From positions 186,001 to 250,000 of the forward strand of contig WHVA01000027.1 in the NCBI GenBank assembly GCA_015179125.1: 64,000 bases of DNA. Direction: 5' to 3'. The position numbers and the translations under genes were made by a program. The DNA is from Gautieria morchelliformis (taxonomy: Eukaryota; Basidiomycota; Agaricomycetes; Gomphales; Gomphaceae). This document shows, piece by piece, positions 1-64,000 of the stretch; the stretch's first letter is position 1, and each line of letters starts with the position of its first letter. The notes beneath the pieces were generated by a model. That model saw only the letters and a program-made list of their open reading frames with translations. It did not search any database and was not told where the DNA came from.

Positions 1-647
1 ACATCTGCTGGCTTTGGCTCGCACCTCTATGACCAAGACTGAGCCAACCCCAAGTCTGGAGGCCCCTCAGGTCACTCTTCTTAATGCAGCTGCATTTTAC
101 TGTGCCTGCAAGTTAGAGGGTTCCCAATGCTTTCAGCTAAATCTGACGATGCCTGAGACCCAGGCTTCGGCCGACTTGGCTTCCACAAAATCCGAATCTG
201 TGGCCCTCAAGGATGTCCCAACAAAGTATCATGACTTTTTGGATGTTTTAAGCAAGTCCAAAGCTGATGCCTTGGCTCCACATCAACCCAATGATCTCAA
301 GAGCATTCTCAAGGATGGTGATATGCTGCCTTAACCTCTGTTATGCTTGCTCTCCACCTTGGAGCTTGCCATGCTCAGATCTTTTGTTGATGAGAACTTG
401 AAGATAGGTTACATTCAGCCCACTTGGTCTTCGCATGGAGCCCCCATCCTCTTTGCCAAGAAGAGCAGTAAACTTTAGCTTTGCCTCAATTTCTGAGCAC
501 TCCACAAGATTACAAAGAAAGACTGCTATCCACTCCCCTTAATTACTGATCTGTTGGACGCACCCTGAAAGGCTCAGATATATACCAAAATCAACCTTTG
601 GCATACATTCCATCTAGTCTGAGTCACCAAAGGCAATGAGTGGAAAA
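1..647 (+). pseudogene. Ty3/Gypsy pol remnant (protease-RT part), family B
   Basis: Degenerate Gypsy polyprotein. An open stretch (14-334) covers the spacer between protease and reverse transcriptase, with the motif NAAAF..ACKLEGSQCF, then VPTKYHDFLDVLSKSKAD and PHQPNDLKSIL. The last two correspond to the start of Gypsy RT. Past a stop near 334, translation still shows RT blocks such as GYIQPTWSSHGAPILF and, after more stops, the region before the catalytic motif, to about 647. The piece runs off the left edge. At 648 it is cut by a TGTTACG... sequence that looks like an LTR end. The same family recurs at 4585-5875 and in antisense at 46818-48322. It is non-functional because of several stops. 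Confidence 0.8.
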
Positions 648-674
648 TGTTACGATCCATTCCTGAGTCCAGTC

Positions 675-1678
675 TGTTGTGAATTCTATTAGATTAATGA
701 GAATGAATGAGGTTCTGATTGCTCAGGGAGTTTGGGCTGTCTTGTACGCAATATGCGCAGGCTGACTAAGCAGGGTAGCTGGTTCCCTGCTGACAAATCA
801 GGTTGGTGGACTGGACCGGTGAGAGGATGACTAAGCAGGGTAGCTGCTTCCCTGCTGACAAATCAAAGGATCAATGAGAGGATGTCGTCAAAGAAGAGAA
901 CAAGAGCTCCAAAGTTCTTGCTTCTGGAGTAGTGGAGAGTAGACAGTAATAGTAAACCCTAGACGAGGAAACAGAGAATACCGCTGGGAAACAAGTCCTG
1001 CAGTGATCAAACACACATGCAGACTATCTGGTGAGTGCAACCTATAATTGACTGGTTTTTTCGTACAGTTTTGTGGTAGCTACTTATACTAAAATGTTAG
1101 TAACTACTAGGATTCGAAATAGTAGGAAAATGGGTCAAGATAGTGAGTTTTGATAGGGGAAATGCTCAACAGGCTGCATTCAGCTGTGGAGCAGAAATAG
1201 GCTTGTGGATAGTGATCCTATTGATCACTATCCAAGTGGGGACCTAGGAATGATGTACAAAGACCCTCTCTACATCAGAAATGGTTCGTAATCAGTTGGA
1301 CTAGTCAGGGGGATTGAATAGAAAATAAATCTTTATGTGTCTTGTGCTGCATGCATACAGCACACTTGGCAAGGCAATTGCCACCTCTGTACCTCTCTCC
1401 TGAGGTATCCACTTGGCACACCAATCAATGGGTCTATCTTCTGTGATTCCCATCATGTCTGAGGTCTCCATACGGACTTCTAGGTCCTGTAGTATTCTAT
1501 CTTCTAACCCGGCGCCCAGGCGCCTGCTTTCTGAGGCAGGCACCAGTGCGAGTGTGGCGCATTGGTTTCTAGACCAATACCCCAGCTTGAGTCGAGTGTT
1601 GTCCAGTTAGCAGAATCATTAGCTATGTATTAGACCAATAGAACATAATGGAATTGATTTATGCCATTTATTCTAACA
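675..1678 (+). mobile_element. 1004-bp solo LTR, TSD CAGTC
   Basis: The sequence begins TGTTGTGAATTC and ends TTATTCTAACA. It is flanked by the direct repeat CAGTC at 670-674 and 1679-1683, the mark of a solo LTR. It has no coding capacity. Blocks within it (for example the stretch with GTGGTAGCTA at about 1074-1083) recur in the LTR at 5876-6929, which precedes a Copia gag. This is therefore probably a Copia LTR, inserted in a Gypsy LTR. Confidence 0.85.
763..865 (+). repeat. Two 38-bp direct repeats inside the solo LTR
   Basis: Copies lie at 763-800 and 828-865 and differ at one base. Each contains AGCAGGG...CCCTGCT, so each can fold into a small hairpin. The related LTR at 5876-6929 keeps only a degenerate single copy near 5970. 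Confidence 0.8.
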
Positions 1679-1890
1679 CAGTCCCCTTAGCTTCGGCACT
1701 CGCTCAGGAACCCTCGGGTTCACTCGGCTTTCCTCAGGTTCCCTTCGTACCTTTCCATCACCCCTCATTCCCCTTCTTAGTTAGTTCCCCATATATTCAA
1801 CCCTTTGTTCCCCTTGTCTGCTAGTTCCGGTCATTGATCCCCCTGACCCTGCATACTCCTTTACTATAAAAACCCCCCAATCTTGTATTG

Positions 1891-4368
1891 TACAGTTGTG
1901 GACAATCAAATTCAGCAAACTTGAGATCTCGCGATCAGATTTTTTTTTGGACAAACTGAGTTCAGAATTAGATTCAGTGGGTCGAAATATGTCAGAAAAC
2001 ATGTCTCCTAGGTTTTTCCTACAACTTTTGAAGGTGGCCAAATTTTTTGGACCAAAAATTCGAAAAATATGTATGCTAAGTCGGGTTCAGAATGACATCA
2101 ATTGACATCATTTCTCTGCTTGAAACCTGCTGATGTTGCTTTTGCTTCCTGACAGCCCATGTGGCAGCATTACCAGTAAGCCCCATCCAGTATGTACTCA
2201 TGAACCTCCAGGACCAATTGATAAATCGCCGGATTACATCAGTAGGGCATGCATTAAGATATTGCAATGCAATTTTTTTTTGCTTCTGGGAAAGTTGGCT
2301 TGGATACCGCATGATAGCGATACTTGACCCATCCCTAGTACTGTGGTTCAACCTTGTCAGAATAAATAAAATTACTATAAAACATTGAAATTACCATCTC
2401 AATTGGATTGAGCTCACAGTGGAACTTGGGCAAGAAGCTGAATTCATGCCCGGCTCTCTTGATAAGAGCCTCAAGCATAGACTCTTGATTCAGGAAATCA
2501 TCCTGTTTGCTGAGGAGACGGCCCATGCAGCAATCAGTATTTTCGAACAGGCATACTGGTGCACACTTGGCACACATCTTACGAACATCAAAACCATGTT
2601 CAGTAAGAATGTGTTCCAAACCTTTTGATCTGCCATCTGGAAGCGTCATCTTCTGTACCTTTCCTCAGTGCTCTGCAACTGGATTGGATTCAGGGATGAC
2701 CGTGTCACGCTGTTGACACTGCTTCCCACCATCCGACTTATTCATTTCCAAAGCTATGAGTGCATCTGGACCCAATGATGCATGAGCTGATCACTGATCA
2801 AGAATAAAGAGTGTGACACAATTTGGGTGTGATTTATCGAACACCTGGATCACATGCTTCACTTCAGTAAGCAGCTGTTCTGTATTCACCATTGGAACCA
2901 GGGTAAATGATTTTCTGAGCTTCATCCACAATATTTCCTTCTGCATCATGAAGAACAAGACGACCCATGATTGGATTGATGAACTCCAAGACATGAATAA
3001 GATGGCCTTGGCCTTTCTTCTGTAAGATGGTCTGATTCAGTCCCAACCATGCCCGCACTTTGTAATCATTGACTGAGAGGCAGCTTTCATCGTGAAACTG
3101 AGGTATGATCTCTTTCTCGCCCTCTCTCAATGTTGGTGCCACCTTTCTCAGCTCTGGAACTTTGTCATCCGCACCTCAAACATGGCCATGGATGGAAGAA
3201 AGAGCTCATTATGGTACTTGACCACATCTTCTCTCTCATGCCCATCCATATTTGTGATAGGCGAAGTGTTCCACGCCTTCTTCAAGTCCTTTTTTATCTA
3301 TCTTGAAATCCATGCTTTCCCGGTGAGCCGGCACTGGGGCAACCTCAATCTCAACACTTTCTTCCTGAATGGCTGGTGGGAGCTCCACCTGCATACTTTC
3401 TTGCCGGATTGTCACCAGCTGGGAACAGGTGACACTGTGCTCTGCAGGCAATTTGCAAATACGAGTGGATATGAAAACATGCATTTTGTCTGATTCCGGT
3501 TTGCGTTACGGTAACGGAGTTGGGTGAGCTTTGATTTACTCATTACATTGGGGCCTTTTGTGTACCTTTTGGGCTGCTCTGTGACAGTCAGCTTGGAATT
3601 GGTGCGTGGTCAACATTTTTAGATACTCACCAGTTCTCCTTTTTTTTGCTTTTCCTCAACACATCAGGGACCCAATCTTCACCCAAGGGATCATCTCCCT
3701 CATTCATTGCCAATGTAATTAAGTTTTCTTGCAAATTTTTGTCTCCCCAATCCCCACACAATGACTCTTCTTCAACTTCTGTATCTGATTCCATGCCGGC
3801 ATTGTCATCATTGATAATAAACCTGGTGCTGTCAAAATGCAACCCTAATTCTTGTTCCAGTATATCACATATGTTTGGGTTGCTGTTCTCATGGAGATCA
3901 ACTGGTGTTGGCATGTCGTTCATGAGAGGTTCCACATTTGGTAGCTGTGGAATGTTTGACCGGTTCACCTGATTTCAAAGGCCAGTGGTGTCTCAGGTAT
4001 GTTTTGGATGCCATCCGTGAGCCATTGAAGAGGATACAGCTGTGGCTTGTGAGTCCCACTTGTGTTTCCCTTTTTTTTTTGCACCACAGCTGTTAGCCTG
4101 AACTTAATTTGGCAAGTGTAATAATGTTCAGCTCATTGAGAGCTTTCGATTACGCATTTTTTCATATTTTTCCCAATTTTTTATTGGGGTGGCCAAATTT
4201 TCAGTGTTGTCAGCCCCAAATTTTTGATATAAGAAAATCGGCTCATAGAATCATGTTCATCAGGGTGTAATATACATGTTTTAGCAGTTTTTTACTATTC
4301 TGAATGTTTGTAGCAGTGTGTGTAAATAGGGTCACTAAGTTTGCTGAGTTTGATTGTCCACAACTGTA
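1891..4368 (-). mobile_element. Tc1/mariner-like DNA transposon with TIRs and TA duplication
   Basis: The terminal inverted repeats start CAGTTGTGGACAATCAAA at 1893. On the opposite strand the same 18 bases start at 4366, and the match continues with one mismatch through CAGCAAACTT. Both ends are bounded by TA (1891-1892 and 4367-4368), the classic target duplication of IS630-Tc1-mariner elements. The 2.48-kb element carries a DDE transposase on the minus strand. Cutting it out rejoins an LTR just downstream of its TATA box, so it inserted into that LTR. Confidence 0.88.
2076..3968 (-). pseudogene. DDE transposase of the Tc1/mariner-like element, degenerate
   Basis: This is a transposase of the basidiomycete type, read in pieces on the minus strand. 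The N-terminal acidic part (3968-3627) contains DWGDKNLQENL and DDPLGEDWVP. The middle (3142-2791) has FHDESCLSVND, KVRAWLGLNQ and KIIYPGSNG, then CVTLFILDQ with the second catalytic Asp. The C-terminal part (2649-2076) has FENTDCCMGRLL and HCELNPIEM, which holds the third acidic residue. A GT-AG intron after NPIEM fits, resuming at WVKYRYHAV. A frame change in the poly-A run near 2272-2281 and other frame jumps break it. The catalytic residues are still recognisable. This family has a single transposase ORF, so this copy is probably dead but not old. Confidence 0.75.
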
Positions 4369-4584
4369 GTTCCTCAGTTCAGATATCAACTTAGCTCCTC
4401 ATACACTAAGCTCTCCTGCCTGATACCATTCCCAATCCTCAGCTTATAGCCAAATCTTTTTCCTAAAATTAGGGCGGAACACTGAGTGGGCACAACCCAC
4501 GAGGTTGAAGCCAAGCCCTCTGTTCCGAAGTCCTGGTTTGGCTCTGGTTGAGAGCCGAACCCCAGTATACACATAGTCTTAACA

Positions 4585-5875
4585 GTATATCTGAACTCTC
4601 TACACTCAGTTGTTCAGAATGCCAATCACTTGTTCATACACCCATGCCAAAGGCAGCCATGTAACACCAACAATCGAAGCTCGGCATGCACGAGGTGCTT
4701 CGAGCATCCCAGAAAACCCCCTGTTCCATCAGCGGTATTCCAACCCCCCGTCAACTTAACCCATGCCCCAGCGCCAAGTTATTGGTGCTGGCCAAGGGCA
4801 TATTAGCGAAGTTCCCAATGAACCAAGCGCTGAACCCCTGGAACCGAATGATCCTGGCGATGGTGGTGGAGGTGGCAATGATTCCAACTCCGAGCATAAT
4901 TCCGATCCCGATGTAGCAGGCTGTTAAGACCCGTTCCCAAGTCCGGACCTGAGGCCTTGGCATCGACTCTCACTTGGGAACCCTTCTCGGCTTAACTCAG
5001 GCTCCCATTGGTTCATCATTCACCCTGACTTCCTTTCCTAGATAATCCTGTTTCATTTCTGATGATTGTCTGTCTACCCTTCTTTCTTGCTACAATCCAT
5101 TGATTGACTGGGTACTGGGCAGTATTATGTTCCGAACATCCCTCCTGGGCAGTCCTGTGGAACCTCTGCTGGCTGCAGCTCGCGCCTCTACAGCTGAGAC
5201 GGAGCCAACTCTGAGCTTGGATGCCCCTTGGGTGGCTCTCCTGAATGCGGCAGCATTTTATCATGCCTGCAAACTAGAGTGTCAGGGGACACCCTGTTTT
5301 CCATTTCCAGTTCCGACACCACACCCAGTTCCGACTCCATTTCCGACTCCGGTTCCGGTTCCGATTCCATCTCCGCCTCCGCTTTCGGAAATGATTCCGC
5401 TCCTGGGAGAACTTCCACCAGTTCTGTTTGCCTTGCCAGTTCCACTCCAATTTCCGACTTCCACTCTCGGAACAGTGTCAGAAATCAAGCGACTCGCGTA
5501 ATGGGTGGCATCAAGGGTCGATCAAGGGTCAGGGAGGTCAGGGGGATGCAGGGTTGATGGCAGGTGCCAAGTGTTGTCCCTTGCTGCGCAGCGTAGTATA
5601 ATACGGGCTCGCTGGCATTGGGGGTCCTTAGACTTTTCTCTTTGGATTTCCCCTTGTCAGGTGAGAATCCCCTCTCTTGTATACTCTGTTCATTTATACA
5701 TTCTTTGGATTTCCCCTTGTCAGTTGTGTGGTAGTGTGATCTCCACAACTAGCCAGGGTTGCCCTTACATAGAGGGTTCCCAATGTTTCCAGCTAAATCT
5801 CGCACAACCTGAATCCAAGGTTTCGGCCCAATTTGCCTCTGTGCAATCCAAACCGGTGGATCTTAAGGATGTCCC
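4585..5875 (+). pseudogene. Gypsy gag/protease remnant, family B, interrupted
   Basis: Stop-riddled translation in the Gypsy order. A Pro-rich gag-like stretch (about 4686-4925) is followed by the post-protease motif IDWVLGSIMFRTS at about 5100-5140 and DAPWVALLNAAAFYHACKLE at about 5220-5279. A 490-bp LTR (5280-5769) then interrupts, and the frame resumes with EGSQCFQLNL and PVDLKDVP to about 5875. There it is cut by a Copia LTR. The 3' half duplicates the first 230 bases of the window at protein level, so two copies of one Gypsy family are present. Confidence 0.7.
5280..5769 (+). mobile_element. 490-bp solo LTR of the chromodomain Gypsy family, TSD TAGAG
   Basis: It starts TGTCAGGGGACACCC and ends GCCCTTACA, with the direct repeat TAGAG at 5275-5279 and 5770-5774. 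It is homologous in direct orientation to the minus-strand LTRs at 48323-48734 and 55998-56886. It contains a degenerate run of TTCCGACTCC-type units (about 5310-5390) that makes Ser- or Pro-rich spurious ORFs, and a repeated TTTCCCCTTGTCAG segment. Confidence 0.9.
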
Positions 5876-6929
5876 TTTTATGATTAATATCAGATTAAAA
5901 TGTTTTTGATATATAACTTCTATTGCTTAGTGGCTGAACTGCTATATTCGTTCCGTCGCTTTGTGCTGACTAAGCTCAGGGAGGGGCGTCTGTCACTGAT
6001 GGATGGTGGTCACATGATCGTGTCAATGGAGAAATGAGTTCGATCTAGAGAACGGCTGTCTCAAAAGGCTTCACTTTTGAGATAGTTTTAGAGTAAACAG
6101 TAATAGTAGGCTCTCAACAAAGAATTGGAGAAAACTATCAAGGATTAAGTTCTGTAGCTATCAAACAAGAAGGGGGTGAAACAGTAAATTCTGGATGATC
6201 GGTTCGTACATTTGTGGTAGCTATTTATACTATAATAGTGATAACTACCAGTGTTCAGGATAATGAGTAAATGGGTCGAAAAACTATGTGTAAATAAAGG
6301 GGTGACTATTTGTAGTCATAAAGCCATGAAAGAGATGGGGATAATAACAGGGGTGATAGACTTTGGAATAGAGTCTTGTACCTACTATACAAAGCCCCTG
6401 TCTGTATGATGTTAGGATAGTAATCAGCTGGTCATGTCATGGAGTACAGTAGGAAATGGAAATTAGGTTTCTCTTGTGCAACATATATGCTGCTCTTGGT
6501 GATGGGGCCGCCATCTCTGTGCCTCTTCTATGGGGTAGCTGATTGAGCATACGTGCTTGGAATGACATTCTGTTGTCATTCTGTAATGTCCGGTGCTCCT
6601 GCACAGTCTGTATACCTCTGCGGTGTTTGGTGCCCTCACCTCCTCGGTGCCTGTGGCCTGGCGCCTGTCGACGTCATGGCCGATGCCATCTGTCGATAGG
6701 CGCGCTGTCTCTGATTGGCCACATGTGGCCGATGCCTTCATTCCTGTATCTTATCTAATCGATAGATAAGATAGCTACTGATCATGATGTCATGCGCCAC
6801 TTGTGTGTGTCAATGTCTGTGATATTGTGAGTGTCATTTCTATTCTTTAATAGTTTTTTCTTTTTGTTTCTTTTGTTAGTTTCTATATATTAGGATGATT
6901 TAAATATCATAGTTGCGTATATCACAACA
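5876..6929 (+). mobile_element. Copia-type 5' LTR
   Basis: About 1.05 kb lies between the broken Gypsy frame (ending about 5875) and a Copia gag. It ends ATATCACAACA at 6929. It shares ordered blocks with the 1004-bp solo LTR at 675-1678: the GTGGTAGCTA...TACTA segment near 6220, and the following GTAAATGGGTCGAAA, which matches the GAAAATGGGTCAAGA stretch there. The 5' edge is uncertain because no target duplication can be matched; the 3' part of the element is missing. Confidence 0.6.
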
Positions 6930-7600
6930 GAAAGTGCACTGAATCTGAGCCTAATGAAAGCTCTGCCCACACCTACTGAAAGTGTACCCACCCTGTTTTG
7001 TCCACCATACCTGACCCAAACTTTGAAAAACTCAACAAAACTAACTACAATGACTGGCGCTACGTAATGGCTGCCCTACTGGTTGAGAAGGACCTGTGGG
7101 ACATTCTTGATGGCACTGAGACACACCCCACTGGCTCCCTGAACTCAAAAGCCATCCGTGCGTTTATGAAAAAACAACAGCTTGCTCACGCAAAGATCCT
7201 CCTGAACATCGACAAATCCCAGCTTTCACACACATGCTACGATGACCCAAAGGAGATTTGGGAGAGCCTGGAGAAGGTCCACCGGGCCCATGGATTTGCC
7301 ATGTGCCTTTCACTCCGCTGCTGTTTTCTTTACATGCGCAAGCACGATGACCAGCCAATGGTCTCATGGATCTCTGACATCAAGAACGCTGCCTTCTAGC
7401 TTGAAGCTGCTGGAGTTAGCATCATAGATGAGGATGTCATTCTTGCACTCACTGAAGGGCTCCCAGACTTGTCCTCCACTTTCATCATAACACTCGACAG
7501 CATTCCGGCCGATGATCTCACCCTCAACATTGTTATCACCCGCCTATAGGGACAGCTTGTCTCATCTCATGCCTTGATCCAGATCAATGACATGCGCACT
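6930..7600 (+). pseudogene. Copia gag remnant
   Basis: From 6998 the frame reads like a Copia gag of the UBN2 type: FEKLNKTNYNDWRYVMAALL, then LWDILDGTE, QLAHAKILLNID and DPKEIWESLEKVH. An in-frame stop at about 7397-7399 is followed by ALTEGLPDLSSTFI to about 7560. There is no ATG in context, because the first codon of the best start is TTG. No protease, integrase or RT follows, so the element is truncated. Confidence 0.75.
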
Positions 7601-9028
7601 TGGATCAGATTGCAGGGTAAATGTCTCGATTGACTATAATCAATCTGTGATGTCAGAAGCATGTGATAGTTGTGCCTTGGCTTGGCAGGCTCCACAAATG
7701 CTGCAGTGACAGTGTTGGCTTGGTTTCACATATATGCATGTTCAGTGACAGGGGGGTGCATATATGCATGATGGAATGTAGGATTACTAGTTCTGGGACT
7801 AGATATGGACATGGGACTCATTATGGATGCAGGGCTCGATGGAGACACAGGATTCAAGTTGATGATGTTACATTCTGTTAGTGTAATTTGTGCTGCATGT
7901 GATAAATGTATCTCAGATCTTTTTATATCCATAGCAGCAATGGGGGCATTGGAAGTGGAACTTGGGGAAGTGTTGGAATTGGAAAAGGGGGTGTCCCCCA
8001 ACAGTATAACCGGTATGTAGCTGGCCCAGCAGGCAGCTCCCAACAAAGTTGCACACAAACAATAGAAAGGCATGGATTCTGAGATAGCACCAGAGACACT
8101 AACAATTATAATCTGTAAGGATGTGGTGACACTATCAAACTATCAATCATGAGGAAAGATACGAAGAATCAATTGGAAAGGTCGAAGTAATGCGTATGAA
8201 AGGTAAAAAAACAACATCTTTTTATGGGTATAAATTTGAGAGTTTCGGATCTGGAATAGCACAGATACTTAGAGACTGAACCGCGGGCTCCAACTGCGGA
8301 GTGTTGCTTGATCAGGGAGCCTGAGAGAGAACAGACGCAACAGTAGATGGCTTTCAAAAAGATACATTGCCATTTTGACGTTTGCCGCACAGGGTCCGCC
8401 GAAACTCCGTGAAAACATACTTTGAGGGTAAGAGGAAGAAGGGAAGCTAATTACTGGTATACTTATGCAGCAACTATCGCAAGTCGTTCTCTTGAAGTGC
8501 AAACTGCACCCGAATCGGATCAGTATAGAGTTCTAATCTCCGAAGAGATTCCTTCGGCGACCGCCGAAACTTGGATGGTCCGTGCGCTGTGCCGCGTCGT
8601 CCCGTCATTTTACTCCGACAAAGTCCGACAAGTAAGGTTCAGAGGAAAGGTTTCGAGGTCACACGCGCGTTCAGCTTAGCTCCAGCGTACAAAATGCCAA
8701 CTCCTCGAAATCATCCCCTCTTGCCCTCCTTTCCCTCGAACCACTTCCTTCCTTCGTTCAAATTCTCTTTCCGTCCTCCATAACTGTGAGTTTACTTAGT
8801 CCATATGCCCCTAATACGCACTGGATCCCATTATATATCCTCGCCCATCAATCTGTAACTGCGTGCTCACCGTCACCGCCAGATTCTCCAAAGTACCCGC
8901 GCTTCCTCCAGGAAGAACGTGTAGCTGTTTCATGTACGACTTTGGTTTTGGCTCTTTCAAATCTTGTCGAGGTCATTGACGACTGTCACTTGGCTGCTCC
9001 AGCCCGTTTAACACCAAACACATCCAAC
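7601..9028. other. No clear gene; remnant DNA and upstream region of the YABBY-like gene
   Basis: 7601-8100 holds a low-complexity stretch without a reliable frame and is probably more transposon debris. From about 8400 the base composition becomes gene-like. 8690-9020 is pyrimidine-rich, as in basidiomycete promoters and 5' leaders. Nothing else could be supported. Confidence 0.4.
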
Positions 9029-9384
9029 ATGCCACCAAAGAAGGCTGACTCAGGTGACAAGCCTAAGAAGAAGGGTACGTACATTTCTCGTTACATCCAT
9101 TTTATTTTCGATCCCGGTCCGTGTTTATTCGTAATCGTGTTTAATCACAGGCAGGACCGCCGGCGGCGGTGGAAAGAAGATCTCTGCCTACAACAAATAC
9201 GTTCAGCAGGAGCTTGCACGTCTCAAGGCAGATGACCCGGATATGCCGCACACTGAGCGGTACGTTTCCTTCAATCATTACGAGTGAAAGTGTAGCACGC
9301 TCAGCTGTGTCTTGTGGTGTTAGGTTCAAGTTAGCTGCGCAGAACTGGAAGAAGGCCAAGGAAAACCCAAAGGCGTTAGCATAG
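9029..9384 (+). CDS. Small YABBY/HMG-box-like nuclear protein
   Basis: Exons are 9029-9074, 9151-9259 and 9324-9384; both introns begin GTACGT and end AG, and the frame is kept throughout. The product is 71 residues. It has a Lys-rich N-terminus (MPPKKADSGDKPKKK), then KKISAYNKYVQQELARLK, and a C-terminal helix with RFKLAAQNWKKAKENPKA. This layout matches the small fungal proteins assigned to the YABBY family, whose C-terminal half is HMG-box-like. The basic start suggests nuclear, DNA-binding activity; that is inference. The ATG chosen is the first in frame after a pyrimidine-rich leader. It stands alone, about 1.8 kb from the next gene, and no regulatory site could be read with confidence. 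Confidence 0.85.
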
Positions 9385-11162
9385 GGTCTGCCATCTCCCC
9401 GTTGGGCTTTTCTTCTCTTATTTTTGTCGTTTTGCAACAACACCATATACATGTACCTACCTCTCTTTTGTCGACGCTGCCATCTTCGTGTATTCTATTC
9501 TACCTCTCACCTTCTTTCCTTGTCACCAACGTGTTATTCGCGGAGGGAGGGATCTGCCTTAAGGGTTGGGTCGGTCTGAGACAATATTTCGTTCTCTCCT
9601 GTCTTGTCGTGTCCAGGTCGACGTATACGTGTAATACCTCGACGGACGTTGACTAATGTTTTGAAATGTTATTAGTGCGTGCACTGGTGCCAATGACTCT
9701 ACATGCTTTCATTATATACAGACAACCCTGCTGCGCTACAGTGCACAATACATATGTTTGGATTACATATACTGGTGTGTACGTATGATACATGGACACT
9801 CATTCCAACACCGTGGTTGCGTTGGTGTGCGGCCGCGCATGGCACTTGATTATGCTCTTCCCGACCGAACGCCCTTGTTTCCTTTCGATCCAGTGAATTC
9901 CCGAAGAGCGGTCTCCAGCGCCCGCCCAGCGCTGCTGCTTTCGGTTCCAAACAATTAACACGACTACATCGACATCGACCATGCGGGCGTAATGTCCAGC
10001 CATACCTGCATCTAGGCCTAGTACCGCCGCCAGATACTGAACGATCGATATTGGCCACCGCCAATGCTTTGAGGTTCGAGGCAATACGTATCAATGCATG
10101 TACTTCAAGTTGCGGCTTACAAATGAACTATGAGTCGATCTATAGAACAGCCATTCGCCGCTGGCAGACGGTCTGAGGGTGAAGCCTGAAGCCAACATTG
10201 ATGGAAATGACAAGAAAGTACCAGTAACGTCAGCCGGTACTCGAATACTTTGCCTGCCGGATTCCTATGCACTCTATGGCAAGGGTATCGAAGCTGGCAC
10301 TTCAATATCACCATCAATGGCTTATCATAAAAATCGCCAGATTCACATAGCATGATGCAGAAATCATGCTTGAATATTTGAATACTCTGCCCAATGTGTG
10401 CACGCTTGCCACTTCTCGTTATGGTGGCTAACCTCATAATTAATCAATGGCACTCACCGACTCGCATCAAATGGAATCGATTTTTACACTTAGTACAGCG
10501 TATTTGCCCAATCGGCTTCTGTAGGTGCCTGGCTATAAGTATGGGGTGTCCGTAGACTACTGACCGCGAACAAGAGTCGATGTGCGCAGACGCCGGTGAG
10601 GCCAGCGTGAGGTGCCTACCTCCGCGGTTCGCCCCATTACTTACCATATTATGACCTCCTGCAAGTGGCGTACTCCTGGTAAACAGCCAGTGACGGTCTT
10701 CAAGTTGGACTATTTTCTCCTGTCTGGAGGTCGAATGGCGTATCAAATCAGAGATACATCGATGCGAGCTAGCAAAAGGACACACCGGATCGACCTTATA
10801 TATATATATATAAGACCGTAGAATATGGCAAGGATCCAGGGCGAGTGCATTAATGTGAATGCCGTGCCAGTGGGTTGTACCCAGCTGACACACTGGTGAC
10901 AAGGGGAAGCAACAAGCTGTGTAATTACATAAAGATAAAGTCGACACGCAGCGCTAATGGCAGACGGGAGTATCACAGCAGATGCTCATCTCAAAAGGAC
11001 AGCGAATAAACAAATATATAACATTGCACCATTACGGGGAATTTGACATACGGCAGAAACAGGATACACCAGCACTAGGGGGTCTTAACGAACAATCGCG
11101 GGGCACTTGAGCTACAATAACAACGTTGGGATGGAATATACGCGAAGAGAAGAAGTCTACAC
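9385..11162. other. Intergenic, no supported gene
   Basis: It holds the 3' region of the YABBY-like gene and the 3' region of the convergent unknown gene. The only notable structure is a 24-bp palindrome at about 10794-10817, made of CTTATATATATATATATAAG with short arms. Open frames here (for example 10444-10947 minus) show no domain or codon pattern of a gene. Confidence 0.5.
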
Positions 11163-13082
11163 CTAACGGCGAAGGGGTAACCACGACCATAATGCCGCCA
11201 TTGCACTTGTTTCATCGATAAACTTTGGCAATTCGGCTCCTAATAAGCTCCGACCCGCACCATCTACCGCGACGCGCAGCAAGGATTCTTTTGCAGAGAA
11301 TATGTGCCCGCACCGATCTACATCTGGTCGGCCAGGAGACGCGGCCGCTTCATGTGCCTGCTCGATATGTGTAAGGGCATCATACTCAGCCTGAGAGACT
11401 GGTACAAGGCCCCATAACACACGGTTCTGCAGCGCCTTAAGGCGCAGGAATTGCGGATTTGACACCAGTCGCATGCGGTGTGTCGGTTTGGGTGGTGGTG
11501 TAATGGGACGGTAGGGAGAGCGGGGAAGAGTTGGAATGGCAGGGAATACGGGGACATATGTGGGTCGTTTAAGGGGGAGGAGACAAATAAAAGTTTCTGG
11601 GGATAGGCTGGGATTGGGATTAAGTGTATGGGTACGTGGTGTATGAGGACACGACACCGTGTGGATCGAGGGATCTGAAAACTCGTCCGTAGGCAAATAC
11701 GACGTTGGGAGCCTTGACACTAGATCCACTAATCCTTCAACGGCCCTACCACCTTTACTTAACCATCCATCGGCGGAGCCACGCCTCGTGTGTGAAACCT
11801 CACGTTCAACGATATGAGGCGCAGACTGTGTCCGACGATGAATATGGGTACGACAAGCACGATCTCCTTCGCGCGTTTCTCGCGTTTCTCGTAGGGAAAC
11901 CGAGGCCGCATGCTGGTGAAGTGGAGACTCTGTCGAGGGGACGAGAACAAACCTACTCTTCGATTTGGCGGGCGCGGCCATCTCAGCCTGAGATATGCGC
12001 GGAAAGAAAGTTTTAGAGGGAGAACACGGGGGCGCTAAGTCTGTCACCGTCGAAACAGACGTTGCGATGCTCGTTGTGGTGAGGATGGACGAAAACAGCG
12101 CGCTTGGTGCCGAGCATGATGATGACGCTGATGTCGAGGAAGAACTTGGGGATGTGATGCTATCTGACGAATCCGGGCGGTCCAGGCGAGGACGTGGTAA
12201 CATTGGCACAGTTGTGTCGGATGGCTGAGAAGATGAGGGTTTCGCGGACGGTCGTACAAGCATCTCGACGAGGGCAATGCCTCTTCGCCTTTGTTCGTGC
12301 CACATTGATCGAACAGCAAACAACTCAGCTTCATCAACGGGAAACAGAATATCCTGGCGGGTGCGAGGGGGACGACGGATGACAGGCTGTACTGTGTGGA
12401 TTGAGTCCAAAGAGCGGGAGAAAGCGGGCTCTATAATTGGTGATGGCCGCTGCCGCGACGGAGCTGCCATCTTGTCATGCCTGGGGGCCCTGAAATACTG
12501 GGCTCGGGCATCGCGTGCCTTCTGCTCGGCTTCTAACTGTGCTCTGAGCTTCCGCGATACCGCCTTCTCCTCCGCTGTTGCTGTCAACTCCCACACACGT
12601 CTTGCCTCATCCTCTTCTGCCTTCCTCATCGCCCAATTCTGCTCTGCTCGCGCTCGTTCCTCCGGAGTGGCATCAGGCCCCATGCCAGCAGATTCCGCAA
12701 AACACAAGTCGTCTTCGGTAACCGTGTCCAATCGCGGGTCATCCCAGTCTAAATAAACACCCTGAAGCTCGAGTACCCACTGTAGACATTGACGGAGATC
12801 CCCGTCGGCGTGTGCTTCATGTATGGCATCTTCAAGTGCGCCGGGCTCAGAGCGGTCGGGGGACTTGCGCTTGCGTGGAGGTGGAGGAGTATGGGGCAAA
12901 CGGGCTGGGTGTACGTTTGCACGGTAGCTGCGACGATGCAGATCGGGTTCGTTACCAGCGTACGTCACAGCGATGGGGGCGGACTTGGGCGTGCGAGACC
13001 GCCCTCGCTCTCGTTCTCGATGTTGATGAGAGGCGTGCATATGCCCAAAACTCGGCATGAGCAAGCTTTTGACCATAGCCAT
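11163..13082 (-). CDS. Hypothetical basidiomycete protein, 639 residues, Pro/Ser-rich
   Basis: Single uninterrupted frame from an ATG at 13082. I do not recognise the family. Residues 1-80 are basic and Arg/Pro-rich (HRERERGRSRTP, PPPPRKRKSPDRSE). Residues 80-110 and 115-205 look helical and charged, including LQCLQWVLELQGVYLDWDDP-like text and RAEQNWAMRKAEEDEARRVWELTATAEE. The middle (about 270-400) is a Ser/Thr/Pro-rich, probably disordered region. The last 90 residues contain a compact block (HRMRLVSNPQFLRLKALQNR, VLWGLVPVSQAEYDALTHIE). No signal peptide or membrane span is seen. It neighbours VPS33 in the same orientation with a 365-bp gap. Its length and clean frame make it a real gene; function unknown. 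Confidence 0.8.
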   Translation of the reverse strand: MAMVKSLLMPSFGHMHASHQHRERERGRSRTPKSAPIAVTYAGNEPDLHRRSYRANVHPARLPHTPPPPRKRKSPDRSEPGALEDAIHEAHADGDLRQCLQWVLELQGVYLDWDDPRLDTVTEDDLCFAESAGMGPDATPEERARAEQNWAMRKAEEDEARRVWELTATAEEKAVSRKLRAQLEAEQKARDARAQYFRAPRHDKMAAPSRQRPSPIIEPAFSRSLDSIHTVQPVIRRPPRTRQDILFPVDEAELFAVRSMWHEQRRRGIALVEMLVRPSAKPSSSQPSDTTVPMLPRPRLDRPDSSDSITSPSSSSTSASSSCSAPSALFSSILTTTSIATSVSTVTDLAPPCSPSKTFFPRISQAEMAAPAKSKSRFVLVPSTESPLHQHAASVSLRETRETREGDRACRTHIHRRTQSAPHIVEREVSHTRRGSADGWLSKGGRAVEGLVDLVSRLPTSYLPTDEFSDPSIHTVSCPHTPRTHTLNPNPSLSPETFICLLPLKRPTYVPVFPAIPTLPRSPYRPITPPPKPTHRMRLVSNPQFLRLKALQNRVLWGLVPVSQAEYDALTHIEQAHEAAASPGRPDVDRCGHIFSAKESLLRVAVDGAGRSLLGAELPKFIDETSAMAALWSWLPLRR

Positions 13083-13447
13083 CGATGAAAGATGATAGAG
13101 CCTTTGTGAGACGCATGGAAATGTGGTTCAAGGCGCGCACTTGCCTCATGGGGCTGCACAGCTTTCAGAGTCAAAGCCAGGTCGTTTGAACAGTGTGGAG
13201 CAGTTGTTGGCAGTATTAGGTTAGTAGATTAGAATCCTAGAGAGGCGGAAAACGAGGCCTGCGTTTACATTAAGGTGGGCTCCGTATGGAACGGAAGATA
13301 AGAAACGATAATTTTAGGCGGCATTCTAATTGGCAACTCCGTACATTTACTAATCTGATTTTCCACAAATAGAGATTTCATTTACAATACAGAAGTCAAT
13401 GGCGTAGGAAAAGCCAATAAGAACGTCCCGATTGGGCTTTCACACGC

Positions 13448-16230
13448 CTACCGCCCTACGGTGACAGGTCCAGCAGTTGCTCCGAAAGCGTCTATAAGTG
13501 TGTTACCATTTATAATGCTCGTGGTGGCGATAAGGAACTTGCGTCCTGGAGGACCGTGGATGAATAATGAGGCTCGCAGCAGGGCTGTAGAGGTCACACC
13601 TTTAGTCTGCCTTCCCATCCAACGTATCGCTGCAATCTCGGTGAATGTACATCCACCAAGGAAGAAAACAACCGTCGTGGTGGTTGAACTACCATTCAGC
13701 GGGCGGCCGAGGGTGGGCGCTGCTGATACTATAAGCAAATTTGAAATAATGAAAGTGAATAGTGGCGCACCAGATTGATGTGTCGAATGGCTAGGGCTGT
13801 CCATGTATACACTCTCTCCAGGGACTTGAGCCACGACATCCTCGAAGCCTTTCCAACCCGCAATAGGATGCGCCCGGACCTTGGCACGTCCTAGCTCAGC
13901 CTCTCCATCGTCGGCTCCTTGCTTTACCCTTGTTGCAGATGGCGGTGCAAGTACGCCTCCTTTCTGTGCGACACATTGCACTAGCCGACAGCTAAGGGGT
14001 GCGTATCCCGAGTATGTGTATGACATGTCACGATCTTCGGCGCGTTCTCGCTCGAGATCTTGATCAGCAGCAGCATCTGCCACTTTTGCGGTTGTTTCCG
14101 CCTCCTGATCTTCGACGACGAGCCGTAATGTCTTGCGCAGTAGTGCATATTGTGACTTCCTTGGAGGAGGTGAGGCATTAGCCAGATATGGCGGGAGGGG
14201 AGAAGGTAAAAGCAGCGAGGAGCTGGTAAGGTTGATCAGCAGCGGAAGGTTGCCATACCCATAGGCCTAAAAGAAATGTGATAGCAACAGGCGCTTAAAG
14301 ACAGCGAAGGCAAATCAGGGATGTGTGGGTCACCTGTAGCACTTCTCGCTTGAGATTTTCAAAGACCTTGGTCTTGATACCATCTGCAGTGAGAGAAGCA
14401 AGACACATCAACCTTAGCACAACGCGTTGATCCGCTCCCTGCGCGATTAAGTCCTCGATGGCAGCAAGCTGTGAAGGAGTGTCATACGATGATAATAAAT
14501 CTTCCCAATCGTCAGGCAATTGACCATGGGGAAGGAATACATTCATTTACTTTGCTGGATCTCGAGTGACTTTCCAAATCTCTCTGACCGCGTGAGCGGC
14601 ATAAGCAACTCTGATAATCCAGTGTCTGTGAAAACGAGGTTTCAGCGGTCATTTCCAATGTAGGGGAGCTTGACTTACGTAGCTTCAAAGACTGATGCTC
14701 TGTCTGCAGTCCACCAAGTTTTCCCACAAAGTCTTTAAGCTGTGCAACAGTCTTTGCTTTTAGCCGACCCTGCAACTAGGATTAGCATTATCAACAAGGA
14801 GCATTCCGAAACGCTTGTACCTTGTAGTCCTCCTCCAACCGCCTGGCAACTCTACTCAACCTCCTCCCAACATGCGCAAAGTTCAGATCACGCAGCTCCC
14901 GAAAGAGTGGATCATTGCCTGCAGTCAGGTGATGCTTTTTCTTTTTCTCTTTCTCTTTCGCGCCTTTAGGCAATGGGGCAGACGGCGGAGTCGCGGACGA
15001 CGTTGATGCGGCGGGGTTAGGGTCGGTGGGAGGGGAAAGGAGCGATGTAGGGAGTTCGACTTGGGCTGGGAGCGTGTGTGAGAGGACGCACAGAATCAAG
15101 ATACTAGAGAGTTACAATTCTTGATCCCAAGTAACTCATCCACGAGCCCCTCATACGTGAGCTGTGTCAGCAACGGTGTTACAAGGTCAACTTGGCGATC
15201 CAGCACGACCAGTGCGTCAATTTTCTCTGATGGTGCCAGGTGCGTTTCGGGAGTATGGGTGTGAGATGTGGGTGGAAGATTGTGAGACAACAAGCGAGTA
15301 AGGCGCTGCACAGATCGATATTCAGGTTTGCCATTAAATCAGATGGTAGCTGCGAGACGAACCGCTGCTTGATCGCCCTTGGCAACCATGCGTGGAAAGA
15401 GACCATATAGCCGTTGGAGGGTCGCCAGGGCTTGCGCGGAATCATAAATTACGGTCTCATCTCCATCCTAGTTCCAATGGGATCATCACGTCTAATTAGA
15501 CAGAGAGAGACAAATAAAGCAAGCTCACGACCCATATTTCTTTGAATGCCATGTCATACTCTAGGGAAATGACATCGTCCTCGAGTGGGATAAATTGTAG
15601 GTTATATGAAGAGACAGCGATCTCTCCCAGTACACCTTCTTCTTCCAATATACGCGTGGCAAGGGTCGAAGTGCGTGGAACGAGGAAAAGAGTATATGTG
15701 TGTTTCTGGGACGTTTGTGCGTGCCGTTTGATCTGGTCTCTCGATGGACAGAAATTAGCCAGGAAGCCTAGCCGCGGAAATCGAAAACACCACAAAGACC
15801 AGCCGCCCCTCGAAAAGATCTCAATCTATCACTCGACGATGAAGAGTATTTACCTGCAATAATTTTGATACATTTGATCAGTGGCCGACAGAAATATACA
15901 ATATTGGTCGTCGTGGCGGATAATGGGCCTGCCTCGAGCCAAAACATTTTGTCCACTCCATGGTGCTAACATTCTAAGTTAGAATACGTCCAGTTGCACG
16001 GAAAAGTTGGAGGTATCGTGTATTCATTTCACCTTAAGCAGCGACACCTCCGTCACCAAACCAAGCGGGCCAGCTATTGATGGATCAAGCACGAGCGTTT
16101 TCGCGCCATTGACAGAGTTCAGCGCATCTACCAGGGAACGTTTCGCGAGCTCTTTCAGGAGTGAAGTGTCCACCGCATTCTCAGTATCCAGTTTGGAACT
16201 GGAACTCTCAACCGCTGAGGACGAAGGCAT
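13448..16230 (-). CDS. VPS33: Vps33, Sec1/Munc18-family subunit of HOPS/CORVET
   Basis: Twelve exons in transcript order: 16230-16033, 15965-15854, 15737-15529, 15467-15363, 15305-15116, 15065-14821, 14769-14679, 14625-14551, 14500-14334, 14266-13771, 13728-13600, 13545-13448. The frame is kept, giving about 704 residues. Diagnostic blocks: [18 protein letters not shown] near the N-terminus, [99 protein letters not shown] near [13 protein letters not shown], and [14 protein letters not shown] then [13 protein letters not shown] at the C-terminus. Vps33 binds SNAREs and drives vacuole and endosome fusion. An acidic, Lys-rich insert at about 14930-15040 is a linker. The 3' splice site of exon 11 could also be 6 nt downstream. 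Confidence 0.93.
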
Positions 16231-17072
16231 ATTGTGTACCTCGGCATTTGCCGAGAAACCATATCGGATCCCGCTGCCAATTTTCAGGACGACAGCGACG
16301 GTCCAGAATACTTCTAGACACAAAGTACAGTACTTAGTTTGATCTGATTATTATTATTATGTCCGGATCTATCACAGCTTTCGAGGTCCTTTCATAAGTC
16401 ACATGCATCTGGCCAAGGGATATCGAGAGGATCGAAACGGCAAGTTCTTGTTGGTATGAAATGAAAAAGGCCAACTGAAAAATAGGGGAGCACGAGCACG
16501 AGCGAGGACGCCAGGTCGACTTGTTGCTTTGTCTCCGGCCAGGGTGAGGATGTGCGCTTTACGCACTAGTGTGCCGAGGCGTGCCAGGCTGTGTGAAGAA
16601 GGACGTGAGACAGGGTTGGACTGACATCAACAAATTAGCTCTATGTAGAAATTCAGTGCACAGGAAGAGGTCAATATGATGATTCTTACCATGCCGATTT
16701 GCATAATATCTGCGACGTCACTTTTGAGTCTTCATGCAATTTTAACAACACGGACAAGGGTTCAGAATATTGCGATAATCATATGGAACTAGGCTATGGA
16801 ACGAGAAAGATGGAAATGTATCGGCAGTGCACTAGTGATGATGTGGTGCCACTAGTACGTACTGGCCCTTCGGAGCAGACTCGCCTACATTGATGGGCCC
16901 ACATAAGGACTTCCACATTCATTCGCGTAGTACTAGCTTGCGAAGTAAGTAAGTATCTCGTGTATAGGTCCATGTAGATGCGTCTGGCACGATGGCAATG
17001 CCCACGATAGACGCTGCTAAGCCGCAAAGCTGTGCAGCCTGTGCTCTCGATAACTTCAACCAACTCGACACT
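16231..17072. other. Divergent intergenic region between VPS33 and NLR1
   Basis: 842 bp separate two genes that face away from each other, so the promoters of both should lie here. I see ATTATTATTATT at about 16349-16360 and GAGCACGAGCACGAGCGAGG at about 16488-16507 as small repeats, but no certain TATA box and no gene. Confidence 0.5.
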
Positions 17073-18666
17073 ATGGCTGCACTAGCAAACCTGGGGATAG
17101 TAGGCAAGTCCCTGACATGCAACCCGAACCTCTTGCTAGAATACTAACGAAAAGCGAAACAAATCAGCCAATGTCATTGCCGTCCTTCAACTCACGGGAT
17201 CGAATATCGGCGTGTGTTCCAAATACGTCGCTGGCGTGAAGAATGCACCCAGAGATCGGGATAGGATCACGACAGAGTTGGTGGGTCTGTGTACAGTGCT
17301 GACACAGGTTCTGCAGCTAGTACATGAAGAGACGGGAGGAACCTCCCGATTGGAGTCAGGACCGGCCTCTCGTTTGTCGGCTTTGAATAAGCAACTCCAT
17401 GTTTGCGGTGACGAGATGAAGCGTCTCCGGACGGCGCTGGGTGACGAGAGTGAGAATTTCGAGATGGGGGATCTCGAGGCGAGGCCGGATTGCAAAATTG
17501 AGGCGGTGCTGGGTCATGAGATGGCGGGTCTGGCAAAAGACCTTGGACCAAAAGGTGGCATGCAAGCATTGATGTGGCCGCTGAAGGAGGCAGAAGTCGA
17601 CAAGACTGTGGACAGTATCAGGAAGATCAAAGACTCGTTGATTATGGCGATGGAAGTAGATCAGATGTACGTTACCTTCGCTGCTTTCGACACAGTGCTG
17701 ACCATGCCAACAGACGCTTGACCCTGAAGATAGATAGTGGGGTCGAAGTGTTGCAGGAACAAGGTGCCAAGCTAAGCCAATCAGCGGAGGACATGAAAAG
17801 CGGTGTTCAATCCTTGCAGAGACAGACTGCAGAGAATAGCCAAGTTATGGAACAGGCCAAATTGGTAAGCCAGTCAACGCAGGACATGGTCCAATCTTTG
17901 CAGGGACAGGCTGCCAAGAATAGCCAGGCTATGGAACAAGCCAAATTGCGTACGTCACATGTTGCCAGTGTTCCCAAAGGTGGTAAGCTGATTCTGCAGG
18001 ATTCAATATGTAGAAGAGCATTGTCAAAAGGTCTATGACTGGTTGGCGGCTCCTGATCACGAAACAAAGCATAGAAATGCCCGTAGCATGCAACAGGGGA
18101 TGACTGGTTTATGGTTTGTGGAAGATGAACGCTTCCAAGAATGGCGAGAAGCTCCTCATTCTTTCCTTTGGCTCCATGGTATACGTGAGTCAGCTAAGCT
18201 GCACTATGCTGCTTTCCATTAATAGATGGTCACAGCTGGTGCAGGAAAAACAATCCTTTGGTATGTATATCATAATTGTCGTGAAATCATTCCTAACTAA
18301 CAAATGAACACATCAAGCTCAACCATCATTGAAGAACTTTCAATTCACTGCAGTTCTGACCCCTCCCTTGCAATAGCATTTTTCTATTTTGACTTCAACA
18401 ACAAGGACACCTTTCCAAACCCCGTGCTTCGTTCTCTGATCGAGCAATTGTCTGTACAATGCACAAGCATCCCCTCTGCCCTGGAGTCACTATTCTCTAA
18501 GAACAAGCAGGGTGGTGTACACCGAGACCCAGGTCAAGAGGATCTGATGTCAACCTTAAAAATGATCATCAGGAGCTTCCAGGCCATATATATTATTTTT
18601 GATGCGCTTGACGAATGCCCGGAGAGATCCAGATTTCTGAAAGTACTTGGAGAGGTACATGATTGG
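17073..18666 (+). CDS. NLR1 5' part: HeLo-like domain, coiled coil, first half of NACHT
   Basis: The start MAALANLGIV, spliced to ANVIAVLQLTG, matches the start of NLR2 (MAAALGLA, ASVIAVLQLTG), which fixes the ATG. This helical segment resembles the HeLo-like N-terminal domain of fungal STAND proteins (a family-level judgement). The exon at 17714-17949 is a coiled coil with two repeats of SLQ.QAA(E/K)NSQ.MEQAKL. Then come VYDWLAAPDHETKHRNAR, FLWLHGIPGAGKTIL (Walker A at about 312-319) and IYIIFDALDECPE (Walker B at about 410-418). The first intron is GC-AG (17104-17167, GCAAGT). The open frame stops 20 bases inside the Copia LTR, at the point where VHDW should continue. Confidence 0.85.
18662..18666 (+). 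repeat. Target-site duplication ATTGG of Copia-1, left copy
   Basis: ATTGG at 18662-18666 is repeated at 23926-23930 directly outside the two LTRs. The codons GAT TGG are completed on the left side and reading resumes in frame at 23931. Confidence 0.95.
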
Positions 18667-19164
18667 TGTAGAGGACAGGAATTATAGGCAGTAGGTATGG
18701 ACTTGTTAATGAAAAGAATAGACTAGAAATCAATTCACTCTCTCAGTGAATTTAGTGGTCACTCTAAATATATTATACACTACCTAGAAATCAATTCACT
18801 ACAGAGGATTTCTAGGTCAATAAATGCAAAGACTACTAGACTAATTTACTTGCCTCTCTCAGTGAATTTAGTGGTCACTGAGAGAGGGGGAAATGTGTTC
18901 CACTGCGCATGTACTACTACCCGGCCCTTTAGCGCCCAAGAGCTCGCGCGTCGAAGTCATTTCAGACTCCGCTGGGTGCAGCCGCTTGTGAAAGTAGGAA
19001 TAACAAGATGAAATAGAGAGATAAGGAATGAGTGGAAAATTTCGAAAATAACCAGAGAAATGGATGCATAATACAAGAACAATGTGAGAAGAAATTGGAA
19101 GGCCACACAACAAATTGGATATATTATGCTTGATTTTGGTGCAGGAGCATAAATGCACCCAACA
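18667..19164 (-). repeat. Copia-1 3' LTR
   Basis: On the element's own strand it starts TGTTGGGTGCATTTATG and ends CCTCTACA. It has the same length (498 bp) as the 5' LTR. The stretch CTTGAGGGGGCG just before it (19165-19176, minus) is the polypurine tract. Confidence 0.95.
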
Positions 19165-19177
19165 CGCCCCCTCAAGC

Positions 19178-22100
19178 TTAATATATTCCGATTTGCTCGT
19201 TGAGAATCTTCACTCTAGGACTAGGAAGTCCTTTAGTGAGGATATCTGCCAACATTTGTTCGGTTGGCAAATAAACGAGCTTGGCTTGTTGATTTTTGAT
19301 TATATCTCGAAGGAAATATAATCGGATGTCGAAATGCTTGGTTCTCGTGTGTTGTTGGGTGCCATACGTGATGGCAATGGCTGATTGATTGTCTGAATAA
19401 ACTTGGATGGGTCTGTTCAGTGGTTGGAATATTTCAGAAATAAAATGGCGCATCCAAAGAGCCTCTTTGCCTGCATGGGTCAGGGCGACGAATTCGGCTT
19501 CAGTTGATGAGAGGGCTACTATCGACTGTTTCTGGCAACTCCATGAAACAGTGCCTCCATCAATCTGAAATAAGTATGCCGAATACGAACGCCTATGACT
19601 CTGTGAACCCCAATCCGCATCTGAATACCCCATCAAGCCGTCTTGATTTCTTCCAAGTGTGAGTTTGTAATACTTCGTGCCTTTCAAATATTTGAAGACA
19701 CGTTTGACTGCATTCCAGTGTGTGCCACCTGGATTTTCAAGGAATTGCGAGAGTAATGACACCGCAAATGCAATGTCAGGTCGAGTGGCTACAGCCGCCC
19801 ACATCAGTGATCCTATAGCTTGCCTGTATGGAAACTTCGACATGGCTTTCTTGCCTCTCTCTGTAGAAGGACATTGGTCTTTAGATAATTTTACGGCTGG
19901 ATCAAGAGGCGTAGCATAAGTCTTTGCATCTTCGAGATTAAATTTTTTGATGATCTTCTCGATGTATGCAGGTTGTGAAATTGCAATGGTCTTCTTCTGC
20001 CAGTCTCTTTCGATTTTGAGATTCAATAGCCAATGAATCTCGCCTAGATCTTTCATACTGAAGACCTGAGCAAGATCTCGTTTGACTTCGTCCAGGACTG
20101 ATTGATTCTCAGCTGTGATGGTAAGATCGTCCACAGCTGTTGCAATGATCACATGCCCCTTTCCGCCACGTCTATAAAATACAGCCCCGTCTGTGGCTGA
20201 CGTAGTGAATCCTAACTTGTGGAATTCACCACTTAGACGTTTATACCATTCTCTTCCAGATTGCTTGAGGCCATAGAGTGCTTTCTTCAAAAGTAGCACT
20301 TCGCCTTTGTCTCCTGACTCATATCCATACGGCTGCTTCATGTAAATAGGTTCGGGCAACGTAGCATTGAGGTATGCATAGTCCACGTCCATTTGATGAA
20401 TAGGCCAGTCATTCCTAGCAGCAATGGCGCATATGATCCGTAGGGAGGATAACCGAGCAACAGGTGAGTATGTCTCATCATAGTCGACTCCAAACTTCTG
20501 TGTGAAGCCTTGGGCGACCATTCTCGATTTAGGCATTATTGGTTTCCCTTCTGGATTACGCTTCCAAAGGTAGACCCATTTATTACCGACAATGTTGGCT
20601 CCAGGAGGTGGTTTGGCTCGTTCCCACACTCCCTTGTCGATTAGGGCCTCATACTCTTTGTCCATTGATTTCTTCCATATAGGATTATTCAGAGCTTCGT
20701 CTGCATTGCTAGGTTCAATTTGACTCAAATCCGGCGCCTTGTTATTGTTTTGACCGTCGGTTAGAAACGCACTGATGGCACACTCATAGCTACTGATGCC
20801 ATCAATCTCGGAGGATAATTCTTGGTCGAATAAAACTTCTTCATGGTCCTCAACGTCCTCGTAAGCTAGCGTAGTCATATGTGCGCCAGTTTGTCTCTGA
20901 GTTTGAGATCTTGTCACGGGACCTGATGGGGCCGGCTGCACTTGTTGTTGACGGATCCTTTCGCTTCTCCTTATCGGTTCAGCTTCTCTAGGTCTGTCAT
21001 CAACTCCCTGAATAGGTTGCAGCTTTTCAAGATATTCTTCCGGTGCACTTTCATCAATTTCTTCGATCTTTGCCTCTTCGCTGACTAAGCGACCGGGCAC
21101 AGGCACTGATGCCGGAATGGCCTTCTTCTCCTCTTTAGACGTAGGTAGCTTGGATTCCTCAATAGAAATGATTGGGACCTTTCCCTTCTTCATTTCTGAA
21201 TCAAAGACAACGTTCCGCTCGACAGAAACTTTGTGCGAGTCAGGCCAATAAACATAATGACCATGGCTCTGCGCAGAAATTCCTATCCACCGAGCTCTCT
21301 TGGCACGAGCTGCCAATTTATCTCCCTGAGTGACTTTGACATAGATTTCAGTTCCCCACGCGTGAATGTCTTTGAGATTCGGTTTTTCATGGTGAATCAT
21401 CTCGTAGGGCGTTTTATCTGGTAGAGCTCTTGTATGCGTCCTGTTCCTAAGATAATTGGCATGCTGTATCGCATAGCCCCATAATATCTTAGGAAGGCCT
21501 GATTCTAGCAGCATGGCACGAGTTCTCTCAGTGAGAGTTCGGTTCAGGCGTTCCGCAACACCATTGGACTCTGGTGTGTCGTGTACCGTCAACTGATGCT
21601 TCGTGCCTTGTTTGGCTAGATGCTGTTCGAATTCAGAGCTCATATACTCGCCCCCTCGATCAGAAACAAGTGCCTTGATGTGCACATTTCTCTGTCGAAG
21701 CATTAAAGCCTCGTAGAGCTTGTATTTTGAGAATGCTTCTGATTTGTTCGCCATGAGATAGATCACCGATTCTCTTGAGTAATCATCGATAAAGGAGACA
21801 TAATATGACTTCTTATCGATTGTGAGGTGCCTTGCAGGTCCCCAGACATCAGAATAAATTCTGTCACCGAATTTTGATGTTCGGTCTCTGGGTTCTCGAG
21901 GAAGAGGTTTGCGCGCAATCTTGGCCTGAATACACGCATCACAGACAATTCTATCGCCTGTGGAGCTCAGTTCAATGCCCAATATCATGCCATGATTTAA
22001 TAGATGTTGTAGGGACTTCTGCGAGATGTGCCCCATCTTTTGATGAATTTCCATGGCAGATAAACACATATGGGCTTGAGCACTTGGTGACTGGAGGTCT

Positions 22101-23422
22101 AGTCGATATAAGCCATTGACTTTCGGTGCTTGCATCAATACTTTTCCAGCAGCATTAGATATTGTGCATTTCTGGCCACCGAGTCGAATGTCGTAGCCAG
22201 CATCATCGCACCGACCGATCGAGACGAGGGTAGCAGCAATTTTGGGTGCATAGTATGTATCTTGCAACGTGACTTCTACTGTTCTATCTCCAACCTTATT
22301 GGATAATACAAGCAGTCCTGAGCCAAAGGCATCAAAGGTACCTTTGTTGGCTGCTCGGATAGTCCTCGGCTGTGAGAATTGACAGTAGTTCCTCAATAAA
22401 TTTTTGTGAGGAGTCATATGCGATGTCGTTCCGGTGTCGAGTATGACTATAACTCCTGAGGATGTGCTCAAATTGAAATTAGAGCACTCGTCAAAATTGG
22501 TGAAGGCAAGATGCCCATCACCACTTTCCTCAGAAGTAGACTCTTCTTCGGCAACATTCGCTTTTGCTTTACCCTTCTTCTTCTTCTTGCCTTTGGCTTT
22601 CTTCTTCTGACGTGGTCCTTGACCTTCTTTACCACCTCCTTTAGCCCAGCAATTTTCGATGGAATGTCCAGGCTTTTTGCAGTTGGTGCATACATGCGCC
22701 TTCTGCCCCTTCTGGTCCTTCTTAGTAGATGAACCAATAAACACCTGCTCTTCTTGCGGGAGTGTTTTCTTCCTGTCATACTGAGCCTTTAGTACCCTAA
22801 TAATATTATCAGGGACCAATGGCATCCCGCATTCTTCAAGCGAAGTGGTAAGGGCGTTCATGACTGCCTCATAGGATGGTGGAAGTGATGCAAGGATGAT
22901 GTCCATGAATTCTTCTTCGGAAACTCTAGCTCCCATCTCATTAAGACGAGCATATAGGTCTTGGGCCTTGTCCAAGTGATCTCTCAAGTCTCCATCCTCA
23001 GGACATCTCATACTGCGGAGTTGTCTCTGCAGGCTGGTGAGGACCATCTTGGGCTTTTTGGTCATTTCATTGACCAGTGCATCCCAAGTCTCTTTTGCTG
23101 TCTTCTGCTTCTGTAGCATCAGGGCTAATGACTCTGACACTGAGACGATGATTTGGGTCTTGGCTTGTCCTTCTCTAGCAAGGTATCTCTCCAGCTTCTC
23201 CTCGGCCTTATCCATCTGAGTTTCCTCAGCTTCTGTTAGAATATGGCCTGGGGGCATGACTGGAGGATCAGGAGGTCGAGTGACTCTCCCTTCTACATGC
23301 TTGAGCAAATTTTTGGACTCGAAATAGCTGATGAGAGTGGCTCGCCACAATGGCCAATTACTTCCATCAGTAGCAAGCTTCTCAACACCCAATAGCTTCT
23401 CAGAAGTGTCTCCGGGGCCCAT
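19178..23422 (-). CDS. Copia-1 Gag-Pol polyprotein
   Basis: 1414 residues from ATG 23422, the first ATG after the LTR; it lies inside the primer binding site. Gag of the UBN2 type (1-280) ends with the zinc knuckle CTNCKKPGHSIENC. The protease active site is ILDTGTTSHM. Integrase has HQKMGH..CDACIQAK, then YSDVWGPA, SDRGGEYMS and PESNGVAERLNRTL (D,D,E). The RT region has KSRMVAQGFTQKFGVDY, YGLKQSGREWYKRL and AVDDLTIT, where most Copia elements have YVDD. RNase H has YSDADWGS and SSTEAEFVAL. The frame ends 13 bases before the 3' LTR. Gag forms particles, and Pol makes and integrates the cDNA. No frameshift separates gag from pol. It appears intact. Confidence 0.96.
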   Translation of the reverse strand: MGPGDTSEKLLGVEKLATDGSNWPLWRATLISYFESKNLLKHVEGRVTRPPDPPVMPPGHILTEAEETQMDKAEEKLERYLAREGQAKTQIIVSVSESLALMLQKQKTAKETWDALVNEMTKKPKMVLTSLQRQLRSMRCPEDGDLRDHLDKAQDLYARLNEMGARVSEEEFMDIILASLPPSYEAVMNALTTSLEECGMPLVPDNIIRVLKAQYDRKKTLPQEEQVFIGSSTKKDQKGQKAHVCTNCKKPGHSIENCWAKGGGKEGQGPRQKKKAKGKKKKKGKAKANVAEEESTSEESGDGHLAFTNFDECSNFNLSTSSGVIVILDTGTTSHMTPHKNLLRNYCQFSQPRTIRAANKGTFDAFGSGLLVLSNKVGDRTVEVTLQDTYYAPKIAATLVSIGRCDDAGYDIRLGGQKCTISNAAGKVLMQAPKVNGLYRLDLQSPSAQAHMCLSAMEIHQKMGHISQKSLQHLLNHGMILGIELSSTGDRIVCDACIQAKIARKPLPREPRDRTSKFGDRIYSDVWGPARHLTIDKKSYYVSFIDDYSRESVIYLMANKSEAFSKYKLYEALMLRQRNVHIKALVSDRGGEYMSSEFEQHLAKQGTKHQLTVHDTPESNGVAERLNRTLTERTRAMLLESGLPKILWGYAIQHANYLRNRTHTRALPDKTPYEMIHHEKPNLKDIHAWGTEIYVKVTQGDKLAARAKRARWIGISAQSHGHYVYWPDSHKVSVERNVVFDSEMKKGKVPIISIEESKLPTSKEEKKAIPASVPVPGRLVSEEAKIEEIDESAPEEYLEKLQPIQGVDDRPREAEPIRRSERIRQQQVQPAPSGPVTRSQTQRQTGAHMTTLAYEDVEDHEEVLFDQELSSEIDGISSYECAISAFLTDGQNNNKAPDLSQIEPSNADEALNNPIWKKSMDKEYEALIDKGVWERAKPPPGANIVGNKWVYLWKRNPEGKPIMPKSRMVAQGFTQKFGVDYDETYSPVARLSSLRIICAIAARNDWPIHQMDVDYAYLNATLPEPIYMKQPYGYESGDKGEVLLLKKALYGLKQSGREWYKRLSGEFHKLGFTTSATDGAVFYRRGGKGHVIIATAVDDLTITAENQSVLDEVKRDLAQVFSMKDLGEIHWLLNLKIERDWQKKTIAISQPAYIEKIIKKFNLEDAKTYATPLDPAVKLSKDQCPSTERGKKAMSKFPYRQAIGSLMWAAVATRPDIAFAVSLLSQFLENPGGTHWNAVKRVFKYLKGTKYYKLTLGRNQDGLMGYSDADWGSQSHRRSYSAYLFQIDGGTVSWSCQKQSIVALSSTEAEFVALTHAGKEALWMRHFISEIFQPLNRPIQVYSDNQSAIAITYGTQQHTRTKHFDIRLYFLRDIIKNQQAKLVYLPTEQMLADILTKGLPSPRVKILNEQIGIY

Positions 23423-23427
23423 AACCC
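23410..23427 (-). promoter_or_regulatory. Copia-1 primer binding site, half-tRNA-iMet type
   Basis: Directly after the 5' LTR (…CTACA) the element strand reads GGGTTATGGGCCCCGG. This pairs with an initiator-tRNA anticodon stem-loop (..GGGCCCATAACCC..) rather than with a tRNA 3' end. Internal priming on tRNA-iMet is known for Drosophila copia and yeast Ty5. The ATG of gag lies within it. Copia-2 has the same motif at 40111. Confidence 0.7.
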
Positions 23428-23925
23428 TGTAGAGGACAGGAATTATAGGCAGTAGGTATGGACTTGTTAATGAAAAGAATAGACTAGAAATCAATTCACT
23501 CTCTCAGTGAATTTAGTGGTCACTCTAAATATATTATACACTACCTAGAAATCAATTCACTACAGAGGATTTCTAGGTCAATAAATGCAAAGACTACTAG
23601 ACTAATTTACTTGCCTCTCTCAGTGAATTTAGTGGTCACTGAGAGAGGGGGAAATGTGTTCCACTGCGCATGTACTACTACCCGGCCCTTTAGCGCCCAA
23701 GAGCTCGCGCGTCGAAGTCATTTCAGACTCCGCTGGGTGCAGCCGCTTGTGAAAGTAGGAATAACAAGATGAAATAGAGAGATAAGGAATGAGTGGAAAA
23801 TTTCGAAAATAACCAGAGAAATGGATGCATAATACAAGAACAATGTGAGAAGAAATTGGAAGGCCACACAACAAATTGGATATATTATGCTTGATTTTGG
23901 TGCAGGAGCATAAATGCACCCAACA
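23428..23925 (-). repeat. Copia-1 5' LTR
   Basis: 498 bp, no difference from the 3' LTR noticed in reading. It must carry the element promoter. It includes an internal inverted pair, CTCTCAGTGA...TCACTGAGAG, near 23615-23645. Confidence 0.95.
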
Positions 23926-23930
23926 ATTGG

Positions 23931-25995
23931 AAGCTGGATACATTACACCTGATGGCAACTAGTCGGAAAGAGGGTGATATTCAGAAGGCGCTCGGTGGTT
24001 TGGTGTCACATGAAGTATCCATGGACGAGCATCTCATCAACAGTGACATCCAAGTGTATGTTTCCAGGAGACTTGTGGAGGATGTTGAGTTTAGGATGTG
24101 CTCAGCAGGTGAGAAGGAGATGGTGATGACTACCTTGATGCAGGGTGCACAAGGGATGTGAGTGGTCATTTACCTGTGTGTGAATGCTTTCTGACAGAAC
24201 AGCAAGGTTTCGATGGGTTGTCTGCCAACTGGATGCACTACAGAAATGCAAAACTCCTGCGGCACTTAAGAAAGCACTCACCCGTCTCCCAAAGACACTT
24301 AATGAGACATACGATCGAATTCTCATTGCTATTGATGAGGATGACAAGCAGGGTGCTCTGAGCCTGCTCAAATGGCTGGCTTTCTCTCTTGACACATTAT
24401 CTCTGGATCAAGCCGTGGACGTGATCGCTACAGATCCTGATGCAATAGATGAACCTCTGTTTGACCTGAGCCGGCGGCTTCGGGATCCACGAGACATCCT
24501 TACCATATGTTCAAGTCTTGTTACCATTACATTCCATGAGGACAGCAGCAATAAGGGCAATATCGACCACCATGATGACAGGGTTCTCTCAACCAAAGCA
24601 GGAGAGATCAGACTGGCACACTTTTCTGTGCGAGAATACCTGATCTCAGAACATCTTCGCACAAGCACAACTGCACTTTCATGTTACCATTTTAACGAAA
24701 AAATTGCACATGTATTCATTGCAAAGACATGTCTGGCATACCTGCTGCAATTTGACCAGGATAATGGTATGAACTCAAATACAGCCAGGTCCTATCCACT
24801 ATCTCAATATGCCGCATATAAATGGATGGACCATGCTGGGTGGGATCCAGCTGGTGACTGGGATGATCTACATGGGCTGATCATGACACTCTTGGAGCCC
24901 ACTAGTACTGTTTATGTCAACTGGGTATGGCTTTACTGCAAGAATGATCCACAGGCAAGATCTGGGATGACACCTCTTAACATTGCGGCCAAGACTGGGT
25001 TGGAACGAGCATGCCAATGTCTGGTGCAGAAAGGATCAGACATGAATGCACTTGGAGGATACTATGACACACCACTACAGCTGGCAGCATCACAGGGTCA
25101 TCATGCAATTGTCAGGTTACTCCTAGAGAAGGGTGCCAATGTGAATACACATGAAAGAGACTGTAGGAGTGGAGCACACTATGGGAGTGCACTGAAGGCA
25201 GCGGCATCAGGAGGTCATGATATGATTGTCCAGTTGCTGATAGAAAAGGGTGCGGATGTGAATGCTCATGGAGGTGTCTGTAGGGGTGCACTGCAGCTTG
25301 CAGCATCACATGGTCATGATACGACTGTCCTGTTGCTCCTGGAGAAGGGTGCGGACATGAATGCTCAGGGAGGACACTATGGGAGTGCACTGCAGGCAGC
25401 AGCATCAGAGGGTCATGATATGATTGTCCGGTTGCTCCTAGAGAAGGGAGCAGATGTGAATGCACATGGACGACGCTATGGGAGTCCACTGCAGGCAGCG
25501 GCATCACAGGGTTATGATACAATTGTCCGGTTGCTCCTAGAGAAGGGAGCAGACATGAATGCACAGGGAGCACACTATGGGAGTGTGCTGGAGGCGGCAG
25601 TGACAGAGGGTCATTATATGACTGTCCTGTTGCTCCTAGAGAAGGGTGCAGATGTGAATGCACAGGGAGGAGAGTATGGGAGTGTGCTGAATGCAGCGGC
25701 ATCACGGGGTCATGATATGATTATCCAGTTGCTCCTGAAGAAGGGCGCAGATGTGAATACTCAGGGAGGATACTATGGGAGTGCATTGCAGGCTGTGGCA
25801 TCACAGGGTCATCTTACAATTGTCAAGTTGCTCCTAGAGAAGGGCGCCAACATCAATGCCCAAGGAGGAGTGTATGGTGGTGCATTGCAGGCAGCAGTGG
25901 CGAATGGTCACGATGTGATTGCCTCGTTGCTGCTGGAGATGGCTGCAGTGGTCCCCAATGTACACCCATGTACAGGGTTGCCACAGTTGAAGTTG
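23931..25995 (+). CDS. NLR1 middle part: end of NACHT, helical region, 10 ankyrin repeats
   Basis: It resumes exactly in frame after the right ATTGG with KLDTLHLMATSRKEGDI, the sensor part of NACHT, matching KVHLLATSRTDHDI in NLR2. One intron (24158-24206) is followed by FRWVVCQLDALQKC, PKTLNETYDRIL and LLKWLAFSLDTLSLDQAVDV, then RLAHFSVREYLISEHL, typical of fungal NACHT proteins. Ten ankyrin units of about 33 residues start at 24967. Most have the form YGSALQAAASEGHDMIVRLL followed by LEKGADVNAQGG, and neighbouring units are very similar in DNA. The frame stays open to 26142, but an in-frame GT-AG intron (25996-26059, 64 nt) leads into a Tup1-like domain. An alternative donor in the same phase is at 25960. 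Confidence 0.85.
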
Positions 25996-26059
25996 GTGTG
26001 TTGCCAGCCCTGCACTAGATACCTTTCCACCATGTGCTCATTCCCCTCTCTGGTAACAG

Positions 26060-27850
26060 GGATCAGGATGGGTAGCCACTTTCAGCAAGCATGTCCCGCA
26101 ACGCCGAGTAGATGTGGATTTGGTCCATACACTGAAGCATGACCATCAATGGGGGTGAGTCACTATGGCTGAGTTGTTTTGGGGCTGTGGGTTTGGTTTT
26201 GGCTGTAACAACCTTGGATCTGATTCATCTCACTTCCATACTAACCTGCATCTTCCAGTGTTATGCGGTTCATCCACTTCTTGGCCGACAGGCGCTACCT
26301 CATGACTGTATCCCAACAGGTAGATACAACATTCCACACGGTCACCGGGAAAATGGCATGGTGAGTGATCACCTCATCTTTTGCTTTGTCTCCCCTGAAC
26401 CTCTCCCTTTCCTTCATCTCCCTGCACATTGATTACACTCCCAACAGTCTGCTCAGTGATGACACCGATCTCCACTTCCTTGACCTCAATAGCATGTGCT
26501 TTAGCCCCAACAGATGCTACCTCACGACAGGCAGTGATGATGACAAGATTAGGGTGTGTGTTCCCTCATGTCATGGGCTAACAGCCTTCATTTACCATTT
26601 GCCTACACCTTGATTGGCTCTAATTCCTGAAATATGTGCTCATCTATGGACAATGTGTTTTCTTTCACCTGCACATTTATCCCTTGCAACCCACACTCCC
26701 TTTGCCCCACATCACTCTCAGATGTGGGACACTGCGGCCAACCATATCCTCTCCCACTTCAAGGGTCATAAACAATATGTTTCCTCCCTTGATTTCTCAC
26801 GTGACGGCCAGCTCATCATTGCCAGCTCCCAGGACAACACTGTGTGCATCTGGAATATGGAGACCAGGCAGCACAGGAGACTGTCAATCACACTACCAGT
26901 GAACGTGCGTCTTATCATCACGTATTGTCATGCATGGTATGCTGATACACATCATCGTGCTTATGTGGGTGTTGATGCCTGGGTATGGTGTGTTTTGTGT
27001 TGGTTTTGGCTTGCATTATTTAGCTCAGTGCTGATGTATTCCCTGTCTCCATCTCTCCTGATGGGTCCCTCATTGCTGCAGGCTACCATGACACTATCAT
27101 TCGCCTTTGGGATGTCCAAACAGGGCAACTCATTGAGTCCCTCATGGGTCACACTGAAAGTGTGTCCAGCATGGTGTTCACACCTAATGGAAAGGGCCTT
27201 GTCAGTGGGGGCTCAGGCGGGAGCTTGAAGTATTGGGATTTGGAGCCATGGCTAAGCAGTGCACAAAGAGGACTGTTGAAGCAGTCGTATGAAGTAGGTG
27301 AGGATGTGGGCTTGGCCACAGAGAAGAGTGGACAGAATGAAGGTATGTGTGTGTGTACAGTTGAGTTTATAGGCCATATGGTGAGTGGCTGCCTGTGTTT
27401 CCTTTTTCTTCCTTTGCTTGCTGTCAGGGTAAATCTTCACTCTTTGCGAACCATGATATTCATTAGTGTGGATGTAGGGTGTCGTGAGCTCCATCGCCGT
27501 GTCACCTGACAACCAATGGGTCGTATCCGGTTCAGATGACCAGAGTGTGCGGTTCTGGGACCTGCACACAGGGGAAGAACAGCTCATACTGCATGGACAC
27601 AGGCATGGTGGTACATCCCAGTGCATTTGTATCATGCATGTGTATGACTCATCTCTCATTGCCCAATGTGTGCATGTATGCGCGCACCTGTAGTTCTTTC
27701 TGTCGACCTGAGTCAGACCGGGGACATGCTGGCCACAAGCGACATGGACGGGCACGTGAATTTATGTGCGTGTTTATCACTCGTTTATACAAGACGCTCA
27801 TGTTGACGCTGATGGGTCGACTCACAGGGAGCTACACGACGCTACAATGA
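26060..27850 (+). CDS. Tup1-like WD40 beta-propeller, C-terminal part of NLR1
   Basis: Eight exons joined by GT-AG introns in one frame: 26060-26154, 26259-26360, 26448-26553, 26722-26898, 27024-27380, 27478-27610, 27694-27765, 27828-27850. The text follows the corepressor Tup1 from just before its propeller to its last residues: VDVDLVHTLKHD, VMRFIHFLADRRYL, LNSMCFSPNRCYLTTGSDDD, SLDFSRDGQLIIASSQDNTV with IWNMET, VSISPDGSLIAAGYHDTII with LWDVQTGQL, VFTPNGKGLVSGGSGGSL with KYWDLE, SSIAVSPDNQWVVSGSDDQS with VRFWD, VDLSQTGDMLAT and a final WSYTTL. The Tup1 N-terminal tetramerisation domain and Q-rich linker are absent; ankyrin repeats precede it instead. It is clearly diverged but keeps its splice sites. 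It could also be a separate truncated TUP1 paralogue, since no start codon of its own was identified. Confidence 0.75.
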
Positions 27851-29530
27851 AGGCGCTGGAAAACATATAAACTTGAGCAATAATAGTGGATGTTTTTGTC
27901 GTATACTCGTATACTGTATTAGCACGAGCCGATCACACATAATAATCACAAAATAAGTTTTACATAAACCCCCCCAAAAATTTGGCCGTACCGCAAAGTC
28001 CGCAATGATTGCATTTGCGCTATGAAGGAGAGAGAGAGAGCTTTGGGGCCGCAAATATCCATAAGTACTTATGGACCCTCGAAGTGCATCTAAATAGCCT
28101 CGGGCTTCCGGTCATTCATGTTTTTTTTTGTTGAGGTCAGATATGATGGTTACGGATGCCAGTCCATACCTTATGTCAATGTAACGGGTCACGGTACAGT
28201 ACGGTATTAATACGGTGTCCCTACCCAGAGGACACTTGAGGAGATCATGAGTTGTTTAATTTTTACGATATAACAGAGGATTTTTTTTTTTTGGAGTGAC
28301 AATGATTCATAAGCCTTTTTCTTTATGCATCCGGCTAATACAAAACGACCGTCGACCGCATCCTAGGGTCAAGTCACTTGCCGTCGTTGAACTCCTCCAG
28401 CTATCAAAGCGCACAATAAGCTAGTCCTGCCTACTAGCTCCCGACCAATCTGCATCCCTAGACAGCTAGTAATCATAACGGTCTGAGCTTCACGAAGAGG
28501 GATATACCTTTCCACGGTATATTCATTGTGAATATTTTCCCTGTTGGGTACCCAACACCCATACGCTCTCTGATATTATCAGTAAACTTGGGCTGTACCT
28601 CTGCCAGTAGCTTCGGACGGACTGTACCTGTGTCGCGTTGGCCATTATAGCGTTCAGGAACGTCTGCTAGGCGACAAGTACCTGGTGTCAACAATCGAAT
28701 CGTCCTGGCGATATCCATCCATCATGACGTAAATGCCGAATTTTCATCATACTCATAATGCCTGCTACATAGCCTGCCTCGTCTCAGGCTTGCTGCCGCC
28801 ATACGAGTGCTTCATACTCTCACTCGAGATGCGATCTGGGACAGGCCGCGGGTCCGTAGCACTTGATTAAGGCATGGAGGGTTTGGCCGGAACCGTCCTC
28901 TTGATGTTGGTATATATCCAATTATAGGAGTCAATAGTTAGCTGAACTTTACAACCTAGGCTGGCGACGGAGCTCCCTATTTCGGCATGCACAGCGCTCA
29001 ACGAGAGCCCTGGTGCAGATATCGGTACCTGATTCAACATTTAGCTTCACAGAATATAGATTATCACATTCGGAGCCCCTTCACTGCTACCTTAAACACC
29101 CAACGTCGTCCAATTGACGGTGGGTGAGGGGAAACATGACAATCTATGGCTATTTGAAGCTTTGAGGTCCGTGGTCACTCAACAGCCATACAGTATGTAG
29201 TGGAGTAGGATCATCATTCGCAGTCTTGCCGCCATCCGACGGCTGCAAAGATAGTTTCGTACCTCCTCGTTGATGCGTTCTTACCGCAGAAAACCTCCTC
29301 CAATGTCTCGTGTTGCTGATTCCGCCTCTTTCAGGTTACTTTTGTTTCACGGTCCATCTTAAAAGGATCCAGACCTGGTCGGTTTTCCGAGCCCAGCAGA
29401 ACTTGAACATCGCCGAACGATGATGATCGATATTTAAAAGTAATTCTACATACAGAATACTACGAGTCGACATCCAACGCAATCCGGGACGACATAAACT
29501 CGGCCTCTAACACGTTTAACCTCGCTGGTC
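27851..29530. other. Intergenic, no supported gene
   Basis: It holds the NLR1 3' end and the esterase promoter. A poly-T/poly-A rich part lies at 28120-28320, with CGGTACAGTACGGTATTAATACGG near 28191-28214. An 81-codon frame at 28473-28718 (minus) has an ATG but no recognisable domain. Confidence 0.45.
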
Positions 29531-31995
29531 ATGCTGTACCGCGCATTCTCCCCCCTCCTGCTCTCTATCCTCGCCGCAGCGTCGTCCATTCATTTTAACC
29601 GACAGTCGAACCCTACTGTTGTCCTAAGCTACGGGACTTTCCAGGGCACTTCGACGCAAGGGATAGACAGCTACCTGGGCATACCCTTCGCACAAGCCGA
29701 GTAAGCAGATATAAGAGGAATAGTCAAGTCGATGTGCTTATTTTACTTTTTCTTGGAAACACAGACGTTTTGGGCTGCCCCAACCTCCGAACAACCTGAC
29801 GGGTGTGCAGCTGGCGCAAGCGTTTGGCCCAGAATGCCTCCAGCCGAACATCGTTTTTCCTAATGTTAATACCTCCATTTCTCCTACAGTCCTTGAGGCG
29901 GCTTCGCCGCGTACGACTCAGGGAGCCGCAATGTCCGAGGACTGCCTTTTCGTCAACGTCATCAAACCTTCTACAGAGCCTAATACTAAGCTTCCAGTGT
30001 TATTTGTAAGACCATTTTAGTCCCACCCCTGTTGATGCTAATGAGCCTCCAGTGGATATATGGCGGGGGATTCGAAATTGGAGACACAAGCACCAATAAC
30101 GGCTCAACGGTCGTGGCTCGTTCTATGGACCTGGGGGAGCCCATAATTTATGTATCAGCAAACTACCGCCTCAACGGTCAGTCGTTTCTTGGACATCAGA
30201 ATATCTTGCCCGCCTCACGCGGTATACAGCATTTGGCTTTCTAGGAGGTGAGAAGGTGAAAGCCGCAGGCGTAGGAAATTTAGGTCTCCGGGATCGTGAG
30301 GCACGTGTTCCTGGATCGTATCAACACTAAACGATCGACAGAGCGATTCGCTATGCAATGGGTGCAAGATAATATTGCGCTCTTTGGAGGCGACCCGAGT
30401 CGGGTGACTATGTATGTCTTGGGTGGCTATTCTCGCATGCCCTGCACACTCACGTGGGAGAGATTAGATGGGGGCAATCGGCAGGCGCAGTCAGTGTCGG
30501 GCTTCATCTCATCGTCAACTCTGGCAACCCGGGGGGGTTATTCCACGGGGCGTTTATGGTCGGTCGTTATTTTATGTGTCGGATTGTCCAAAATGTCACG
30601 CTTTCCACCTGTAGGAATCGGGGATTCCCTTTCCTCTTGCAGACATCAGTGCGGGACAGCAGTATTACGACCAGCTTGTCGCGAGCACAAATTGCGCCTC
30701 TTCCCATGATACTTTAGCGTGCATGAAGACCGTGCCATCTAACAGCCTGCTGAATGCTGTTCAAGACATTCCGAACTATGCCTCGTTCCAGAGCCTCAAC
30801 GTGAGAGCATACAACCCCATTTCGGAAGTCAATCGTGTTAACCACCTCGTAGCTGGCCTGGAGACCTTATGTGGATGGTGTCCTCTTTACCGAGAGTCCC
30901 ATGGTCTCGATCTCGCAAGGCGCGTATGCTAGGGTATGTCGAGCCCCTTCGAGCACAATGCCGTGCTTACATGACGCTACTCAGGTGCCCTTGGTGGCAG
31001 GAAATGTCGACGATGAGGGAACGTGCGTACCCGCAATGTGTTAACGCCTATTTGCAGTTAAGCCATCGTGCAGGCTATTTTCTCTATCGAGTCTCAACCT
31101 GACGTGAGTCTTGCACGGCATCGTGCTGTACGGCAATTAACCATGAGCTCCCAGGACGGACGATGAGGCTGCGGACTATTTACATGTGCGTTGCGTTCCA
31201 TCGGTCGCATAGTAGAGCCCTAGTGATTGTTGCGGCATAGAGCAATTACCTCCCGACGGCCACCGATGCGCAGTTTCAAACCGTGTCCGATCTGTACCCC
31301 AGCGACCCGACACAAGTAAAGGCCTCTATAAAACCGTCGTTCTTTTGATACTGAACTATGCTTGCGCCGACAGGGAAGTCCATTTGACACAGGGCTTGCT
31401 TGCCAGCTGTCGTGAGTCCAGGCTGCACATTGCGATGGTGCCATCCCCCAACCGTCTACTCTAGGCCTGAATACAAACGCATCGCCGCCTTTACGGGTGA
31501 TTATTTATTACAGGCTCCCAGGTAAGGAGGCCATCGCGTCAGCGGCGTATGCGCTCGGCAGCTGAAATTTCTCAAGGCGTGCCCTTTTGCAAGTGGCGTC
31601 TACCACCCAGGATACGTGGTCATTCCGTATGTGTTTAAAATAGATTCTTTTCTGTATCCGCCTCATGTGACTCGGACATAGTGTACAAACGCGGCAAGAA
31701 TGCGTCGTGCCTCGGCGTGGAGCACGGCTCAGACGTCCCCGAGTTTTACGGGGGCCCGGGCGCGGACTTCCAGGGGACCGACGCGCTCGTCAACTTCGTC
31801 AACACGCTCGATCCCAATACCGGCGCGGTGAACGGCGGCCTGTCCACGCTTATTCCGTGGCCGAAGTACAGCACGGACGCGGACGCGCCGCCCATGCTGA
31901 CGTTTTTGGACCCGGGCGTGCTGGCTGTCACCAACGACACGTATCGGGCGGCGGGGATGCAGGCGTTTGCGGCGCTGTTTAGCTGCTATGTCTGA
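29531..31995 (+). CDS. Secreted type-B carboxylesterase/lipase
   Basis: Sixteen exons: 29531-29700, 29765-30005, 30053-30176, 30230-30295, 30342-30411, 30468-30558, 30615-30800, 30853-30933, 30985-31022, 31074-31103, 31155-31185, 31241-31315, 31374-31411, 31465-31521, 31577-31626, 31682-31995. They sum to 1662 nt in one frame, 553 residues, the usual family length. A signal peptide (LYRAFSPLLLSILAAASS) directs secretion. Family blocks: LGIPFAQAERFGLPQP, SEDCLFVNV, WIYGGGFEIG (oxyanion hole), GNLGLRDQRFAMQWVQDNI, the nucleophile in WGQSAGAVS, the acid in NVDDEGTLFSL, and the His in EHGSDVPEFY. It should hydrolyse carboxylic esters or lipids outside the cell. It was assembled purely from splice signals. 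GC content rises sharply in the last exon. Confidence 0.9.
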
Positions 31996-32445
31996 CCTAC
32001 CACTGGCGTGCGCACCAGGGCAAAAAGGCGTGGAATCCACTCCGCCTCGAGGCAAATTTATCAGCTATATATCCTCTAGAGCGTATAATGTCACTATTTA
32101 ATTGTCAGGAAAAAAACAGGGTGTGTTGGCAACCCCGGGCCCATGGCCCCCTTGACATCGTCGGATTCGGTGCGTGATCATGATCACAGTAGTGGCACAG
32201 ACGCGACCGCCCCATGCCCGTCCATTGTCATATGTGCACCTGAGCCCCGGCCTCACGTATCGATCGTCAGTATAAGTATTCCCCAGCGCATATATGCGGC
32301 CGGTATAATTAGGCGAATCCCCGGGCTTAACGACTCCTTACAACTTCTGCTTGCAACCTAGTGGAAGCGTTGAGTGGCAACCAAGCATCCGAGTCCCCGG
32401 CCGGCCGGCCGGCCCACAGAGCACTCACGAGGAATGTTGTACGAG
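31870..32445 (+). repeat. Segmental duplication, source copy (esterase 3' end and flank)
   Basis: The last about 125 bases of the esterase gene and about 450 bases of downstream DNA recur at 33386-34125. Shared landmarks include GGACCCGGGCGTGCTGG, TCTAGAGCGTATAAT, TTGGCAACCCCGGGCC, CCTCACGTATCGATCGT and GAAGCGTTGAGTGGCA. The downstream part has no coding potential. Confidence 0.85.
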
Positions 32446-32652
32446 CTATCACGAAATTTGACCCCCATGTGGTGCCCCGAGGCCTTAATTTACCAGACTG
32501 TAGTTTGGTAATGGATGGTCGGTAGGGATGACATGGAAAATACCCTAGATTGGCATCCGTGCGTATTTGTCACTAAGGGAACACGTGTCACTTTGCGTAT
32601 CTTACGCTTGCGGCTATAAAGTCGCATCAACAGCCACTTATGGTTGCTAATC

Positions 32653-32875
32653 TGTTGGGATCTAGAGGTCCGGGCGGCACTTCGGTGCAATGACGCGTGG
32701 CACTCGCGCAGACAAAGGACTGGACAAGTAGAAGGACAACAAAGGATATATGAAATACAAGGGACAAAGGAGACAATAAGGTTATTATTAGTACGAGCTT
32801 TCTTGTATATAAGGCAGCGACCAGTCATCGAATCTATTACCAAAACCCGGTACTTTAATTCCACTTCGACCTATA
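32653..32875 (+). mobile_element. Solo LTR, 223 bp, Copia-2-like, TSD TAATC
   Basis: It starts TGTTGGGATCTAGAGG and is flanked by TAATC at 32648-32652 and 32876-32880. It has a TTGTATATAAGG box at about 32802-32813, like the TTTGTATATAAAGG of the Copia-2 LTR, and the same length (223 bp). It ends CCTATA rather than ..CA, perhaps a C-to-T change. Confidence 0.6.
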
Positions 32876-33033
32876 TAATCTACTTGGGCTCAGTACGCAT
32901 GGAGAATTCTCCACACCGCCGCCTCGCCCAGCTGCTGGCCGGTAGCAGGGTCAAGAACGAAAACAAGAGGTGTAAAAAGGCTCACAAGAATCTTGACACA
33001 GCTTTTCATGTGCCTGTCGAGGTTGTCCGGTCA

Positions 33034-33092
33034 CGGCTTGGTGCAGAAGCTGAACGGGCAGCGGCTGCCCGTTCAGCTTCTGCCCCAAGCCG
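33034..33092. repeat. 29-bp near-perfect palindrome
   Basis: The left arm 33034-33062 and right arm 33064-33092 are reverse complements with one mismatch and a 1-base centre. The core is CAGAAGCTGAACGGGCAGC. It is GC-rich and could form a long hairpin or cruciform. No transposon ends were recognised around it. Confidence 0.9.
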
Positions 33093-33385
33093 TATAAACA
33101 CTTCGCGAGCGCGGCGCACAGCGCATAGCGAGGAGGGGCTGTTATGATAATCGTAGCCTGCGACATATCCACGCTCTTCTAGTCTATCATATGCAGCTCA
33201 TATGCAGCTCGTTCATAGCATGGCGGGTGAACCACCAGTGCCGTGCGACATGCCGTGATGTCGACTGACATGTCCGTCATCTGGACTCCACTGCACACCT
33301 CCCCCTTTTTTTCCCCTTTTTTAATGTCTTTTGGGGCCGTGCCCTATGTAAGACGAAGCATACAGAGGTTCCGCCAACATGTGTA

Positions 33386-33516
33386 AGCACGGACGCGGAC
33401 GCGCCGCCCCTGCTGATGTTTTTGGACCCGGGCGTGCTGGTTGTCACAATGACACGTATCGGGCGGCGGGGATGCAGGCGTTTGCGGCGCTGTGTAGTTG
33501 CTACGGAATGGCGTGC
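33386..33516 (+). pseudogene. Duplicated fragment of the carboxylesterase last exon
   Basis: It matches the last 125 or so bases of the esterase coding sequence (31870-31995). One base is missing within GGTTGTCACAATGACACG (source: GGCTGTCACCAACGACACG), which shifts the frame, and the catalytic part is absent. It is a dead tail copied together with downstream DNA. Confidence 0.85.
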
Positions 33517-34125
33517 GCACCAGGCAAAGAAAGCGTGGAATGTATTAAACATCTCCACTCTGCCTCAAGTCAAATTTATCAGCCGTAAATAAGTATTCTA
33601 GAGCGTATAATATCACCATTTAATCATCAGGGTATGTTGGCAACCCCGGGCCTCTTGGCATCATCATATTCATGGGTACGTTCCAGATCCAGCAGCACAC
33701 AGGACGCCCCACTAGGATTGACATGGGTTCATGGGTTGGCAACCCCGGACCCCTTGGCATCATCGGATTCATGGGTGCGTTCCAGCAGCACACAGGACGT
33801 AAGACGACGCCCCATACGATTAACATGGGTTCATGGGCTACAAGGACGCACCACCCACGATCACTGGCCCGGGTGCAGACGCGGCCGCCGCTTCCCGTCC
33901 ACTGTGGTATGTGCCAGTGCGGGAGCCCCGCGCCTCGACCTCACGTATCGATCGTTAGTACAAGTATTACCCGCACATATATGTGGGCCGGCATAAGCGA
34001 ATCTCCGTGCTCAACGTTAATGGCTCCTTACAATAAATACCTACTTGCAGCAGTCTGGTAGAAGCGTTGAGTGGCAGCCAGGCATCCCTAGCCAACAGAG
34101 CACTCGCAATGGATCATGTTGTATA
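33386..34125 (+). repeat. Segmental duplication, derived copy with an internal 99-bp tandem repeat
   Basis: Copy of 31870-32445. It is about 165 bp longer because a unit starting GTTGGCAACCCCGG (33636) is repeated at 33735; both units end with AACATGGGTTCATG-like or GACATGGGTTCATG-like text. It is diverged from the source, so not recent. Confidence 0.8.
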
Positions 34126-34567
34126 CGTACACGTACAAGTACACTCTATTAATATTCCAGTTCAAGTCCCGGTCACTCTGTTTTTCTGTGGAATAATGTA
34201 AGTATATTAGGAACATTGTTTTTCCCGTTAATCAACGTTATTATACCATACAAGCGACGTCGCAGATTCAGATTCAGAACTAGCTAGTGTCGAGCGTCGA
34301 GTACTTACCGAGTGCGGAGTGCCAAAGAAAAAGAAAGGAAGAAAGAGACGGAAAAAAAAAAATTAAAAGGAAAAAAAAAAAATTAGGAAAAAGGACGCGT
34401 GTGTCCCGGCAGGTAGTGTGCAGTGTGTGTGTGCGTGTGGGCCCGGTCGTGTGCGGTGTGCCCCAATAGTGTTTACTCTGGCCTCAACGCAGTGATATAT
34501 TCTCATGGACGAGACGTGTGGGACGGCATGCAGACTTCGGCTGGGCAAGGAGGTAACGTTGCGTGAT
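34126..34567. other. Intergenic 3' region of NLR2
   Basis: Contains an A-rich stretch (34326-34392, AAAAAGAAAGG-like runs) and a GT-rich stretch (34399-34460). The A-rich run lies downstream of the minus-strand NLR2 stop, so it is a T-rich 3' flank of that gene. No gene is seen. Confidence 0.5.
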
Positions 34568-37500
34568 CTAGCTCAGTCTGCTACGAATTGCTGCAGTAAG
34601 AATCGAGTAGCGCAGCAATCGCACGATGACCTTCAAAGGGCGCCGCCTGCCTTTGTCGCCTCCTTTTGGGTTCATTTTGGCCCCCGCCTTTAGCAGCAAC
34701 CGAACAATGCCATCATGCTGGAACGACGCTGCCACCCGTAGTGCACCAATTCCGTCTGCGTTCACGTCCGCGCCCTCCTCCAACAGCAGCCGTATGATCC
34801 CCTCGTGACCACCATAGGTCGCCGCTATCAACGCATTCCCGTACTGTCCTCCTTGCGCATTTACTTTCGCTCCCTTTTCAAGTAGCAGCCGAACGACACC
34901 CGCGTGGCCCTCCCGCGCTGCGCTCTGCAGCGCACTATCAGTCTTGCGGTCCTTTGCGTTCACTGCCGCCCCGAGCTCCAGCAAGAGTCGAACGACGCCC
35001 TCGTCGCCGTCGGACGCCGCGTCGCGCAGAGCCCTAGCGACATACTCTCCGCCATCTGCGCTTACTTTTGCGCTCACTTTTGCGCTCTGCAGCAGCAGCC
35101 GGACGATGCCCACCTCGCCTCTGCGCGCCACCGCATGCAGCACACCTCCATACCGCCCTCCATTTCTGTCCACTTTTGCTCCCTCCTCTAGCAGCAGCCG
35201 GACGATGCTTTCGTGGCCCTTAAGCGCCGCTTCTAGCAGCGCAGTTCCTTTGAACCCTTGTTCTGCGTCCACATTCGCTCCATTCGCTAGCAGCAGTCGG
35301 ACAATACTTTCATGACCGTTGGACGCCGCCTCTTGTAGTACACTAGCGTCACGCTTTCCTCGACTTGCATTTACTTCCGCCCCGTTCTCCAGCAGCAGGC
35401 GAACGATGCCCTCGTAGCCATTAGACGCCGCACCATGCAGCGCACTTGCATATTCTCCCCCTCCCTGGACATTTACTTCCGCTCCATTCTCCAGCAGCGG
35501 GCGAACGATGCTCTCGTAGCCATTGGACGCCGCACCATGCAGCGCACTTGCATATTCCCCCCCTCCCTTGGCATTTACTTTCCCTCCGCTCTCCAGCAGC
35601 AGCCGAACGATTCTATCATGGCCATGGGACGCCGCCTGTTGCAGCGCACTTCCATACACTCCTCCCTGAAAATTCACATCAATTGTTTCCTCTTCCAGCA
35701 GCAACTGCACAATTCCCATATGGCCGTTGGACGCCGCAGATTGCAGCGCACTCATACAGCTTGCATCCCTGGCATTCACATCGGCCCCCTTCTCCAAAAG
35801 TAACCGAATGGTGCTCTCGCGGCCTTCAGACGCCGCAGCCAGGAGCGCATTGCCAAACTTTCCTTCCGGTGCGTCCACTCCTGCTCCGCTTTCCAGCAAC
35901 AGCTGAATGATATTATCATGAGCATGATATGCCGCGGCCCACAGCGCACTGCTATAGAATCCATCCAGGTCTGTTCCCTTCGCCAGCAGCAACTGAACGA
36001 TGCCATCCTGACCACAACGTGCGGCGACCTGGAGAACATTCTCTTTCGTGCTTCCCGGTGCATTCATATCCGCTCCCTTGTCTAGCAGTAGTTGAACGAT
36101 GTCCACATGGCCCAAACTTACAGCAAGCTGGAGAGCATTACCATCCTTGCCGCCCGGTGCATTCATATCCGCCCCCTTGTTTAGCAGTATCCGAACGATG
36201 CTCTCGTGGCCAGAACGGGAAGCAGCCTGCAGCGCATTGCCTCCATGGCCTCCTGGTACTTCTACATCCGCTCCGTTCTGCAGCAGTAACCGAATGATGC
36301 CCTCGTGGCCGGAACTTGCTGCGGCCTCCAGCGGATTCCCATTCCCGGCGCTGTATGCATTCACTCGTGCTCCCTTCTCTAGCAACAGCCCCGCGATGCC
36401 CTCGTGACCAGAGCTTGCCGCAGCTCGCAAAGCATTGCCGAAGTATCCTCCTCGTGCATTGACATCCGCTCCCATGTCCAACAGCAACCGAACGATGGCG
36501 TCGTGACCTAAACATGCTGCTGCCTGCAGCGCACTACCTCCATCCGCGTTCACGTCCGCTCCATTGTCGAGCAGCAGCCGGATGGTGCCCTCGTGGCCAC
36601 TATACACCGCCCCCATCAGCGGACTTCTATACTCGTCCCCTTGTGTGTTTACGTCCGCTCCTTGCTGCAGCAGGAAACGAACGGTGGGTTCGTTACCCTC
36701 CGAGGACGCTACCTGCAACGCATGTCCCAATAGGCCTGGTGCGGATATGTTTGGGTCGTGCTCGAGGAGTAACGTAATGATGTCATATTGACATTCCGAG
36801 AACGCCGCCTGCAGAGCACTGCCAAAGATCCCTCCCTGTGCGGCCACGTTTGCACCGTGCTCTAGCAGCATCCGAACGATACACGCATTGCCATGATACG
36901 CCGCTGCCTGCAAGACGCTTCCATACCTCTCTGCTGGCGTATTCACGTCCGCGCCCGTCTCCAGAAGTAACCAAACAGTGTCGTCGTGACCGCCTAACAC
37001 TGCCGCCTGCAATGCACTGCCGTGTGCTCCTTCTGCGTTAACATCCGCTCCATTCTCAAGCAACACCCGGACGACTTCAAAATGTCCTTCTGACGCCGCC
37101 GCCTGCAAGGGACCACCGAACAATCCGCCCTGCACGGCCGCGTCTGCTCCATGTTTCAGTAGCAAGCGAACAATGATCGCATGTCCACCATACGACGCTG
37201 CCTGCAATGCATTGTCAAAATACCCTCCCTGTACATTCACGTCTGATCCATTGTCCAACAAACTTCGTGTTGCCCTCTCCAGTCCGGCCAGTGATGAATA
37301 ATAAAGAGGTGTACATTTGGTTTTGGGTCGCCGCGGATCATCACTTAAATCAGGATTGTAAAGCCTCAACCAGTTTCCATACATAGCGTCCTTGGATTGA
37401 AAGAGGGCCATAATGAGCTTGTGCAGAGTATCAGACTCCGAGTCGGAAACGCCACATGTATCTGAGTGAGCATGTCGAGTCCACTGTGTAGCAGCATATT

Positions 37501-39714
37501 CAGAGAGTGGGTATGCTCTGGTCGTGGTTGAGTCTACACCGCCTTGCTTGTCAAATTGCAGCAAGTAGGCCAGACATGTTTGAGCGATAAAGGTATCGGC
37601 CATCGTTTTGTTGAAAGAATAAAAGGAAACCACGGTCTCCCCCCTGCGAAGATGCTCTGAGATCAAATACTCTCTCACAGAAAAATGAGCCAGTCTAAGC
37701 TCTTCTGTGGGCGAGACTCGACCCCCATCTAAGTTGTTGTTATGCTTGCTGCTGCTAGCTTCATTTGTGTTGACCTCAGTATTGCGTACCATGACGGCCG
37801 GGGCTGTAGTTATAACGAGACTGGAACATATGGTCAGAATGTCTCGAGCATGCCGAAGCCGTCGACGTCGATCGAACAGAGGACCGTCTTCTGCAGTGGG
37901 ATCGGTAGCCAGCACCTCCACCGCCTCGTCCAGCGAGATAGGGCGGACGGAGAAAGCGAGCCATTTCAACAAGGTGAGAGCATCTTGCCTATCGTCTTCA
38001 TGAATATCTGAGAGAATCTTATCATACGTCTGGTATAGGGTCTTTGGGAGACTCTTCAGTGTCTTCTGGAGCGCGGCAGGGGAACGACACTTTCGTAGAG
38101 CATCCAACTGACAAGCAACCCATCGGAACCTTCCTGTCCTATTAGTACCCATCGTTAAGGAGGACGGAAAACCACATTACATCCCATGGGCACCCTTCAT
38201 TAACGTAGTCTCGATCACTTTCTTCTCCTCTGCCGAGCACAACTGAAATTTGACATCATGCTCAAGTGATTTCGACACATGTATTCGGATGTCACCGTCG
38301 ACCTGATTCTCGTCCATGGATACTTGGTGAGAAACCAGGGGATTTAGCACTTCTTCAATGTCGTGATCTGTTCGACTAGTTGCCAGCAGGTGGACTTTGT
38401 CAAGCCCCCAGTCGTGGATCCGTCTAAGCAAGGCTAGCAGCTCACTGCGTTCCTGGCATTCGTCGAGGGCATCGAGAACGATATATACGTTCTGGAAGCC
38501 CCCAACGAGGGACTTGACGGTCGACATCAGTGCTTCTGGAGTGGGCGATCGCTGTCCTTCTGCATTCTCATCAAACAATTTTGTCAGAGCGTCGGGGATA
38601 CTCCCGCATTGCAGAGCTAACTGTTTGACCAGAGATCGAAGGATGATGGCTGGCCTTGCTTCAGTGTTGTGAAAATCAAAATAGAAGTAGGTGATGGCGA
38701 GCGATGAATCTGATAGGCAGTCACGCGTGATCTCATTAATGACTGTAGAGCTTTTCACATTCGTACGTTAGCATAGTGGGTGGAAATGACCGAATAATCG
38801 AGAAAAACTTGCCATAAGACGGTTTTTCCTGCACCAGCTGTCCAAAACGTTTAGTGGCAAAAAATAATTATGAGGTTCATAGGACTCACGGATGCCGCGA
38901 AGCAAAAGGAACGAGTTGCTTCTAATTTTCCAATCCTTGAAACATTCTCCTTGCACAAACCATGAGCCAGTCGATTCTTGTCGCTGGTTACAGGCATTCA
39001 AGTGTTTTGCCTCGTGATCTGGGGCCGACAGCCAATTATACACCTGTTCGTCTACGGAAAGGCAGCAAGAAACAGGGGTAGCTGCGTTCGCATGAGACAG
39101 CAAAATCACGCATACCCACGACACGGCTATGTATTGTCAACGTCAAACGCCTGCCAGGACGATTAGGATTGGTCTGAAGGGAGGGATGTGAAACGTACGT
39201 CTGATCTATGTTCAGGGTCGAAGATAATCGCTGCTGGAACTGCCCTAGCTGATCGAGAGTCTTTTTTACTTCGCCTTCTTTGAATGGCCACATCAGTGCT
39301 TGCATGGGACTATTAGTCTCCAACTTCTTCTTGAGACCGTCCAGCTCGTCACGGCAACGAGGAAGGCCGTCAGCATCCGTTATCAGTTTACTCATAGCTG
39401 GTAAACGGGAGGATGTTCTGGATTCCTCATTACCTGGGCAAGGGACAGATATATCGGGTTCCCTGTCCTCCACTAGCTCTCGCACATCTTCCAGCACTCT
39501 CTGCAGTCCCAACAACTGATCGATAATCTTCTTTTTATCTCTAGACGCATTCTTGACGCCATTTCCATAGCTGTAACACGCGGTGATAGTGGCTCCAGTC
39601 AGCTGAAGAACAGCAATGACACTCGCTGATTGACATGGTCATTACTGGTGGCATGCGGGCATCGAGAGTCGATCCAGGTGGAGACTTACCTGCTAATCCT
39701 AGAGCTGCAGCCAT
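34568..39714 (-). CDS. NLR2: HeLo-like/NACHT receptor with 27 ankyrin repeats
   Basis: Seven exons: 39714-39690, 39625-39199, 39150-39116, 39051-38890, 38837-38813, 38750-38181, 38129-34568; 4806 nt, 1601 residues, one frame. The N-terminus MAALGLA-type start is followed by SVIAVLQLTGATITACYSYG, a HeLo-like helical domain. Then come QALMWPFKEGEVKKTL, VYNWLSAPDHEAKHLNA, GIPGAGKTVLC (Walker A, about 216-224), VYIVLDALDECQE (Walker B, about 316-323), LLATSRTDHDIEE, FRWVACQLDALRKC, and RLAHFSVREYLISEHLRRGE. From about residue 680 to the end are 27 ankyrin units of the form ALQAAASNGHE.IVRLLLENGADVNA. In fungal NLRs the repeats are the ligand-sensing part and the N-terminus the effector. Intron 5 (38812-38751) is GC-AG. 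It appears intact. A Copia element lies 173 bp upstream of the ATG. Confidence 0.9.
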
Positions 39715-39887
39715 AGCGTTGACATGCACGTCGTTGTAAAACACGAGAGCACAGCACAGCCTGCATCAGTCCATCAGTCATTTGTCGCTCATCACATCAG
39801 CTTCCAAGGGCAGAGTTTGGCACAGGAACTTCGATTTGTCGGACATCGATCGAGATACCGCGATATCCCGCCCCACAAATTTTAGTG
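39715..39887 (-). promoter_or_regulatory. Remaining proximal promoter/5' leader of NLR2
   Basis: 173 bp between the NLR2 ATG and the Copia-2 5' LTR. The rest of the original promoter now lies beyond the element, from 44389. No certain TATA box was seen. Confidence 0.4.
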
Positions 39888-40110
39888 TGTTAGTAATCGG
39901 AACGATGACACTGCCGAGGCAGAGCCGGCACGCATTTAGCCGGAGGTTCGAGATCGCTCTCGACCCCGGGTTGCTGGTGCGCCGGCATCGCATCGGCACA
40001 GCAGCTCGAAGGGATTGGTAATATAATGGACATTATAATTTGTATATAAAGGAACGATCTACTTGAGATCAATGTAGAATATCAGATCATATTTACTCCT
40101 TCGTTCTACA
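39888..40110 (+). repeat. Copia-2 5' LTR
   Basis: Begins TGTTAGTAATCGG and ends TCGTTCTACA. A TATA-like GTATATAAAGG lies at about 40042-40052, then the transcribed R/U5 part. Confidence 0.95.
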
Positions 40111-40126
40111 GGTTATGGGCCCCGCG
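40111..40126 (+). promoter_or_regulatory. Copia-2 primer binding site, half-tRNA-iMet type
   Basis: GGTTATGGGCCCCGCG lies directly after the LTR. It shares 11-13 bases with the Copia-1 site and is complementary to an initiator-Met anticodon stem-loop. Here the ATG in the motif is followed by a stop after four more codons, so translation must start later, at 40190. Confidence 0.7.
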
Positions 40127-40189
40127 CATAACTAAACTACTACAAACCTAACTACGCTCCATATTCCAATAACTCAATACCGATCAACG

Positions 40190-43100
40190 ATGTCGAGTAG
40201 CAATAACACGTACAAGATCGATCCCTTGAACGGGGATAATTACGCGGCGTGGCGCCGGCGGCTCGAGTGGATACTCGATGATTCAGATCTGTGGGACGTG
40301 GCTATCGGCAGGGAGACGGAACCGAGACCGGCAGATGCCGACAACGTCACTGCGACCGAGCAGCAGGAAATCGACGATTGGAGAAGGAAGGACAAGAAGG
40401 CTAGAAAAGAAATTTGCCTCAGAGTTGCCGATGAACAACTAGTTTACATCAATCAGACGATGTCTGCGTTTGCTGTATGGACTAGTCTACAAGCAATATT
40501 CGAATCTAAGGGAGCAGTGGGGATTGTAAATCTCCGAAGAGATTTCTTCCGGACGCTTGCCGAAGACGGCGCGAACATGGAGGAGCACGTACGCAAGCTC
40601 CGCGGCATTCAACAGGAATTGAATGCGCGGGGGCATTACATCAGTGACACCGAGTTCTCGAACACGTTGCTGACGTCATTACCAGATTCTTGGTCGGCAT
40701 TTATTACGGCAGTAAATGCCAGTGGAGCCGGGACAACAGCTGATATATTAATAGCTCGGGTCCTCGATGAGGATCGAGCACGGAAAGCTGGATCGGCACG
40801 GCAGACGGCGCTTAAGGCGCAACAACGTCACAGGACCAGGAAAGATGACTCAGGAGCAACAAAGGGAAAGTGCCGAAATTGCGGCAAGAAGGGTCATTAC
40901 GTGAAGGACTGTTGGGCGAAAGGTGGCGGCAAGGAAGGCCAAGCACCGAAATGGTTCAAATCAGGGAACAAAGAAACAGTCAAACAAGCAGAAGAAAAAG
41001 ACTTCGCATTTGTATCTAAGGAGGTAGCATACAGTGCTATATCCGCATCCGACTGGCTAGCCGATTCAGCGGCAACAACACATATAGCTCGAAGCCGAAA
41101 TGATTTCGCTAGCTATGCCGAGGAACCATCGGAAATCGAAGGAATTTCACCCGGCGCGGTACTACATACACAAGGCCGAGGCACTATATACATGGAATTC
41201 AAGATCGGCGCCAAGACGAACACGATCGAGCTACGTGACGTCAAACACGCACCAGATGCGCCGAACAACCTTATCAGTGTAGGGCGGCTAACTGATAAGG
41301 GGAACACGGCCACATTTTCAGGCACCGGCGTCGAATTCAAATCACGCGCCGGAGTTACCTTTGCACAGGGACAGAAGCGCGGGCGGCTGTTCTGTATGAA
41401 GGCACGGGTCACTCGATCAGTCGAGGCACGGGACTTTGCCGCAGCGGCAAAGGGACGGTCATGGGATAAATGGCACAGGATACTAGGGCACGTCAACATA
41501 AACTCCATAAAATTGTTGAAATCTAACGACCTAGTTACTGGACTCGAGATCGACGAGTCAAACGAGCCGAGCCAGTGCAAGGCATGCATACAAGGCAAAC
41601 GGCATGTGGAGCCATTCCCCAAAAGAGCCGAGGACACTGTAGAACAGGTCGGTGACCTGACAGTATCCGATGTATGGGGGCCTGCCCAGACTGAGGGACC
41701 ATCACGTGAAAAGTACTTTTATTCTTTCATGGACATCAAATCGAGGTACACGGTCATCTATTTTGGGAGCGCCAAAGATGAAGCGCTCAAACACTTCGAG
41801 ACGTACAAGGCATTCCTCGAGACCCAAACAGGTCAGAAACTGAAGAGGTTTCGCTCAGATAATGGAGGGGAATATGTCAACAAAAATTTCAAGGAATTTT
41901 GTGCAAAATATGGCATTATCATGGAGACCACAGCTCCATACTCCCCAGCCCAGAATGGAATCGCCGAACGACTCAACCGAACCTTACTCGAGCACGCACG
42001 GGCAATGATATTTGCCAAGAACCTGCCAAAAATACTCTGGCCCGAGGCCGTGGCTTACGCGTGTTACATCAAAAACCGATCACCCACGCGAGCGCTTGGA
42101 GATGACGCAACGCCGTTCCAGGCACTATTCGGCAAGAAGCCGAACATAGCACGTCTAGAGGAATTCGGGACAAATTGTTGGGTTATGGTGCCGGATCAAC
42201 GACGAGCTAAACTTGATCCAAAGGCAGAAGAACACATCTTCGTCGGAGTAGCAGAACATGCAAAAGCATGGAGGTATTACAATAAAGCCTCAAAACATGT
42301 TCAAATTTCGAGAAATATCACATTCGACGAAAATGACAACCGACTCTACCCTATCCCAGACAACGACGATGATGACACGGCACCGCTCGAGGGGGAGCAC
42401 TCACCGCGCGAGCATGTGCCGGACCCGATCACATCTACCCCACAGACGTCATCACCCCACACGACACCCGTTCCTGATCCACCTGAACAAGCGCCAGCTC
42501 CAGAGATCCGACGGAGCGCGCGTATCACTCAAAGGCCGGATTACCGGAAACTGAATAATTCAGGACGCACCGAGCAGGTTTACATAACGAGAGAAATCGT
42601 CACTGAACCTGAGAATTACAGAACGGCGGTATCACGTGATGATGCGCCGATCTGGGAGAAAGCAATGGAAATTGAGATGGAACAACACAAAACGTTAAGA
42701 ACATGGGAATTAACAGAACTACCACCCGGACGAATAGCTATCGGTTGCCGATGGGTATACGCCGTCAAAACGCAACCGGATGGACAATTTGATAAGGCTA
42801 AAGCAAGGGTCGTGGCTCAAGGATTCACACAGAGGCCAGGAATGGACTACTACGAGATAACTTCACCCGTGGTCAAATTCGATTCACTACGTGTTCTATT
42901 GGCGATCGCAAACACACTCGATTGGGAAATCGAAATGATGGATGTCAAAGGCGCCTACCTCAATTCAACTATAGATGAGGAGATCTACATGCGCCAGCCC
43001 GACGGATTTGATGATGGATCTGGACGCGTTCTAAGAATATACAGAGCGCTCTACGGACTCAAGCAATCGGGACGAGCTTGGCATCAGCGCTTACGCAAAT

Positions 43101-44212
43101 TACTACTCGATCTCGGCTTCCATCAAAGTACAGCCGATGAATGCGTCTACATCAGACAAGATAAGGACTCAATCGAAGTCATATCAGTATATGTGGACGA
43201 CTTTGGACTATTTGCTGACTCCAAAGGAGGGATGATTAAGCTCAAGGGGGAGCTTCATGGGAAATTCCCTTTAACAGATTTAGGAGAAATGAAGAAAATC
43301 TTGGGAATTAGAGTTGAGAGGAATAGGGATGAGGGAACACTGATCATGTCTCAAGGACATTACATCGACATCATACTCGATCGATTCAACATGACAACGG
43401 CTCATTCGGTATCTACACCCCTGCATAAAATGATCAAACTCACGACACCCATGGACTCAACAGGTCCAACTGCCGAAGTACCCTATGCCAAAGCGATCGG
43501 ATCACTCATGTATGCTGCACTCAGCACGCGACCTGATTTGGCTTTTACCGTACAACACTTGAGCCAATTCACTACTACTTATGGACCCGAGCACTGGACG
43601 GCGATCAAACACGCGCTCAGGTACCTCAAAGGGTCACGTGACGACGGCATAACATTCCGACGAGACGCTGGTCTCGACCTCGAAATATTTGTCGACTCGG
43701 ATTATGCTAATAGAAACGACGCACTATCTATTAGTGGCTATGTAGCTATGCTAGGAGGAGGAACCATTGCATGGAGCTCGAAGAAGCAGCGAACGATCGC
43801 GCTATCTACCACGGAGGCCGAATACATGGCACTTACCGAGGGCGCCAAGCAATTAATCTGGCTGAGGCGTTTCATCGAGGAACTTGGAATCGATCAAACC
43901 CAGCCCACGTCACTTCGATCAGACAATCTAGGCGCCATTACACTATCGCATGACGCAACGTATCATGCGCGTACCAAACACATCAATGTCGCATATCATT
44001 TTATCCGTGAGAAAGTGGCCTCTCACGAGGCATCACTTACATACGTACCGACGAAGGAGAACGTAGCGGACATATTTACAAAGGGATTAGACATGCACCA
44101 ACATAGGTATCTATTAGGGAAATTAGGATTTTACCGAAGGGATTTCTCGCTGAGGGGGAGTGTTAGTAATCGGAACGATGACACTGCCGAGGCAGAGCCG
44201 GCACGCATTTAG
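40190..44212 (+). CDS. Copia-2 Gag-Pol polyprotein
   Basis: 1340 residues in one frame; the start MSSSNNTYKIDPLNGDNYAA suits Copia gag. Zinc knuckle CRNCGKKGHYVKDC (about 230-243). The protease site is DSAATTH, where most relatives have DSGATTH. Integrase: WHRILGH..CKACIQGK, SDVWGPAQ, SDNGGEYVN, PAQNGIAERLNRTL. RT: KARVVAQGFTQRPGMDY, MDVKGAYLNSTI, YGLKQSGRAWHQRL, and YVDDFGLF with the catalytic pair. RNase H: DSDYANRNDALSISGYV and STTEAEYMAL. The frame runs 52 bases into the 3' LTR, common in Copia elements. Gag-Pol is one frame, so gag excess must come from another mechanism, unknown here. No lesion is visible. Confidence 0.96.
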   Translation: MSSSNNTYKIDPLNGDNYAAWRRRLEWILDDSDLWDVAIGRETEPRPADADNVTATEQQEIDDWRRKDKKARKEICLRVADEQLVYINQTMSAFAVWTSLQAIFESKGAVGIVNLRRDFFRTLAEDGANMEEHVRKLRGIQQELNARGHYISDTEFSNTLLTSLPDSWSAFITAVNASGAGTTADILIARVLDEDRARKAGSARQTALKAQQRHRTRKDDSGATKGKCRNCGKKGHYVKDCWAKGGGKEGQAPKWFKSGNKETVKQAEEKDFAFVSKEVAYSAISASDWLADSAATTHIARSRNDFASYAEEPSEIEGISPGAVLHTQGRGTIYMEFKIGAKTNTIELRDVKHAPDAPNNLISVGRLTDKGNTATFSGTGVEFKSRAGVTFAQGQKRGRLFCMKARVTRSVEARDFAAAAKGRSWDKWHRILGHVNINSIKLLKSNDLVTGLEIDESNEPSQCKACIQGKRHVEPFPKRAEDTVEQVGDLTVSDVWGPAQTEGPSREKYFYSFMDIKSRYTVIYFGSAKDEALKHFETYKAFLETQTGQKLKRFRSDNGGEYVNKNFKEFCAKYGIIMETTAPYSPAQNGIAERLNRTLLEHARAMIFAKNLPKILWPEAVAYACYIKNRSPTRALGDDATPFQALFGKKPNIARLEEFGTNCWVMVPDQRRAKLDPKAEEHIFVGVAEHAKAWRYYNKASKHVQISRNITFDENDNRLYPIPDNDDDDTAPLEGEHSPREHVPDPITSTPQTSSPHTTPVPDPPEQAPAPEIRRSARITQRPDYRKLNNSGRTEQVYITREIVTEPENYRTAVSRDDAPIWEKAMEIEMEQHKTLRTWELTELPPGRIAIGCRWVYAVKTQPDGQFDKAKARVVAQGFTQRPGMDYYEITSPVVKFDSLRVLLAIANTLDWEIEMMDVKGAYLNSTIDEEIYMRQPDGFDDGSGRVLRIYRALYGLKQSGRAWHQRLRKLLLDLGFHQSTADECVYIRQDKDSIEVISVYVDDFGLFADSKGGMIKLKGELHGKFPLTDLGEMKKILGIRVERNRDEGTLIMSQGHYIDIILDRFNMTTAHSVSTPLHKMIKLTTPMDSTGPTAEVPYAKAIGSLMYAALSTRPDLAFTVQHLSQFTTTYGPEHWTAIKHALRYLKGSRDDGITFRRDAGLDLEIFVDSDYANRNDALSISGYVAMLGGGTIAWSSKKQRTIALSTTEAEYMALTEGAKQLIWLRRFIEELGIDQTQPTSLRSDNLGAITLSHDATYHARTKHINVAYHFIREKVASHEASLTYVPTKENVADIFTKGLDMHQHRYLLGKLGFYRRDFSLRGSVSNRNDDTAEAEPARI

Positions 44213-44383
44213 CCGGAGGTTCGAGATCGCTCTCGACCCCGGGTTGCTGGTGCGCCGGCATCGCATCGGCACAGCAGCTCGAAGGGATTGGTAATATAAT
44301 GGACATTATAATTTGTATATAAAGGAACGATCTACTTGAGATCAATGTAGAATATCAGATCATATTTACTCCTTCGTTCTACA
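44161..44383 (+). repeat. Copia-2 3' LTR
   Basis: 223 bp, no difference from the 5' LTR noticed. Its first 52 bases encode the end of the polyprotein. Confidence 0.95.
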
Positions 44384-44388
44384 TAGTG

Positions 44389-45074
44389 CGAATTCGTTCT
44401 CGCTCGATCCGTTACTCTTCTATATGCTACAACAAGATTTAGGAGCGTGGTTCATTTTGATTTTAAAAAAGTATCCGCTGTGATTTTGGCATTCCAGGTC
44501 ATGCAGCGGTCTACGCATAGTCACCAAAGGATATGTTAAACATGTTGCAACCCCATCCCGGTCGAACAACTGCAAGATATTACAGTGGACAGATGGGTTG
44601 AGACCCCCCGGCCTATACTGAAGGGGTAGTCGTGAGGAGAGTGAAGTGATTTTAGAAACCATTGCATAGCATTCACTGCGTTTAAGCCCAATATTACCCG
44701 GCCACGGATAGCTGAGTCTAGATAGGAAAATATAATGTCTTTGGAGTGATGAGAGGTCACCTTATCGCACGTCTGTTAAGGTCCGTATGACTACGGCTGC
44801 GCACGAATAGTGTAACATTCCAGAGACCGGTAAGATTGCCTCTTCACAATTCGTGAAGGTGTGGCCATACGACCATTCCCGACTCCAGCGAGGGCTGTTA
44901 ACCTCATCTCCTTGTATGCTAGCAACCTCAGTATAGACAGAGTTTACAGATGTTAGGTAGGTCTGTATAGCTCAGAATAGGTCATATATCTTTATATCTG
45001 TGTACATACAACAAAGATATATATTGTATATATGTAACAAGGCATGTGCGAATCCTCGCGGCGGTCGCGGGGCA
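44389..45074. other. Intergenic; displaced upstream flank of NLR2
   Basis: AT-rich in its right part (ATATATCTTTATATC and TATATATTGTATATAT near 44980-45035). By position, 44389 onward was joined to 39882 before Copia-2 inserted, so it may hold distal NLR2 promoter sequence. No gene is seen. Confidence 0.45.
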
Positions 45075-45082
45075 CCCATAAC

Positions 45083-46809
45083 TAGGGCTCGGCACCGTCC
45101 CCGTATGAGCCGTCTATACGGCTGCCGTATTATGGACCCGTACCCGTACCGAAGTTCAACTTCCCTGTTCTGACCGTATTACGGTTACGGCACGTATGAC
45201 CACCGTACGAGGCCGTACGACATACGGCCGTATATATGCAGTGTACGGGTGACGCAGTTATGTAAGGTAACTATCCCTCAAACATTGCCTAATACTGCAT
45301 AAATACCTGTAGACCAAGTCCGTGCTACTAAATACTTTCAACCACACGCTTTGCCATCTACCGCGCGCACCTCCCACCGTCCGCCGCTTGCACCCTCTCC
45401 TCGAGTACCTCTGCACGTGCCGCACGGACACGCTCCTCATGGAGCTCCTCCCCACGGGCGTGCCCGGTGCGGACGCTCTGGCGAGATACTGGCAGGGGTG
45501 GGAGAGGGTGGACAGAGAGCCATGAGCGTGACCATCAACGGTACACGTTGATCTCTATCGGTATGCATAATGATGGCGCCTGACGAAGTAGATTAATGGC
45601 CTATCTGGGACCACGCCGTGCAGAACAAGATGTCGTAGACGAGGCCAATAATGCTCTGACATTTCCTCTGGGCAGGCGGTTTCTCCAGGTATCTCGACAT
45701 ATTCCAACGTCGGTGCCGAGCCAGACAGTAATACCAAGAGGTAGTATGCCTCACGCTGCACCACAGCTAGATCCCAGCGATCCTTTGGGGTGTGATTACG
45801 CCAATAATCGCTGAAGCGGAATGCCACTCGAGTAAGGCCAGTGATCCGATTAAATTCTGGGTTCTGGGTTCTTTGAAAAATCGTGTCCACCAGTTCAAAT
45901 GATGTAAGTAAAGGGCTCGTAGTCAAAGCTTCGACAAATGTCTTGTCCGGACCTGCGGCTCGCTTATAGATACATTTTGTGACGGAGGTCATGTCAGGAA
46001 AGGCTTCCCACAGTTCCTTTGCTGCCAGAACTTGATGATCTATCTCACGAGGATATACGCAAGCATCCTCGATTCGCAGTACTCTGTAAGGCCCTCAGTC
46101 AGATGCATGGATGGCGAACAGATACATACTTGATAAAGGATCTAAATTTCTTGTGAATCAATTTTCCTGGCTTGTGAAGCGTATGATGATATTCTCGAAA
46201 CAAATGCGGGATGCACTCTGCACGCAGTCGCTTCGATACCAAGGATAGTGGCAACAACGGCTTGCGGCATATGGCTCTGTCCAGGGGTAATTGACACTGT
46301 CAAGTCAACGTGCTGAGTGACGGACCTGCCGTCAGATAAGTGAGAAATGTTGTCCTAGTTCAAAATATCGGAGTTAGGCGCAGGGGACCTGACGTTTTCC
46401 TCCAAGATATTCAGCAGGCACAAGCAACACGCCGCAGTGCGTATGAAATCCTGTTCTCGCCGTGTGGGTTGTATTGACGTTACCACTTGACAAGATGGCT
46501 GGCTGAGTATTCGAGATACGATATCACTGCATCGCGTGAGTTTGAAGCAGAAACAATACATACCGAGTCATAATGGTCAAGCAGAACTTGCGGTTGGCTG
46601 CGGGGAGAGTTGAAGCATTTGACGAGTGACTACTAGGTCTGTAAATACACCTAAGTACCTTGGAAACCCCGTATGTCTGTACGACGGCCGTATGACTGCC
46701 GTATCCGTACCGTCGGGGTTCCAGCAGCCCAACATACGGTACGGATGGGGCCGTAATGTCGCCGTACAATGTACGGCCATACACGTATACGGTACGGCGC
46801 CGAGCCCTA
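45083..46809. mobile_element. Non-autonomous hAT-like element with 8-bp TSD CCCATAAC
   Basis: Both ends begin TAGGGCTCGGC (left at 45083; right end read on the minus strand from 46809), followed by CCGT. Perfect 8-bp duplications CCCATAAC lie at 45075-45082 and 46810-46817. An 8-bp TSD and TAGGG-type ends are the hAT signature. The subterminal regions (45083-45250 and 46660-46809) are packed with CCGTAC/CCGTAT/ACGGCCGTA motifs in both orientations, as hAT transposases need. No transposase frame is present; the interior holds an F-box gene. Confidence 0.88.
45555..46296 (-). CDS. F-box protein gene (possibly 5'-incomplete) inside the hAT-like element
   Basis: Two joined exons are clear: 46296-46130 and 46083-45555, with intron 46129-46084 (GTATGT..CAG). 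The first has the F-box core PLLPLSLVSKRLRAECIPHL then FREYHHTLHKPGKL. The second has VLRIEDACVYPREID, LWEAFPDMTSVTKC, and a C-terminal part, REAYYLLVLLSGSAPTLEYV then EIPGE..WPRLRHLVLHG, as in mushroom F-box/LRR-like proteins. F-box proteins present substrates to SCF ubiquitin ligases. The start was not fixed; an upstream exon probably ends near 46335, and the N-terminal LP motif of the F-box looks shortened. The frame is open, so it is either functional or recently captured. Confidence 0.6.
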
Positions 46810-46817
46810 CCCATAAC

Positions 46818-48322
46818 CCATAGATATACCCAAGAAAACCCCATATCCTCGTCCTACCAGGATTCGACGCCCATGCCTGTCAGCAATCCATATTGCATAA
46901 ACTCTCGGATATCAGGGGTGCTGCACTCACAACAAAAGACAAAGCAGCCATATGTTGCATTTGTGTGTACACGTCCCATTCCAGCAATGTGCCACCTCCC
47001 ACCGTTCCTTATGACACAATGATCAGCGATGAATTAATGGTGGGAGAACTTTAGCAAGGATCGGGCATCAAAGGCTGGAAGACATATGGGAACCTGGAGA
47101 GGGTAGAATCTTTTCTTGAGCTTCCATTGGTCATTTTACATCACGAGGGTGAGGGCAATGACGATGATGAGGGTGAGGGCGACAACACATGTGCTGCTGG
47201 AGAGGAAGGCATGGCAAATTGGGGAATGATCTCAAAAGGACCCAAAAAATTCTTGGTGAGCTTTTTGGTGGGCTGAGTTGTATTGAAGTACTGTGCCTTG
47301 ACAAAGTCAAGGGATCCTACTTGGAAATCAGGGGCTGGCTTGCATTGAACATCAGCTGAGGTTTGGTAAGCTTTCTGAGCCTCAAGGATAGCCCAGCAAA
47401 GTTCTTGGTGAAGCTCATCCAGGCCAACCAGGAAGTCTCAAGATCATGCCGAGGCGGGGTCGCGCTTGGGGTGAACAGCAAGGTTTGGGTGGTAACCCTT
47501 GTTAGCAAAGAATGGGGATATGCCAGTGGTTGCACTAGGTGCATTGTTATAAGTGAACTTGGTGAGGGGAAGGAGCGAGGCCCAATTGGGTTGTTGGTAG
47601 TTGCAATGGATTCTGAGTTACAATTCCAAGGTTTGGCTAGCACACTTGGTTTGACCGTCACCCTCAGGATACCATCCTGAGGTGAAATGCAACCACATAT
47701 CCAGGGCTTTCCCTAGAGAACACCAGAAGTGAGAGACAATCTCAGAGCCCCTGTCCAAGGTGACATGTGAGGGGACTCCATGCTTGGAGAAGACATGAAG
47801 GATGAAGAGATGAGCAAGATCTTGCAAGGTTATCTTGTCTGTGGTATGGACAAAAATTACCTGCATAGTGAAGCAGTCAACAATCACTAGTATGGGGGTG
47901 AACTCAGATGAAGGTGGGAGCTGCTCAATGAAATGCATAGAAATGGAATTCCAAGGCTTTTCGGGAACGGAGAGTTGTTTAAGGAGACCATAGGGCTTGT
48001 GATGTTGTGGCTTGCTCCACATACAAGTGGTGGACGTCTTGCATTACTCCTTGACAAAGGATCTAATCCCTAGCCAAGTGTAGTCTCATCAGATCAGCTC
48101 CAAGGGCTTGTTGACCTTGAAGTGTCTTGAGAGGACATGGTCGTGTTTGTATTGAAGAATGCAAAGTCGTAGGTCTTGAGCCACTGGAACATAAGTTTGG
48201 TTGTCAAGTTTGAGGAAGCCCTTGTGATCTGTGGTCCATCTCGGGTCATTAGTCAAGTGAAGGTGTGACTTGGCTATGGGGTCTGAGGCAAGGTTAGCAA
48301 GGATGTCAGCTTGGATCTGCTC
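46818..48322 (-). pseudogene. Gypsy integrase remnant, family B
   Basis: Read on the minus strand from 48322: EQIQADILANLASDPIAKSH, DPRWTTDHKGFLKLDNQTYV and LRLCILQYKHDHVLSRHF (integrase zinc-finger region). Next come KPYGLLKQLSVPEKPWNSIS, ILVIVDCFTMQVIFVHT and VPSHVTLDRGSEIVSHF, then HFTSGWYPEGDGQTKCASQT (catalytic core with changes). The C-terminal part, KVDDQ-type then YFNTTQPTKKLTKNFLGPFE, reaches to about 47220. Stops and frame jumps kill it. It ends at the 3' LTR of the next Gypsy element. Confidence 0.75.
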
Positions 48323-48734
48323 TGTAAGGGCAACCCTAGCTGGTTGTGGAGGTCACACTACCACACAACTGACAAGGGGAAATCTGAAGAGAAAGGTCTA
48401 AGGACACCCAATGTCAGCGAGCCCGTATTATACTATGCTAGTGCACAGCCAGGGACAACACTCAGCACTCACCATTAACCCCACATTGCCCTGACCCCTG
48501 ACCCTTGACTGACCCTTGATGCCACATACTATGTGAGTCACTTGACTCCTGCCACTGTTCCGAAGGTGTCGGAGAGTGGAGCGGAATTGGTGAAGCAGAT
48601 GGAACTGGAAAGAGTTCCCCCAGAAGTGGAAGCATTTCTGAAAGCGGAGTCGGAGATGGAAGCGGAAGCGGAGTCCGAAATGGAAGTGGAACTTAGGGTG
48701 TTGTCAGAGCTGGAAAACAGGGTGTCCCCTGACA
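48323..48734 (-). repeat. Family-A Gypsy 3' LTR
   Basis: On the element strand it starts TGTCAGGGGACACCC (48734) and ends GCCCTTACA (48323). It is preceded by a polypurine tract AGAGGGGGGGTGA (48747-48735). Confidence 0.88.
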
Positions 48735-48759
48735 TCACCCCCCCTCTAGTGTGCTGTAT

Positions 48760-50429
48760 CCTCGAAGCACAGGACACAAGGGATTGAAAGGCCAGCAAAC
48801 GGATTCGATGGGGGGAACCAGGGTGTGTCCTGTAGAACTCGCAGAGTTTGTCTGGAGCAGAGATATCTTGCTCTGGGACCCACGAATTCTCCTCGTATCC
48901 ATATCCCTCCCATTTCACGAGGAATTGGAGTCGTCTTGCATGAACCGGCTGTCCAGGATCTGTTCCACCACATAATCTTCTTCTCCATCTATGATTTCTG
49001 GCAGAGGTGGTGGATGAGCCCTCCAGCCTGGAATTGGATCCTCCGGTGCCAGGGGCAACTTCACTACATTGAAGACAGGGTGAAGGTGGGACATGGAGTT
49101 CGGAAGTCGGAGGTGGTATGCATTCTGTCTGACCCTCTGCATCACTGTGAAGGGCCCAAGGTAGTGGTGGGCAAGCTGTGAAGGGCGTGTGGTGCAGATG
49201 TCACTTGCGTCTAAATATACCTTCTCTCTGACTTGGTACTCCGGGGCAGGAGCCTGGCGTTGGTTGTAGTACCTTGCCATGTAGTCTTTGGCCTTCGCAA
49301 CAGCAGACTTGGCTTCTGAAAGGGTTGAGTCCATGCGGTCTTGGAACCTGTTGACTGTCTCGAGTCGGGACTCTGCCTGGCGTGGCTTGAAGCCCATCCA
49401 CGGGTGTCGCCTGGAGTTGAGCATGAAGGGAGTCTGCTGCGTGGTGGAATGCACATGGCTGTTGTATTGGAATTCCGCCAGTGGAAGTAGCTCATCCCAG
49501 TCATCCTGCCTCTTGTTGATGAAGAGGCAGAGATATTGCTCTAGCTCCTGATTGACTCGTTCCATCTGTCCATCACACTGTGGATGGTATGCTGTGGTGG
49601 CAGCCAGCTTTATTCCAAGCAGGCGGTAGAGCTCCCATGTCAGTTCCATGATGAACTGCAGACCTCGGTTGGAAATGACTTGCTTCGGGAGCCCATGCAA
49701 CTTCCAGACACGTGCAAGGAACAGGTGGGCCACTCCGAGGGCCATGATCGTTGTGTGTGTCGGAATGAAGAGGGACACCTTGCTTACTGAGTCCACGACA
49801 TTCATGATTGCGTCGTAGCCGTGAGGCTCTGGGAGTTCAACAATGAAGTCGACACTGATGGTGTCCCAGTGGGATTCCAGAATCAGGAGTGGAACCAGCT
49901 CTCTGATGGGAGGATGCCACTGTGCTTTGGTCTGGAGGCAAAGGTTGCACGTCTTCACATACTGTCCAATGTAGTGGGACATCTGAGGCCACCAATATTT
50001 CCAAGCCACTAACTCCAGCGTCTTCCACCTGCCAGCATGCCCCACAAACTGGGTGTCATGGTGTTGGGACATGATGCGGTGGCGGAGGTCCTCCCCATCC
50101 GGATCATAGACCTTGCCCCTGAAGTGGAGCAAGCCATCGTGTTCTGACCACTCCGCTGCCCGCACTGACCATGAGTGTCCTTTCCACAGCTCCTCTACCA
50201 CCTTCACCACCGATTCCTCCTTCTCTCCATTCCGGCACTGCCTCTGGATGTCCCGGAGCATTTCCGCTTCCGCCCCAACTGCAGTCACTCCTTCGAGGGC
50301 GCGGATTGCAAAGAGGCTTGGGTGGAGCAATGTCATGTTGGCATTGTCTCCACTTCTGCTTCCATGATCCATGCGGCGGGATAGGGCATCGGGCTTTCCC
50401 ATGGTGTGGCCGGGGTGGTGATGGAGCAT
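48760..50429 (-). pseudogene. Family-A Gypsy integrase and chromodomain
   Basis: A long frame 50429-48915 (504 codons): zinc finger HDTQFVGHAGRW..CNLCLQTKA, core ISVDFIVELPEPHGYDAIM, NRGLQFIMELTWELYRLLG, and HPQCDGQMERVNQELEQYL, then a C-terminal part with YLGPFTVMQRVRQNAYHLRL and LHPVFNVVKL. The second catalytic Asp is changed: SNRG in place of the usual SDRG. The chromodomain begins YVVEQILDSRFMQ, and a 1-nt frame change near 48915 moves the rest (KWEGYGYEENSWVPEQDI) to another frame. The integrase inserts element cDNA; chromodomains steer such elements to heterochromatin. This copy is inactive. Confidence 0.85.
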
Positions 50430-50913
50430 GAAGTCGAACTGAGGCAGGTGTAGGGACCACCGTGCTTGGTGTCAGTTCAATTTCTTGGACATGTGGAAAT
50501 ACTGAAGGTTCTTGTGGTCTGTCCAGATCTCGAACAGACACAGAGCACCCTCAAGGAAGTGTCGCCACTCCTCCAGTGCTTGGATGATTGCCAGCATTTC
50601 CTGGTTGTGGATCTCATAATTCTGCTCCACCAGACTAAGGCTTTTGGAGAAGAAGGCCACCTTCCACCATCTTCTGACAACTGCTGTGACAAGACCGCTC
50701 CAGTGGCTGCATCGGAAGAATCCGCTTCAACTCAATAAGGGTGAGAGTTGTCGGTAAAGATCAGGACTGGGGCAGAAGTGGTCAGCTCCTTGAGTTTGTC
50801 AAAGGAGGCCTGTTCTGGCTCCCCCCACTGCCATCCAATGTCCTTCTTGGTGAGGTTGAAGAGGGAATGGGCATGGCAGGAGAAGTCCTTGATGAACTGC
50901 CGGTATAAATTGA
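50430..50913 (-). pseudogene. Family-A Gypsy RNase H region
   Basis: Frame-shifted pieces: YRQFIKDFSCHAHSLFNLTK, the thumb-end of RT, at 50910-50850; [36 protein letters not shown]; and [20 protein letters not shown], then [17 protein letters not shown] to 50472. This order is that of a Gypsy RT/RNase H junction. It is broken by frame changes near 50660-50700. Confidence 0.7.
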
Positions 50914-50918
50914 CAAAC

Positions 50919-52161
50919 TGTCATGACGTGTTTATGTCCCATACTAAGATGCTCTGTTCTCCTATTTCTCACTCCACCTTTGTGTTTGTTCCGATCACCC
51001 TTGCTGTGTTTGGCAACCGATCCTCGCTGTTCGCGCCATTTACCATGGCCATGCCGTCGAAGCACGATCGACGTCCCTGGACTAACTTAGCAGTCATCCC
51101 TGGGCCTATCACCTCCTCTGCTAAACCCTCTTTCGATGGTGTTCCTATGATCGGACTGTCATGACTTGTGTATTTCCTGGACCTTGTTATCCCCATTTCC
51201 CCTTTTGCCACTCCTCCCCCTTGTTCACTCGGCTTTGCCCTCCACTTCAACCACTTCTCCCCTATGTCATTCCCGTTCGCCCTTCCTCGCATTTCTCTGA
51301 ACCGCTATTCGCTGCTCACGCATTTCGCCTGCAGGCACGCCATCAAAATACGATCAATACCATTTACCCGGCACGATGGTTCATCACTAACCCCATCATC
51401 TTCTTAATCCAACCCCTTTGGGTGTTCATATGGCCAAAGTGTGTTCGCAGGACGTCCCTTCCGTAGGTCGTGCAGGATCAACCCAGTAGATGAAGAGTCC
51501 GTGCAGGGTAGCATGTATGCGGGTCCCAAGACATGGTTTTGTACATGAATGCCTTCGCCACCTTTACTCTCCGTCATTTCATGTTCGCACTCTTCCCTCA
51601 CTCTATTGTATGTTTATTCCATCTACTTAGTATCATGACTGCGCACCCCTATCCAACCCTGACTCGCGACGGCCACTTTCCTATTTGCTGATGCCTTACG
51701 AGCATTCGATATAAGTAGTTTACATTCGCATGTATATTCTCCAGTTCAATTATCATACGTTGTCCATCTTGTGCAAACTTGACCTCGCTGTAATCATCGT
51801 CTTGAGCCTTCTCTTGGAGATTTCTATCTTTGACTAGCAGAGGACCTAGGCATCACTGGTGAGTTCTCATACTTCATCTTCATTACCTTAGCCTTCGAAC
51901 TATTTTTCTGCACTGTTGGCGAAGGGATTGTCGCTACTTAGACAGCCCTTCCGTGACACCTTGCACGTTGCATCGTCAAGTGCCACGGGCCATTTCGCTA
52001 CGACTGTAGATAGGGCAAGCCCCGTTCGGGCAACCCTCCTATCTTGTGAACATTCATTGGTTCACGTATTCGCCGAACGGCATACTTATTCGCACAAGTC
52101 ATTCGGGCATTCGCTGTGTTCACTAATACACGATATTAACGCCTAAAAACCAATCTTGACA
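50919..52161 (+). mobile_element. 1243-bp solo LTR, TSD CAAAC
   Basis: It starts TGTCATGACGTG and ends CCAATCTTGACA. CAAAC lies at 50914-50918 and 52162-52166. It splits the Gypsy RT thumb, between KKEVQSFI and YRQFIKDFS. A second TGTCATGAC at 51157 begins a diverged tandem copy of the first about 240 bp. The last 150 bases match, in reverse, the sequence starting at 63827. Confidence 0.9.
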
Positions 52162-52166
52162 CAAAC

Positions 52167-53111
52167 CTGATGAAGGACTGGACTTCTTTCTTGTTCCACG
52201 GCATAGGCCATTTCGACACGCTGGAAACTTCGACTGGGTCCATCTCCACCATTCCTTTGGACATAATCACCCAAGATACTCTATCTGCATCCGCTCAAAT
52301 TCGCACTTCTCCAGCTTGAGACACAGATTGTACTCCAGGAGCTATTCTAGTACTCTCCACACAATCTCCTGATGTTCCGTCAGTGTCTTTGTGAAGATGA
52401 GGATGTCATCAAGGTAGACACAGATGACCCCTTCCGCTATCATGTCATGGAAGATGTCATTCATCATCGTCTGGAATGTGGCAGGACTGTTGGTGAGGCC
52501 AAAGAACATGACCTGCAGCTTGAAGAGTCCTCGGTTGATGTGGAAGTGGCCTTCCACTCATCTCCCTCACGGATCCGAACATTGTTGAAACCCCAGCAGA
52601 CATCCAGCTTAGTGAAGTACCTTGCACCATGGAGTTGTGTGATCAGTTTGGAAATGAGTGGGATGGGGTACCAATTCTTGATCGTGATCACATTCAAGGC
52701 TCGGTAATCCTGCCTGAGTCTGAGTGAGCCGTCCTTCTTCTTGCTGAAGACCACCGGAGATGCCATGGGCGACTTGGAGGGGTGGATTCTCCCAGTACGG
52801 AGGTTCTCCACAAGGAATGCATTGAGCTCTACCTGCTCCCTCAGTGACAGCGGGTAGACCTTACAGTTGGTGGGCTTTGACCCAGGCTCCAACTCGATGG
52901 CATGGTCCCACAGCTTCTGTGGAGGCAGGGCATCAAATGACTCCTTGGCAAAGACGTCCTCAAACTCCTGCAGGTACTCTGGAATCTCCATCTCCACTTT
53001 ATCATGCTTCCTGGAGGCTTCCGTGAGGCGTTGCGACATGTTTCCAGTGGCATGGACGCGTTCTGCTTCCGGTGGAAGGTTTACGTACAGCAAGTGCTTC
53101 CCTTCCGCCAA
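52167..53111 (-). pseudogene. Family-A Gypsy reverse transcriptase
   Basis: From 53111: IPEYLQEFEDVFAKESFDAL, WDHAIELEPGSKPTNCKVYP, RTGRIHPSKSPMASPVVFSK, DGSLRLRQDYRALNVITIKN, then KLDVCWGFNNVRIREGDEWK. A frame change near 52555 leads into FGLTNSPATFQTMMNDIF and the catalytic VYLDDILIFTKTL. It ends with LEKCEFERMQIEYLG and KKEVQSFI at the solo LTR. RT copies element RNA into DNA. The YLDD motif is kept, but the frame is broken. Confidence 0.85.
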
Positions 53112-53515
53112 AGTGTCTTCCGGGCTGAGTCAGATGACGTTGGAGTTGGAGTCGGAATAGGGGGTGGGTGCCGGTTCATATTCCGCTTCCAAATCATCTT
53201 CTGCAAGCAATGGGTGAGGGACAGAACGACATGTCTGTATGAGCCATTTGGTCTTCTGCTGCTCTTGATGCTCCTGCACTTCCGATCTACACATGTGACA
53301 CTTGGTCAAGCATCGACTCATCAGCACCTTCTGAGTCTGCCAGTTGATCTCCAGGTTGTGCTCCTGCGGCCAGGTAAACCTGAGGATGATGTCTTGCTTC
53401 CCCAGGCCCGTTCGGTTGCTCCATCCGTTTGTGGATGGAAGGCAGTTGACATGAGGAGCTTAGTCCCCATGAGCAGGCTGGTGACTGCAAAGGAAGTGCG
53501 TTCCATGTGTCCATT

Positions 53516-53716
53516 CTAGCAGAGAATGGTGTCTACTATTTCCGTGATGGACCCCACCTCATTAGGGCTTCCATCCACATTGAACACTGGTATTGCATGT
53601 TGCAACTTCCGTGTGGTCAGTCGGTTCTGTTCCACATAGTCCTGGTTCATAAACTGACCAGTGGCCCCGCAGTCGACAAGTGTGGGTCCAGATTTGACTT
53701 CTGCTGTGTCCGTCAT
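53516..53716 (-). pseudogene. Family-A Gypsy aspartic protease
   Basis: The open stretch contains GPTLVDCGATGQFMNQDYVE (active site normally DSGATG, here DCGATG) and IPVFNVDGSPNEVGSI. It would process Gag-Pol. It lies between gag and RT as expected, but is separated from both by stops. Confidence 0.75.
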
Positions 53717-53839
53717 CTGGATCTCAACCTTAGTGACCAGTGACTTGGGGCCAGGGGTGGCAGCAACAACATAGTGCTTCAGGAGGTGTCTCTCCTAAGG
53801 GCAGCTGCAGAGTGGGCAGGATGTCAGACTTGGCTTTTG

Positions 53840-55912
53840 TGTGACTTTATCTGGTGGGTCTGCACGAAGTGAGGGGAGTGGGGGTTTCTCATTCTCTACT
53901 TCAAGACAGGCAAACTGGTTATGTACAGGCAGCAGGGGCACACATCTCACCTGCTGTGTGTCACAAAATCCAACACATCTTCCACTTCGAACATGCCATG
54001 TTCCGCACTCTCGGAACTGTCTTCCACAGTGGGCACTCTGCTTGTGTCTGCCAGTGTGAGGAACTCTGGGAGGAGCTCAAGTTTCTCCTCCATGGTCATA
54101 AGCCAGATGTCGAAAGCTTGGGGGCACTCTCAGGCATAGTGGCCTGGCTGCCGGCATTGGAAACAGGTGACGGTTTTCTGCGCATACAGTCAACATCCAT
54201 TGGGGCCGGGCCACTCTTCGAAGGAGGGGGGCTAGGATTCTGAGCAGGGGCAGGTGGAGAAACTGTCAGAAATATCTTCCGTGTCAGAATGAATACTGCT
54301 CCGGGTTTCAGCACAGGTGTAGTAGGATGAGCAGAACTGTGTGTTGTGTTCCGGTTCATCTCCACAAAGGCCTCATTTGCTTCCCTATTTCAGGACACCC
54401 TTTGTGCAGCTTGGTACCACCCTTCCAGGGCTGTCCACGAGTCCAGGTTCCTGCAGGTGACTCGCAGTTCAACCTGTGATTTTAACCTGCAGATCCAACT
54501 CCCACAAGTCAGGTGACCTGGCGCCTAAAAACCTGCCAAGTCCAGGTTTGGCCTTTGGAATTCCGCAGGTGACTCGCAGACCTGCAAGCCTTAAATGCCA
54601 AGAATTCATGTCATTTACATGTCATTCAACTACTATTACTTCCCTCTGCACAACAGCCTTCTTGACATGCTTACTCTTATCATGCAGCAACTCTACAACA
54701 CATTCCTCAGGAACAAGTCCTTCATATGACAGCCATGTGCTGAGTATGGTCCTGGCATGTGTCGACTCTTCCTTCAGAGAGTGACACATCCGTGATACAG
54801 TCAGTTGGCCCTGACTGAATGCATATTTGACATCTGTGGATGTTGCTAGAGGAGCATGGTCAAAATAGGATGTAAGGATGTGTGAAATAGCTCACCCCCA
54901 TCCCCACTGGAGGAGACGCGTCATGCACTCGCACGGGGTGAGTCAGCTCGGAATAATCTGGCAAGTCACTGCAAGTCACCCACAGGTTTAACCTGCAGGT
55001 CCAAGTCAACCTGCAGAAAAACTCAGGTCAAGTCCAGGTTCCACTTCTGGAAGCTGGCAAACCTGCGAGTCCAAGTCCAGGTAACCTGCAGGTTGACTCG
55101 TGGACAGCCCTGCACCCTTCTGGGTCATCGAAATCTGGAGCTCCATCCCCAAGCAGTGCGACTTGTTTCTGGAGTGTCGGGTTGAGTCCTCATTGGAATA
55201 TTATGACGATCGTCTTGTCGTCGCCATACTCTGCGAGGTTGATGAGCTCCTGGAAGTGATCAATGTAGTCATCGATCGGATACTCAGCCTGGTACCAGCT
55301 GGTCCCCTCGAGCTTTGTGAGGGCTGTGAGTTGCTTGTTTTTCAGGCAGAACTAGTCGGAAAAGGTTTTCTCGAAGGTGTCCCAGTCCCGGAAGTAGTTG
55401 CCCTTGCCCTTTGATTTGTGTTGGATCACCTTGTTTGCAAAACGGGCTGTGCGGTCCAACTTGAAAAAGGACAATGCCCAGTGAATCCGAGCCTGGTCAT
55501 TCGGAAAGAGGTCTCCGACAATTGCGAAGTAGATGCTGCATGTGTTGAAGAATGTGCATCCCTTCTCATGATCTCTGTCAAAGTCCGCCAGAGTTGCGGG
55601 TTTGACTTTTGCCTACTTCGTGGACATCCTCTCTTCTGCTACTTCTGCTTTTGTGAAATATGACTCATCCTGCATTGCATTTCCACTACTTCGTGGAATA
55701 TCTAACTCAGCCAAAGTCATTTGTAACACTGTTTCAATCACGTCGGTCTTTATCCAGTTCCACATTGACTCCTCCTCCATATTCCAAAGATGATTGTCCG
55801 GATCCATGTCTGAAGGAGGAGAAGTATGGGACGTGATTTCTGGTGTTGGGAGCTTGAAATAAGAAGAGGGGCTGTCGTATGCCATGTGCACGGAGGAGGT
55901 TGCGATCTCCAA
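53840..55912 (-). pseudogene. Family-A Gypsy gag
   Basis: Read on the minus strand: an N-terminal acidic part (55912-55613, with DMDPDNHLWNMEEESMWNWI), then degenerate retrotransposon-gag text around 55440-55120 (EYPIDDYIDHFQELINLAEY, GLNPTLQKQVALLGDGAPDF). The hAT MITE 54426-55112 interrupts. The tail (54365-54096) has QNPSPPPSKSGPAPMDVDCM, followed by the zinc-knuckle region near 54140. Several frames are needed, so it is non-functional. Confidence 0.7.
54426..55112. mobile_element. 687-bp hAT-like MITE, TSD CACCCTTC
   Basis: Both ends read CAGGGCTGTCCACGAGTC inward (left from 54426, right from 55112 on the minus strand). The 8-bp repeat CACCCTTC flanks it at 54418-54425 and 55113-55120. 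It has no coding frame. Subterminal CCTGCAGG and CAGGTGACTCGCAG motifs recur at both ends. It sits in a Gypsy gag. Confidence 0.92.
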
Positions 55913-55997
55913 GTTGCTATGTCCGATTCCAAACGCACCTATGGTGAATGCAATGTGCAGTACAACTGCCGGTCCTCTAGTGGAGGGACTTTTCTGC

Positions 55998-56886
55998 TGT
56001 AAGTGTAATCCTAGCTGGTTGTGGAGGTCACACTACCACACAACTGACAAGGGGAAATCTGAAGTATACATATAAATGAACAGAATACACAAGAGGCACT
56101 GCAGGCATAGAAAGGTTTTCTTGTGTGAAAAACTGTTCAAAAAACTGTAAAGATTTTCCAAATATTTTTAGTGTTTTTTTTATGTAAAAAAACTGTAATA
56201 AGATTTTGTGTTTTTATTAGAATTTGTTGAGCAAGAAAATTGTAAAGAAATTCAAAGTTTTTTGCAGGGTTTTTTATGGGTTCCTTTGTGTTTTCACAAA
56301 GAAACTTAAAAGAACATATAAAATACCCTGCAAAAAACTTTAAACTCTTTTACAATTTTCTTGCTCAACAAATTCTAACAAAAACACAAAATTTTGTTAT
56401 GTAAAGTTTTTTTACATTAAAACCACTAAAGAAATATGGAATATATTTACAGTTTTTTGAACAGTTTTTGAGACCAGAAAATTTTGATATGGCTCCAGTG
56501 AGAGGGGATTCTCACCTGACAAGGGGAAATCCAAAAAGAAAAGTCTAAGGACCCCCAATGTCAGCGAGCCCATATTACACTATGCTAGTCTGCAGCCAGG
56601 GACAACACTCGGCACTCACCATCAACCCTGCATTGCCCTGACCCCCGACCCTTGACCGACCCTTGATGCCACATACTAGGCGAGTCGCTTGACTCCCAAC
56701 ACTGTTCCAAAGTCAGAAGTCAGAGAGTGGAGTGGAATTGGTGAAGTGGATGGAACTGGTGAGAGTTCCCCCAGAAGTGGAAGCATTTCCAAAAACGGAG
56801 TCAGAGATGGAAGTGGAACCACAAATCGGAAATGGAAGCAGAACTTAGGGTGTTGTCAGAGCTGGAAAACAGGGTGTCACCTGACA
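55998..56886 (-). repeat. Family-A Gypsy 5' LTR with nested MITE
   Basis: On the element strand it starts TGTCAGGTGACACCC (56886) and ends CACTTACA (55998). Without the MITE and one target copy it is about 480 bp, like the 490-bp solo LTR at 5280-5769. Confidence 0.85.
56097..56500. mobile_element. 404-bp AT-rich fold-back MITE, TSD AGAGG
   Basis: The ends read CACTGCAGGCAT and, on the other strand, CACTGGAGCCAT. AGAGG flanks at 56092-56096 and 56501-56505. Almost the whole element is one inverted repeat: the left arm has GAATTTGTTGAGCAAGAAAA and AAAAACTGTTC, and the right arm contains their complements. The centre is near 56300. The intact LTR at 5280-5769 lacks it, which proves the insertion. 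Confidence 0.88.
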
Positions 56887-59800
56887 TACTGGCCATAGAA
56901 ACACCTAGAGGAGCTTAAACCAGGCAGGTGATGGGGATAGTGATAAACCATCACACCAGCTAAGGGATGTTGATCGTGTTTGATGGTGTGACTGCGGGCG
57001 AATCCAGTGAATGGGGAATGGAGTGAACATAAAGATGGAGGTGTGAATGAGAAAATGGGGGTAACTTGATACTATAATAAATGGGTCATGAGCACTCTCC
57101 TCGGAATGTAGCCACCTTCCCACATGAATAATAGCTGTGCTCATGGTCATCTGATGGGCAGGTGACAAGAAGTGACTTAATCATTATCTAGACATGTTTG
57201 TGCCTCTAGGAGATGCAAGAAATTCATGGTATGATGTTCCAAATCATAGCGGTGGTGGCTGCCACCTCAGTCCCTGATGCTCCCTTCGGACTTTAAAAAT
57301 GGTCTTACTAATGATGTTTCAGTTCACCCTAATAGTTTGCATGAATAATCCTTAAAAAACAGCGATGTCTGACATCACATGATGACAGGTAGCATGCACA
57401 TGGCACCATGAGACATTCACCCATGGCAGCTGAAGGAGAGCGCACACAGAACACTGTAAAGAACACTATAAAGAAAACCAATGGATGTACAACCTAACTC
57501 CTGTTGAAACAGTGTGCATATCCTCCCCTGTGTAATGGAAGCGTCCTATGATGTTGGTGAACAATTGTGTAAGAAATATATGAAATCAGAATGCAAAAAA
57601 ACAAACGTAGATATTCAGCAGGTGGGTAAAGGAAAGGACACCCTGAAGGCTGTGATGAAAACGAAACAATGTAGACAACGCACCCTTACCACATTAGTGA
57701 ACACAATGCAAACACCGCCCTCCCAACACACACCAGAATCACTCCGCAACTCTTCCCAACAAATCCACTGCAAACCCAGCAGATGATGGCAAGGGGTTGG
57801 CATGACAGGAGAAGGCACTGCTGGGCAATCACAAATGACACCAAACACGGTGTAGCTTTTACCCCCGGAGAGACTCAGAGAGACTGCACCACCCACCCCT
57901 AAGAGGACACCCCACCATGGAAGAACATCCAATAAAATAAATACAAATTCATCTGCATAGCCATATTCATGGCCATTCGCATATGTGCAGACCCTCCCTC
58001 TCCTTTGGAGAGAGTCAGGGACATTGCTTATGACACAGTTCAAGTTTGACCTCTATAATACTTCAAGGGATTTTCATGGTTCAAACAATCTGTGTCCCAT
58101 GTATAAATATATCTCTAGCAAAATAATTCCATTATTCATTGTGTGCCTTATGTATGGGTATTCGTGTACATAATGTTCTGATGACTCTTTCCTCTATACC
58201 CTCTCCCCGATGCCTTTCATCTAATCTTGCTCTCCCTCCTGTCATGCTCTCGGACATGGATTATGCCTCTAGTGATACCTCACCCATAGATGCCACCACT
58301 ACAATGGATATTGTTTCGAGTCTCAAGAAGGCATGAACCACCGAAACAAATAGAACAACAACTCACCATAGTGAGGTTCAGCATGTACATCACCATCTAC
58401 AGCACCTGCAGTTTCCCTGCCGTGAGGGATTTCCTCAAGCTCAATTCCCATGGCTGCATCAGACAAGGAGTCATCCTCCATGTGAGGTTCAACTGCTTCA
58501 GATGTTCCACTCTCCTCAATGTTTGGATTTGTGAATTCCTCCATAAGTGAATCATGAATCTGTTGTGTGGCTACACGAAAGCTCGTTATGGGATGGTGTG
58601 CCGAATAGGTGGTACCATTAGGGTGAGCAACCCTCTCTTGAAGGGCAAGATGACAGTGACAAATGACCATGGTAGATAGACTACATGTAGCATTAGCCAT
58701 ATATCCCATTATCTAGGCTCTTTGGATCTGACCTGTCTTGCACACCTGTAAGGATTGGTGAAATGCTGGGCTATTGACCTGGTGTGTAACTGGACATCCA
58801 AGTGTATGCATGCAATAAACTCACTCTCAAAACCTGTTATAATCAGTATTCGGTAGGTCTCATAAATTGGACACGATACAGTACCTTAAGAGCAATGCCA
58901 GATGCTAATGTTATGCTCAATACAAACCTGAGTCAGTATTAGATGGAAAGTTCAATGACAGAGGTCAGAATGTACATACCCATATCTTATGAGACCTAGA
59001 CTAGCAATAAGCAATTTCAAAGTGATGTGTCTCCGCTAGGAATAAATGGTCTGTTAAACTGTGACTGAACGTGAGAATTTCTCACCCCTGACAAAGTGAT
59101 ATATCAACATGCTGCAATTTAAATGCTGCTGTCACTCACAAGAATAGAGCACCCAGATCCTGAGCTGTGACATTGCATTCATTTTTGACTGTGATAAGCT
59201 GTAATGCCGTATTGTGTTTGAGGATAGATTAATGGCAGACTTGAACTTGAAGAGGGCAAGTGTGCATACCACTCCCATACCCAAACTGCCCATATACAGA
59301 AGAAGACCAAGGGCTCCAGATACCCACTGGACATGGCATATATTCATGCCAATAAGAGTCCTGCAAGGGGGTGTGTAAGTTTACGACTGAGTGCTTATCA
59401 GTATATAGTTGCCTTCTGTAGCTGGAAGTATCACCATGCCTAGACAATCTAGGAGACAACCCAATGGATTGCAGAGACTGTTTCAGTATCAGATTATGTA
59501 TAGAAAAGCACCAATGTCATACTGGGCACATGTTTGTAAACAGCCTATATGTCAAGAATAAACCATCTCACCTCGAGTGAGACATTTGCTATTGCCACGC
59601 ATACCATAATAATAAGGGAAAGGAAGGCAGGGTAGTGAGCAAGCAGGTGAAGGACAGTTCCTAATCTGACGCTTCTGTGCCAGATATAGGTAATCTCGGA
59701 TGGGAGGGTCAAGAGAGTATCATAGGCGAAGAGTGCTGCTGGGGTTACGGATATTTAATAGCCCATGATTACTCGTTACACACCGAGGGTAGCAATGTCC

Positions 59801-60075
59801 ACATAGCTAACAGCCAGACTTGTAGATTGTCAGACTCTACACCAGTGAATGGCCCGACCTACTCACATATCTGACATAACCTGAATATCCACACTTGTTT
59901 GAGAGGACATGTGGTGGTGGTCATGTACTGGAAGATGACTAGGGTCGAGATATGCATATAAAACTGAAAGGTCCGTCGAGAGCCTCATAACATTCTGGGA
60001 TAGGAACGAGGGTCGGAATTGAGAGCAGTTACATCCACAGCTCGACCCAGCCCGTGGCCCACACTGAGTTGATCT
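56887..60075. other. No supported gene
   Basis: About 3.2 kb of AT-rich DNA with many short frames. The longest, 58323-58709 (minus, 128 codons), has an N-terminal MGYMANATCSLSTMVICHCH and an acidic middle. I recognise no family; its Cys/His start resembles leader parts of some basidiomycete transposons, which is only a guess. No RNA gene or clear repeat was found. Confidence 0.4.
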
Positions 60076-60501
60076 TGTAGAGGACAGGAATTATAGGCAG
60101 TAGGACTGGACTTGTTGCTCAAAAGAATAGACTAGAAATTAATTCACTACAGGATTTCTAGGTCAATAAATCGAAGGAAAATAAGGCTAATTTACTTGCC
60201 TCTCTCAGTGAATTTGGTTGTCACTGAGAAAGGGGGGAAATGTGTCTTATGCGCATATACTACCAGCCGGCCCTTTAGCGCCCATGGCAGCGCGCGTCGA
60301 AATGATTATGTAAGGGTGCTGGTGGTGAAAAGAAGAAAAACAAATCGAAATAGAAATAGAAATCTTTGATAGAAAATTTCGGAAAACTTCTGAAAAATAA
60401 AGTGATCATAGTAGAACAATCTGAAAAGAAATTGGAAGGAAATACTGAGGGTGGAATTTATTTGGCTTGATTTTGGTGCAGGAGCATAAATGCACCCAAC
60501 A
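60076..60501 (-). mobile_element. Solo LTR of the Copia-1 family, TSD GATCT
   Basis: 426 bp starting TGTAGAGGACAGG and ending TGCACCCAACA on the + strand, like the Copia-1 LTRs but with internal deletions and many changes. GATCT flanks it at 60071-60075 and 60502-60506. It is older than Copia-1. Confidence 0.93.
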
Positions 60502-60639
60502 GATCTGTCGAAATCTGCAGCCAGGCTAGGATCGGAATCTGGTCTGCCTCATGTTTTGGTGAGCCAGAGCCAAGATGAAGCCACGGCTTCCGGAGCGCCT
60601 GAGTTTGATGAAATGCATGGTGAGCCATGCATAATATAA

Positions 60640-60960
60640 TACAAACTGAGCTCTACCCTCATCCCCGGATATGGGGTTACTACGTTCCACCAGTGACTCT
60701 GCGACAACCGACAACTAGAATGCGGCCTGTACTATATTCTGCAATACAACACGGTCTGGGACATATACCATGAAAAGCCAACGTAAAATAAGTAGACTTG
60801 AGACCAGTTCGAAGCCACAGTCACGCAAGTGGAGATCATAGATGTTCTGTGCAGAGACGAGAATTCAAGAACTCAGCACCTGTCGTCCCACGGTGCCGTA
60901 TTGCCAAAATGGGGGAGTGGCTTGAGCACACTATCTGGAATTGCGCCACATCATCTGGTT
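60640..60960 (+). repeat. Diverged non-coding duplication, copy 1
   Basis: Matches 61615-61960 in order: ATACAAACTGA, TTCCACCAG, CGACAACC, CAGCACCTG, CGTGCCA-like blocks. There is no open frame across it. Copy limits are approximate. Confidence 0.55.
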
Positions 60961-61614
60961 CATACTATCCTTTCCCGCTAATGGCTGTGCTCTCCCTTGT
61001 AGCACTGTTGGGGTGTCATCGTTACAATCACATCAGAACAAGACCAGTGTTAGTTCATACACTGATACATAGAATCCAGGAGCCCACGCGGACTTACCGA
61101 GCCGCCACGCACAACTGAGTTGTTAACTCATCATGCAACCTAGAAACGCTGTTCCCGTTCCGGTGACAACTTGTTAACGCTTCATCTCCGTGGAAACGTA
61201 AACACTCACATTCTGTGAACATTCCGGAGAGAAATTAAATACCAATTCACGACAGAATCGGGTGATCGGATCCAGGCATCGACTTGGAGATAGTGTGTCA
61301 ATGCGTAAAACATATTGCCAAAGGAAATACCTGCAGGTCACATGGAGAAGTCCTTTTGATTTCGCTTAATGAAGGGGCCACTGTCTCAAGATGCAGCGTG
61401 TCTAGTCTCTAGACATTCAGAGTTGAAATCTTGTCTATGCCTTCATGCTTCGGTATGTTAGATAGATGAGCCATCAAAACACTACTAGACCATGTTATAA
61501 CCATTACCAGCACGGCGTTGAAATCCATCACATGTAATCCTGCCACGGTGATTTGGCCGTGGCGAGACTTGGCACCGACAGTACATCACGATGTTGATGA
61601 AAGAGACAAAAGCG

Positions 61615-61960
61615 GAATAGAATACAAACTGACCTCCAATCTCAAGTCCAGACCTCGTTTTACTACATCCACCAGGGAGACCATCATAATTCCGATCGAC
61701 AACCAGAACTGGCCGACACTGTGCCGTGTTCTGTAGTATTCGTTACCGAGACAGGGAAGGATAGGAGGAAAAGCCACAGATTATAAGAGGATTAGGGTGC
61801 GCTTAAATGGATTGTCGAACCCACAAAGCTACGGGAGTGCAGACCATAGTCGTTATTTTATCTTCTGAGTTCCGAGTCGGCACCTGCCGTCCGACGTGCC
61901 AAGCAACTGGCTGTGGCCTACAGCATCGCACCTCGTTCTCCACACCCAACTTCGCTCTCC
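61615..61960 (+). repeat. Diverged non-coding duplication, copy 2
   Basis: Partner of 60640-60960, about 1 kb downstream in the same orientation. It begins GAATACAAACTGACCTCC and contains CATCCACCAGGGAGACC and CGACAACCAGAACTGG. Confidence 0.55.
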
Positions 61961-62610
61961 TCCCAGTCTAACTTCATCACTTTCTGACCGAGTTTGTGGC
62001 TAACCTCTCGGCTCGGCGTGGAACGCAGCACTCATCTTCGCGCACTCTGATCGCTCCGAGGCGGCTTTCGAGGGACCGAGGCCGCCGGCTTTCATGTGTA
62101 TCGTTGTGAAAAGGTGTCCGTCGCACACGAAAAGAGTCTCACATCAAGGGGCAGTGAGTAGAGAACTTTCGATTACTTCGATCTCATCGTCAGGCACGTG
62201 TGGCATCTCTGCCTTATTCCTCACTCGCCTCCGCATGACGAGGCCATCAGTGCGTATCAGCAGTCAATCAAGACTCATATCCAACCCATCAGTTTTTCAT
62301 CTCGCGGATCGCCGCGGTTCGACGCCCGGAGAAAAGTTCGGAGAATGATAATTGCGCAATTCTCGAGGCGTTCTTGGTGATAGAAACTCTCCCTTTCGTG
62401 ATCTAATATTACATTGGTGTGGTGGCCTGCACGAGTGCAAGCCCCAGTACCTACCTCACGTCTTCCCACCTAAGCTTGGCGTTTGAATGTTTCCGGCGAA
62501 CCTACGCTAATACGGTTTTTTTCTTCGATCAGGATACTCAGCATATTGGTGTGGGTCCTGTGTATTTGCACTTCCTGTGCTATAACTTCTAGATTTCAAA
62601 AACGTCTCTC

Positions 62611-62768
62611 TGTTGGAAAAACAGGCAAGGTGGTGGCGGGTTACAACTGCACGAGGGGTGTAATCTACGTCAAGTACTAACTAATATTACTAACTAATAT
62701 ATCGTGTCTCATCTTGACACAATGGTTGACGCCGATGACGCTGACATGACGTCGCTTGTACTTCAACA
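62611..62768 (-). repeat. Probable Copia LTR, copy 1
   Basis: On the minus strand it starts TGTTGAAGTACAAG and ends CCTGTTTTTCCAACA. About 75 bases at its 3' end match the sequence at 63643. A purine-rich GAGGAGGTG precedes it on that strand. No target duplication was found, so limits are tentative. Confidence 0.45.
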
Positions 62769-63306
62769 CACCTCCTCGACATGCCTTGGGGAGATCTGTT
62801 GTAACTATCAGTCATATTTTCATATCAACATAATTCTGATCACTCACGAGCACCCAAGTTTATCGAGGCGCACATATGTGCGTATACACGAGTTATGAGT
62901 CGAGGCTATCCAGCGTGCATGCTGGATTGCACGAGCCACCGAAGCCGAGCCAAGGCACCACACGTGCAATGAGATCTGGGTACCAATACATTAGCCAAAA
63001 CCAGAGACGCAGACCCTGGTGCATTTGTAGGGAGCCGGCTGCATAGTTTAACATCTATTTAGCCTGTATCAAGACTCCTATCACAGTAGTATAAGTTGCA
63101 TTCCATGTACCGTAGAAAAAGACACGAGTCTTATCCGTCCGGCTTCGAGTCAATGCACACCATGAGTCGAGTCGAGTCTGCCTCTGCACTCGAATCAATG
63201 CGCATGCCCCAAGCACTTCTGACATTATAATAATAGATCAAGGTAATGTCGACAAAGAAAAAGGTGAGTGGGAGCAGGCTTGGTGAATGGCATGGGGGTT
63301 GGCACA

Positions 63307-63564
63307 CTTTCGTTAGGTGTTGCCTGAGCTTTCGTTAGGCTTGCGATCGGTGATTTCGATAGGAATGAGTATGGGGAATAATTAGGCATGCTTTCGTTAG
63401 GTGTGGCGCACTTTCGGTAGGTGCAACTTTTGAGGTTCAGCCTTTCAATATTCAATAGGCGTGGCGCACTTGTGGTAGGTGCAACTTCCAGGGAGTTCAG
63501 CATGCTTTTGGTAGGTGTGTCTACACACTTTCGTTAGGCATGACAGGCTTTCGGTAGGCACGGT
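63307..63564 (+). repeat. Interspersed minisatellite, consensus CTTTCGKTAGGYRYGRC
   Basis: About nine or ten imperfect copies at 63307, 63330, 63391, 63411, 63442 (degenerate), 63469, 63504, 63527 and 63548, with a weak one near 63352. Spacing varies from 20 to 60 bases, all on one strand. Confidence 0.75.
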
Positions 63565-63642
63565 TTTTGACTGTCAACTTTGGCCTCGACAAGTCTATGG
63601 CATTGAATTCAGCCTCGATGGGGCAAGATTTGTGTGCGGTTA

Positions 63643-63826
63643 TGTTGGAAAAACAGGCAAGGTGGTGGTGGGTTACAACTGCACAAAGGGTGTAATCTAC
63701 ATCAAGTACTAACTAAGCGAAGGGGTGAGGTTGTCCCGCAAATACAGGTGGGGTAGGATGCATATATAGAAGGGAATGACAAGTAGCAGAATAATGCTTT
63801 GACTGTAGCTGTTAGTTCAATTATAC
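63643..63826 (-). repeat. Probable Copia LTR, copy 2, truncated
   Basis: Shares TGTTGGAAAAACAGGCAAGG and following bases with 62611. It has a CTATATATGC box (minus, about 63770). Its other end is cut by the LTR starting at 63827. Confidence 0.45.
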
Positions 63827-64000
63827 TGTCAAGATTGGTTTTTAGGTGTTAATATCGTGTATTAGTGAACACAGCAGATGCCCGAATAGCTTGTGTGAAG
63901 AAGTGTGCCATTTGGCGAATAAGATGAACCAATAAATGTTCAGAAGGTAAGAGGGCTGCCCGAACAGAGCTCGCCCTATCTACAGTTGTAGCGAAGTAGC
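63827..64000 (-). mobile_element. LTR of the 1243-bp family, cut by the window edge
   Basis: Begins TGTCAAGATTGGTTTTTAGG. Its reverse complement matches 51990-52161 of the solo LTR over its whole visible length, including AATACACGATATTAAC and GTAGATAGGGC. Confidence 0.88.

What the first reader, a model, noticed from the sequence alone, without database searches (positions are those of the whole stretch)
24967..27850. NLR fused to a Tup1-type corepressor WD40 domain
The ankyrin exon of NLR1 can be spliced by a 64-nt GT-AG intron (25996-26059), in phase 0, to eight exons spelling a whole Tup1-like propeller down to the terminal WSYTTL. The Tup1 N-terminal tetramerisation domain is missing. Fungal NLRs with WD40 repeats normally carry HET-E-type repeats. 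A propeller taken from a host transcriptional corepressor looks like an integrated decoy or a new output domain. All internal splice sites and frames of the propeller are kept although it is diverged, which suggests selection until recently.
Basis: partly seen in the sequence, partly recalled or inferred. Interest (0 to 1): 0.88.

Follow-up and report, generated by a model that had tools for sequence, protein, structure and literature searches.

The report
Immune receptor carrying captured corepressor propeller
In a false-truffle fungus, an immune-type receptor gene captured part of the cell's own gene-silencing protein TUP1, multiplied into dozens of copies, and diversified the face with which TUP1 normally grips its partners, so the captured part now looks like a fast-evolving recognition surface.

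Summary
Confirmed, and larger than stated. Intron 25996-26059 joins, in phase 0, the ankyrin exon of a NACHT-type NLR to eight exons of a complete TUP1-type propeller ending at 27850. In twenty fetched sister copies from the same genome (Gautieria morchelliformis) the junction is kept (GT and AG 21/21, window included), and 32 of 41 TUP1-type propeller hits genome-wide have the terminal ankyrin exon upstream. One sister is publicly annotated as one fused protein; another reads as an intact 1,879-aa ORF. The fusion intron and seven propeller introns match the resident TUP1 in place and phase; 17 propellers form one clade: one capture of genomic TUP1 DNA without Tup_N. The scaffold is conserved (dN/dS 0.42), but the 21 predicted top-face contact positions are hypervariable (2.23 vs 0.89 bits, p = 4e-11) and keep the TUP1 residue in 22 of 349 cells, whereas Gautieria and yeast TUP1 agree at 19 of 21. 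Best reading: a corepressor propeller recruited as the variable sensor of an NLR family, like HET-E but independent. Decoy and output readings are weaker; relaxed constraint remains possible. The window copy is broken by a recent Copia insertion. Function is inferred.

The parts
17073..17103 (+). exon 1 with ATG (MAALANLGIV..), followed by a probable GC-AG intron
   Evidence: 100% match to exon 1 of copy L015
17168..17666 (+). exon 2, N-terminal domain, probably of the HeLo-like / PF17111 kind
   Evidence: 86.5% to L015 exon 2; family alignment; P0121 N-terminus homologous to PF17111-bearing NLR N-termini
17714..17949 (+). exon 3, linker of coiled-coil look
   Evidence: 94.9% to L015 exon 3
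18014..18184 (+). exon 4, before the P-loop
   Evidence: 89.5% to L015 exon 4
18236..18260 (+). exon 5, P-loop (GAGKTIL)
   Evidence: 100% to L015 exon 5
18318..18666 (+). NACHT exon, part before the Copia insertion
   Evidence: 91% to L015 exon 6; NPHP3_N in that L015 exon
18667..23925 (-). Copia-1 element inserted in the NACHT exon; 498-nt LTRs identical; target duplication ATTGG
23931..24157 (+). NACHT exon, part after the Copia insertion
   Evidence: 89% to L015 exon 6
24198..25995 (+). exon with end of the NACHT region, ankyrin repeats and linker ..LPQLKL
   Evidence: Pfam Ank_2 E 1.2e-69; 82% over its first 1,751 nt to L015 exon 7
25996..26059 (+). fusion intron, 64 nt, phase 0; at the place of the native TUP1 intron SELKKE|GSDW
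   Evidence: GT and AG kept in 21/21 copies; same place in TUP1; used in public model P0121
26060..26154 (+). propeller exon 1 (GSGWVATFSKHVPQRRVDVDLVHTLKH..)
   Evidence: 75% to TUP1 over 28 residues
26259..26360 (+). propeller exon 2 (blade 1)
26448..26553 (+). propeller exon 3 (blade 2)
26722..26904 (+). propeller exon 4 (blade 3)
27024..27380 (+). propeller exon 5 (blades 4-5 and loop)
   Evidence: acceptor at 27023, not 27028
27478..27610 (+). propeller exon 6 (blade 6)
27694..27765 (+). propeller exon 7 (blade 7)
27828..27850 (+). propeller exon 8 (SYTTLQ and stop TGA)
   Evidence: matches the last exon of TUP1

Best explanation
One NACHT-ankyrin NLR gene in the lineage of Gautieria morchelliformis captured, as genomic DNA with its introns, the 3' part of the resident TUP1 gene (WD40 propeller and the intron before it, without Tup_N). 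The fused gene multiplied to about 32 or more copies. In the fused protein the propeller most likely acts as the ligand-sensing end of the NLR: its scaffold is held by purifying selection, while the top-face positions with which TUP1 holds repressors were freed and diversified copy by copy. Binding of a non-self or modified-self protein would release the NACHT domain to oligomerise and bring the HeLo-like N-termini together, probably for regulated cell death. Shown here by computation: fusion, origin, single clade, amplification, conserved scaffold, hypervariable contact positions. Inferred: ligand binding, NACHT activation, cell-death output. The window copy itself is a recent casualty of a Copia insertion.
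For: Fusion: donor and acceptor in 21/21 copies; in 17 of 21 the last ankyrin repeat reads in frame into the linker; L015 reads as one 1,879-aa ORF; P0121, a public model of the copy on C444, is one NACHT-ANK-propeller protein using the same intron. Family: 32 of 41 propeller hits have the terminal ankyrin exon upstream on the same strand, 30 of them at 0.98-1.10 kb. Origin: fusion intron plus seven propeller introns coincide with TUP1 in place (allowing for small indels) and phase; TUP1 has one extra; shared SKHVPQRR; one NLR clade, 100/100, 17 rows against 3 TUP1 rows. Sensor: 21 contact positions (R1-2, R1, D-1; rule and Tup11-Fep1 calorimetry seen in passages of PMC3419727) have 2.23 bits against 0.89 in 333 other columns, p = 4e-11; 32 bottom-turn columns 0.84; 15 of the 42 most variable columns are contact positions, p = 3e-11; TUP1 residue kept in 22 of 349 cells; Gautieria against yeast TUP1 identical at 19 of 21. 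dN/dS at these sites 1.03 (bootstrap 0.73-1.45), rest 0.42. It holds in 11 copies with undamaged propellers alone, p = 6e-10.
Against: No transcript, protein or ligand evidence. dN/dS at the contact sites is about 1, not above it, so relaxed constraint there is not excluded; the sites are far diverged (dS 0.77). The fourth HET-E-type site (residue after the blade Asp) is only mildly variable (1.12 bits). Only 10 of 21 copies pass every test (ankyrin and propeller in frame, no internal stop, all eight junctions canonical); the others have a non-canonical splice site (4), an internal stop (4), a frameshift in the propeller (2) or in the linker (L021), so part of the variation may be decay. The HeLo-like assignment is weak by Pfam (2 of 11 members, best E 0.0074, under the cut-off) and rests on homology of the P0121 N-terminus to NLRs that carry the domain. 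Contact positions were assigned by a sequence rule, not on a structure of these proteins.
Confidence: 0.72

Rival explanations
1. Integrated decoy: the TUP1 propeller was captured because parasites or rival strains target TUP1, and it still serves as a bait that resembles TUP1.
For: It is a duplicated piece of a host hub protein at the C-terminus, as in the integrated-decoy idea discussed for fungal NLRs (PMC12258605, passages). Corepressors of the Groucho/Tup1 family are effector targets in plants (PMC12886408, passages).
Against: The contact face is not kept: 22 of 349 cells retain the TUP1 residue while yeast and Gautieria TUP1 agree at 19 of 21. I know of no effector that targets a fungal TUP1 (not searched).
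Confidence: 0.15
2. New output domain: the propeller still meets repressors or chromatin partners and lets the activated NLR change transcription or titrate TUP1 partners.
For: The propeller is undamaged in 11 of 21 copies.
Against: Top-face residues that bind repressors are replaced copy by copy; Tup_N is missing; an N-terminal domain of probable HeLo-like kind already fills the usual output position.
Confidence: 0.05
3. Two adjacent genes: the ankyrin NLR ends at 26142 and the propeller is a separate or dead TUP1 fragment that happens to lie behind it.
For: Unspliced, the ankyrin frame runs to a stop at 26140-26142. Nine of 41 propeller hits lack the terminal ankyrin exon upstream, the true TUP1 and its tandem duplicate among them. 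In 4 of 21 copies the ankyrin frame does not reach the linker.
Against: Junction kept in 21/21 copies, place equal to the native TUP1 intron, public fused model, intact 1,879-aa ORF; unspliced frames end at different places in or near the intron in different copies.
Confidence: 0.03
4. Scaffold without selected recognition: the fused propeller multiplied as a passenger of NLR duplication and its surface drifts under relaxed constraint.
For: dN/dS at contact sites about 1; 11 of 21 copies show some damage.
Against: Bottom-face turn columns are conserved (0.84 bits against 2.23), so loss of TUP1 partners alone would have to free just one face; all 17 copies have different sets of contact residues.
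Confidence: 0.17

Closest known systems
HET-E / HET-D / HNWD (NWD) receptors of Podospora anserina
   Same: NACHT receptor with a C-terminal WD40 propeller whose interaction face is hypervariable. The selected codon pairs described there (7/9 and 25/27, each flanking a conserved site, in the d-a loop and the b-c turn; PMC1805685, abstract and passages) fall, by my own mapping, on R1-2, R1, D-1 and the residue after the blade Asp; the first three are strongly variable here, the fourth only mildly.
   Different: Propeller from TUP1 with unlike blades and no DNA repeats found in it, placed behind an ankyrin array; diversity lies between paralogues, not in reshuffled near-identical repeats.
Fungal NACHT-ankyrin NLRs with an extra C-terminal domain (for example ANK plus SPRY, or a C-terminal kinase)
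   Same: Canonical NLR with a further domain at the C-terminus, discussed as binding domains or candidate integrated decoys (PMC12258605, passages).
   Different: The added domain is a TUP1 propeller of traceable origin, amplified to about 32 copies, with diversified contact positions.
Tup1 / Tup11 / Groucho corepressors
   Same: Homologous propeller, same intron positions, about 53% identity to the resident TUP1.
   Different: No Tup_N, fused to NACHT-ANK, repressor-contact residues replaced.
Plant NLR partnership with TOPLESS-type corepressors
   Same: Links an immune receptor with a Tup1-type corepressor (PMC7935258, title and start of abstract in a listing; TOPLESS as effector target in PMC12886408, passages).
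   Different: There two separate proteins, as I recall; here one fused polypeptide whose corepressor contact residues are not kept.

Membership tests
Fungal NLR (NACHT type) | NACHT nucleotide-binding domain with P-loop | tested here: met
   NPHP3_N E 1.1e-21 in L015; NPHP3_N and NACHT precomputed in P0121; P-loop PGAGKT in the L015 model. In the window the exon is split by Copia.
Fungal NLR (NACHT type) | N-terminal effector domain of a known kind | tested here: inconclusive
   Pfam PF17111 in 2 of 11 members, best E 0.0074, under cut-off; blastp of the P0121 N-terminus to 13 PF17111-bearing NLRs: 13 of 13 match, best E 1e-19, weakest 0.003.
Fungal NLR (NACHT type) | C-terminal superstructure-forming repeats (ANK, TPR or WD40) | tested here: met
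   Ank_2 E 1.2e-69 in the window exon, plus the propeller.
Tup1 corepressor | TUP1-type WD40 propeller | tested here: met
   52.8% to resident TUP1 over 360 columns; intron positions shared.
Tup1 corepressor | Tup_N tetramerisation / partner-binding domain | tested here: not met
   PF08581 found only at C419 and C1048 in the genome.
Tup1 corepressor | Conserved repressor-contact residues on the top face | tested here: not met
   22 of 349 cells keep the TUP1 residue; Gautieria and yeast TUP1 agree at 19 of 21.
HET-E / HNWD receptors | WD40 array of near-identical, reshuffled repeats | tested here: not met
   Repeat search of 17000-29000 (minimum 30 nt) finds ankyrin and LTR repeats only.
HET-E / HNWD receptors | Hypervariable residues on the propeller's interaction face | tested here: met
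   (variability met; positive selection not shown).
Integrated-decoy NLR | Extra domain derived from a host protein | tested here: met
Integrated-decoy NLR | Domain still resembles the effector's target at the contact surface | tested here: not met
Integrated-decoy NLR | A parasite effector binds the domain | not testable with these tools
   needs binding experiments

The most novel reading that the evidence does not exclude
The propeller of a conserved transcriptional corepressor was turned, after one capture by an NLR, into a diversified recognition domain carried by dozens of paralogues: an independent second invention of the HET-E principle from a non-repetitive, host-derived propeller. 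Its first step may have been decoy-like, with the bait surface later released to follow changing ligands.
Probability: 0.5. Interest if true: 0.9.

Novelty: new variant of a known kind. Interest (0 to 1): 0.8.

Why it matters
It gives a traceable birth of a variable immune-recognition domain: donor gene, capture point, introns, amplification and the diversified positions can all be read in one genome. That makes an open question testable, namely how fungal (and other) NLRs obtain new sensor domains, and whether host-derived domains start as decoys and later become free sensors. The partner-binding face of Tup1 proteins has been mapped by mutation in yeasts (PMC3419727, passages), so changes can be interpreted residue by residue.

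Tried and rejected
1) Searching the 5.8-billion-protein set with the whole propeller was swamped by ordinary WD40 proteins (3,179 hits, 120 listed). The N-terminal/NACHT part was more informative: of the 120 listed rows (475 hits in all) only P0121 lists WD40 as well as ankyrin families. With the TUP1-specific first blade 12 proteins passed among 84 candidates; P0121 itself is 56% identical to Gautieria TUP1, the 11 others 26-35% over their best stretch, so they are ordinary WD40 proteins, some with NACHT. Both searches need shared words, length limits and predicted proteins, so absence elsewhere, above all in other Gomphales, is not shown.
2) Acceptor 27028 for propeller exon 5 was my error; 27023 is right. 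Of the 21 aligned copies, L010 (frameshift) and the near-duplicates L009, L013, L019, L023 were left out of the 16-copy set used for entropy, dN/dS and tree; L022 was corrected by two bases at an exon end; L028 was cut at its 3' frameshift. P0121 was added as 17th row for entropy and tree, not for dN/dS.
3) Retrocopy origin rejected: introns are shared with TUP1. HET-E-type origin rejected: identity 53% against 35%. Chance placement rejected: 32 of 41. The cut at 41 hits is mine (E from 2.5e-47 to 7.4e-17; the next row is 2.0e-14, from a long uninterrupted WD40 frame).
4) Structure prediction was not tried: by the tool's description spliced proteins would not be accepted, and P0121 exceeds 1200 aa.
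5) Literature: the listings show no title or abstract start that describes an NLR fused to a Tup1 propeller; in PMC4986451 and PMC12258605 the word search found 0 occurrences of Tup/Tup1. Only passages, abstracts or listings were seen, and most subscription papers are not held.
Full report
OBSERVATION. The window lies in a 122-Mb fungal assembly (G000:C304:186001-250000). I identify it as Gautieria morchelliformis: public proteins P0121 and P0122 of that species come from contigs of 108,880 and 90,967 bases, the lengths of contigs C444 and C522 here, and P0121 maps to C444 at 99% over residues 431-949. Gautieria is a genus of Gomphales, Basidiomycota. At 24198-25995 an exon encodes the end of a NACHT region, ankyrin repeats and a linker. 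A 64-nt intron at 25996-26059 joins it in phase 0 to eight exons whose frame runs to the stop at 27848-27850. The result is a complete TUP1-type propeller, 52.8% identical to the resident TUP1. The 5' exons of the gene are in place, but a Copia element at 18667-23925, with identical 498-nt LTRs and a 5-nt target duplication, splits the NACHT exon.

NOT A ONE-OFF. A search of the own genome with one propeller exon gave 41 TUP1-type hits, window included, before the many hits in long WD40 frames begin (the cut is mine). The window's 20 best relatives were fetched with flanks. In an alignment of the window with these 20, the fusion donor GT is kept in 21 of 21 and the acceptor AG in 21 of 21. In 17 of 21 the last ankyrin repeat reads in frame into the linker. 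Eleven of 21 propellers have no internal stop and canonical junctions throughout; four have a non-canonical splice site, four an internal stop and two a frameshift. Ten copies, the window among them for this part, pass all tests; L021 has an undamaged propeller but a frameshift in the linker. A search with the terminal ankyrin repeat and linker places that exon upstream, on the same strand and within 3 kb, of 32 of the 41 hits, 30 of them at 0.98-1.10 kb. The nine others are the true TUP1, its tandem duplicate (L035), two copies truncated upstream (L019, L023) and five not fetched. A junction DNA pattern occurs 14 times in the genome and its reversed control never. Copy L015 reads as one open frame of 1,879 aa: N-terminal domain, NACHT, ankyrin array, propeller from residue 1524. 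P0121 is a public gene model of the copy on C444, already one protein and using the same intron, though the model seems to retain one propeller intron.

ORIGIN. The resident TUP1 lies at C419, with Tup_N exons and propeller. Its intron ..SELKKE|GSDWCAVFSKHVPQRR.. stands exactly where the fusion intron stands in the NLRs (..LPELKL|GSGWVATFSKHVPQRR..). The seven propeller introns also agree in place, allowing for indels of up to three codons, and in phase; TUP1 has one more. The 17 NLR propellers form one clade against three TUP1 sequences, support 100/100. So one piece of genomic TUP1 was fused in frame behind an ankyrin array, and the fused gene then multiplied. That the ELK residues before the intron are TUP1-derived is likely but rests on three residues.

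WHAT THE PROPELLER DOES NOW. Published work on WD40 proteins, including calorimetry of Tup11 with Fep1, places partner contacts at three positions per blade, R1-2, R1 and D-1 (PMC3419727, passages). I assigned these by sequence. At the 21 positions Gautieria and yeast TUP1 agree at 19, against 177 of 311 aligned residues overall. In the 17 NLR propellers the TUP1 residue is kept in 22 of 349 cells, mean entropy is 2.23 bits against 0.89 for 333 other columns (p = 4e-11), and shifting the positions by 1 to 6 residues either way lowers it to 0.58-1.48. Columns in the turns of the opposite face average 0.84 bits (32 columns). The 11 copies with undamaged propellers give the same picture (p = 6e-10). 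Nei-Gojobori dN/dS is 0.42 for the rest and 1.03 (bootstrap 0.73-1.45) for the contact sites, over all 120 pairs of 16 copies; of 200 random sets of 21 other sites 95% lay under 0.72 and the highest was 1.21. Hence the scaffold is kept and one face is hypervariable. That is the signature of a recognition domain and resembles HET-E, where selected codons sit in the same two loops (PMC1805685, abstract and passages; the position-by-position mapping is mine, and the fourth HET-E position is only mildly variable here). It speaks against a preserved bait or a preserved corepressor function. It does not prove positive selection, since values near 1 also fit relaxed constraint.

MECHANISM. Most likely the propeller is the sensor: a ligand bound on its top face changes the ankyrin/NACHT region, the NACHT domains assemble, and the N-termini act. 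The N-terminal domain of P0121 is homologous to PF17111-type (HeLo-like) N-termini of other fungal NLRs (13 of 13 compared, best E 1e-19), although Pfam itself barely sees the family. Cell-death output is therefore inferred from the family, not shown. The ligand is unknown.

COMPARISON AND NOVELTY. Fungal NLRs with ANK or WD40 ends are known (PMC4986451, passages), as are extra C-terminal domains discussed as decoys (PMC12258605, passages). A TUP1-derived propeller behind an ankyrin array appeared in none of the listings of my literature searches, and in the protein searches only in Gautieria, within their limits. I class it as a new variant of a known kind: an NLR with a newly captured, diversified sensor domain.

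Noticed in passing
L035 (G000:C419:39800-42300): A tandem partial duplicate of TUP1 (propeller plus the exon end before it) lies about 6 kb from the true TUP1 propeller; no Tup_N was found there. It could be a relic of the kind of piece that was captured.
   Followed up: partly
window 34568-39638, minus strand: A second NACHT-ankyrin NLR with an ankyrin exon of 1,202 aa; no TUP1-type exon was found near it in the window.
   Followed up: partly
G000:C1048:120344-120451: A second place with a Tup_N match (PF08581, 26.9 bits, 52 with its neighbours) apart from TUP1.
   Followed up: no
G000 C186 (two places), C140, C204:190029, C399: Five TUP1-type propeller hits without the terminal ankyrin exon upstream; not fetched; three have an internal stop in the matched stretch.
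   Followed up: no
window after 17103 and L015 1110-1162: The first intron of the NLR seems to use a GC donor (GCAAGT in L015); the first exon is identical in window and L015.
   Followed up: partly
window 40136-44212 and about 48900-53100: A second Copia-type ORF of 1,358 aa and reverse-transcriptase/integrase pieces of Gypsy look (by eye).
   Followed up: no
G000, many contigs: The genome also has many WD40 hits in long uninterrupted frames, HET-E-like by look, so two kinds of WD40 receptor may exist side by side.
   Followed up: no
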